Assembly: GCA_945873195.1 (NCBI GenBank)
Contig: CAMCDA010000018.1
Span: 1-39,016, forward strand
Reading direction: 5' to 3'
DNA length: 39,016 nt
DNA from: Asaia bogorensis
GTDB taxonomy: Bacteria > Pseudomonadota > Alphaproteobacteria > Acetobacterales > Acetobacteraceae
Below the pieces are notes generated by a model. It was not told where the DNA came from, made no database searches, and worked only from the letters and a program-made list of their open reading frames with translations. The position numbers and the translations under genes are program-made. Shown in pieces: positions 1-39,016 of the stretch (the stretch's first letter is position 1; each line of letters starts with the position of its first letter).

Positions 1-170
1 CCACCGCCCGGAAACAAGGTTGGAATCTTCTCACGGCCCTCTCGACCACGCCGGCTTCACTCATCCTCGCTTTATCCGGATAACGCTGGCCCCGCCGTAC
101 CTCCACGAGCGCCTTTCTTGCTCACGGTGGGGGGCTTGGGAGTTACAAAATATCGAGAATTGCCACATAA
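1..170. other. Non-coding stretch downstream of egtD
   Basis: I see no convincing gene here. It lies downstream of the egtD stop codon and runs to the window edge. The only structure I noticed is a perfect 12-bp palindrome, TTATCCGGATAA, at 72-83, which could be a protein-binding site or chance. There is no clear terminator hairpin with a T-tract after egtD. Confidence 0.5.
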
Positions 171-1124
171 TTACGACGCATCTTCGTCAAACAGATAAAC
201 CGTGAATAGGCGATTGGGGTCGGTCCACATCCGCGCCAGACGCCAGCCGGAATCCTGGGCCAGGGCAATCAGCCGTTCAGGTGTGTGCTTATAGCTGTTC
301 TCAGTGTGGATTGTCTCCCCTTGGGTGAAACGGATGGGTACGCCGGCGACGGTCACGACCTGATCGACCGTGCTTTCCAGATGCATCTCGATCCGGCTTT
401 CCGCATCGTTCCAGATCGTCCGGTGGCGAAACAACGCCGGGTCGAAATCCGCCGCCGCGTCCCGGTTCAGGCGCGTCAGCAGGTTGAGGTTGAAGGCCGC
501 GGTCACGCCCGCGGCATCGTCATAGGCCGGCACCAGGATGGCGGCGTCCTTGCGGACATCGGCGCCCAGCAGAAACCGCGCATCCGGGCCCAAGGCAAGG
601 CGGGCGCGGTGCATGAAGCCGACCGCCTGGTCCGGTTCAAGATTGCCGATGGTAGAGCCAGGGAAGAACCCCAGGCGGTTCGCGCCCGGCGGCAGGGGGA
701 TCTGGTCCATGAAATCGGCGGCGATCGGAAACACATCCAACGCCGGGAGGCGGTCCCCGAGCCGCTGGCGCACATGATCGAGTTCCCCCGCGGCCACGTC
801 GATCGGGATATAGCGCGTGAAGACCGGGGGGCTTTGCGCCAGCAGGGTCAACGCCTTGGTCTCATCGCTGGCGCCATATTCGACCAGGGTGGAGCCGGGC
901 GGCATCATTCCAGCGACATGTTCGGCCGCCTGGGCGAGCGGGGCTCGTTCGGCGCGGGTGAGGTAGTACTCGGGCAGTTCGGTGATGCGGTAGAACAGCC
1001 GGCAGCCCTCGGCGTCATAGAACAACCAGGGCGGCAGGGTCTTCCTGGCCGCGAGAAGGCCCATCAGCGCGGCGGACACCACGCGCGGGTCGGTGGGGCG
1101 GACTGAACCATCGTCGTTCGGCAT
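171..1124 (-). CDS. egtD: L-histidine N(alpha)-methyltransferase EgtD
   Basis: EgtD trimethylates the alpha-amino group of histidine with three SAM molecules to give hercynine, the first step of ergothioneine synthesis in the cytoplasm. The 317-residue protein has the usual length of the family. It contains the LPEYYLTRAE segment near residue 50 and a SAM-binding GASDETKALTLL segment near residue 84, followed by PGSTIGNLEP, all characteristic of this DUF2260-type methyltransferase. The ATG overlaps the egtB stop codon by one base (TGATG), so the two genes are translationally coupled, as expected for consecutive enzymes of one pathway. No egtC or egtE lies nearby, which fits the shorter proteobacterial arrangement. 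Identification is by family motifs and by the partner gene. Confidence 0.93.
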   Translation of the reverse strand: MPNDDGSVRPTDPRVVSAALMGLLAARKTLPPWLFYDAEGCRLFYRITELPEYYLTRAERAPLAQAAEHVAGMMPPGSTLVEYGASDETKALTLLAQSPPVFTRYIPIDVAAGELDHVRQRLGDRLPALDVFPIAADFMDQIPLPPGANRLGFFPGSTIGNLEPDQAVGFMHRARLALGPDARFLLGADVRKDAAILVPAYDDAAGVTAAFNLNLLTRLNRDAAADFDPALFRHRTIWNDAESRIEMHLESTVDQVVTVAGVPIRFTQGETIHTENSYKHTPERLIALAQDSGWRLARMWTDPNRLFTVYLFDEDAS

Positions 1125-2329
1125 CAGGAATCACGCGCCAGGCGCAAGCCGGAGAACTGCCATCGCTTGTCCGGATGGAAAAAATTCCGATAGGTCGGCC
1201 GCGTATGCCCGGGGGGCGTGGCGAGCGAGCCGCCGCGCAGGACCATCTGGTTCACCATGAACTTGCCGTTGTATTCGCCCACGGCGCCCTCCACCGGGCT
1301 GAACCCGGGATAGGGACGATAGGCGCTGTCGGTCCATTGCCAGACATGGGTATCGGCCTCCCGCATGTCCGGGTCGCGGGCGGCGACTTCCCATTCCGCC
1401 TCGGTCGGCAGGCGGGCGCCGGCCCAGCGGGCGAAGGCGTCGGCTTCGTACCAGGAAACATGGCGGACGGGTGCCTCGGGATCGAGCGGGCGCGGGCCGG
1501 TCGGTTCCATCTGCCACCAGGCGCCATCCTGCTCGAACCAGTGCAGCGGCCCGGTCCAGCCCTGTGCCTGGACGGTGGCCCAACCATCCGACATCCACAG
1601 CGCGGGCGTGGCATAGCCGCCATCCGCGATGAACGCCTGATAGGCGCCGTTGCGCACGAGGTGGGAGGCGATGGCGAAATCCCGCAGCAGCGCGTCATGC
1701 ACGGGGGTTTCATTGTCGAAGCAGAAGCCCGGGCCGGCGTGCCCGATCCGGTGGATGCCGCCCGCGATGGGAATGAACCGGGTCGGTCCCGGGGCAGCCG
1801 CCGGGACGAACCCGTCGCGGGCCATGGCCGGGCGCAGCGGGTTCTGGGCGAAGGCGTGCAGCATGTCGGTGACCAACAGCTCCTGGTGCTGCTGTTCGTG
1901 GTTCAGGCCGAGTTCGACCAGCGCCGCGAGGTCTTGGGGATGCGGGTCGGCGAGGAAGCGCTCCATCGCCGCGTCGACATGCGCGCGATAGGCCGTCACC
2001 TGGTCAGCCGAGGGGCGGGTCAGCAGCCCCCGCATCGGGCGCGGGTGACGGGCGCCCACGGCTTCGTAATACGAATTGAACAGGAACCGGAACATCTCGT
2101 CGAACACCGCGTAGCCCCGCATGTTCGGGACGAGGATGAACTGCTCGAAGAACCAGGTCGTGTGGGCGCGGTGCCATTTGGCCGGACTGGCGTCGGGCAT
2201 GGACTGCACGCCCTGATCCTCGGGCGTCAGGTCCTGGACCAGACGATCGGTATGGGCTCGGAGGGCGGCGTAGCGCGCGCGCGGGTCGCCTGCCTGGGAC
2301 CAGGCTGCGGCGTGGGACAGAGTGTCCAT
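1124..2329 (-). CDS. egtB: Ergothioneine sulfoxide synthase EgtB
   Basis: EgtB is a non-heme iron oxygenase that joins hercynine to a thiol (gamma-glutamylcysteine or cysteine) with O2 to give the sulfoxide precursor of ergothioneine. Its N-terminal DinB-like domain carries the iron-binding HX3HXE motif (H144, H148, E150 counted from the chosen start) and a further histidine in KWHRAHTTWF near residue 53. The C-terminal half is an FGE-sulfatase/C-type-lectin fold ending with LRGGSLATPPGHTRPTYRNF. The frame is open upstream to 2398, but I chose the ATG at 2329: it follows a strong GGAGGAA ribosome-binding site and gives the usual DinB start, with 401 residues. The gene is coupled to egtD by a one-base overlap. 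Confidence 0.93.
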   Translation of the reverse strand: MDTLSHAAAWSQAGDPRARYAALRAHTDRLVQDLTPEDQGVQSMPDASPAKWHRAHTTWFFEQFILVPNMRGYAVFDEMFRFLFNSYYEAVGARHPRPMRGLLTRPSADQVTAYRAHVDAAMERFLADPHPQDLAALVELGLNHEQQHQELLVTDMLHAFAQNPLRPAMARDGFVPAAAPGPTRFIPIAGGIHRIGHAGPGFCFDNETPVHDALLRDFAIASHLVRNGAYQAFIADGGYATPALWMSDGWATVQAQGWTGPLHWFEQDGAWWQMEPTGPRPLDPEAPVRHVSWYEADAFARWAGARLPTEAEWEVAARDPDMREADTHVWQWTDSAYRPYPGFSPVEGAVGEYNGKFMVNQMVLRGGSLATPPGHTRPTYRNFFHPDKRWQFSGLRLARDS

Positions 2330-2584
2330 GCGGTTCCTCCGGGCGGCCGAGCGAGACGGTATTATGACAGGGGCGGACGTAGGCCGGAAGGGAGGCATGC
2401 GGGACTTGCCCAGGGCGTCCGCTCACCGGACAAGGGGTACGACCGTCTGAAATTCTTGCATGGCTCCATCAGGGCCCAAAATGTTCGTGATTTGTTTCTT
2501 TTATCCGATCGGACCTGATGAAGGCAAGCGTAACAAACCCCAACACCCGCCGGTCCGACTCGATCACGAAATTACCGCAAGGCA
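2330..2584. other. Intergenic region upstream of egtB holding a dispersed repeat
   Basis: This 255-bp stretch separates the hemY stop from the egtB start, both on the minus strand. It holds the egtB ribosome-binding site and presumably the egtB promoter; CATAAT read on the minus strand at 2366-2361 is a possible -10, without a good -35. Its middle (2422-2530) matches a sequence found upstream of rlpA, described separately as a repeat. No gene is visible. Confidence 0.6.
2422..2530. repeat. Dispersed repeat, copy A (upstream of egtB)
   Basis: This roughly 109-bp segment aligns over its whole length, with scattered mismatches, to 15782-15892. Shared blocks include CTCACCGGACA(A/T)GGGGT at the left, (G/A)TTC-N7-GTT(T/C) in the middle and CCGATCG-ACC(C/T)GAT followed by AAGGCAA at the right. 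Both copies stand between a minus-strand stop codon and a minus-strand start codon. The internal GTTCGTGATTTGTTT (2483-2497) resembles the alphaproteobacterial LexA box GTTC-N7-GTTC with one mismatch. The family is not one I can name. Confidence 0.7.
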
Positions 2585-3859
2585 TCAAGCCCCAGACAGG
2601 GCCACAATTGACGGTGCCGCCCCCCACCGGAGCCCACCCGCCGTCAGGCAGGACGGGCACGCGGGCGCCCAGGCCGGCGCCGGCGTATTGCAGGCAAAAC
2701 AGCGCCAACCCGGATCGGGATCGGCCACGGCCGCATGCTGCAGAGCATCCCGCTGCGCCGCGCGACCTTCCTCGGTATCGCCGCGCTCCTTCTCCTCAAC
2801 CGCTGCCCGCAGCAACCATACCCGGCGCTGATTGACGCCCTGTGTCCGCAGGACATCCACGTGGTGGCGCGCCTCTCCCGTCAGGCCTGCCTCCAGCGCG
2901 GTGCGGGCCAGCAGAAAATGGCTTTCCGTATGGTCCGGATTGCCCGCCACCAGCTTCTGCGCTGCCTGGGCGCGCGCCAGCCGATCCTCGATCGGGCGCA
3001 GCAGGAAAGCGGCCAAATCGGGATGGGGTGCGGTTTTCCACCCATCCTGGATCACCGACACAGCCCGCGATTCCTGGTTCGCTCGGCGGTACTGTTCGGC
3101 ATGCGCCAGGACCGCCTCGCTCAGCGACGGGTCCTGCTTCAAGGCCTGCCGCGCGAGGCGCTTGGCCCGGGTTTCATCGGGGTCGACACGGGATGAGGCA
3201 GCCGCCAAGGCCGCGCGCGCGGAGTCGGTGTCGGCGAGTTCCAACGCCTCCGCCCAATGATTGGCGCGGATCGCGAGATGGGCACGTTCCTCCCGCAGCC
3301 ATTTCGCGCCGGGATGCGCGGCCTCCGCCTGGCGGGCCAGCGCCGCGGCCTCAGCCCAGTCCTCCCGGGCGATGGCCTGACGCAGCAGGCCGCGAAATCC
3401 AAGGAACGCCGCGTCCGGACGGGACGACAGGGCGCGGAACGCTTGTTCAGCCTCATCCTCACGCCCCGCCAGCCGGCCGGCCTCGGCGACCAGCAACAGG
3501 GTTTGCGGGGTGTCGCCTAGAAGCGATCGAGCCTTGCCGGCTTCGCGGCGGGCGTCGCCCTGGGCACCGGCCGCGAGAGCCAGCAGCGCCTTGGTAACCG
3601 ACTCATCGCCATGCCGCCGGCGCCGTTCCCGCCGCCAGCTGCCCGCGGAGCTGGGCAGGCGCAGGATCGCGCCCGCAAACCGGATCGTGACATGCAGGAT
3701 CGCGAAGACCAGCAGCAACCCGACCAGGGCCACCGGGGTCGCCATGTCGATCGTAATCGTGCCGATCCGGGCGGAAACGGTGCCAGGAAGCCCGAACAAT
3801 GCCCAAGCGGCGGCAAGTGCCACGGCCCCGGAAACGAGAATGAAAAGGACCGGGCGCAT
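2585..3859 (-). CDS. hemY: HemY N-terminal-domain TPR membrane protein
   Basis: This is the alphaproteobacterial HemY-type protein of the hemCD gene neighbourhood, an inner-membrane TPR protein of unclear biochemical role in heme synthesis; it is not the protoporphyrinogen oxidase also called HemY in other bacteria. It has two N-terminal membrane segments (about residues 2-22 and 43-66), an Arg-rich cytoplasmic linker, then helical TPR-like repeats rich in Ala and Arg. The C-terminus carries a zinc-ribbon-like pair CFAC (387-390) and CPSC (401-404), typical of the alphaproteobacterial form. I chose the ATG at 3859, which overlaps the upstream stop by one base (TGATG) and starts just before the first membrane segment; the open frame extends to 3928. 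The protein has 424 residues. Confidence 0.85.
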   Translation of the reverse strand: MRPVLFILVSGAVALAAAWALFGLPGTVSARIGTITIDMATPVALVGLLLVFAILHVTIRFAGAILRLPSSAGSWRRERRRRHGDESVTKALLALAAGAQGDARREAGKARSLLGDTPQTLLLVAEAGRLAGREDEAEQAFRALSSRPDAAFLGFRGLLRQAIAREDWAEAAALARQAEAAHPGAKWLREERAHLAIRANHWAEALELADTDSARAALAAASSRVDPDETRAKRLARQALKQDPSLSEAVLAHAEQYRRANQESRAVSVIQDGWKTAPHPDLAAFLLRPIEDRLARAQAAQKLVAGNPDHTESHFLLARTALEAGLTGEARHHVDVLRTQGVNQRRVWLLRAAVEEKERGDTEEGRAAQRDALQHAAVADPDPGWRCFACNTPAPAWAPACPSCLTAGGLRWGAAPSIVALSGA

Positions 3860-5259
3860 CAGCCGCGCGCGGCCATGGTTGCCAGCGCCGCGCGGGCATC
3901 CAGCAGAGCCTTCGCATCCGCCAGCCAACCGGCGGCGGCCTGGGCGGGCTCCGCCGTCAGCGCGCCGAGCGCCTGGACCACGCCGGCCAGATCGCCCGCG
4001 TCGAGCGCGGTTTGGGCTTTCGCCAAAGTGCCGATGACCCCATCGCCGATCAGCACCTGATCACCCTGGCGCACGGTCACGAGATCCTGCACCCGATCCC
4101 ACACCCGGGTGGAAAAGGGCTTGCCGTCGACATCCGGCCGGTGCGCGGCGCGAACCGCGCGCTCCATGACCGGAAAGCTCAGGCGCAACCCTGCCTCAGT
4201 GGGCGGATTGACGTCTGCGAACCGCGCCAGGGCGGGTGGGGCGTCCGGCAGGGCTCCAAGTTTATGGCCACCGGCCAGGGCGGCTTCGGCGCCACGCAGC
4301 CGAGCCAGGCGGGTGGCGCGTTCGGCGAGGGCGGCGACCTGGGTTGCGCCGGCCTCGACCTTGGCCAGCCGGGCATCGGTGGCGTCCAGCCGGCGCCCAT
4401 CCTCGGCGATGCGGGCGGTGACACCTTCAAGCCGCCCGCTGACGGCGTCGAGGCGGTCGGGTGTGCGTGGATCGGCGACCGGCCGCTTTTCGAGGGCGGC
4501 GATCTGCTCCTCGAGTGGTGTCAGGTTGGGAACGGCGCGCTTTTCCAGCGTCTCGATCCGGGTGGAGAGCACCCGCTGCTCCTCCCGCGCCTTCTGCTCC
4601 AACGCGACGACCCGGCCGGTCACGGCGGACAGGTCGCGGACCGAGGCTTTTTCAATCGCATCGACGCGGGCGGCGGTCGCTTCCTGATCCGCGGCCACCT
4701 TTTGCTCCATGGCGACGACGCGCGCCTGGAGCGCCACGGGATCGGTCATCCGGCGCTGTTCCAGGGCTTCAACTCGGGCTTGAAGCCCGTCCTGGCCGGT
4801 TGATGGCTTCTGTTCCAGCGACTGCAGCCGGGTCTGGAGTGTCCCGAGATAGCCGCTCAGGCGTTGGTCCAGGGTGTCCAGGCGCGCGGCCAGGGCGCCG
4901 GGTTCAGCCTCGGCGGTCGGGCGGTTGAGCCGCTGCTCCAGCGCGTCGATTCGTGCCAGGACCGGCGCGGTATCCGGCTGCGGCGCCTGTTCCAGCCGCT
5001 GCAGCCGGGCGCCGATGGCGGCAAGCGCGGGTGTTGGATCGGCGGCGGCAGGGTGCGCGGGCGGGTTGCTGGCCTGCCACCACAAGCCGGCATTGCTTGC
5101 CGCCAGGATAACGATTGCCAGCGCTAACAGCGGCATCCAGGGCGTGCGCGGGTCCGCGGGGTGGGACGATTCGGCTGGGGAGGAGGAAGCGGCAACCGGG
5201 CGGAAGCCTCCTGGGCCAGAGGCAGGCGGCGGGGCGGGAACGTCGGGGGTTTCGTTCAT
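3859..5259 (-). CDS. Mitofilin-like inner-membrane coiled-coil protein (COG4223)
   Basis: This resembles the alphaproteobacterial homologue of mitochondrial Mic60/mitofilin, which helps shape the inner membrane. The 466-residue protein has a Pro/Ser/Ala-rich N-terminus, one membrane segment at about 41-61 (starting WMPLLALAIVILAAS), a long periplasmic coiled-coil region and a C-terminal helical domain from about 335. Residues 123-266 are eight consecutive 18-residue units with consensus LxARVxALEQ, described as a finding. The start at 5259 overlaps the hemD stop as ATGA; the open frame runs further upstream to 5574 through hemD, but that part is Arg/Pro-rich shadow sequence. Position between hemD and the HemY-type gene is the usual alphaproteobacterial order and supports the call. 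Confidence 0.85.
   Translation of the reverse strand: MNETPDVPAPPPASGPGGFRPVAASSSPAESSHPADPRTPWMPLLALAIVILAASNAGLWWQASNPPAHPAAADPTPALAAIGARLQRLEQAPQPDTAPVLARIDALEQRLNRPTAEAEPGALAARLDTLDQRLSGYLGTLQTRLQSLEQKPSTGQDGLQARVEALEQRRMTDPVALQARVVAMEQKVAADQEATAARVDAIEKASVRDLSAVTGRVVALEQKAREEQRVLSTRIETLEKRAVPNLTPLEEQIAALEKRPVADPRTPDRLDAVSGRLEGVTARIAEDGRRLDATDARLAKVEAGATQVAALAERATRLARLRGAEAALAGGHKLGALPDAPPALARFADVNPPTEAGLRLSFPVMERAVRAAHRPDVDGKPFSTRVWDRVQDLVTVRQGDQVLIGDGVIGTLAKAQTALDAGDLAGVVQALGALTAEPAQAAAGWLADAKALLDARAALATMAARG
4462..4893 (-). repeat. Eight tandem 18-residue (54-bp) coding repeats in the mitofilin-like gene
   Basis: Translated residues 123-266 divide without gaps into eight units of exactly 18 residues. 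Each begins with a variant of LxARVxALEQ and ends in a variable, often Pro- or Asp-containing tail. Examples of unit heads are LAARLDTLDQ, LQTRLQSLEQ, LQARVEALEQ, LQARVVAMEQ, VTGRVVALEQ and LEEQIAALEK. The repeat is clear at protein level; I did not quantify DNA-level identity. Confidence 0.85.
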
Positions 5260-6071
5260 CGTAGAAGCGCCAACATGGCATCCTGGTTCGGACTGGCGGC
5301 GACGTGGATGGCGCCCCAGGGGTGTCTCTGTAATGCCACGCCCACCGCCGGGCTGATAGCCAAAGCTTCGTGGCACCGGATTGTGTCTTCGATTCCAGCC
5401 GCTTGCAGAAGGTGACCGAAGACGCGCGCGGCCTCGGCGGAGAAGAACAGAACCGTGGCGGGCTGGCGATCGAGCAGCATCTGGCTCGCCGCCACCGGCA
5501 GGCGGGTGGCGGGGCGGGTGCGATAGGCGACCCGGCGGATGACCCGGAAGCGACGCTGTCGGAGCAGCACGCAAAGCGGGGCGCCAAGCCCGGCCCCGGT
5601 GACGAGCAGCAGGGTCCCGTCGGTGGGTCGGGCCTGGGCGGCGATCAAGGCGGCGAGCGCGATGGCGTCGCCGCCGGCGCTGCGAGTGTTGGTGAACCCC
5701 GCGCGCCGCGCCCGGGTCGCGGTTGCGTCGCCCACCGTCCAGGTTGGCAGACCGTGGTAGGCCGGCGGGATGGGAGCGATGGCATTGCCGCTTGTCAGCA
5801 CCAGCGCCGCGACGGCGGTGGGCGGCGGCAAGCGGGCGGCCAGGGTCTCGATGTCCTGCAACGGCGCCTTGAACGGGATCAGGCCCAGCGCGGTGATCCG
5901 CTCCGCGGTCTCGGTCGCGCCCGGCTCGGGTCTCGTGATCAGAACGCGGCGATGCGCCCTGGCAGCCGGACCCAACGGGGGTGCTGGCGTCGGGCCGGAA
6001 TCAGGCAAACAGGTCGCGCGGGCTGTCGGCGCGCAGATGGCCACCGAGCTCCCGCCCGATCCGTTCGGCAT
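5256..6071 (-). CDS. hemD: Uroporphyrinogen-III synthase HemD
   Basis: HemD cyclises and inverts ring D of hydroxymethylbilane to give uroporphyrinogen III. The family start RVLITRPEPGA lies near residue 42, followed by the two-lobed Rossmann-like fold with VLTSGNAI near residue 91 and VLFFSAEAARVF towards the end of the second lobe. Sequence is weakly conserved in this family, so position directly after hemC counts heavily. The ATG at 6071 overlaps hemC by 71 bases and adds about 40 unconserved residues; a TTG at 5975, lying beyond the hemC stop, is an alternative start, and neither has a clear ribosome-binding site. The stop overlaps the mitofilin-like gene as ATGA. Confidence 0.88.
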   Translation of the reverse strand: MPNGSGGSSVAICAPTARATCLPDSGPTPAPPLGPAARAHRRVLITRPEPGATETAERITALGLIPFKAPLQDIETLAARLPPPTAVAALVLTSGNAIAPIPPAYHGLPTWTVGDATATRARRAGFTNTRSAGGDAIALAALIAAQARPTDGTLLLVTGAGLGAPLCVLLRQRRFRVIRRVAYRTRPATRLPVAASQMLLDRQPATVLFFSAEAARVFGHLLQAAGIEDTIRCHEALAISPAVGVALQRHPWGAIHVAASPNQDAMLALLR

Positions 6072-7005
6072 CGGCGGCCGACCCGTGCAGGCTGTTTTTC
6101 AGCAGGAAGGAGCCGTCGGTACGGGCAACAAGGCCTGTCAGATGCAGTTCACCGGTCGGCAGCAGACGGGCATAGCCGCCGATCGGGGTACGGCAGGATC
6201 CATCGAGTTCCGCCAGCATCGCCCGTTCAGCGGTGGAGACGGCTTTCGCCTCCGGGTCCTCGATCGCACTGAGCAGGTCCCGCAACTCGGTGTCGGCGGC
6301 GCGGACGGTGATGCCGACGATGCCCTGGCCGGCGGCCGGCACCATCGCGTCAGGATCAAGCACGAGGGAGGCCCGATCCTCCAGCCCCAGGCGCCGCAGC
6401 CCGGCGAGCGCGAGGAGGGACGCGGCGCACTCCCCGGCGGCGAGCTTGGACAGCCGGGTCTGCACGTTGCCGCGCAGGGTGACGATATGCAGGTCGGGGC
6501 GGGCATGCAGCAGTTGGGCCTGCCGCCGGACGGACGACGTGCCGATGATCGCGCCGCCGGGCAGGCAGGCATAGGGATCGGCGGCATCGACCGGCTGGCA
6601 GTTGGGCCCCAGGATCAGGGCGTCGCGGGCGTCTTCCCGCCGCATGGTGCAGGCCAGGACGATGCCGGGCGGCAGCTCGGTTTCCAGGTCCTTGAGGCTG
6701 TGGACCGCGAAATCGATGCGACCATCCAGCAGGGCCTCATGGATTTCCTTGGCGAACAGCCCCTTTCCGCCGATATCCGCGAGGCGGCGATCCTGGACGA
6801 TATCGCCCGTTGTATTGATCGCGTGCTCCTCGAACACCTCCAGCCCGCGCAGCACGGGGCAGAAGGTGGTCAGGACCTGGAGGAAATGCCGGGTCTGATA
6901 CAACGCGAGCGGTGAGCCGCGCGTGCCGACCCGCAGCGGCAAGGCGCGCCGGTGGGCGCGGACCGTCGGATGGGGGGCGGCGGATTGGGGCGTGGCGGCT
7001 GTCAT
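6001..7005 (-). CDS. hemC: Porphobilinogen deaminase HemC
   Basis: HemC (hydroxymethylbilane synthase) polymerises four porphobilinogens into hydroxymethylbilane in the cytoplasm. The 334-residue protein shows the family landmarks in order: LRVGTRGSPLAL near the start, HSLKDLETELP, GTSSVRRQAQL with the substrate-binding arginines, LRGNVQTRL, AAGQGIVGI, and ELDGSCRTPIGG containing the cysteine that carries the dipyrromethane cofactor. The ATG at 7005 follows an AGGAC ribosome-binding site. Only 36 bp separate it from the divergent tsaD start, so the two promoters must overlap each other or the flanking coding sequence. It is the first gene of the hemC-hemD-mitofilin-hemY operon. Confidence 0.96.
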   Translation of the reverse strand: MTAATPQSAAPHPTVRAHRRALPLRVGTRGSPLALYQTRHFLQVLTTFCPVLRGLEVFEEHAINTTGDIVQDRRLADIGGKGLFAKEIHEALLDGRIDFAVHSLKDLETELPPGIVLACTMRREDARDALILGPNCQPVDAADPYACLPGGAIIGTSSVRRQAQLLHARPDLHIVTLRGNVQTRLSKLAAGECAASLLALAGLRRLGLEDRASLVLDPDAMVPAAGQGIVGITVRAADTELRDLLSAIEDPEAKAVSTAERAMLAELDGSCRTPIGGYARLLPTGELHLTGLVARTDGSFLLKNSLHGSAADAERIGRELGGHLRADSPRDLFA

Positions 7006-7041
7006 CGTCGCGTCCTATTACTGCGGCCAGCCGAGGGAAAG

Positions 7042-8112
7042 ATGGGAAATGTGTTGAACGGCCCGATACTGGGTCTCGAGTCGTCCTGTGATGAAACGGC
7101 CACGGCGGTGCTGGCCCCCGATGGGCGCGTCCTGGCCGAGGCTGTTCTGAGCCAGGAACAGGATCACGCGCCGTTTGGCGGCGTTGTGCCCGAGATCGCG
7201 GCGCGTGCGCATCTGGCTGTTCTGCCCCGGCAGATCGCGCAGGTTCTCGCGCGCGCCGGGCTCGGCTTCGGCGATCTGGCGGCCGTCGCGGCGAGCGCGG
7301 GGCCGGGGTTGATCGGCGGGCTGATCGTCGGCAGCCAGGTCGCCAAAGGCATCGCCGTGGCGCGGGGCATCCCTTACGTCGCGGTCAATCATCTGGAGGC
7401 GCATGCCGTGACCCCCCGGTTGCCGGGGCTAGTCGAGGGCGGCGCGCCGTTCCCGTATCTGCTGCTGCTGATCTCCGGCGGGCACTGCCAATGCGTTGCG
7501 GTGGAGGGCATTGGCCAGCATACCCGCCTGGGCGGCACCGTGGATGACGCCGCCGGAGAGGCCTTCGACAAGGTTGCCAAGCTGCTCGGCCTGGGTTGGC
7601 CAGGCGGCCCCGCGTTGGAGAAACTGGCGGCCGAGGGCGATCCCGCCCGCCACGCCCTCCCACGGCCGATGCTGGGACGGGCGGGCTGCGATTTCAGTTT
7701 TTCCGGGCTGAAGACGGCGGTGGCGCAGGCGGTCGGGAAGCTGGGTGCCGGCGCCCTTTCGCGTCCGGTGGCGGCGGATATCGCCGCGGGGTTCCAGCGC
7801 GCGGTGGCCGAGGTGCTGGCGGATCGCGCCGCCCATGCGATGGCGATGATGCGGGAGCGGGCAGGTCCCAAGGCCGATCTCCTGATCGTAGCCGGCGGCG
7901 TGGCGGCCAACGGCGCGGTCCGTTCCTCCCTGAGTGTCGCGGCCGATCGCGCCGGATTTCGGCTGGTCGCGCCGCCGGTGCGGCTGTGTACCGACAATGC
8001 CGTGATGGTTGCCTGGGCGGCGATCGAGCGACTTCGCCTCGGCCTGACGGACGGCCTGGATTTCGCGCCTCGGCCCCGCTGGCCGCTGGAAACGCTGGGT
8101 TCGGCGGGATGA
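7042..8112 (+). CDS. tsaD: tRNA N6-adenosine threonylcarbamoyltransferase TsaD
   Basis: TsaD transfers the threonylcarbamoyl group from TC-AMP to A37 of tRNAs reading ANN codons, working with TsaB and TsaE. The 356-residue protein starts ILGLESSCDETATAV, carries the metal-binding HLEAH motif (H117, H121), the SGGH motif near 157 and DDAAGEAFDKVAKLLGL, all hallmarks of the Kae1/YgjD family. I chose the ATG at 7042, preceded by GAGGGA; the frame is open back to 6952 inside the divergent hemC gene. The stop overlaps the next start as ATGA. Confidence 0.96.
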   Translation: MGNVLNGPILGLESSCDETATAVLAPDGRVLAEAVLSQEQDHAPFGGVVPEIAARAHLAVLPRQIAQVLARAGLGFGDLAAVAASAGPGLIGGLIVGSQVAKGIAVARGIPYVAVNHLEAHAVTPRLPGLVEGGAPFPYLLLLISGGHCQCVAVEGIGQHTRLGGTVDDAAGEAFDKVAKLLGLGWPGGPALEKLAAEGDPARHALPRPMLGRAGCDFSFSGLKTAVAQAVGKLGAGALSRPVAADIAAGFQRAVAEVLADRAAHAMAMMRERAGPKADLLIVAGGVAANGAVRSSLSVAADRAGFRLVAPPVRLCTDNAVMVAWAAIERLRLGLTDGLDFAPRPRWPLETLGSAG

Positions 8113-8972
8113 ACTACCGCCACGCCTTCCACGCCGGCAATTTCGCCGACTGCATGAAGCACGCGCTGCTGGTCTGGCTGGTCGGAGCCCTGCAACGCAA
8201 GCCCGCGCCGATCTTCGTGCTCGACACCCATGCCGGGACGGGCGGCTATGACCTGACGGCCGAGGATGCCACCCGAACCGGCGAAGCGGAGGCCGGTATC
8301 CAGCGGCTGCTCACCGATCCGCCGCCGGCGCTGGCGGAGTTCGTCGGATTGGTGCGTCGGTTTCAGGATGGGACCGGACCGCATCTCGGCACACGAATGG
8401 CGCCGAACCATCTGTATCCCGGCTCTCCCTTGCTGATCCGCGCTCTGCTGCGGCCGGACGACCGTCTCGCCTGCTGCGAGTTGCACGACCAGGACTACCC
8501 CGCCTTGCACCGCCTGTTCGCCCGCGATCCACAGACCGCCACACATCACCGCGATGCCTGGGAAGCCCTGGGCGCGCTGCTGCCACCGAAGCAGAAGCGC
8601 GGGCTGGTCCTGATCGATCCGCCCTTCGAGGCGCCGGACGAATTTGACCGCCTGGCGCGGGGCCTCGTGACCGGGCACGCCCGGTTCCCGACCGGCGTAT
8701 TCGCCGCCTGGTATCCGATCAAGCGCCTCGCGGCGGTGCGGGCGTTTCACTACGCGATGCAGGCCACCGGCCTGCGCGACATCGTGACCGCCGAACTGTT
8801 GCTTCGGGAACCGCTGGACCCCGCCCGACTGAACGGGTGCGGGCTGCTCGTCATCAACCCGCCCTATCGCTTCGAAGCCGAGGCCCAACCGCTGCTGCAA
8901 GCCCTGCTCAGTCGCCTGGACGGGGTCGAACCGGGCGCGGCCACAACCATCACGAGGCTGGCGGATGAATAA
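8109..8972 (+). CDS. rlmJ: 23S rRNA (adenine2030-N6)-methyltransferase RlmJ
   Basis: RlmJ methylates A2030 of 23S rRNA with SAM. The 287-residue product begins MNYRHAFHAGNFADCMKH, the characteristic YhiR/RlmJ start, followed by VLDTHAGTGGYDL (SAM binding) and the catalytic-loop motif LIDPPFE (about 177-183). Near the C-terminus GCGLLVINPPY is also typical. It is coupled to tsaD by an ATGA overlap and overlaps the start of gpsA by 8 bases. No anomalies were seen. Confidence 0.93.
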   Translation: MNYRHAFHAGNFADCMKHALLVWLVGALQRKPAPIFVLDTHAGTGGYDLTAEDATRTGEAEAGIQRLLTDPPPALAEFVGLVRRFQDGTGPHLGTRMAPNHLYPGSPLLIRALLRPDDRLACCELHDQDYPALHRLFARDPQTATHHRDAWEALGALLPPKQKRGLVLIDPPFEAPDEFDRLARGLVTGHARFPTGVFAAWYPIKRLAAVRAFHYAMQATGLRDIVTAELLLREPLDPARLNGCGLLVINPPYRFEAEAQPLLQALLSRLDGVEPGAATTITRLADE

Positions 8973-9945
8973 GGTCACGGTCGTCGGCGCCGGCGCCTGG
9001 GGAACAGCCCTGGCCATCCAGGCGGCGCGGGCGGGGAATGCCGTCACGCTGTGGGCGCGCGACCGCGCCACCGCCGCGGCGATCGAGCAGACCCGTGAAT
9101 CCCATCGCCTGCCGAACCACCGCCTGCCCGGCACGGTCCGGGTGACATCGGAGCTCCCCGACCAAACCGACCTGACGTTGCTGGTCGTGCCGATGCAGCA
9201 CATGCGGTCCGTGCTGCCACGTCTGCCGGCGGCCCCGGTCGCCATCTGCGCCAAGGGGGTGGAAGGCGGCACGCTCAGCCTGCCGCTGGAAGTCCTGACG
9301 GCGGAGCGCCCGGATTGCCCCGGCGTCGTCCTGACCGGCCCGAATTTCGCGCATGAGGTCGCGACCGGCCTGCCCGCCGCGGCGGTGGTTGCCGGCGTGG
9401 ACCCCGCGCTGCGGGACCGGATCGCGGCGATGATCGGGACTCCGGCCTTCCGGCTATACGGCAATGACGACCCGATCGGCGCCCAGCTTGGCGGCGCGGC
9501 CAAGAACGTGATCGGCATCGCCGCCGGCGCGGTAATCGGGGCGGGGCTTGGGGAAAACGCCCGCGCCGCGCTGATCACGCGGGGCCTGGCCGAACTCGGC
9601 CGGCTGACGGTGGCGCTGGGCGGGCGGGCGGAGACGGTGATGGGGCTGTCCGGCCTCGGCGACCTGCTGCTGACCTGCACCGGCCCCTCCAGCCGCAACT
9701 TCAGTCTGGGTGTGGCGCTGGGGCGCGGCGAAACCCTGGCCGCCATCCTGGCCACCCGCAGCACGGTGACCGAGGGCGTGGCAACCGCCCCCGCCTTGAC
9801 CGCCCGCGCCAGCCGGCACGACCCGCGCGTGGAACTGCCGATTTGCGAGGCGGTGGCGGACCTGCTGCAAGGCCGCCTGACCCTGGCCGAGGCCATCGCC
9901 CGCCTGTTGGCCCGTCCCCGCCGGGACGAGCACGGCGAGCGATGA
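8965..9945 (+). CDS. gpsA: NAD(P)-dependent glycerol-3-phosphate dehydrogenase GpsA
   Basis: GpsA reduces dihydroxyacetone phosphate to sn-glycerol-3-phosphate for phospholipid synthesis. The 326-residue protein has the N-terminal NAD(P)-binding GAGAWGTALA, the conserved CAKGVE with its active-site lysine region, LTGPNFAHEVATGLPAA, the catalytic lysine in LGGAAKNVIGIAAG, and the substrate-binding GLSGLGDLLLTCTGPSSRNF. Its start lies inside the end of rlmJ and its stop overlaps the downstream TPR-sulfotransferase gene as ATGA, so it belongs to the tsaD-rlmJ-gpsA transcription unit. Confidence 0.96.
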   Translation: MNKVTVVGAGAWGTALAIQAARAGNAVTLWARDRATAAAIEQTRESHRLPNHRLPGTVRVTSELPDQTDLTLLVVPMQHMRSVLPRLPAAPVAICAKGVEGGTLSLPLEVLTAERPDCPGVVLTGPNFAHEVATGLPAAAVVAGVDPALRDRIAAMIGTPAFRLYGNDDPIGAQLGGAAKNVIGIAAGAVIGAGLGENARAALITRGLAELGRLTVALGGRAETVMGLSGLGDLLLTCTGPSSRNFSLGVALGRGETLAAILATRSTVTEGVATAPALTARASRHDPRVELPICEAVADLLQGRLTLAEAIARLLARPRRDEHGER

Positions 9946-11372
9946 CCCGTGACGCCGACCTGGCCCTGGCGATCAGCCACCATAAGGCCGGCCGTCTGGA
10001 CCAGGCCGAGGGGCTGTACCGCGCCCTGATCGGCGCGAACCCCGACGACCCCGACCCACGCCATCTGCTGGGCCTGATCCACTTGGCCCGCAACCAGATC
10101 GAGGCCGCGGTGAGCCAAATCAGCCGGACAGCAGAGGCTCGCCCCCACTCGGCGGGAGTTCACACCAACCTGGGGGAAGCGCTGTTCCACGCCAATCGCT
10201 TCGCGGACGCCGCCGCGTCCCTGGCTCGGTCGGTCGATCTCGATCCCGCACAACCGACCGCCTGGCACCGGCTGGGACGCACGCTGGCCATACTCGGCCG
10301 CACCGAGGAGGCGGCGGTGGCCCTGCGGCGATGCCTCGCGCTGTAGCCGGACCATGTCGGCGCCCTGCGGGATCTGGCCGGTTTCGGCGCCTCGGACGTC
10401 ATCACGCCGCTTCAGACCGTCCTGGCGCGAGCCGACCGGCCAGGACGCAGTCGGATCGACGCCGGCTTTGCCCTCGCGGGGGCAATGGACTACGTCGGGC
10501 AATACGATCAGGCATTTGCCGTCCTCGCCGAGGCCAATCGCCAGATGCGCCGCGTCCTGGAGGACGCCGGCCAGGGCTTCGACGCGGCGGCGCTGCGGAC
10601 CTATGTCGACGCCCGGATCGCGGCCTTCACCTCTGACCGGATCGCCCGGGTCACAGCGGCCGAGAACACCTCCGAACAGCCGGTTTTTGTCGTCGGCATG
10701 CCCCGCTCGGGCACCACGTTGGTGGAACGAATGCTGGGCAGCCACCCCGCCATGATCGGCATCGGGGAAGGGCAGATGATCGGCGACCTCGCGGCCGCAC
10801 TGGACCGGGCCACCGGTCCCGAAGAAATGCGCGGCCTCGCCCGAACCCTCGGCGCGCGCCATCTGGACCGTTTGCGGCTAATGACGGGGCCGGCCGCACG
10901 GGTGGTGGACAAGACCCTCGACAACCTGTTCCACCTCGGCGTTATCGCCTGCCTGTTCCCGCGGGCGCGGGTCATCGTCTGCCGCCGCGACCCGCGTGAC
11001 GTCTGCCTGTCCTGCCACTTTCAGGACTTCAGCCTGCCGATGCCCTATACAACTGACTTGGCTGATTGCGCCCTGCGGGTCCAGGAAGCCAACCGCATGC
11101 TCGCTCTCTGGGTGGCCGAACTGCCGCTGCGGATGCTGGACGTGCAATACGAAGCCGTGGTCGCCGACCCGGAACGGGAGGGGCGGCGGATGGTGGATTT
11201 CCTTGGATTGCCTTGGGACTCTGCCTGCCTTGGCTTCCACGCCGAACCCGGGATCGTGACCTCCTCCAGCGTGTGGTAGGTCCGGCGTCCGGTCCATACG
11301 GCGTCGGCCGGGCGGTGGCGGCACTATGAGCGCCATCTCGGCCCGCTGCTCGTCGCCTTTGGGCGCGACTGA
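9942..11372 (+). pseudogene. TPR-sulfotransferase gene interrupted by two in-frame TAG codons
   Basis: One reading frame runs from the ATG at 9942 (ATGA overlap with gpsA) to a TGA at 11370-11372. It encodes N-terminal tetratricopeptide repeats (about residues 1-130, then 165-200) and a C-terminal sulfotransferase domain. That domain has the PAPS-binding loop VVGMPRSGTTLVERML and the second PAPS motif CRRDPRDVCLSCHFQDF. The frame is broken by TAG at 10344-10346 and again by TAG at 11277-11279, with no frameshift. After the second TAG the same frame continues VRRPVHTASAGRWRHYERHLGPLL, the conserved C-terminus of this family; its usual SVWQVRQP motif puts a glutamine (CAG) exactly where the TAG stands. 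I infer a recently inactivated gene; programmed readthrough is the alternative. Conceptual intact length is about 476 residues. Confidence 0.85.
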
Positions 11373-11398
11373 TTCGGGTAAACGCGGTAAGCAACGCC

Positions 11399-12937
11399 AT
11401 GATTCGCGGCATCCTGACGGTCGGCGGCTGGACCATGGCAAGCCGCATCCTCGGCTTCGTCCGGGATGTGCTGATCGCGTCCTCCCTCGGCGCCGGCTTG
11501 GTGGCGGATGCCTTCTTCGTCGCGCTGAGACTGCCCAACCTGTTCCGCCGCCTGTTCGGAGAGGGCGCGTTCAACGCCGCCTTCGTCCCCCAGTTCGCCA
11601 GCCTGCTTGCCGCCGAAGGACCCGGCCCCGCCCGCACCTTCGCCATCCAGGCCTTCAGTCTTCTGACCTTCTGGCTCGGCACCCTGACCGTCCTGGGCAT
11701 GGTGACGATGCCCTGGATCGTAAGCGCCCTCGCACCCGGCTTCATCGGCATCCCGGAGAAGTTCGCCCTCGCGGTGGAGCTGTCGCGGATCACCTTCCCC
11801 TATCTGATCCTTATCTGCCTTGCCGCGATGGTGTCGGGCATCCTGAACGCGATGGACCGGTTCGGCGTGGCCGCCGCGTCCTATGTCCTGTTCAACGTCT
11901 GCACGATCGCGTCACTGCTCGGGCTGACGCCGTTCGTCGCGACCGGAGGCCACGCCCTGGCCTGGGGGGTCGCGGCGTCCGGGGCTGCGCAGCTCGGGCT
12001 GTTGATGATCGCCTCCTCCCGCGCGGGGATGGGACTGACGATCGCCTGGCCAAAGCTGACGCCGCCGCTACGGCAATTGCTGAAGAAGATGGCCCCGGGT
12101 GTCGTGGGCGCGGGGGTCACGCAGCTCAATTTGGCGGTGGATGTGGTCATCGCCAGCCTGTTGCCGGCGGGCACAGTGTCCCTGCTGTACTACGCCGACC
12201 GGGTCCAGCAACTGCCCTTGGGTGTGATCGGCACCGCAATCGGGACGGCGCTATTGCCCACGCTGTCGCGCCAGGTGGGGGCGGGAGACGCTACCGCGGC
12301 CACCGCCACCCAGAACCGGGCGATCGAATATGCCCTGATCCTGACGCTGCCCGCCACGATCGCCCTGGTCATCGTCGCTTGGCCGATCATCTGGACCCTG
12401 TTCGGGCGAGGCGCCTTCGACGCCGGGTCTGCTCATCTGACCGCCCAGGCGCTCGCGGTCTATGCGCTGGGGCTGCCGGCCTTTGTCCTGATCAAGGTCC
12501 TCGCGCCCGGCTTCTTCGCGCGGGGCGACACGGCGACCCCGGTCAAGATCGGCATGGCCATTGTCGTGGCGCATCTGAGCCTGAACCTCGCGTTCATGGG
12601 GCCGCTGGGGCATCTGGGGCCGCCGGCCGCCACCAGCCTCGCGTCCATCCTGAACGCGACCTGGCTGTGGGTCGTGCTGCACCGGCGGGGCCATCTGCGC
12701 CTGGACCAGAGGCTCAAGTCCCGAGCGGTGCGGGTGACTCCCGCCCTGGCCGCGATGGGGCTGGCGCTGTGGGGGATGCAATACGCCCTGTTCCATCAGG
12801 ACATGTCCGGGCTTGTCCGCCTGGCGGTCCTGGCCCTTCTGACCGGGACCGGCCTGGTGGTCTACGGCATGGGATTGCAGCTATGTGGGGCTGGCGGGAT
12901 CCGGGAGATCATGGCCGGGATCCGCCGCCGCCGCTAA
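11399..12937 (+). CDS. murJ: Lipid II flippase MurJ
   Basis: MurJ (MviN) flips lipid II across the inner membrane for peptidoglycan synthesis. The 512-residue, highly hydrophobic protein begins MIRGILTVGGWTMASRILGFVRD, the conserved first helix of the MOP-superfamily MviN proteins. Further family motifs are LRLPNLFRRLFGEGAFNAAFVP near residue 45 and LLYYADRVQQLPLGVIGTAIGTALLPTLSR near 265; the length fits 14 membrane segments. It starts 26 bp after the TPR-sulfotransferase reading frame and ends tail-to-tail with tmk, the two stop codons overlapping by 4 bases. Confidence 0.95.
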   Translation: MIRGILTVGGWTMASRILGFVRDVLIASSLGAGLVADAFFVALRLPNLFRRLFGEGAFNAAFVPQFASLLAAEGPGPARTFAIQAFSLLTFWLGTLTVLGMVTMPWIVSALAPGFIGIPEKFALAVELSRITFPYLILICLAAMVSGILNAMDRFGVAAASYVLFNVCTIASLLGLTPFVATGGHALAWGVAASGAAQLGLLMIASSRAGMGLTIAWPKLTPPLRQLLKKMAPGVVGAGVTQLNLAVDVVIASLLPAGTVSLLYYADRVQQLPLGVIGTAIGTALLPTLSRQVGAGDATAATATQNRAIEYALILTLPATIALVIVAWPIIWTLFGRGAFDAGSAHLTAQALAVYALGLPAFVLIKVLAPGFFARGDTATPVKIGMAIVVAHLSLNLAFMGPLGHLGPPAATSLASILNATWLWVVLHRRGHLRLDQRLKSRAVRVTPALAAMGLALWGMQYALFHQDMSGLVRLAVLALLTGTGLVVYGMGLQLCGAGGIREIMAGIRRRR

Positions 12938-13575
12938 AGCCCGATCGCGGCAAGAATGGCAGCGTGAACCTCTTGCTCCGTCCCGTCCGCCGATACGACC
13001 CGGCAGCGGTCCGGTTCCGCCTGCGCGATCGCCTGGAACCCTGCATTGACCCGGGCGTGGAAGGCGGCATCCTCCCGCTCATACCGGTCGCTGTCGCCGC
13101 CCCGCTGTCGCAGCCGCACCGACCTGACAACAGCACTGACATCCAGCACAAGGGTGACGTCGGGCTTGACCCCCAGCAGGCCGATCTGCGCCCGGATCAG
13201 ATCCTTGTCCGCCCCCTGCCCATCACCCTGATAGGCCATGGTCGAGTCATAGAACCGGTCGCAGATGACCCACATCCCGGCCTCCAGCGCCGGGCGGATG
13301 GTCTTTGCCACATGCTCCGCCCGGGCCGCGAAATGCAGCAGGGTCTCGGCTTGGGGCGACCATGCGATCTGGCCGGAAAGCAGCAGCGTCCGCAGCAGTT
13401 CGGCCCCAGGTGCGCCGCCGGGTTCACGCGTGCGCAATGCCGGGATGCCGCGGGCGCAAAGCGCATCCGCCAGCAACCTAACCTGGGTCGTCTTGCCAGC
13501 GCCTTCCCCGCCTTCCAGCGTGACGAAGCGGCCCCTTGTGGTTGGCGTGCCCGCGGTCGGAAGCGGGCTGGTCAC
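12934..13575 (-). CDS. tmk: Thymidylate kinase Tmk
   Basis: Tmk phosphorylates dTMP to dTDP with ATP. The 213-residue protein has the P-loop FVTLEGGEGAGKTTQ near residues 17-31, the REPGG motif, the DRFYDSTMAYQG motif and a LID-type RQRGGDSDRYE segment. The start is a GTG at 13575 that overlaps the stop of the upstream carboxypeptidase gene (GTGA). It ends in TAG, which shows that TAG serves as an ordinary stop codon in this genome and bears on the interpretation of the nearby TPR-sulfotransferase gene. Confidence 0.95.
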   Translation of the reverse strand: MTSPLPTAGTPTTRGRFVTLEGGEGAGKTTQVRLLADALCARGIPALRTREPGGAPGAELLRTLLLSGQIAWSPQAETLLHFAARAEHVAKTIRPALEAGMWVICDRFYDSTMAYQGDGQGADKDLIRAQIGLLGVKPDVTLVLDVSAVVRSVRLRQRGGDSDRYEREDAAFHARVNAGFQAIAQAEPDRCRVVSADGTEQEVHAAILAAIGL

Positions 13576-14795
13576 CCGCCGGTCACCCAGCGCGACACGA
13601 CAGCCATTGCTCGGCCCGGCAGGCCCAGGCGCGGCACGTCGGCGCCGGCCAGCAGGGTCACATCCATCGGCGGGACGCCCTGGCCCGACATGACCAGCTT
13701 GCCCAGCGCATCACCCTTGGATACCGGCGCGTTGACCGGGGTCTGGTAGCTGACCTTGATCGAGGCATTTTTCCGCCACGTCCTCGGCATGGTGACCACC
13801 AGGTCCCGCCCGCTGACCAGCGGCACGGTCGGCGTAGCGCCGAGCCAGACGGGGACTTGCTCGATGACATCGCCGGCGGTGAACAGGGTGACGTTTTCGA
13901 AATTGGCATAGGACCAGTCCATCAGGCGCTCGGACTCTTCCGCGCGCTCCCGCATCGTGCTCATGCCGTTCAGCACGAGGATCACGCGGCGCCCGTTGCG
14001 GATGGCGCTGGCGACCAGGCCGTAACCGCCGGCCTCGGTATGGCCGGTCTTCAGGCCATCGCCGGTGCCCCTCTGCACCATCGGATTGCGGTTCGGCTGG
14101 TCAATGCCGTTGAATTTGAACGATTTTTCCGAGTCGTAGTGGTAATACTCGGGGAAATCCCGGATGATGCGGCGGGCCAGCGTGGCGATGTCCCGTGCGC
14201 TCATGCGCTGTTCCGGGTCGGGCCAGCCGGTGGAGTTCCGGAAATGGGACCGGGTCAGGCCGATTTCCTTGGCCTTCTGGTTCATCATTTCGGCGAATTG
14301 CTCTTCCGAGCCGGCCAGCGCTTCGGCCAAAACGATGCAGGCGTCGTTGCCGGACTGGACGATGACGCCGCGGATCAGGTCCTCGACCTTCACGGTGGAG
14401 CCGATCTGGACGAACATCTTCGACCCGCCCATCCGCCAGGCCCGTTCCGTGACCGGAAGCTCATCTTCCAGGCGCAGGCGGCCCTGCTTCAGCCGGTCAT
14501 AGACCAGGTACATCGTCATCAGCTTGGTCATCGAGGACGGCGGCATTTCATCGTCGGAGTGCTTTTCCAGCAGCGTGGCGCCGGTCGTGTAATCCTCGAT
14601 GTACGCCCACTTGGCCACGGTATCGACCGGACCCAGCGGCGTGTCGGCCGGTGAGCCGGTGTATTCGCGCGGCCGGTTGCGGCCCCCGCCCGGACGGGGC
14701 GGAGGGTTCGGCCGCTTGGGCGGGGCCTGCTGGGCCGCGGCGGGCGCCGCCAACAGGGCGGTGGAGGCCAGCATGATCGTGCGACGGGTAAGCAT
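13572..14795 (-). CDS. Penicillin-binding D-alanyl-D-alanine carboxypeptidase (peptidase S11)
   Basis: This periplasmic S11-family enzyme trims the terminal D-alanine from peptidoglycan stem peptides. The three active-site motifs are visible: SMTK (catalytic S88 and K91), SGN (148-150) and KTG (249-251). The N-terminus MLTRRTIMLASTALLAAPAAAQQ is a signal peptide with a twin-arginine-like pair, followed by a Pro/Arg-rich linker to about residue 45. The C-terminal domain after residue 300 is the beta-rich PBP5/6-type domain. Length 407 fits DacA/DacC relatives. A strong AAGGAG site precedes the ATG. It sits between the RlpA-like lipoprotein and tmk, an envelope-related context. Confidence 0.93.
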   Translation of the reverse strand: MLTRRTIMLASTALLAAPAAAQQAPPKRPNPPPRPGGGRNRPREYTGSPADTPLGPVDTVAKWAYIEDYTTGATLLEKHSDDEMPPSSMTKLMTMYLVYDRLKQGRLRLEDELPVTERAWRMGGSKMFVQIGSTVKVEDLIRGVIVQSGNDACIVLAEALAGSEEQFAEMMNQKAKEIGLTRSHFRNSTGWPDPEQRMSARDIATLARRIIRDFPEYYHYDSEKSFKFNGIDQPNRNPMVQRGTGDGLKTGHTEAGGYGLVASAIRNGRRVILVLNGMSTMRERAEESERLMDWSYANFENVTLFTAGDVIEQVPVWLGATPTVPLVSGRDLVVTMPRTWRKNASIKVSYQTPVNAPVSKGDALGKLVMSGQGVPPMDVTLLAGADVPRLGLPGRAMAVVSRWVTGG

Positions 14796-14810
14796 CGCGT
14801 CGTGTACTCC

Positions 14811-15698
14811 TTAATCGACGACGATCCGCGCGTCGGGCACGCCGGAAGCCAGGGCTCGGCTTTGCGCCGCCTCGGCCTGCGCCACGTCGGCAAACGGACC
14901 CATTTCCACGCGATAGCGCCGGGTCCGTCCCTCGCGGAACGGCACGATGGTCGGCCAGAGCCCGGCCACCCGGGCACGCTGGATCGATGCGTATTGGTAT
15001 TCCTCAAACGTCCCGAGTCGCACCATCAATCGGCCGGGGTTCGACATTTCCTGGACCACGGCTTCCGGCAGGCGGCCGATGACGGGACGGGTATCGGCGG
15101 TATCGGCGGCGTTGAACTGCTGAGTGGTGGACCCGCCGCGCGCGGCGATGCCGGGCGGCGGGGCGAGTTCCGCGACCTCGATCCGGCCGCGCGGTGCCGC
15201 TGCCATGCCCAGGCTGGGCGCCCCGGGCAGGGCTTCCGCCGCGTCCTGACTTTCCCGGCTGAGCACCACGAGCCGTACCCGCGCGGCCGCGTTGGAGGGC
15301 ATCCCGAGCAGGGTGGCCACGCGCGGGGTGACCTCCACAAGCCGGCTGGGATTGCCGGTGCCGCGATCGTTGATGCGGACGGTGGTGGACAGCCCGGTTT
15401 CAAGGTTGGTCAGGCGGGCGATGGCCGGCAGTTGCAGCGTCGCATGGGCAGCCGCCATGGCGTTGGGGTCATGGAGTTCCCCGTTGGTCGTCAGCGGCGC
15501 CTGGCTAGCGGGCAGGACCGAGCCAAGGCCGGTCTCATGCAGCGTGAAACTCTCCCGCGGGTAATGCCAGACGCCGCTCGCCTGATAGGGCTGGCCAAGA
15601 TGGTAGCGGGGGCTGGGTGTGGGCGTGTCGCAGGCGGTGAGGAGGAGGAGGGCGCCGAACAGGCAGGCGGCTATCCGAGCCGATTTCTCACCGGACAT
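14811..15698 (-). CDS. rlpA: RlpA-like septal-ring lipoprotein with SPOR domain
   Basis: RlpA proteins are outer-membrane lipoproteins with a double-psi beta-barrel lytic transglycosylase domain that acts on denuded glycans at the septum. Here a lipoprotein signal ends in LLLLTAC, then a barrel domain shows GLGSVLPAS, LTTNGELHDPNAMAAAH and VRINDRGTGNPSRLVEVT. The region after about residue 215 looks like a SPOR domain (RLMVRLGTFEEYQYA and MGPFADVAQAEAA). I prefer the ATG at 15698 because it gives a normal 23-residue lipoprotein signal; an ATG at 15713 in the same frame would add five residues. The start codon itself lies inside the partial repeat copy C. Confidence 0.85.
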   Translation of the reverse strand: MSGEKSARIAACLFGALLLLTACDTPTPSPRYHLGQPYQASGVWHYPRESFTLHETGLGSVLPASQAPLTTNGELHDPNAMAAAHATLQLPAIARLTNLETGLSTTVRINDRGTGNPSRLVEVTPRVATLLGMPSNAAARVRLVVLSRESQDAAEALPGAPSLGMAAAPRGRIEVAELAPPPGIAARGGSTTQQFNAADTADTRPVIGRLPEAVVQEMSNPGRLMVRLGTFEEYQYASIQRARVAGLWPTIVPFREGRTRRYRVEMGPFADVAQAEAAQSRALASGVPDARIVVD

Positions 15699-15735
15699 GG
15701 GGTGCCGTCCCATGAAAATTCTTGCGCGGTGCCCG
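15684..15735. repeat. Dispersed repeat, partial copy C (overlaps the rlpA start)
   Basis: The block TTTCTCACCGGACATGGGGT occurs here at 15684-15703 and again exactly at 15779-15798, 95 bp away, and similarity continues with gaps through CCC(A/G)TGAA and a following T-rich run. This copy contains the chosen rlpA start codon. Only the left half of the repeat is well preserved; the middle, including the GTTC-N7-GTTC-like box, is not recognisable. Confidence 0.7.
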
Positions 15736-15781
15736 GGGCGAGGGGTGATCGCTCGAACGACCCCCGGATCGGCCCGTATTT

Positions 15782-15892
15782 CTCACCGGACATGGGGTCG
15801 CATCCCGTGAATTTTTTCGATGGCTGGGTCGGGCCGGGTCGATATTCTGCATTTGTTCTAAATTACCCGATCGACCCGATCAAAGGCAACCG
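15782..15892. repeat. Dispersed repeat, copy B (between rlpA and obgE)
   Basis: This copy aligns along its whole length with 2422-2530, more than 13 kb away. It begins CTCACCGGACATGGGGT and ends CGATCAAAGGCAACCG. It contains ATTCTGCATTTGTTC (15844-15858), again one mismatch from GTTC-N7-GTTC. Read on the minus strand, copies B and C lie in tandem between the obgE stop and the rlpA start. Confidence 0.7.
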
Positions 15893-15904
15893 CCTGGCGC
15901 GTTG

Positions 15905-16960
<1,056 letters not shown>

Positions 16961-16984
16961 TCATGCAACGGGAATGGCCGACGC

Positions 16985-17254
16985 CTATTCCGCGGCGAGT
17001 GCCACGGGCTTGACGGAGATATGCACGCGACCGCCGGACTTGGTGGCGAACTCCACCTTGCCGTCGATCAATGAGAAGATGGTGTGGTCGCGGCCAAGAC
17101 CAACATTCTCACCGGGGTACCATTTGGTGCCGCGCTGACGGATGAGGATGTTGCCGGCGACGACGGACTGGCCGCCCGACTTCTTGATGCCGAGGCGACG
17201 GCCTTCGGTATCGCGACCGTTGCGGGATGAACCGCCTGCCTTTTTGTGTGCCAT
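16985..17254 (-). CDS. rpmA: 50S ribosomal protein L27
   Basis: L27 is a small basic protein of the large subunit whose N-terminal tail reaches the peptidyl-transferase centre. The 89-residue product begins [20 protein letters not shown] and continues with [15 protein letters not shown], which are the defining L27 sequences. It follows rplU after only 6 bp and precedes obgE, the standard bacterial arrangement. The leader peptide cleaved in some Firmicutes is absent, as expected for Proteobacteria. Confidence 0.98.
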
Positions 17255-17260
17255 ATCGGA

Positions 17261-17638
17261 TTACTCCTGCGGATCGGCCGCGGGCGCGGCAGCCGGCTCG
17301 GGGACCGGGGCGGTGAAGGTCTGGCCATCAGCGGTGATCGACGCGACGCGCAGCACGGTGACGTGCTGGCGATGGCCGTTCTTCCGGCGGCTGTTCTGCC
17401 GGCGGCGCTTCTTGAAGATGATGACCTTGTCCAGACGGTCCTGGGCGATCACCGTGGCGGCGACGGAAGCGCCGGCGACAATCGGAGAGCCGATGGTGAT
17501 ATTGCCCTCTCCACCCACCGCGAGGACATCGGTGAATGTCACCGTGCCGCCGGGTTCGGCTTCGAGCTTCTCAACCTTCAGGACCGCGTTCGGCGATACA
17601 CGGTATTGCTTCCCGCCGGTGCGGATCACAGCAAACAT
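17261..17638 (-). CDS. rplU: 50S ribosomal protein L21
   Basis: L21 binds 23S rRNA in the large subunit. The chosen start gives [15 protein letters not shown], the canonical L21 N-terminus, with 125 residues. The basic segment [17 protein letters not shown] near residues 75-91 is the rRNA-binding loop, and the C-terminus has an Ala/Pro-rich extension seen in some alphaproteobacteria. The frame is open upstream to 17713, but that part overlaps the promoter and leader. A strong sigma-70-type promoter lies about 60 bp upstream of the ATG. Confidence 0.97.
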
Positions 17639-17698
17639 GAGTACGACTTTCCAACACATCGCGAGCGGACAGGATGCCTGGCCGCCGAGGAAGCGCGG

Positions 17699-17726
17699 GT
17701 TATAGCGACGCAACCGCGCGTGTCAA
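17699..17726 (-). promoter_or_regulatory. Sigma-70 promoter of rplU-rpmA
   Basis: On the minus strand TTGACA (17726-17721) is separated by 16 bp from TATAAC (17704-17699). This is a full-consensus -35 and a five-of-six -10. The predicted start near 17692 gives a leader of roughly 55 nt before the rplU ATG. It is the best vegetative promoter I can see in the window, as expected for a ribosomal protein operon. Confidence 0.8.
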
Positions 17727-17773
17727 CGCGCATGTGATGGCCGATCCCTCAATCCGACTCGCCCGCGCGCCGT

Positions 17774-18628
17774 TCAGGGGCTCGCCCGCGCCGGCTGGAA
17801 CAGGTCACATCGTAACGATTCAAGCGAGTCATCCATCGCATTCAATAGCTTGAGCCCCGCGACCCCGCCATCCCCACGCAGCCGCTTGCGCGCCACCTGC
17901 TTGATCGCGGTAATGATCGACCCGATCGCCGTACTGACCTCGGTATCGCGGAACGCTGGCACCCCGCCATGACGTTCGGCCGCGCGCAGCAGAGAGGTCG
18001 CCCGATCGCCAAGGGCTCGCACCAGCTCGAAGCCCAGCGCCTGGGCATGATCGCCGATCCGCGCGAAGGCATTCAGCAGAGCGCGGATCAGGGCCACGCG
18101 GTCGCGCTGGCGATACGGAAGGGTCGCCAGCAAATCCTCGGCCGCCTTGATCGCCGCCATCAACTGCGTGTGGAACCGCTCGGCCACGCCGTCCCAGCCA
18201 CCACCGTCAACCTGGCCCGCGACCGCGTTGCCGAGACCCAGCACGGCGCCGATGCGCTCAATCAACCGGATGACCGAGATGGGCTTTGGTAACCAGGCAC
18301 TGATGCCGAGCTCCTGCGCCGCCCCGATTGTCGCGGGATCGCCCTCGGCACTGAGCATGATCACCGGCCAGCCCGCCCCATGGCCGGCATCGCGCAGCGC
18401 GCGCAGGAACACGAGACCATCCATCGGGGCCATCTGGTAATCGCAAATGACCAGTTCGAAGCCGTGATTGGCGCAAAGCGCGAGCGCCTCGTGACCACCC
18501 TGCGCCTGCTCGATCACGCGGCAGCCCTGCTTCTGCAAGGCGGCGCGCACGATCGACCGCATCAGCGGGTCGTCGTCAACGCACAGCACGCGAACCTGGG
18601 ACAGATCAATCAGGGAGGGTGACGACAT
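17774..18628 (-). CDS. Response regulator with receiver domain and non-HTH helical C-terminus
   Basis: The first 125 residues form a CheY-like receiver. They contain the acidic pair in VLCVDDDPLMRS (D18-D20), the phospho-acceptor D63 in VICDYQMAPMDG, S93 in MLSAEG and K115 in WLPKPI. Residues 140-284 are a predominantly helical, Ala/Arg-rich region with no recognisable helix-turn-helix, GGDEF, EAL or HPt motif, so the output function is unknown; protein-protein signalling is more likely than DNA binding. The start at 18628 has an AGGCGA-like ribosome-binding site; the frame is open to 18661. No histidine kinase gene lies nearby, making it an orphan regulator. A CtrA-like box lies about 50 bp upstream. 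Confidence 0.85.
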   Translation of the reverse strand: MSSPSLIDLSQVRVLCVDDDPLMRSIVRAALQKQGCRVIEQAQGGHEALALCANHGFELVICDYQMAPMDGLVFLRALRDAGHGAGWPVIMLSAEGDPATIGAAQELGISAWLPKPISVIRLIERIGAVLGLGNAVAGQVDGGGWDGVAERFHTQLMAAIKAAEDLLATLPYRQRDRVALIRALLNAFARIGDHAQALGFELVRALGDRATSLLRAAERHGGVPAFRDTEVSTAIGSIITAIKQVARKRLRGDGGVAGLKLLNAMDDSLESLRCDLFQPARASP

Positions 18629-18676
18629 TCTTCGCCTGCGAACCAACGGGCAGGCGCCCATTGTCCCGGCAAAGGG

Positions 18677-18691
18677 TAAACCAGCGGTTAA
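18677..18691 (-). promoter_or_regulatory. Possible CtrA-binding site upstream of the response regulator
   Basis: On the minus strand the sequence reads TTAACCGCTGGTTTA, matching TTAA-N7-TTAA, the alphaproteobacterial CtrA box, with one mismatch in the second half. It ends about 49 bp upstream of the response regulator start codon. The match is short, so chance remains likely. Confidence 0.35.
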
Positions 18692-18695
18692 CGCG

Positions 18696-19883
18696 TCACG
18701 CTTTGGTCGGGATCAGCCTGATCCGTCGGCCGGCAACGCCGATTAATATCTGCCCGGCTTTCAGCGCCAGCGCGTCATTGCCGAACACCACGCGGCGCCA
18801 GCCATGCAGCGCGGGCACATCCGGCGCGTCCTCCCCCGCCAGCCGGTCGATATCGTCCGAGGACGCGACTAGCCGCGGCGCCACATGATTGTCCTCGCAT
18901 TTCGCCGCGAGCAGCACCTTGAGCAGGGACACCAGGGCGGCGGAAGGCTTGACGCTGTCTCGCGTCGCCGCGGGGCGGGGCAGGTCGGCCTCCGCGATTG
19001 CCAGCGTCCGCTCCACAACCTCCAGCAACATCGTCCCCGCTCGGCCGTCCGCGAAACCGCGGGTGACGCCACGTGCCCGGGCCAGGTCGTCCGGTGTGCG
19101 CGGCGCGGTCGCGGCAATTTCCAACAGGGATTCATCCTTCACCAGGCGCTGGCGGGGGATGTTGATGCGCTGGGCTTCCCGCTCCCGCCAAGCCGCGAGG
19201 GCCTGGACCATCGCTAGGAAGCGGCGGTTGTTGCCGCGCGGGCGCAAACGTTCCCAGGCGGTTTCCGGGTCGGCGCGATAGGTCGCGGGGTCCTGCAGGA
19301 CCGCCATTTCCTCGGTCACCCAACCCAGCCGGCCGTCGGCCGCGAGCCGGTCACACAGCTTTTCGTAGACGTCCCGCAAATGGGTCACGTCGGCGGCGGC
19401 ATAGGTGATCTGCGCCGGCGAAAGCGGGCGGACGGACCAGTCGCTGAAGCGGTGCGCCTTGTCGATCGTGCCGCCGGTCAGGCCGGACACCAGCGAGTCG
19501 TAGCCGACCTGGTCACCGAAACCCGCCACCATGGCGGCGATCTGGGTGTCGAACAGAGGACGTGGGGTGGCACCGAAAAGCTGGACGAAAATCTCCACAT
19601 CCTGCCGAGCGGCGTGGAATACCTTAGGGATGGAGGTGTCGGCCAACAGGTCGCCGAGGGGGGCGAGATCAATGCCCTCGGCCTGCGCGTCCACCACCGC
19701 GACCTCCGACACGCCGCCCAACTGCACCACGCAGAGTTCGGGCCAATATGTGCGCTCACGCATGAACTCGGTATCGACCGTCACGAAGCGTTCCTGACGA
19801 AGACGCGCGCAAACGGCGGCCAGGGCGGCGGAGGTGGTGATCAGGGTCGGGGCGGGATGATTCGGAGGGGATTGGCGGAACAT
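18696..19883 (-). CDS. rnd: Ribonuclease D
   Basis: RNase D is a 3'-5' exoribonuclease of the DEDD family that helps mature tRNA and other stable RNAs. The DEDDy catalytic residues are visible in VTVDTEFMRE (first Asp and Glu), FHAARQDVEIF (second Asp) and YAAADVTHL (Tyr and last Asp). The C-terminal half holds HRDC-type helices, including RLVKDESLLEIAATAPRT. The 395-residue length is usual. It is divergent from rplY. Confidence 0.95.
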   Translation of the reverse strand: MFRQSPPNHPAPTLITTSAALAAVCARLRQERFVTVDTEFMRERTYWPELCVVQLGGVSEVAVVDAQAEGIDLAPLGDLLADTSIPKVFHAARQDVEIFVQLFGATPRPLFDTQIAAMVAGFGDQVGYDSLVSGLTGGTIDKAHRFSDWSVRPLSPAQITYAAADVTHLRDVYEKLCDRLAADGRLGWVTEEMAVLQDPATYRADPETAWERLRPRGNNRRFLAMVQALAAWREREAQRINIPRQRLVKDESLLEIAATAPRTPDDLARARGVTRGFADGRAGTMLLEVVERTLAIAEADLPRPAATRDSVKPSAALVSLLKVLLAAKCEDNHVAPRLVASSDDIDRLAGEDAPDVPALHGWRRVVFGNDALALKAGQILIGVAGRRIRLIPTKA

Positions 19884-19950
19884 CGCCGGGTTCTACACGC
19901 TTACGCAGGCATGGGACCAGCGCACGCGGGGCCATTTCGTGGGGAATGTC

Positions 19951-19979
19951 TTGCTCAACGGGGTTCCGTGGGCTAAATG
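19951..19979 (+). promoter_or_regulatory. Candidate promoter for rplY-pth-ychF
   Basis: TTGCTC (19951-19956) is followed after 16-17 bp by CTAAAT/TAAATG (19973-19979). The -35 is good and the -10 is poor. Its position, just upstream of the leader hairpin and 55 bp before the rplY start, is right for this transcription unit. Confidence 0.35.
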
Positions 19980-19986
19980 CCCGCCC

Positions 19987-20012
19987 GCGCCGGCACCCCT
20001 GGAGGCCGGCGC
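19987..20012 (+). promoter_or_regulatory. GC-rich leader hairpin before rplY
   Basis: GCGCCGGC (19987-19994) and GCCGGCGC (20005-20012) form a perfect 8-bp stem with the 10-nt loop ACCCCTGGAG, followed by TTTGT. It ends 10 nt before the AGGAG ribosome-binding site of rplY. It could be an attenuator or a binding site for autogenous control by L25, or simply an upstream terminator-like element. Confidence 0.5.
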
Positions 20013-20033
20013 TTTGTCATTCAGGAGCAGATC

Positions 20034-20675
20034 ATGGCCAATGTAGTAGGGATCGAGGCCGAGATCCGCCTGCGAGCCGGTAAGGGGGCGGCGCGGGCGA
20101 CTCGGCGGGCGGGCAAGGTGCCCGCGGTGGTATATGGTGGACATCTGGAGCCGACGCTGCTCGCGCTGGACCCGCGGGTCATCGTGCGTGAACTGCATCG
20201 CGGCGGCTGGCAGTCCCGTTTGTATGAAATCGCGGCCGGTGAAGACACGATCCGCGCGCTCATCCGCGGCGTGCAGTTCCATCCGGTGTCGGACGCGCCC
20301 GAGCACGTCGATTTCCAGCGCCTTGTGCCTGGCGAGCGGATCAAGGTCTCGGTGCCCGTGCATTTCGACAATGAGTTGATCAGCCCCGGCCTGAAGCGTG
20401 GCGGCGTGCTGAACGTCGTACATCACGCGGTCGACGTGTTCTGCGACGCGGACAACATCCCCGAGCAGTTCACCGCGGACATGGCGCCACTTGACTTCAA
20501 CGACAACGTCCGCTGGCACGACCTGAAGGGCACCGAGAACTCACGCCCGCTGGTCGGCACCGACTTCGTTGTCGCCACCGTCGTGCCGCCGGCCAAGGTT
20601 GAGGTCGCGGCCGAGACGGCCCAGGCGGGCGGCTCCAAGGCCCCGGCCAAGAAGGCCGCCGCCAAGAAGGGCTGA
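20034..20675 (+). CDS. rplY: 50S ribosomal protein L25/general stress protein Ctc
   Basis: L25 of the long Ctc type binds 5S rRNA. The 213-residue product has an N-terminal L25 domain (about 1-95; note [13 protein letters not shown], typical of the family) and a C-terminal beta-rich TL5 domain (about 100-190), and ends in a Lys/Ala-rich tail [12 protein letters not shown]. The ATG at 20034 is preceded by AGGAG at 20023-20027; the open frame reaches back to 19977 through the leader hairpin and is unlikely to be translated there. It is followed after 5 bp by pth, the usual rplY-pth-ychF order. Confidence 0.95.
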
Positions 20676-20680
20676 TCCGG

Positions 20681-21259
20681 ATGAAACTGTGGGTCGGCCT
20701 CGGTAACCCCGAACCGGGAATGGCCCGCAACCGGCACAACATCGGCTTCATGGCGCTTGACGTCATCGCGGACCGCCACGGGTTCTCCCCGTGGCGGCAG
20801 CGTTTCAAGGGGCTGGTGTCGGAAGGCACGATCGGCGGCGAGAAGATCCTGGCGCTGAAACCGCTGACCTACATGAACGTCTCTGGCGAGTCGGTGCAGC
20901 CAGCGGCCGCGTTCTACAAGCTGGCGGTCGAGGACATCGTCGCGTTCCACGACGAATTGGACCTGGCACCCGGCAAGATGCGGATGAAGCAGGGCGGCGG
21001 GGCGGCTGGCCACAACGGACTGCGGTCCATGGACCGGGTCCTCGGCTCCCCCAATTACTGGCGAGTACGGCTGGGCATCGGCCATCCCGGCGACAAGGAC
21101 CGTGTGCTCGGCTACGTCCTGGGCGACTTCGGCAAGGACGACCGCGACTGGTTGGTCGGGCTGCTGGATGCCGTGGCCGATGCCGCGCCATTGCTGGCGG
21201 GCGGCAAGCCCGCGGATTTCATGACCAAGGTCGCGCTGCTGACCAAGGAAGGCGCATAA
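20681..21259 (+). CDS. pth: Peptidyl-tRNA hydrolase
   Basis: Pth releases peptides from peptidyl-tRNA that has dropped off the ribosome. The 192-residue protein begins [23 protein letters not shown], which includes the catalytic histidine region, followed by [31 protein letters not shown] and [12 protein letters not shown], the active-site elements of the bacterial family. It lies 5 bp after rplY and directly abuts ychF (TAA followed immediately by ATG). Confidence 0.97.
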
Positions 21260-22354
21260 ATGGGCTTCAATTGCGGCATTGTCGGCCTCCCCAACGTGGG
21301 TAAGTCGACCCTGTTCAACGCGCTGACCGCGACTGCCGCGGCCCAGGCGGCAAATTATCCGTTCTGCACGATCGAGCCGAATGTCGGACGCGTCGGCGTG
21401 CCCGATCCGCGACTGGATGTGCTGGCCGAGATCGGCAAGTCGATCAAGGTCGTTCCGACCTCCCTTGAATTCGTGGACATCGCCGGCCTGGTGCGCGGCG
21501 CGTCACGGGGCGAAGGGCTGGGCAACCAGTTCCTGGCCAATATCCGGGAGGTGGACGCGATCATCCATGTCCTGCGGTGCTTCGAGGATAGCGACGTCAC
21601 CCACGTTGAGGGCTCCATCGATCCGCTGCGCGATGCCGACGTGGTTGAAACCGAACTGATGCTGTCCGACCTCGACAGCCTGGAGCGGCGACTGAACACG
21701 GCGCAGAAGCGCGCTCGCGGGGGGGACAAGGAAAGCATCGCCGCCGTCGCGATCATGGAACCGCTGGTGAAGGCGCTGCAGGATGGCCGCCCCGCCCGCA
21801 CCGCGATCCCCGAGGGGCAGGAGGAAGCGGTCCGCCGCCTGCAACTGCTGACGTCAAAGCCCGTTCTGTATGTTTGCAACGTCGAGGAATCCTCGGCCGC
21901 CACCGGTAACGCCTTCTCGGCCAAGGTCGAGGAAAAGGCGAAGGCCGAGGGCGCCCGCGTCGTGATCGTATCCGCCGCCATCGAGGCCGAGATCTCCCAG
22001 TTGCCGCAAACCGAGCGGGTGGAGTTCCTGGAAGGGCTGGGGCTGCACGACAGTGGCCTGGATCGCGTCATCCGCAGCGGCTACGATTTGCTGGGCCTGC
22101 TGACCTATTTCACCTGCGGCCCGAAAGAGACCCATGCCTGGACCATCACCCATGGCACCAAGGCTCCGCAGGCCGCCGCCGTGATCCACAAGGATTTCGA
22201 GCGTGGCTTCATCGCCTGCGAAACCATCGCCTACCCCGACTATGTCGCCTGCCGCGGCGAGGCCGGCGCCAAGGAAACCGGCAAGATGCGGGTCGAGGGC
22301 AAGGAATATGTCGTCCGCGACGGCGACGTGCTGCTGTTCCGCTTCAACGTCTGA
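21260..22354 (+). CDS. ychF: Redox-regulated ATPase YchF
   Basis: YchF is an Obg-family P-loop protein that prefers ATP over GTP, binds ribosomes and is linked to oxidative stress responses. The 364-residue length is exact for the family. It starts MGFNCGIVGLPNVGKSTLFNAL (P-loop), continues with NYPFCTIEPNVGRVGVPD and VDIAGLVRGASRGEGLGNQFLANIREVDAI, and ends with the TGS-domain FRFNV. It is the last gene of the rplY-pth-ychF group and marks the end of the conserved housekeeping region. Confidence 0.97.
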   Translation: MGFNCGIVGLPNVGKSTLFNALTATAAAQAANYPFCTIEPNVGRVGVPDPRLDVLAEIGKSIKVVPTSLEFVDIAGLVRGASRGEGLGNQFLANIREVDAIIHVLRCFEDSDVTHVEGSIDPLRDADVVETELMLSDLDSLERRLNTAQKRARGGDKESIAAVAIMEPLVKALQDGRPARTAIPEGQEEAVRRLQLLTSKPVLYVCNVEESSAATGNAFSAKVEEKAKAEGARVVIVSAAIEAEISQLPQTERVEFLEGLGLHDSGLDRVIRSGYDLLGLLTYFTCGPKETHAWTITHGTKAPQAAAVIHKDFERGFIACETIAYPDYVACRGEAGAKETGKMRVEGKEYVVRDGDVLLFRFNV

Positions 22355-22361
22355 TCGGGCG

Positions 22362-22381
22362 GCGTGGGGATCACCCCACGC
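22362..22381. terminator. Hairpin between convergent ychF and dioxygenase genes
   Basis: GCGTGGGG (22362-22369), the loop ATCA and CCCCACGC (22374-22381) form a perfect 8-bp GC-rich stem between two converging stop codons. There is no T-tract on either side, so termination in both directions is plausible but not certain. Confidence 0.6.
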
Positions 22382-22384
22382 GGT

Positions 22385-23398
22385 TCATGCCATTGCGCTG
22401 GCCGGGACGCGGCCGAGCCGTTCGCGGTGGATGCGCTCATAGATTTTGGCGCGTTGCAGGATCGCGTCGGCGATCGGGCGATCGTTCTCGATCTTCAGCC
22501 ACAACCGCAACAAGTGGCGCGTATGTTCGGGTGAGTCCTGATAGGCGCCCCGCGCGTGCAGCATCTGGAAATTGTGCCAGAGCAGCATTTCCCCCGGTTG
22601 CAGCAGGAATTCGATCCGCATGTCGTCCCGTTCGGCGACCTTATCGAAATAATCGAGCGCTTCCACGAACCGGTCCGACAGCGTTTCCCCGCGCAGCTTC
22701 GCCGCCGCGTAGATGAAATACCGCACGTAGCCGCAGCTCACGAAATCGTCGATGCAGCAGAAGACGGGGATCTTGAAGTCGGTGACGGGCTTGTCGGAAA
22801 ACTGGGCCTCCGCGATCGCGAAATAGTACCCCTCATACAGCGGTTCGAGCAGGTCCGGCCGCGTCGCCTGAATTTCGTTGTGGATCGCAAGGCTGCTGAC
22901 AATCCGGCTCAGCCCGCCGGTTTCCGACCGTTGCAGGCACATCAGGCCCACGATGCGATGGGAGTCGGTGTGCGGCGTCAGTTCCTCATTGCTGCGATAG
23001 CCGCGCGCGACCGGATCATCCTTGACGTGGCGGACATGGCCCAGCCGTTCGCCGATCGTGCTTTGGACGGCGGGTTCGCCGAGGGAGACGCCGATGCCCC
23101 AGTAGATCCGTTCCATGTCCTCCTCGCTATGCGTGTCGCGCGAGAGGCCGGACAGCAGGACCGCGCCGCGGCCGTGGCGGATCGTGTCATCGAGCCAGGC
23201 GGTCAAGGCGTTGATCTCGGGGTGGTCGAAGTCGCGACGCGTGGCGTCCTGCGGCTTCAGATGGCGTGTTCTTGCCAGCACGGCATCGAAGGCGGCCAAT
23301 TGCGCCTGGGTCAGACGATGGGTCAGCCCGGCCTTGCCGCCGATGCCGCGATTGGTCCAGGCGGCCGGCGTCGTGATCTGCTTCTGGAACGGGGTCAT
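22385..23398 (-). CDS. TauD/TfdA-type 2-oxoglutarate/Fe(II) dioxygenase
   Basis: The protein belongs to the TauD/TfdA superfamily of non-heme iron oxygenases, which hydroxylate small acids while decarboxylating 2-oxoglutarate. The metal-binding HxD is in LTPHTDSHRIV (H143, D145), the distal histidine in WHNFQMLHARGAYQD (H281), and the 2-oxoglutarate-binding arginine in HTRHLLRLWLK (R294 or R298). The 337-residue length fits. The ATG at 23398 follows GGAGGG; the frame is open back to 23464. Its substrate cannot be read from sequence. It is divergent from the importer operon and shares its control region, so a role in the same catabolic pathway is likely but inferred. Confidence 0.87.
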   Translation of the reverse strand: MTPFQKQITTPAAWTNRGIGGKAGLTHRLTQAQLAAFDAVLARTRHLKPQDATRRDFDHPEINALTAWLDDTIRHGRGAVLLSGLSRDTHSEEDMERIYWGIGVSLGEPAVQSTIGERLGHVRHVKDDPVARGYRSNEELTPHTDSHRIVGLMCLQRSETGGLSRIVSSLAIHNEIQATRPDLLEPLYEGYYFAIAEAQFSDKPVTDFKIPVFCCIDDFVSCGYVRYFIYAAAKLRGETLSDRFVEALDYFDKVAERDDMRIEFLLQPGEMLLWHNFQMLHARGAYQDSPEHTRHLLRLWLKIENDRPIADAILQRAKIYERIHRERLGRVPASAMA

Positions 23399-23546
23399 GG
23401 CAAGCCCTCCACGTCTGTTGATCCGCCATTGTCGGGCCGGCGGTGTGATGGTCGGAACAGTCAATCACCCAGGACGGCCCCTGGCAACCGACGGCCTTTT
23501 GGAGTGCCGAGACGACGGGGCGGCTGAAATATAAGCGTAATGCCTG

Positions 23547-23575
23547 ATTATAGGTCATAAATGACGTAATTTATG
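23547..23575 (-). promoter_or_regulatory. -10 box and overlapping inverted repeat upstream of the dioxygenase gene
   Basis: TATAAT on the minus strand (23552-23547) is a consensus -10. The -35 position has no good match, but it is covered by an inverted repeat with 7-bp arms CATAAAT/ATTTATG and a 6-bp spacer (23556-23575). A regulator bound there would directly affect transcription of the dioxygenase gene, as activator or repressor. Confidence 0.45.
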
Positions 23576-23629
23576 CAATTCAGGGGTGGGCCTTACGCCC
23601 GGTCATGCAATTCGGGCTCAATCTGGTTC

Positions 23630-23641
23630 ATTGTATACAAT
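23630..23641. promoter_or_regulatory. Palindromic GntR-type operator
   Basis: ATTGTATACAAT is a perfect 12-bp palindrome. Its core TTGTATACAA fits the TNGT-NNN-ACNA pattern of FadR/FCD-type GntR regulators, and a regulator of that family is encoded in the operon at 28847-29563. It ends 9 bp before the sigma-54 promoter, at about -37 to -48 from the predicted start. Confidence 0.65.
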
Positions 23642-23650
23642 CTCGTATGC

Positions 23651-23667
23651 TTGGCACGGGATTTGCC
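23651..23667 (+). promoter_or_regulatory. Sigma-54 promoter of the importer/amidase operon
   Basis: TTGGCACGGGATTTGCC matches the sigma-54 consensus YTGGCACGRNNNTTGCW at every defined position except the last. The invariant GG (23653-23654) and GC (23665-23666) are separated by exactly 10 bp. Transcription would begin near 23678, about 25 bp before the ATG at 23703. Sigma-54 control needs an enhancer-binding protein; the direct repeats ATGCAATTC upstream (about -100 and -70) are possible sites. This ties the operon to nitrogen or a similar signal. Confidence 0.8.
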
Positions 23668-23702
23668 TATTCCCTGAACACCAGAAAATCGAGCAGGCCC
23701 CC

Positions 23703-25301
23703 ATGAAGCGACGCACCTTCCTGGCCGCGACCGGCGCCATCGCCGCCCCGGCCGTCCATAGTTCGGCCAAAGCACAGGCCCGCAACGAAACACTGCTGAT
23801 CGTGTCCGAGAGCGGACCGAACAACCTCGATATCCACGGCATCGGCACCAACGTGCCGGGCTACGAGGTGTCCTGGAATTGCTACGATCGCCTGATCACC
23901 CACGGGATGAAGACCACGCCCGAGGGCACGCCTTACTACGACCGTGACAAGATCATCCCCGAACTGGCCGAGGACATGGTCGTCGGCGACATGTCCGCCA
24001 CGTTCAAGCTGCGGCGGGACGCAACGTTCCAGGATGGCTCCCCGGTCACCGCCAAGGACGTGAAATGGTCGTTGGACCGTGCTGTCTCGGTCGGCGGCTT
24101 CCCGACCTTCCAAATGAAGGCCGGCAGCCTCGAAAAGCCCGAGCAGTTCGTCGTGGTGGATGATCACACCGTCCGCGTTGATTTCATCCGCAAGGACCGC
24201 CTGACCATTCCCGACCTGGCCGTGATCGTGCCCTGCGTCGTCAACTCCGGCCTGGTGCAGAAGAACGCTACGGCGGCCGATCCCTGGGGCCTGGAATACA
24301 CCAAGCAGAACACCGCCGGATCGGGCGCCTACAAGGTCACGAAATGGACCCCCGGGACGGAAGTGATCCTGGAGCGCAACGACGCCTGGAAGGGCGGGGC
24401 AATGCCGAAGATCCGCCGCATCATCTGGCGGATGGTCCCATCATCGGGCAATCGGCGGGCGCTGTTGCAGCGCGGGGACGCCGATATCTCCTACGATCTG
24501 CCGTCGAAGGACTTCGCCGGGATGAAGGCCGCCGGCAAGCTGACGCTGGTCTCCACGCCCTACAGCAACGGCATCCAGTATATCGGCATGAACGTCACCA
24601 AGCCGCCCTTCGATAATCCGAAGGTGCGGGAAGCGGTCGCGTACGCGATCCCCTATGACAAGATCATGGAAGTCGTGCTGTTCGGCCTGGGCAAGCCGAT
24701 GTTCGGCAAGACCGGTGGCCCGACCGAGGTCGCCTGGCCGCAGCCCACCCCGTTCAAGACCGACCTGGCAAAGGCCAAGGCCCTGCTGACCGAGGCCGGC
24801 TATCCGGACGGATTTGAAACGAACCTGTCCTTCGATCTGGGTTTCGCCGACGTCAACGAACCGATCTGCGTGCTGACGCAGGAAAGCCTCGGCAAGATCG
24901 GCATCAAGGCGACGCTGAATAAGATCCCAGGCTCGAACTGGCGCACGGAACTGAACAAGAAGGTCCTGCCTATCTATACGAACGTCTTTTCCGGCTGGCT
25001 CGACTACCCCGAGTACTTCTTCTTCTGGTGCTATCACGGCCAGAACGCCGTCTTCAACACCATGAGCTACAAGTCGCCGGAAATGGACTCGCTGATCGAC
25101 AGCGCGCGCATGTCGGCGGCAACCGGAGATACGGCGACCTATGACCGCTCGGTGCGCGGCTTCGTCGACCTGGCCTTCAAGGATATCCCCCGCATCCCGC
25201 TGTATCAGCCCTATGTGAACGTCGCGATGCAGCCGAACATCACCGGCTACCAGTACTGGTTCCACCGGCGGCTCGACTACCGCTCCCTCGCGAAAGGCTG
25301 A
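23703..25301 (+). CDS. Peptide/opine-type ABC transporter substrate-binding protein (family 5), system 1
   Basis: This periplasmic solute-binding protein of the DppA/OppA family delivers substrate to the adjacent permeases. The chosen start gives MKRRTFLAATGAIAAPAVHSSAKAQA, a signal peptide with a twin-arginine KRRTFL motif. The mature 500-residue part contains the family's ELAEDMVVGD..TFKLRRDATFQDG and LERNDAWKGG segments and ends near YQYWFHRRLDYRSLAKG. The frame is open back to 23586, but that would run through the sigma-54 promoter. It is the first gene downstream of that promoter. Binding specificity cannot be predicted; the family binds peptides, opines, nickel chelates and other small polar compounds. 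Confidence 0.92.
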   Translation: MKRRTFLAATGAIAAPAVHSSAKAQARNETLLIVSESGPNNLDIHGIGTNVPGYEVSWNCYDRLITHGMKTTPEGTPYYDRDKIIPELAEDMVVGDMSATFKLRRDATFQDGSPVTAKDVKWSLDRAVSVGGFPTFQMKAGSLEKPEQFVVVDDHTVRVDFIRKDRLTIPDLAVIVPCVVNSGLVQKNATAADPWGLEYTKQNTAGSGAYKVTKWTPGTEVILERNDAWKGGAMPKIRRIIWRMVPSSGNRRALLQRGDADISYDLPSKDFAGMKAAGKLTLVSTPYSNGIQYIGMNVTKPPFDNPKVREAVAYAIPYDKIMEVVLFGLGKPMFGKTGGPTEVAWPQPTPFKTDLAKAKALLTEAGYPDGFETNLSFDLGFADVNEPICVLTQESLGKIGIKATLNKIPGSNWRTELNKKVLPIYTNVFSGWLDYPEYFFFWCYHGQNAVFNTMSYKSPEMDSLIDSARMSAATGDTATYDRSVRGFVDLAFKDIPRIPLYQPYVNVAMQPNITGYQYWFHRRLDYRSLAKG

Positions 25302-25306
25302 GATCC

Positions 25307-26326
25307 ATGAAGGCCCTCCGCCCGATCGGTCGCCGCATGGCCACGGCCCTGCCCAGCGTGGTGGGGGTCATCATCGTTACCTTCCTGTTGACCCGCGTTC
25401 TGCCCGGGGACACGGCCGCCTACTTCGCCGGCCCCGCGGCAACGCCGACCGCCATCGCCGAGATCAAGGCACGCCTCGGCCTGGACCAGTCCTTGCCGGT
25501 GCAGTTCATCCGCTACGTCGGCGACCTGGTGCGCGGAGATTTCGGCTCGTCTTTGACCACGGGCCAGCCGGTCCTGTCCGATATCACGGCGCGCCTGCCG
25601 GCCTCGGCCGAACTGGTCCTGGTCGCACTCGTCCTGGCCGTCTCCATCGCCGTCCCGCTCGGCATCATCGCCGCGCTGAAGGAACGTTCGTTCATCGATC
25701 ACGCCTGCCGCGTGGTCGCTACGGCCGGTGTGTCGCTGCCGGTGTTCTTTACCGGCCTGCTGCTGGTCTATGTGTTCTACTACATCCTGGGCTGGTCGAC
25801 CTCACCGTTGGGGCGCCTGGACGTCTTCGCCACCACGCCACCAACCATCACCGGCTTCTACCTGATCGACACGCTGCTGACGGGTGACCTGGAGGGCTTC
25901 CACGGCACGGTCGCCCAGCTGGCGCTGCCCGCGGCCACGCTTGCGATCTTCGCCTTGGCGCCGATCGCGCGGATGACACGCGGCTCCATGCTCGCGGTCC
26001 TGGAATCCGACTTCGTGCGCACCGCCCGCGCCGCCGGCCTGCCGCCGACAACCGTCGTCCTCACCTACGCCTTCCGCAACGCCGTCCTCCCGGTCATCAC
26101 CACGCTCGGCATGGTGTTCTCCTTCCTGCTTGGCGCGTCGGTGCTGGTGGAGAAGGTCTTCGCCTGGCCCGGCATCGGGTCCTACGCGGTGGAGGCGCTG
26201 ATCGCCTCCGACTACGCCCCCGTGCAGGGCTTCGTGCTGGTCATGGCGGTGCTGTATCTGCTGCTGAACCTCTGTATCGACATCCTGTATGGTCTGATTG
26301 ACCCCCGGGTGAGGATCGACGCATGA
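25307..26326 (+). CDS. ABC transporter permease DppB-type, system 1
   Basis: This inner-membrane permease has about six membrane segments and pairs with the next gene product to form the translocation channel. Family features are the N-terminal VVGVIIVTFLLTRVLPGD, the extracytoplasmic LGLDQSLPVQFIRYVGDLVRGDFG, and the cytoplasmic coupling-loop sequence YTAR-like FVRTARAAGLPPTTVVLTYAFRNAVLPVITTLG around residues 220-255. It ends with [13 protein letters not shown]. The 339-residue length is usual. It starts 5 bp after the substrate-binding gene and overlaps the next gene as ATGA. Confidence 0.93.
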   Translation: MKALRPIGRRMATALPSVVGVIIVTFLLTRVLPGDTAAYFAGPAATPTAIAEIKARLGLDQSLPVQFIRYVGDLVRGDFGSSLTTGQPVLSDITARLPASAELVLVALVLAVSIAVPLGIIAALKERSFIDHACRVVATAGVSLPVFFTGLLLVYVFYYILGWSTSPLGRLDVFATTPPTITGFYLIDTLLTGDLEGFHGTVAQLALPAATLAIFALAPIARMTRGSMLAVLESDFVRTARAAGLPPTTVVLTYAFRNAVLPVITTLGMVFSFLLGASVLVEKVFAWPGIGSYAVEALIASDYAPVQGFVLVMAVLYLLLNLCIDILYGLIDPRVRIDA

Positions 26327-27210
26327 GCGCGACCGAAATGGGCAGCGTCCGTCCGACCTCCGGCCTGACCGCCACGTTGCAGCACGCCCGCCACGTGATC
26401 ACCGAAAACCCGGTCACCGGCATCGCCTTCGCCCTGTTTCTGGTGCTGATCCTCGCGGCGATCTTTGGCCCGTCCTTGGTGCCCTACGACCCGCTGGCGA
26501 CCGACAGTTCGGCGTCCCTGCGTCCCCCGTCGGCGGCGCATTGGTTCGGCACCGACCAGTTGGGCCGCGATATCTTCAGCCGGGTCGTGGTGGCGACGCG
26601 GCTCGACATGATCATCGCGCTTAGCTCTGTCGCCGTCGTCTTCGCGGCGGGCGGGCTGGCGGGGATCTCGGCCGGGTATTTCGGCGGCTGGACCGACCGG
26701 ATCGTCGGCCGCCTCGCCGACACGATCATGGCCTTTCCGCTGTTCGTCCTGGCCATGGGCATCGTCGCCGCTTTGGGCAACACCGTCACCAACATCGTCA
26801 TCGCCACGGCGGTGGTGAACTTCCCCCTCTATGCTCGCCTGGCCCGCGCCGAGGCCAATATCCGCCGCGACGCCGGCTTCGTCCTCGCCGCCCGCCTGGC
26901 CGGCAACACCGACGCGCGCATCCTGCTGTTCCACATCCTGCCCAACATCCTGCCGATCATGGTCGTGCAGATGTCTCTGACCATGGGGTATGCGATCCTG
27001 AACGCCGCCGGCCTGTCCTTCATCGGTCTCGGTGTCCGCCCGCCGACCCCGGAATGGGGGATCATGGTGGCCGAGGGCGCGGCCGGCATCATCTCCGGCG
27101 AATGGTGGGTCGCATTGTTCCCCGGCCTGACGCTAATGGGCGCGGTGTTCTGCTTCAACCTGCTGGGGGACGGCCTGCGCGACATCGTCGACCCGCGGCG
27201 CCGCACATGA
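26323..27210 (+). CDS. ABC transporter permease DppC-type, system 1
   Basis: This is the second permease of system 1. It shows the DppC signature [16 protein letters not shown] near residue 68, [28 protein letters not shown], the coupling-helix region [25 protein letters not shown], and [19 protein letters not shown] near the C-terminus. The 295-residue length fits. Four-base overlaps on both sides indicate tight translational coupling with the DppB-type permease and the fused ATPase. Confidence 0.94.
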
Positions 27211-28841
27211 GGCCGGCCATGGAAACCCTCCCGCTTCTGGATGTGCATGACCTGACGGTCGAGTTCGCCACGCGGCGCGGCGTCGTCCGGGCGGTGGAGC
27301 ATGTCGACCTGTCCGTCCGGCGTGGCGAAATCCTGGGCATCGTCGGGGAGTCGGGCTCGGGCAAGTCGGTCACGTCCTATGCCGTGATGCGCATCCTCGA
27401 TCGCGCCGGCCGCATCGCCGAGGGCAGCGTCACGTTTTCCGGTATGGACCTGCGGAATTTGCCGGAAGCCGACATGCGCGACCTGCGCGGGCGCGAGATT
27501 TCGATGGTGTTCCAGAACCCCCGCGCTGCGCTGAACCCGATCCGCAAGATCGGAAGGCAGATCGAAGACGTGCTGTTGCGCCACGGCCAGACCGCGCGTG
27601 CCGACGCCCGCGCCAAAGCCATCGCCATGCTCGACCGCGTCCGCATCGCCCGCCCCGAGGAACGTTACAACGCCTATCCGTTCGAGCTGTCGGGCGGGAT
27701 GTGCCAGCGCGTGGTGATCGCCCTCGCGCTGGCCTGCCGTCCGCGCCTGCTGATCGCCGATGAACCGACGACGGGCCTGGACGTCACCACCCAGAAGGCG
27801 GTGATGGACCTGATCGTGGAGCTGACCTGGGAAAGTAGGATGTCGGCGATCCTGATCACCCACGATCTCGGACTCGCCGCCACCTATTGCGATATTGTTA
27901 TGGTGATGGAGAAGGGCCGGGTGGTGGAGGCGGCACCCGCCGCGACAATCTTCTCGGCCCCCACGCACCCCTATACCAAGCGTCTGTTGCGGGCGACGCC
28001 GCGCCCTGGGGCGACATTGCGCGACCTGATCACCGACCCGCCGCCCAAGACGGTGCCGACCACCATGCCTAAATCCGGCCGCCTGCTGGATGTGCGCGGC
28101 CTGGTGAAGACCTATGGCACCGTCAACGCCGTGGACGGCCTCGACTTGCACATCGACCGCGGAGAGAGCGTCGGCCTGGTGGGGGAGTCCGGCTGCGGCA
28201 AGTCCACCACATCGATGATGATCATGCGCCTGCTCGATCCATCCGACGGCAGCATCCATTTCGATGGGCAGGAGATCGCGGCGATCCCCGCCCGCGCCTT
28301 CCCCCGCCATGCGTTGCGCAAGCGCATCCAGATGGTGTTCCAGGACCCGACCGACAGCCTGAACCCACGCTTCACCGCCGAACGTGCCATCGCCGATCCG
28401 ATCCTGCGCATGGCCGACCGCATGGGCCGTGACGCGCTGCGCGCTCGGTGCGAGGAACTGGCGGGCCTCGTGGGCCTGCCCACGCATCTGCTCGATCGGT
28501 TTCCGCACCAGTTGTCGGGTGGACAGAAAGCGCGCGTCGGCATCGCCCGAGCCATCGCGCTGAACCCCGATCTGGTGATCCTGGACGAGCCGACCGCCGC
28601 GCTGGATGTTTCCGTCCAGGCGGTGGTCCTGAACCTTCTGCAGAAACTCAAGATCACCCTCGGCATGTCTTATCTGTTCGTCAGCCACGATTTGCATGTC
28701 GTGCGCTTGCTGTGCGACCGCGTCATCGTCATGCGGACCGGCCGCATCGTCGAGCAGGGCACCGCCCAGCAGGTGCTCGAGGCCCCGACGGCTGGCTACA
28801 CGCGCGAACTGCTAGCGGCCGTGCCGCATCCACCGGCCTGA
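27207..28841 (+). CDS. Fused dual ABC ATPase (DppD-DppF type), system 1
   Basis: A single 544-residue polypeptide carries both nucleotide-binding domains of the importer. The first (about 10-270) has Walker A GESGSGKS near 47-54, signature LSGGMCQRV and Walker [13 protein letters not shown]. The second (about 290-540) has Walker A GESGCGKS near 323-330, signature LSGGQKARV and Walker [13 protein letters not shown]. The first signature has MC in place of the usual QR/LR pair, a mild departure. The start at 27207 overlaps the permease stop as ATGA; an ATG at 27219 (METLPLLD) is an alternative. The fused form contrasts with system 2, where the ATPases are separate genes. Confidence 0.94.
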
Positions 28842-28846
28842 CGCCC

Positions 28847-29563
28847 ATGGCACCTCGTCCCTTGGCACCCAGGAAAACCCATGCGGAACGACTCCGCATT
28901 CAGATCGCCGACGAGATCGTGCGCGGTGATCTGCCGCCCGGCTCCCCGCTTGATGAGGCGTCACTCGCCCGCCGCTTCGGCGTGTCCCGCACCCCGGTAC
29001 GGGAAGCCCTGCGGGAGCTGTCCGCGGCCGGCCTGGTCAGCATCCAGCCCCATCGCGGTGCCATCGTCACCCGCCCCACCGCAGCTGGCGTTGAGGATAT
29101 GTTCGCCGTGATGGCGGAGTTGGAGGCGCTGTGTGCCGGTCTCGCCGCGATAACAATGACACCCTCGGAACGATCGGCGCTGGGCGCCATCCACGCGACG
29201 CTGCGCGACCTGATCCATTGCGGTGACCCACAGCAATATCACGAGGTGAATGAGCGCTTTCACCACGCCATCTACCTGGGTAGTCGCAATGCCTACCTGG
29301 CCGAGGTAACGCTGACGACCCGCGCGCGATTGGCGCCATTTCGGCGAGCGCAGTTCCGGACGGCGGGCCGCCTTGCGCTCTCATATGAGGAGCACGATCG
29401 GGTGGTGCGTGCAATCGAACGAGGCGACCGGACGGCGGCGGCGTTGGCGATGCGAGATCACATCGGAATCGTTCACTTCGCCTATGAGCATTACGCCCGT
29501 GATCCGCGCGCGCCTGTCTGGCCGCTACTGGCCGAAGCCATGCCATCGGAGGACCAACCATGA
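28847..29563 (+). CDS. GntR family transcriptional regulator (FCD domain)
   Basis: This is a DNA-binding regulator of the FadR/FCD branch. The N-terminal winged helix covers about residues 8-75 and includes LDEASLARRFGVSRTPVREALRELSAAGLVSIQPHRGAIVT. The C-terminal FCD ligand-binding domain (about 85-220) has the acidic and histidine positions in MFAVMAELEALCAGLA, YHEVNERFHHAIY, EEHDRVVRAIERGD and MRDHIGIV that usually bind a metal and an organic acid. The 238-residue length is normal. It is cotranscribed with the genes it probably controls and is the natural candidate to bind the palindrome at 23630-23641. It overlaps the next gene as ATGA. Confidence 0.92.
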   Translation: MAPRPLAPRKTHAERLRIQIADEIVRGDLPPGSPLDEASLARRFGVSRTPVREALRELSAAGLVSIQPHRGAIVTRPTAAGVEDMFAVMAELEALCAGLAAITMTPSERSALGAIHATLRDLIHCGDPQQYHEVNERFHHAIYLGSRNAYLAEVTLTTRARLAPFRRAQFRTAGRLALSYEEHDRVVRAIERGDRTAAALAMRDHIGIVHFAYEHYARDPRAPVWPLLAEAMPSEDQP

Positions 29564-31284
29564 CTGATCCGATCACGATGGCCGAAGCCGCGTTGGCGGC
29601 TGATCGCGCGCATGATGACCCCGCGATCTGGGTTACTCGGTCGCCGGACAGGGCGATCCTCGATCGCGCCCGTGCCCTGGCGGCCGAGGGTCGGTGTGAC
29701 CGTCCTCTTTGGGGCGTGCCGTTCGCGGTCAAGGACAACATCGATGTCGCGGGACTGCCGACGACCGCCGCCTGTCCGGCCTTCGCCTACACACCCACCG
29801 AGGACTCCCCGGCCGTGCGGCGCCTGCTCGACGCCGGCGCGATCCTGATCGGCAAGACGAACCTGGATCAATTCGCCACCGGTCTGGTTGGCGTGCGTAG
29901 CCCTTATGGCATCCCGCGCAATGTCTTTGACGCTGGCCACGTGCCGGGCGGATCGTCGTCCGGATCGGCCTGCGCGGTTGCCGCGGGAATTACGCGCTTT
30001 GCCCTGGGAACCGACACCGCCGGATCAGGCCGTGTGCCGGCGGCCTTCGGCAACATCGTGGGGTTGAAGCCTACCATCGGCAGCGTCTCGGCGCGCGGAA
30101 TGGTGCCTGCCTGCCGGTCGATCGACACGATCTCGGTCTTCGCGCGCTCGGTCGATGAAGCGCTGGCCGTCCAACGGGTGATCGCCGCTTATGATCCAGC
30201 CGACCCCTATTCCCGTGCCGCGCCGTTTCCGCATCTCCGGCGGTCCCAGGCGCCGACCGCTTTGCGCGTGCGGTTTGCTGATCCGGGGTCCATCTGCGCG
30301 CCGGCCGTAGCGGAGGCAACGCGCGCCGTCGCGGAATCCCTGGCCGCGGAACAATTCGACATCACCCCGTTCCTGGAAATTGCCCGCTTGCTGTACGACG
30401 GACCCTGGGTCGCGGAGCGGACGGCGGCATTGGAGCATGTGCTGCGCGACCACGCTGAGGCCTGCCATCCGGTGACCCGAGGCATCCTGGAGGGCGGACA
30501 GACCCGGCGGACGGTCGATGCGTTCCACGCCTTTCACAAACTGGCCCAGGCTCGACGGCTCGCATCCGACCTGTTCGCCCACTGCGATGCCCTGCTTCTA
30601 CCCACCACGCCATATTGCCCAACGCTGGACGAACTCGCCGCCGATCCGATCGGCCCCAACAGCCGGTTGGGCATTTTCACCAACTTCGTCAATCTTTGCG
30701 ATCTGGCGGCGATCGCGGTCCCGGCCGGGTTCGGGCCCGATGGCCTACCGGTTGGCGTGACACTGATCGGGCCAGCCTGGTCCGAAGGACGGCTGGCGGC
30801 GATCGCCGATCAGATCCACCGCGCGCGCGCGACCACCTCCGGCGCGACCGGTCTGGCACTGCCCCCCGCCGAGGCAACCGATCCGATGGTTCCCGAGGAA
30901 ACGGCGCTGTTCTGTATCGGTGCGCATATGTCCGGCCTGCCCTTGAACGGGCAGTTGCTCGATCTGGGCGGGCGGTTCCTGCGCGTGGCCCGAACCATCC
31001 CCACCTATCGCCTGCACGCGATCGGGGAACGCCCCGGCCTGCTGCGCGCCCCCGAAGGTTCGGCCATCGAGGGCGAGGTGTGGGCATTGCCCACCACCGC
31101 CATCGGCGCCTTGCTCGCCCGAGTGCCAGCGCCACTAGGTTTTGGAACCGTCGATCTGACCGACGGCCCCTGTCTCGGCTTCCTGGCGGAGGCCGACGGC
31201 GTCGCGGGCAAGCCCGACATCACGGCCCATGGGGGCTGGCGCGCTTGGCTCGCCGCCAGGGCTCTCGGGAAGGAGAACGCCTGA
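29560..31284 (+). CDS. atzF: Allophanate hydrolase, AtzF type
   Basis: AtzF hydrolyses allophanate to ammonia and CO2, the last step of cyanuric acid and urea-carboxylase pathways. The 574-residue protein has an N-terminal amidase-signature domain and a separate C-terminal domain (about 445-574), the two-part layout of AtzF. The Ser-cisSer-Lys triad is K58 in VKDNIDVAGLPTTA, S132 in GGSSSGSA and S156 in GTDTAGSGRVPAAF, with the family's 24-residue spacing between serines. The C-terminal part contains CIGAHMSGLPLNGQLL, a segment ending RTIPTYRLHAI, and ITAHGGWRAWLAAR, all close to AtzF. No biotin-dependent urea carboxylase domain or gene is present, so allophanate must come from another source. 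Confidence 0.92.
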   Translation: MTDPITMAEAALAADRAHDDPAIWVTRSPDRAILDRARALAAEGRCDRPLWGVPFAVKDNIDVAGLPTTAACPAFAYTPTEDSPAVRRLLDAGAILIGKTNLDQFATGLVGVRSPYGIPRNVFDAGHVPGGSSSGSACAVAAGITRFALGTDTAGSGRVPAAFGNIVGLKPTIGSVSARGMVPACRSIDTISVFARSVDEALAVQRVIAAYDPADPYSRAAPFPHLRRSQAPTALRVRFADPGSICAPAVAEATRAVAESLAAEQFDITPFLEIARLLYDGPWVAERTAALEHVLRDHAEACHPVTRGILEGGQTRRTVDAFHAFHKLAQARRLASDLFAHCDALLLPTTPYCPTLDELAADPIGPNSRLGIFTNFVNLCDLAAIAVPAGFGPDGLPVGVTLIGPAWSEGRLAAIADQIHRARATTSGATGLALPPAEATDPMVPEETALFCIGAHMSGLPLNGQLLDLGGRFLRVARTIPTYRLHAIGERPGLLRAPEGSAIEGEVWALPTTAIGALLARVPAPLGFGTVDLTDGPCLGFLAEADGVAGKPDITAHGGWRAWLAARALGKENA

Positions 31285-31466
31285 TGCCGCCGGATGACCT
31301 GGACACACTGATCAGCGCGGGCACGGCCGTGCTGGGGATCACAGTCGATCCCGCGTGGCACGACGCGGTGCGTGCCAACCTTGAAGTCACCTTGCGCCTC
31401 GCCGCCCTCGTGGATGCCTTCCCTTTGCCGGATGAGGCCGACCCAGCCCCGGTATTCCGGGCATGA
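31284..31466 (+). CDS. atzG: AtzG-type small amidase subunit (DUF4089)
   Basis: This 60-residue protein is easily missed because it is so short. It matches the DUF4089/AtzG pattern: a helical segment containing ANLEVTLRLAALVDAFPLPD followed by the hallmark DEADPAPVFRA at the C-terminus. In the cyanuric acid pathway AtzG forms a complex with AtzE and is needed for a soluble, active amidase, much like GatC with GatA. Its ATG overlaps the atzF stop by one base (TGATG) and its stop overlaps the atzE start as ATGA, so stoichiometric coupled synthesis with the amidase is expected. The related HpxX protein of oxalurate breakdown is an alternative name. Confidence 0.88.
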   Translation: MPPDDLDTLISAGTAVLGITVDPAWHDAVRANLEVTLRLAALVDAFPLPDEADPAPVFRA

Positions 31467-32788
31467 CGGCGGCATCCGCCACGGCGGCGGTGGAAGCCAC
31501 GCTCGCTCGGATCGCCGAACGCAATCCCGTGCTCAATGCCTTCACCGCGGTCGTCGCGGATCGCGCTCGGGCCCGCGCGGCAGCGCTGGACGCCTCCCGC
31601 AAGGCTGGGCGACCGGCATTACCGCTAGAGGGCATGCCCTTCGCGGTGAAGAACCTCATTGATGTGGCCGGACTACCGACTCTCGCCGGATCGCGCATCA
31701 ACCGCGACAGGCCCCCCGCAGAGGCCGACGCAACGCTGGTACGCCGCCTGGAATCCGCCGGAGCGATCCTGGTGGGAGCGCTGAACATGGGCGAATACGC
31801 CTATGACTTCACCGGCGAGAACGTCCACGACGGGCCGTCCTGCAACCCCCACGACCCAACCCGCATGACCGGTGGGTCGTCCGGCGGATCGGGTGGCGCG
31901 GTTGGCGGGGGGCTGGTGCCGCTGGCCCTGGGATCGGACACCAACGGCTCGATCCGTGTGCCGGCGTCATTCTGTGGCGTGTTCGGGCTGAAGCCCACCT
32001 TCGGCCGGTTGTCGCGGGCCGGCAGCTTTCCCTTTGTCACGAGCCTCGACCATCTCGGGCCGCTCGCCCGCACCGTCGATGATCTTGCGCGCGCCTATGA
32101 CGCGATGCAGGGCGCGGACCCGGCCGACCCTACCTGCGCCGACCGTTCTGCCGAACCGGTTAGCCAGGACCTGGCACGCGGGCCGGATGGACTGCGCATC
32201 GCCATGCTGGGCGGATACTTCCGCATGGGCGCCACGTCACAGGCCCTTGAAGCCGTCGCCGCGGTGGCCAAAAGCCTCGGCGCCACGCGGGAGATGGAAC
32301 TGCCGGAAGCCGCCCGCGCCCGCGCCGCCGCCTTCGTGATTTCGACGACCGAGGGCGCCGCCCTGCATCTGGACCGCCTTCGGACCCGTCCCGGCGACTT
32401 CGATCCCGCGGTGCGGGACCGGCTGATTGCCGGCGCGCTGGTGCCCGCGCCGCTGGTGACCCGCGCCCAGAAATTTCGCCGCTGGTATCGTGACGCCGTG
32501 CTGACACTGTTCGATGACGTGGACATCCTTCTTGCCCCCGCGACCCCGTGTTCGGCGCTTGCGCTCGGCCAGACAACCTTGGACCTTGGCGGAGAAATCG
32601 TGCCGCTGCGGCCGAATATCGGAATCTACACCCAGCCGATTTCGTTCATCGGATTGCCGGTGGCAACAGTGCCCGTGGCCGGACCTGGCCTGCCCATCGG
32701 GGTCCAGATCATCGCCGCGCCCTGGCGCGAGGACCTCGTGTTACGGACGGCATGGCGGTTGGAGCAAGCCGGGTTCAAATCAGTGTGA
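31463..32788 (+). CDS. atzE: AtzE-type amidase-signature hydrolase
   Basis: AtzE with AtzG removes ammonia from 1-carboxybiuret to give 1,3-dicarboxyurea. The 441-residue amidase-signature protein has its catalytic triad at K63 (FAVKNLIDVAG), S139 (TGGSSGGSGG) and S163 (GSDTNGSIRVPASF), with the family's 24-residue spacing. FTGENVHDGPSCNPHDPTRM and ATPCSALALGQ are typical of the AtzE/HpxY branch. Direct coupling to the small DUF4089 gene upstream supports this assignment over a general amidase. Substrate is inferred from context; HpxY-type enzymes acting on oxalurate share the same organisation. Confidence 0.88.
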   Translation: MTAASATAAVEATLARIAERNPVLNAFTAVVADRARARAAALDASRKAGRPALPLEGMPFAVKNLIDVAGLPTLAGSRINRDRPPAEADATLVRRLESAGAILVGALNMGEYAYDFTGENVHDGPSCNPHDPTRMTGGSSGGSGGAVGGGLVPLALGSDTNGSIRVPASFCGVFGLKPTFGRLSRAGSFPFVTSLDHLGPLARTVDDLARAYDAMQGADPADPTCADRSAEPVSQDLARGPDGLRIAMLGGYFRMGATSQALEAVAAVAKSLGATREMELPEAARARAAAFVISTTEGAALHLDRLRTRPGDFDPAVRDRLIAGALVPAPLVTRAQKFRRWYRDAVLTLFDDVDILLAPATPCSALALGQTTLDLGGEIVPLRPNIGIYTQPISFIGLPVATVPVAGPGLPIGVQIIAAPWREDLVLRTAWRLEQAGFKSV

Positions 32789-32863
32789 CCCGCTCGGTGG
32801 CAGAGCGCATTTCAGTGTTTGGCCCCGCTTGTTTCCGAACCCGACACACGGCTAAGGTTGCTG

Positions 32864-33781
32864 ATGCTTCTGTTGCTCTTTCGCCGGTTGATCGTTGCGC
32901 TGCTGGTCTGTACTGCGGTCCTGATCTTCGCCTTCGCCTTGACCCGCCTCGCGGGTGACTTGGCGACCTCGATCGCCGGGCCAAACGCGACCGCCAACGA
33001 TATCGAGGTTGTCCGCAAGGCCTATGGCCTGGACAAGCCCATAGTGACACAGTTCTTTGACTGGGTGATGCGCGCCGCCGTGGGCGACTTCGGCCAGTCC
33101 TATTTCTACAAGGAACGCGTCTCCACGCTGATCTTCGATCGGTTGCCCATCACCATGACCCTTGGATTGGTGGGGCTGGGCATCGCACTGGTCGTCGCGC
33201 TGCCCTTGGGGGTAATCGCCGCGCTGAATGAGGGCCGGCTGATCGACCGCCTGATCTCGCTGGTCGCACTTCTGGGCCAGGCGCTGCCATCCTTCTGGCT
33301 TGGCCTCATGCTAATGATCACACTGGGCTTGCATCTCGGGTGGCTGCCGGTCTCCGGCACCGGCACGTGGCAGCATTTCGTGATGCCTGGAATCGTGCTG
33401 TCGTTTTCCGCCATCCCGGCCCTGATGCGGCTGACGCGCAGTGGGATGATCGACGCGATGGCGGCCGACTATATCCGGACAGCGCGCGCCAAGGGCCTGT
33501 CGCGCGGGTCCATCATCCTCAAGCACGCGGCCCGCAACGCCGCCATGCCGGTTGTTTCCATCGCCGCCGTTCAGTTGGGATTCATGCTTGGTGGATCAAT
33601 CGTTATCGAGACGGTATTCGCTCTGCACGGAGTAGGGTTCCTGGCCTGGGAGTCGATCAGCAAGAACGATTTCCCGACCGTGCAGGCGGTCGTTCTGCTG
33701 CTTGCGATCCTGTACACGCTGCTGACGCTGCTGGCTGACCTTCTGAACGCGGTGCTCGATCCCCGGCTCCGCGCATCATGA
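32864..33781 (+). CDS. ABC transporter permease DppB-type, system 2
   Basis: This is the first permease of a second oligopeptide-type importer. The 305-residue protein shows the N-terminal LIVALLVCTAVLIFAFALTRLAGD, then YGLDKPIVTQFFDWVMRAAVGDFGQSY, and the coupling region YIRTARAKGLSRGSIILKHAARNAAMPVVSI. The frame is open from a TTG at 32819, but the ATG at 32864 follows AAGG at a good distance and begins the first membrane helix. The 75-bp gap after the amidase gene is the largest within this part of the operon; I see no sigma-54 site in it. Confidence 0.92.
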   Translation: MLLLLFRRLIVALLVCTAVLIFAFALTRLAGDLATSIAGPNATANDIEVVRKAYGLDKPIVTQFFDWVMRAAVGDFGQSYFYKERVSTLIFDRLPITMTLGLVGLGIALVVALPLGVIAALNEGRLIDRLISLVALLGQALPSFWLGLMLMITLGLHLGWLPVSGTGTWQHFVMPGIVLSFSAIPALMRLTRSGMIDAMAADYIRTARAKGLSRGSIILKHAARNAAMPVVSIAAVQLGFMLGGSIVIETVFALHGVGFLAWESISKNDFPTVQAVVLLLAILYTLLTLLADLLNAVLDPRLRAS

Positions 33782-34611
33782 GGGCCTCCAACAAGATCGG
33801 TCTTTGGATCGGCGCGGTGATCTTCGTCGGGATTGGGCTGATCGCGCTTTTCGCCCCGTTGCTGGCGCCGCATGATCCGTATCTGCAGGACCTGACACGG
33901 CGCTTGCTGCCGCCGTTCTGGATGGACGGTACGAACCCCGCCTATCTGCTCGGGACCGATCAGTTAGGCCGGGATTATCTGTCCCGGCTGATCTATGGCG
34001 CTCGCATTTCGATGCTGATCGGCATCCTGACCGTCGTGGGGTCCGGCGTGATCGGTACGGCGATCGGCGTCGCCGGAGGCTTCTTCGGCGGCAAGGTGGA
34101 TGATGTCGTGATGTTCGCCATCACAACGCGGCTGTCGATCCCCTTGATCCTGGTCGCGCTGGCAGTCGTGTCACTGGTCGGTGGTTCCACAACGGTCGTC
34201 GTTATGACGCTCGGCCTATTGCTGTGGGATCGCTTCGCCGTGGTCGCGCGCGTGGCGACGATGCAGGTCCGCACGCAGGACTTCGTGGCCGCCGCCTGGT
34301 CGGCCGGCTGCTCCCAGTTTCACATCGTGCTGCGGGAGATCCTGCCGAACATCCTGGCACCGCTCGCGGTCGTCACGACGCTGGAGATGGCGCTGGCAAT
34401 TCTGCTGGAGGCCGCGTTGTCCTTCCTCGGCCTGGGTGTGCCGCCGCCGCTGCCGTCCTGGGGACTGATGATCGCGGAAGGGAAGGACTACATGTTTTTC
34501 AGCCCCTGGGTGATCATGATCCCCGGCCTGTCGCTCTGCGCGCTGGTGTTCGGCATCAATCTGCTGGGGGATGGCCTGCGCGACCTGCTGCACACCGGAC
34601 GGACAACCTAA
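33778..34611 (+). CDS. ABC transporter permease DppC-type, system 2
   Basis: This 277-residue permease has the DppC signature [22 protein letters not shown] near residue 58. It continues with DDVVMFAITTRLSIPLILVALAVVSL, the coupling helix FAVVARVATMQVRTQDFVAAAWSAG, and LGLGVPPPLPSWGLMIAEG near the C-terminus, ending with [10 protein letters not shown]. It overlaps the preceding permease as ATGA and the following ATPase by one base (TAATG). The N-terminal soluble extension seen in system 1 is shorter here. Confidence 0.94.
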   Translation: MRASNKIGLWIGAVIFVGIGLIALFAPLLAPHDPYLQDLTRRLLPPFWMDGTNPAYLLGTDQLGRDYLSRLIYGARISMLIGILTVVGSGVIGTAIGVAGGFFGGKVDDVVMFAITTRLSIPLILVALAVVSLVGGSTTVVVMTLGLLLWDRFAVVARVATMQVRTQDFVAAAWSAGCSQFHIVLREILPNILAPLAVVTTLEMALAILLEAALSFLGLGVPPPLPSWGLMIAEGKDYMFFSPWVIMIPGLSLCALVFGINLLGDGLRDLLHTGRTT

Positions 34612-35579
34612 TGGCGCTGTTGGACGTCGAACGGCTGGAAATCGGCTTTGGCGGCCTGGCGGCCGTGCGCGGCATCTCATTCCAGGTCGGAAAGGGGGAA
34701 ACCCATTGCCTGGTCGGTGAGTCTGGATGCGGCAAGTCCGTCACCGCCCTGGCTGTGATGGGGCTGCTGGCGCCCACCGCCGTCCGTTCCGCCGCGGGGC
34801 TGCGCTTTGATGGGCAGGACCTGATGGGGCTGTCGGAGCGCGAGATTTCCCGTCTGCGCGGCGACCGCATGGCGATGATCTTTCAGGAGCCGATGACCAG
34901 CCTCAATCCCGCCTACACCGTCGGCTCCCAGATGGCGGAGGTGTTGATCCGCCATCGTGGAGGGTCCAAACGCGCCGCGATGGATCGCGCCGCGGAATTG
35001 CTGGAGCGCGTTCGGATCACATCCCCTGGCATGCGGCTGACCCAATATCCGCACCAGCTTTCGGGCGGCCTGCGCCAGCGGGTCATGATCGCCATGGCTT
35101 TGATGTGCGGGCCGGAACTGCTGATCGCGGATGAGCCGACCACGGCACTGGATGTCACGGTGCAAGCGCAGATCCTGAAACTGCTGGCGGAATTGCAGCA
35201 GGATCTGGGCCTGGCGATTCTGCTGATCACCCATGACCTGGGTATTGTCGCCCGGGTCGCCCATCGGGTGTCCGTCATGTATGCCGGCGAGGTCGTGGAA
35301 ACCGGCCCGGTCGCGGATCTGTTCGGTGCCCAGATGCATCCATACACCCGCGGTCTGCTGTCCTGCGTGCCCGTCCCTGGCAAGATCAAGCCAGGCGACC
35401 CGCTTGGTTCCATCCCCGGCATGGTTCCCCGGGTCGAGCATGGCTTCACCGGCTGCGCCTTCCGCCAGCGTTGCGAACTGGCGCGACCAGATTGCGCCGG
35501 CACCATCCCACGCCGCCCCTTGGCCAGTGGTCACGACTACCTGTGCCAACGTGAGCCGGCGGAGATCATCCGGTCATGA
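34611..35579 (+). CDS. ABC transporter ATPase DppD-type, system 2
   Basis: The 322-residue ATPase has Walker A GESGCGKS near residues 38-45, Q-loop MIFQEPMTSLNP, signature LSGGLRQRV, Walker [13 protein letters not shown] and the H-loop THD. The C-terminal oligopeptide-transporter domain includes HPYTRGLLSCVP and a cysteine cluster (CAFRQRCELARPDC and a later C) that binds an iron-sulfur cluster in DppD/OppD homologues. The chosen ATG at 34611 overlaps the permease stop; the longer open frame upstream is a shadow of the permease gene. Confidence 0.94.
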   Translation: MALLDVERLEIGFGGLAAVRGISFQVGKGETHCLVGESGCGKSVTALAVMGLLAPTAVRSAAGLRFDGQDLMGLSEREISRLRGDRMAMIFQEPMTSLNPAYTVGSQMAEVLIRHRGGSKRAAMDRAAELLERVRITSPGMRLTQYPHQLSGGLRQRVMIAMALMCGPELLIADEPTTALDVTVQAQILKLLAELQQDLGLAILLITHDLGIVARVAHRVSVMYAGEVVETGPVADLFGAQMHPYTRGLLSCVPVPGKIKPGDPLGSIPGMVPRVEHGFTGCAFRQRCELARPDCAGTIPRRPLASGHDYLCQREPAEIIRS

Positions 35580-36535
35580 GCGCGCCGCTGGTCGAAGTTC
35601 GTAACGTCAGCCAGACATTCCGAGTCCGCGACGGTCTGTTCGGCCGGCCGCGCCGTGTCGTCGCGGTTGATGGGGTTTCTCTCACGCTGAACGCTGGCGA
35701 GGTGATCGGCGTTGTCGGTGAGTCGGGCTGCGGTAAATCCACCTTGGCCCGTATCATCCTCGGGCTGCAAAAGCCGACGTCGGGAGAAGTTTTGATCGAC
35801 GGCAAGCGTCTGCATGACCTCGATCGGCGGGAACGTGCTCGGCTCGTCCAGCCGGTGTTCCAGGACCCATTCTCCTCCCTGAATCCCCGCCGCCGCGTTC
35901 GTGACATCGTCGGTATGCCGCTGGTCGCGCAGGGCGGTGCTAGCGATGCCGAAGCGCGGTCGAGCGTCGAGGCGATCATGGAACGGGTCGGACTAGATCC
36001 CGCGATGGGAGAGCGCTTGCCGGCGCAGCTGTCCGGCGGGCAACGCCAGCGTGTGGCAATTGCGCGGGCACTGATCCTGCGCCCCAGGCTTGTGGTCTGC
36101 GATGAGCCGACCAGCGCGCTGGATGTCTCGGTACAGGCACAAATCCTGAATCTGCTGGCCGAACTGCGACGAGAGTTCGGGCTGTCCTACCTTTTCATCA
36201 GCCATAATCTGGCGGTTGTGGAGCACGTCGCGAGCGAGGTCGCGGTCATGTATCTGGGCCGCATCGTGGAGCGGAACGTCTCCGCCGCTCTGTTCCACGC
36301 GCCCCGGCATCCCTACACGCAGGCGCTGCTGGCTTCCGTGCTGACGCCTGAGCCGGGCCTGGGAATCCCTGAAATTGGATTGGGCGATACGATGCCCGAC
36401 CCCGCCAACGTGCCGCCCGGCTGCCGGTTCCATCCGCGCTGCCCGGTTGCGGTGGCGGACTGCGCGGTAACGGCGCCAGCGGCGGTCAGGGCCGGCGGCG
36501 CCGAGGTCGAGTGTCTTCTGGTTACACCCGGCTGA
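35576..36535 (+). CDS. ABC transporter ATPase DppF-type, system 2
   Basis: This 319-residue protein is the second ATPase of system 2, with Walker [10 protein letters not shown] near 48-56, Q-loop PVFQDPFSSLNPRRRV, signature LSGGQRQRV, Walker B LVVCDEPTSALD and H-loop SHN (the usual histidine, followed by Asn). The C-terminus has HPYTQALLASV and the cysteine pattern GCRFHPRCPVAVADC. The insert LFGRPRRVVAVDGVSL after the first strand is typical of OppF/DppF. It overlaps the DppD-type gene as ATGA. Confidence 0.94.
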   Translation: MSAPLVEVRNVSQTFRVRDGLFGRPRRVVAVDGVSLTLNAGEVIGVVGESGCGKSTLARIILGLQKPTSGEVLIDGKRLHDLDRRERARLVQPVFQDPFSSLNPRRRVRDIVGMPLVAQGGASDAEARSSVEAIMERVGLDPAMGERLPAQLSGGQRQRVAIARALILRPRLVVCDEPTSALDVSVQAQILNLLAELRREFGLSYLFISHNLAVVEHVASEVAVMYLGRIVERNVSAALFHAPRHPYTQALLASVLTPEPGLGIPEIGLGDTMPDPANVPPGCRFHPRCPVAVADCAVTAPAAVRAGGAEVECLLVTPG

Positions 36536-36552
36536 TCATCCCACCCGGCGAT

Positions 36553-36569
36553 CTGGCCCATGGTTTGCG
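36553..36569 (+). promoter_or_regulatory. Weak sigma-54-like promoter upstream of atzH
   Basis: CTGGCCCATGGTTTGCG keeps the invariant GG (36555-36556) and GC (36567-36568) with exactly 10 bp between them and has the TTGC block. It departs from consensus at four other positions. A start near 36580 would leave about 23 nt before the atzH ATG, with GGAGAG as the ribosome-binding site. If real, it would put atzH under the same sigma factor as the main operon. Confidence 0.45.
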
Positions 36570-36602
36570 CGGCATTAACAACGCACCCCGGAGAGACCAT
36601 TC

Positions 36603-37004
36603 ATGGATATCAACCTACCGGCCATCGTCGCGGAGGTAGAGACGGCCTTCGAGGCATATGAAGCAGCCCTGATCACCAATGACGTGGCGACCTTGCAAGC
36701 GTTGTTCTGGAACAGCCCGCTGACCATCCGCTACGGTATCAACGAAATCCTGCACGGGTGGGATGAGATTGGCGCCTTCCGCTCTGCCCGGTCGCCGGTT
36801 GGGCTGATGCGCCGCACCTCTCGTACTGTCATCACCACGTTTGGGCGTGACTGCGCGACGGCCTCCACCTTGTTTCATCGGGAAACCACCCCGGGCAAGG
36901 TGGGTCGGCAGATGCAGACCTGGGCACGCATGCCCGAGGGATGGCGCATCGTCGCCGCGCATGTATCGATTATTGATGCGGCCGAGGAGGGTACGCAGGG
37001 CTGA
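36603..37004 (+). CDS. atzH: AtzH-type 1,3-dicarboxyurea decarboxylase (DUF3225)
   Basis: AtzH speeds decarboxylation of 1,3-dicarboxyurea to allophanate between AtzE/G and AtzF. The 133-residue protein has the NTF2-like fold pattern of DUF3225, with RYGINEILHGWDEIGAFR, the RSPVGLMRRTSRTVITTFGRD block, ATASTLFHRETTPGKVGRQMQTW and GWRIVAAHVSII, all characteristic of AtzH and the related HpxZ. It starts 67 bp after the last transporter gene with a GGAGAG site, perhaps from its own promoter. With AtzF, AtzG and AtzE it completes the lower cyanuric acid route. Confidence 0.88.
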   Translation: MDINLPAIVAEVETAFEAYEAALITNDVATLQALFWNSPLTIRYGINEILHGWDEIGAFRSARSPVGLMRRTSRTVITTFGRDCATASTLFHRETTPGKVGRQMQTWARMPEGWRIVAAHVSIIDAAEEGTQG

Positions 37005-37173
37005 AGTACGATCCGCTCATCGAAGGCGGCACAATGGTCCTGTCGTCGGAGATGTTCCGCGCCACTCCGGGACCATGCAGTCGGGTGGATCCCGAAATGG
37101 GGCAGGGGGTAATCCGCTGCCCATCCTGGCGTTGAGTTGATACCAGGACTTCAATCCCAGCAGGTGGTCATCA

Positions 37174-37211
37174 CAACGGCCATGACGGTGTAGATACCGT
37201 CATGGCCGTTG
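37174..37211. terminator. Perfect 16-bp hairpin between convergent operons
   Basis: CAACGGCCATGACGGT (37174-37189), the 6-nt loop GTAGAT and ACCGTCATGGCCGTTG (37196-37211) form a perfect 16-bp stem. It lies between the end of the atzH-bearing plus-strand operon and the stop of the convergent substrate-binding gene, so it can act as a bidirectional terminator. No T-tract follows on either strand. The stretch 37005-37173 before it holds nothing I can identify. Confidence 0.75.
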
Positions 37212-37232
37212 CGTCCGCGTTGATATGGATCC

Positions 37233-38840
37233 TCAGCCAACAGTGATCTGCGTCAGGTCGAGGAACCAGCTCTGCACCGGCTGGAAGCCCTTGACCTTCT
37301 TCGACATGCCGCGCGGGTTCATGTCATGGACCATGAAGAGCCAGGCGGCATCGTCCACCACGCTTTCATGCGCCTTGGCCAGGAACTTCGTCTGTTCGGC
37401 CGGATCGAAGGTGTTCTGGGCCTTGCGGAGGTTGGAACTGGCTTCCTCATTCAGCCAGTGCCCCCAGTTGTAGTTGGTGGGGGAGAAGCTCTCCTTGGCA
37501 TAGTACCGGAACATGGCGGCCGGATCGACCCAGGCGAGGCTGATGTTGATCCCGTGCACGCCCCGGCTTTGCGCCGCGCGCGGATCGTTGCGGACCGCGA
37601 CCAGCATCGTGCCCCATTCCACGACGTCGAACTCGATATCGATGCCGACCGCCTTGCAGTTCTGCTGCATGTACTCGTTCATCGGGATCGGCAGCATCTG
37701 CCCGGACCCTGACGTGGAGATCATGATCTTGGCCTTCACCGGCTTGCCCGGACCGTAGCCCGCTTCCTTCAGCAGCGCCTTGGCCTTTTCCGGATCGTAG
37801 GTGTAGCGCTCCTTCGGGGAACCGAAGGCTGGGGCTTCCGTCGTGTAGAGACCCTGGGCCGGACGGGCGATGCCGTTGATCAGCTTCACCAACCCTTCCC
37901 GGTCGATAGCGTAGTTGATCGCGCGCCGGACCCGCACATCGGCGAAGGGGGAGCCTTCGATCGTGTTCAGCACATAGGGATAGGTGTGCGGATAGGACCA
38001 GAGCGTGACCTCGAACCCCGCCTGCCGGAGGGAGGGGATGGAGTCGGGGGCCGGCACCTCGATCCAGTCCACCTGCCCGGACCGCAGGGCGGCGACGCGC
38101 GTGGTGGGTTCCGGCATCGGATAGACAACCAGCTTGTCCAGCTTGGGGATGCGGTCCTTGTCCCAATAGGCCTCGTTGCGGACCATCTCCACATACTGGC
38201 CGGCCACGACGCGGCTGATCTTGAACGGACCCGTGCCGACCGGCTTCTTGGAGAACTCGGCCCAGCTTTTGCCTACCGCCTCCCATTGCGCCGGGCTGAC
38301 CATCAGGACGCGGGTCAGCATGTAAGGGAAGAAGCTGAACGGGAACTTCGTCGTGATGACGATCGTATTGTCATCCAGCTTCTCGAAGGCATCGAGCATC
38401 GAGACCGCCGCCTTGATGATCGGCGCGGCGGTGGCATCGTATTGCGGCGACTTCTCGTCATAGACCCGGCGCAGGTTCCAGATCACCGCGTCGGCGGTGA
38501 AATCGGTCCCATCGTGGAACTTCACGTCCTTGCGAACGGTGAACAGCCACCGCAGCGGATTCGCCTCGTCGATCTTCCAGGCGCTGAACAGACCCGGACG
38601 CAACGCCGCCGGTTGGTCGCGGTTGTTCAGCAGATCCCAGTTCACCAGGGCGTCGTAGGGCTGGTAGCCGAGGAAGCGAAACCCCTCGAACCCGTTATTG
38701 GGGATACCGTGCGTGGTCGGAAGGTCCGACGCCGTCATGGCGATGCGCAACGTGCCCCCGCCGGCGGCCATGGCGGGGGTTGCCGCCGTGGCCGTCGCGG
38801 TGGCCGCGGTCGTTGCGATGAAGCCGCGTCTCGAAAGCAT
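37233..38840 (-). CDS. Peptide/opine-type ABC transporter substrate-binding protein (family 5), system 2
   Basis: This 535-residue periplasmic binding protein of the DppA family begins MLSRRGFIATTAATATATAA, a twin-arginine signal peptide (SRRGFI) ending near AMA. The mature part has WLFTVRKDVKFHDGTDFTADAVIWNLRRVYD, PVGTGPFKISRVVAGQYVEMVRNEAYW and VRRAINYAIDREGLVKLINGIARP, all typical. It is the only candidate binding protein for the system 2 permeases and ATPases, which lack one in their own operon, yet it is transcribed in the opposite direction. GAGGT precedes the ATG. Its upstream region is cut short by an IS21-like end at about 38869. Confidence 0.93.
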   Translation of the reverse strand: MLSRRGFIATTAATATATAATPAMAAGGGTLRIAMTASDLPTTHGIPNNGFEGFRFLGYQPYDALVNWDLLNNRDQPAALRPGLFSAWKIDEANPLRWLFTVRKDVKFHDGTDFTADAVIWNLRRVYDEKSPQYDATAAPIIKAAVSMLDAFEKLDDNTIVITTKFPFSFFPYMLTRVLMVSPAQWEAVGKSWAEFSKKPVGTGPFKISRVVAGQYVEMVRNEAYWDKDRIPKLDKLVVYPMPEPTTRVAALRSGQVDWIEVPAPDSIPSLRQAGFEVTLWSYPHTYPYVLNTIEGSPFADVRVRRAINYAIDREGLVKLINGIARPAQGLYTTEAPAFGSPKERYTYDPEKAKALLKEAGYGPGKPVKAKIMISTSGSGQMLPIPMNEYMQQNCKAVGIDIEFDVVEWGTMLVAVRNDPRAAQSRGVHGINISLAWVDPAAMFRYYAKESFSPTNYNWGHWLNEEASSNLRKAQNTFDPAEQTKFLAKAHESVVDDAAWLFMVHDMNPRGMSKKVKGFQPVQSWFLDLTQITVG

Positions 38841-38856
38841 GCAATGACCTCGTTAA

Positions 38857-38885
38857 ACGATATGGACCTGTAAAACAGCGTGCAA
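38857..38885 (-). promoter_or_regulatory. Candidate hybrid promoter for the system 2 binding protein
   Basis: On the minus strand TTGCAC (38885-38880) and TATCGT (38862-38857) are 17 bp apart and point to the binding protein start at 38840. The -35 lies inside the presumed insertion-sequence end, while the -10 lies in the flanking DNA, so the promoter would have been created by the insertion. Both boxes are only partial matches. Confidence 0.45.
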
Positions 38886-39016
38886 ATCTTTCCAGATTCC
38901 GGGGGTAAACAGCGTCCAATAGTTTCCACCCTGGTCCGTGCGATCATCCGGCATTTGCGCTGGAGAATCTGGGGTGTTGTTCATGGATATGATTGCCGAG
39001 ATCCGGCGCCGTCGTT
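38869..39016 (+). mobile_element. Left end of a probable IS21-family insertion sequence (cut by the window edge)
   Basis: From TGTAAAACAGCG at 38869 two imperfect 26-bp direct repeats occur at 38870-38895 and 38905-38930, sharing GTAAA-CAGCGT, CAA and TTTCCA. IS21-family ends start with TG and carry multiple such terminal repeats. An open frame that looks like the start of IstA begins at 38983. The right end is outside the window, so the element cannot be delimited or confirmed. Confidence 0.6.
38983..39016 (+). CDS. istA: Start of a probable IS21 transposase IstA (partial)
   Basis: Only the first 11 codons, MDMIAEIRRRR, are inside the window. This resembles the N-terminus of IstA transposases, which begin with a short MxxIAEIRRR-type helix leading into a helix-turn-helix. 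With the terminal-type repeats just upstream, a transposase is the best guess, but 11 residues cannot prove it. Confidence 0.5.
   Translation, partial: MDMIAEIRRRR

Follow-up and report, generated by a model that had tools for sequence, protein, structure and literature searches.

A putative nitrogen-scavenging operon for 1-carboxybiuret, with atzFGEH homologues and a conserved Opp-type importer, in Asaia bogorensis

The names of AtzE, AtzG, AtzH and AtzF come from herbicide breakdown, and the presence of their homologues together with two Opp-type importers, on one strand between 23.6 and 37.0 kb of the window (the whole stretch of 39,016 nucleotides of Asaia bogorensis DNA that was analysed), raises the question of which compound such a set of genes would serve. 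The genes from SBP1 to AtzH lie on the same strand with intergenic gaps of -4 to 69 bases. The original prediction placed the cluster at 29560-37004; the genes that it named stand, but its start was set too late, since importer 1 and the GntR gene (23.6-29.6 kb) belong to it. Scans of the locus for promoters and terminators rendered results at or below shuffle expectation. The features are as follows.

22385..23398, minus strand: TauD-family 2-oxoglutarate dioxygenase, divergent (PF02668, 115 bits)
23586..25301, plus strand: SBP1, family-5 solute-binding protein of importer 1 (PF00496, 266 bits; start at 23586 or 23631)
25307..26326, plus strand: OppB1 permease, importer 1 (PF00528, 133 bits)
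26323..27210, plus strand: OppC1 permease, importer 1 (PF00528, 113 bits; OppC_N, 32 bits)
27219..28841, plus strand: OppDF1, fused, two ATPase domains (PF00005 twice within 27210-28448)
28862..29563, plus strand: GntR/FCD regulator, start about 28862 (PF07729, 89 bits; PF00392, 62 bits)
29560..31284, plus strand: AtzF allophanate hydrolase, amidase plus C-terminal domain (TIGR02713, 681 bits, cut-off 511; AH_C domain PF21986, 127 bits)
31284..31466, plus strand: AtzG, 60 aa, partner of AtzE (PF13318, 52.8 bits, cut-off 24)
31463..32788, plus strand: AtzE amidase (TIGR02715, 678 bits, cut-off 426)
32858..33781, plus strand: OppB2 permease, importer 2 (PF00528, 138 bits; frame from 32819)
33778..34611, plus strand: OppC2 permease, importer 2 (PF00528, 75 bits)
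34611..35579, plus strand: OppD2 ATPase, importer 2 (PF00005, 96 bits; NF008246, 331 bits, under the cut-off of 541)
35576..36535, plus strand: OppF2 ATPase, importer 2 (PF00005, 129 bits)
36603..37004, plus strand: AtzH, DUF3225/HpxZ family, putative 1,3-dicarboxyurea decarboxylase (PF11533, 188 bits; NF033625 HpxZ, 186 bits, cut-off 135)
37233..38840, minus strand: SBP2, family-5 solute-binding protein, convergent (PF00496, 278 bits)

The enzyme set AtzF-AtzG-AtzE-AtzH that had been predicted is present, each homologue being matched by profile models. Comparison with solved structures gave an E-value of 1.7e-153 for AtzF against 4GYR and of 4.3e-145 for AtzE against Pseudomonas ADP AtzE (6C62; 58% identity over 87% of the query), while AtzG matched the AtzG chain of 6C62 weakly (E 0.0081). 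Lys63, Ser139, Ser140 and Ser163, which from the amidase family we take to be the catalytic residues of AtzE, are invariant across the aligned AtzE sequences (n=11). In AtzH, all nine pocket residues listed in excerpts of PMC6219798 are kept (Tyr22, Arg46, Arg63, Arg66, Arg73, Phe94, Arg96, Gln106 and Gln108; alignment judged by eye, offset 3), a pocket that does not discriminate, because most or all of these residues are also kept in 2RCD. Across related loci, the AtzF found beside the block falls into two classes of identity to the window's AtzF, 68-78% and 46-52%, in differing orientations.

Both oligopeptide-type importers are complete, as had also been predicted, each with a family-5 solute-binding protein, two permeases and two ATPase domains; the binding protein of importer 2 is encoded on the opposite strand, and it is SBP2 that may serve this importer. 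The gene neighbourhood was compared across genomes, and importer 1 is kept whereas importer 2 and the TauD gene are not. A relative of SBP1 (identity of at least 45%, mostly about 75%) adjoins AtzE in 39 of the 47 named loci with long flanks, which bears out the notion of a unit for import and deamination, and a relative of the GntR/FCD protein (at least 50%), which probably regulates the set, occurs in 38 of the same 47. SBP2, on the other hand, has a relative at 40% or more in 1 of 80 named loci, in Methylobacterium (L217), where a 48% relative follows AtzGEH. The TauD label appears in none of the 80 named loci, and a single 36% match was found in 60 fetched loci, one of them from this same genome, which were picked from the list of AtzH matches and are mainly high scorers. 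The dioxygenase was therefore dropped as a pathway member for want of conservation; it lies probably outside the unit, and the proposal that it makes the first cut is not sustained. A cluster in Roseomonas mucosa also has a 2-oxoglutarate enzyme, with no meaningful similarity to the window's TauD (E 0.10).

On balance, we favour by some way short of certainty the reading of this locus as an operon that scavenges nitrogen through 1-carboxybiuret. We infer the cargo of both importers, and for importer 1 it would be a small ureide, either triuret or a related compound. A feeder enzyme, which among the relatives is most often TrtA, would yield 1-carboxybiuret, which AtzEG would convert into 1,3-dicarboxyurea with release of one ammonia. 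In this organism, AtzH would then decarboxylate 1,3-dicarboxyurea to allophanate, and AtzF would split allophanate into ammonia and CO2.

TrtA is a triuret hydrolase that makes 1-carboxybiuret, the substrate of AtzEG in Pseudomonas ADP, and AtzD is the other known carboxybiuret maker. Among genomes of the same family as the window, TrtA was found in 44 of 93 with AtzE versus 14 of 156 without it (p 9e-12), and in a second family the corresponding figures were 61 of 114 and 6 of 84 (p 1.4e-12). When TrtA was counted at 60% identity or more, it was present in 12 of the 16 same-family genomes with a contiguous, same-strand atzF-atzE arrangement versus 46 of 233 others (p 8e-6). Of 48 genomes selected among those of the named loci, 43 also have TrtA; these 48 were picked from the 80 loci mostly for long contigs, are largely Bradyrhizobium and its kin, and overlap with the other samples (at least 9 recur among the 198 genomes of the second family and at least 4 are identical to members of the 249 of the first). 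These counts may be inflated by shared ancestry, because, when AtzF context was tested against TrtA with control for the tree, only 3 usable pairs were available and the test had no power.

The two genes are also close to each other. TrtA and atzE share a contig in 17 places in the first family, 16 of them at a distance of 0.3-6.2 kb, and in the second family 7 genomes have them within 5 kb of each other. The 12 TrtA site residues that were checked (numbering offset 3) are all kept in the 11 TrtA-like neighbours, 10 of which are distinct since L059 and L212 are one contig, whereas a BiuH neighbour differs from TrtA at 4 of the 12. In one genome (G017) it is an AtzD gene that lies 385 bases from atzE. 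Nor is the linkage confined to the AtzE clade of the window, as TrtA is also found beside AtzE proteins of 56-62% identity (e.g., L041/G096). The protein encoded after TrtA in one locus (L065, 14702-16282) was labelled ncs2 by eye and had no Pfam match at 1e-5 and no NCBIfam match at 1e-10. In the literature searched, the link with TrtA and the conserved importer were not found described. Because TrtA, a known carboxybiuret maker, is tied to AtzE by both co-occurrence and distance in two families, the new substrate assumed in the original prediction is not the best default reading.

A feeder was also sought in this genome, in an assembly that is 97.8% complete and with scoring limited to the top candidates from a permissive initial screen. 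AtzD (PF09663) was not found in the assembly: a first search, whose controls were silent, gave 0/1, and the same model, which has matches in 46 of the 249 same-family genomes, again gave none in this one. Urea carboxylase was not found either, since the 12 partial matches to TIGR02712 were all under the cut-off and fell only on the terminal regions of the model, those of the biotin carboxylase and the biotin carrier, none of them covering positions 445-1101. The predicted absence of AtzD/TrzD and of urea carboxylase thus holds genome-wide at this completeness. TrtA was not found at E 1e-30 (11 of 15 candidates from the initial screen scored), nor was BiuH at the thresholds used. A hidden, divergent TrtA or BiuH was rejected after all 10 candidates had been scored: there are four isochorismatase-family matches, the best with 31% identity to TrtA over 196 residues, and a single 48-residue stretch among them reaches 37.5%. 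TrtA, BiuH and AtzD were likewise not found, at the thresholds used, in the two nearest relatives, which are metagenome-assembled genomes of unstated completeness, and three further genomes that are 95-99% complete (G156, G006 and G026) have the block and no matches to any of the three.

With these results, another feeder, or another substrate, may operate here. In keeping with the original prediction, the molecule imported in this subclade could be a different and larger one, either a ureide or an N-carbamoyl compound; AtzEG or some unlinked enzyme would then make the initial cut, and TrtA would be dispensable. The presence of two Opp-type importers, and solved relatives of SBP1 annotated as binding proteins of the peptide, heme and AgaA types, would fit with this. 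However, importer 1, AtzGEH and AtzF share a single locus with TrtA in four cases (L171, L206, L207 and L212), no conserved replacement enzyme was seen, and the TauD gene, as described above, is not conserved, so that we regard this alternative as unlikely. Similarly, it is a minority possibility that in the window's subclade, where AtzFGEH and two importers are intact and no known source of carboxybiuret was found, the operon mineralises a ureide outside the described pathways. Of the original prediction, then, the enzyme set, the missing ring-opening enzyme and urea carboxylase, and the import unit were retained, but neither the first cut by the dioxygenase nor the new substrate as default.

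Another explanation is an oxalurate route like that of HpxXYZ, in which AtzGE and AtzH would make oxamate from oxalurate and AtzF would serve an unrelated source of allophanate. Homologues of HpxX, HpxY and HpxZ are present in the window, and AtzE and HpxY are hardly separable by sequence, because the window's AtzE shares 55.5% identity with the protein in the HpxY position of Klebsiella, close to its identity with Pseudomonas ADP AtzE. In the AtzE tree, the latter falls outside the window's clade and beside Klebsiella HpxY, in a place that is insecure (p-AU 0.27). In Acidithiobacillus, within the window's AtzE clade, AtzG-AtzE-HpxZ adjoin a gamma-glutamyltransferase and purine genes, and the AtzH pocket shared with 2RCD also agrees with an oxalurate route. 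Against it, no HpxW-type gamma-glutamyltransferase was found between 22 and 39 kb of the window, AtzF is no more than 6 kb away from AtzE in 36 of the 47 rows that form the AtzE clade of the window versus 1 of 17 outside it, and none of the allophanate sources that were sought, a set without the guanidine route, was found in the genome. The point made in the original prediction, that an oxalurate route alone leaves AtzF unexplained, agrees with these tree contexts, but identity alone barely splits AtzE from HpxY; altogether, we consider the route improbable. Excerpts of PMC9927569 report expression of urea carboxylase in a Bradyrhizobium, so that AtzF could have another source of allophanate there.

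A decaying remnant, in which the subclade has lost its feeder and the lower genes happen to persist or act on traces of carboxybiuret, would fit the feeder not being found in three related genomes and AtzH being unlabelled in the 21-kb locus of one of the two nearest relatives (L145), but it is very improbable given the open, tightly packed reading frames, an importer 1 that is 85-93% identical to those of L145 and L146, and the presence of a second importer.

For the scavenging of nitrogen through 1-carboxybiuret, the linkage with TrtA in two families of Alphaproteobacteria and the conserved importer suggest a natural role, that of obtaining nitrogen from triuret-like compounds, which excerpts of PMC7948467 trace to the oxidation of uric acid and to an impurity of fertilisers. 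The gene set can be tested in Bradyrhizobium, which is cultivable, and the genomes without TrtA pose a clear puzzle. The excerpts available of PMC5017803, PMC6321122, PMC9927569 and PMC3098086 held no direct evidence on the question.

Among known systems, the atzDGEHF operon of plasmid pADP-1 from Pseudomonas sp. ADP has homologues of the same AtzG, AtzE, AtzH and AtzF; in contrast to it, the window and the assembly were found without AtzD, the order is F-G-E-importer-H with importers of its own, and AtzE is placed, though not securely, in another clade on the best tree. In the hpxXYZ oxalurate genes of Klebsiella, HpxX, an AtzE-family protein and HpxZ are the homologues of AtzG, AtzE and AtzH, whereas the window has AtzF and Opp importers and no HpxW-type transferase in the cluster. 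The triuret pathway TrtA-TrtB-BiuH-AtzF of Herbaspirillum sp. BH-1, as described in the accessible portion of PMC7948467, has carboxybiuret as its hub and AtzF as its final step, as proposed here; TrtA and BiuH were not found in this genome, while AtzF is present and many relatives of the locus have TrtA, and AtzEG plus AtzH would stand in for TrtB plus BiuH. Finally, clusters in Comamonadaceae and Burkholderiales with the arrangement atzF-ABC-atzGEH were described in 2018, with their role left open in the part of PMC6219798 at hand. They bring together an allophanate hydrolase, ABC transporter genes and atzGEH, as here, and the present locus differs from them in belonging to the Alphaproteobacteria, in its defined Opp-type importer conserved across genera, and in the linkage with TrtA.

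Contig C18, which is the window, belongs to an assembly of 5.45 Mb in 400 contigs (97.8% complete), and its 23.6-37.0 kb region carries on a single strand, in this order, SBP1, OppB, OppC and the two-domain OppDF (importer 1), a GntR/FCD regulator, AtzF, AtzG, AtzE, a second set of OppB, OppC, OppD and OppF (importer 2), and AtzH, with intergenic gaps of -4 to 69 bases from SBP1 to AtzH. These gene calls confirm the original prediction of an AtzF-G-E-H enzyme set among two importers. A TauD-family dioxygenase is divergent upstream of the block and SBP2 is convergent downstream of it. Both the amidase and the C-terminal domain of AtzF are present. AtzG, of 60 residues, matches its Pfam model well and the Pseudomonas ADP AtzG weakly, and AtzE shares 58% identity with its Pseudomonas ADP counterpart in an alignment covering 87% of the query. 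AtzH keeps, in an alignment read by eye, all nine pocket residues in the list of PMC6219798, as apparently does the structure 2RCD, so that these residues do not separate AtzH from its homologue HpxZ of the oxalurate genes. Elsewhere in this genome (contig C233, 1-8001, locus L031), a second AtzH, 46-48% identical, follows an amidase ca. 35% identical to AtzE and adjoins a luciferase-type monooxygenase and a TctC protein. At 171-2398 of the window, a histidine-specific methyltransferase lies beside an FGE-sulfatase/DinB protein, an arrangement like that of the ergothioneine genes egtD and egtB.

Carboxybiuret is made by triuret hydrolase, TrtA, and by cyanuric acid hydrolase, AtzD, according to the passages available from PMC7948467, and those from PMC6219798 describe a reconstituted Pseudomonas ADP pathway in which AtzEG acts on carboxybiuret and AtzH, by indirect evidence, speeds ammonia release through AtzF. 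In the route that we propose, triuret or a related compound would enter through importer 1, and carboxybiuret would be converted to dicarboxyurea, then to allophanate, and finally to ammonia and CO2. The AtzE and AtzF amidases share one plan, in which ammonia is taken off a terminal carbamoyl group and the resulting N-carboxylate is decarboxylated by a second activity. This second activity is the C-terminal domain in AtzF, and after AtzEG it would be AtzH.

Among 249 same-family genomes, AtzH was detected in 150, AtzE in 93 and AtzF in 93 at the thresholds used, and the contiguous atzF-G-E-H block recurs among 60 stretches read for gene order, one of them from the window's own genome. In six loci, five of them with AtzF near, atzE is adjoined by a hydrolase of ca. 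228 residues whose best solved relative is 6XIX, the TrtA of PMC7948467; a differing neighbour, in L037, is the biuret hydrolase BiuH. The 11 TrtA-like neighbours examined (10 distinct, L059 and L212 being one contig) all match 6XIX at the 12 site residues checked, while the BiuH neighbour departs from it at four, among them Glu160, which is Asp there; PMC7948467 mentions this exchange. With TrtA called at ≥60% identity, it was found in 12 of the 16 genomes with contiguous same-strand atzF-atzE versus 46 of 233 others (p = 8e-6), and in 44/93 genomes with AtzE versus 14/156 without it (p = 9e-12). There are 17 places in which TrtA and atzE occur on one contig, with a spacing of 0.3-6.2 kb in 16 of them, and the linkage extends beyond the AtzE clade of the window to AtzE of 56-62% identity. 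In one genome (G017), AtzD lies 385 bases from atzE.

An AtzE-alignment scan of named genomes, of which the best 80 loci were kept (mostly Bradyrhizobium and kin plus Acetobacteraceae), frequently rendered the order SBP1-OppB-OppC-OppDF-AtzG-AtzE-AtzH-GntR, with AtzF facing. The 47 loci with at least 7.5 kb on each side include SBP1 in 39, AtzH in 45, AtzF in 39, GntR in 38 and trtA in three; all 80 include trtA in five, TauD in none and SBP2 (at ≥40%) in one. From the recurrence of SBP1 (39/47) as compared with SBP2 (1/80), importer 1 seems to belong to the unit and importer 2 to be an accessory; weaker second importers occur near the block in L056, L077, L174 and L217. The AtzF proteins of 39 loci, which differ in orientation, fall into two classes of identity to that of the window, 46-52% (33) and 68-78% (6), and their presence beside one block suggests that allophanate would be the product of AtzGEH. 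A search of the genomes behind 48 of these loci detected TrtA at ≥66% in 43 and AtzD in 17. Moreover, among 198 sampled genomes from the Bradyrhizobium sp. Ghvi family, TrtA is present in 61/114 with AtzE versus 6/84 without (p = 1.4e-12), and no more than 5 kb separates it from atzE in G262, G306, G313, G317, G385, G430 and G477; the genome sets of these counts (249, 48 and 198) overlap in part.

Gene neighbourhoods in relatives point tentatively to oxidation products of purines and pyrimidines as a possible source of the ureide. In one same-genus genome (G199, L053 14194-18875), 8-oxoguanine deaminase, a dihydropyrimidinase, DUF3830 and RutA come after the atzFGEH block; another (G099) has a protein of that deaminase cluster next to an ABC importer that is closest, though below cut-off, to B6-type NCBIfam models.

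Other arrangements were also observed. In 12 loci (L042, L044, L046-L049, L067, L069, L087-L090) AtzF (55-59%) is directly with AtzH in a block devoid of AtzGE, with SBP-cluster members in eight (the cluster being NMT1-type in L044) and a recurring alpha/beta hydrolase and D-2-hydroxyacid dehydrogenase; AtzE of 55-62% or more sits elsewhere in several of these genomes. An Acidithiobacillus caldus megaplasmid (L229 1418-11808) carries in one run, flanked on either side by transposases, xanthine dehydrogenase genes, ureidoglycolate lyase, a ring-opening amidohydrolase, AtzG-AtzE-HpxZ and gamma-glutamyltransferase. In several loci (L065 14702-16282 and relatives) TrtA is followed by a protein of ca. 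525 residues that looks membrane-like by eye and has no Pfam match at 1e-5; it may act as a permease for the substrate of TrtA.

The absence of AtzD and urea carboxylase, also predicted originally, held in searches of the whole assembly: urea carboxylase gave only 12 partial matches, confined to the model ends, and AtzD gave none in a search in which control genomes were also silent, its model matching 46/249 same-family genomes. TrtA and BiuH were not found in this assembly at 1e-30 either, the best of its four isochorismatase-family proteins sharing 31% identity with TrtA across 196 residues. This argues against feeding by TrtA in this genome itself. The five TrtA-less genomes among the 48, all of them also without AtzD, include the window's two nearest relatives, L145 and L146 (AtzE 84-85% identical, importer 85-93%), which are MAGs of unstated completeness, L146 ending inside atzE; their records are titled Nitrosovibrio and Asaia, the former title looking doubtful. 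Three same-family genomes of 95-99% completeness (G156, G006, G026) have the block with no TrtA, BiuH or AtzD match as well, so that the absence in the window's genome is hardly due to an assembly gap alone. When AtzF context was compared with TrtA under control for the tree, three pairs were usable, too few for statistical power, so shared ancestry may inflate the co-occurrence counts. The AtzE tree places the window in a clade of 47 rows (support 100/98); AtzF lies no more than 6 kb from AtzE in 36 of them versus 1/17 rows outside, although the gene tables behind the reference-row contexts may be incomplete. The Pseudomonas ADP AtzE is placed outside this clade, next to Klebsiella HpxY, but a topology that puts it within the clade could not be rejected (p-AU 0.27).

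A new substrate, the default reading in the original prediction, is replaced here by carboxybiuret catabolism; on balance we lean towards this role for the unit, with TrtA often the feeder in relatives. The TrtA-less subclade is the more interesting remainder. The titles, abstracts and passages covered by our literature search contained no report of a TrtA-AtzGEH link or of a conserved Opp importer. In nitrifiers, TrtA has been grouped with BiuH and AtzF (PMC12625717, in part), and clusters of allophanate hydrolase, an ABC transporter and atzGEH have been described in Comamonadaceae and Burkholderiales in the portion of PMC6219798 consulted, which left their role open.
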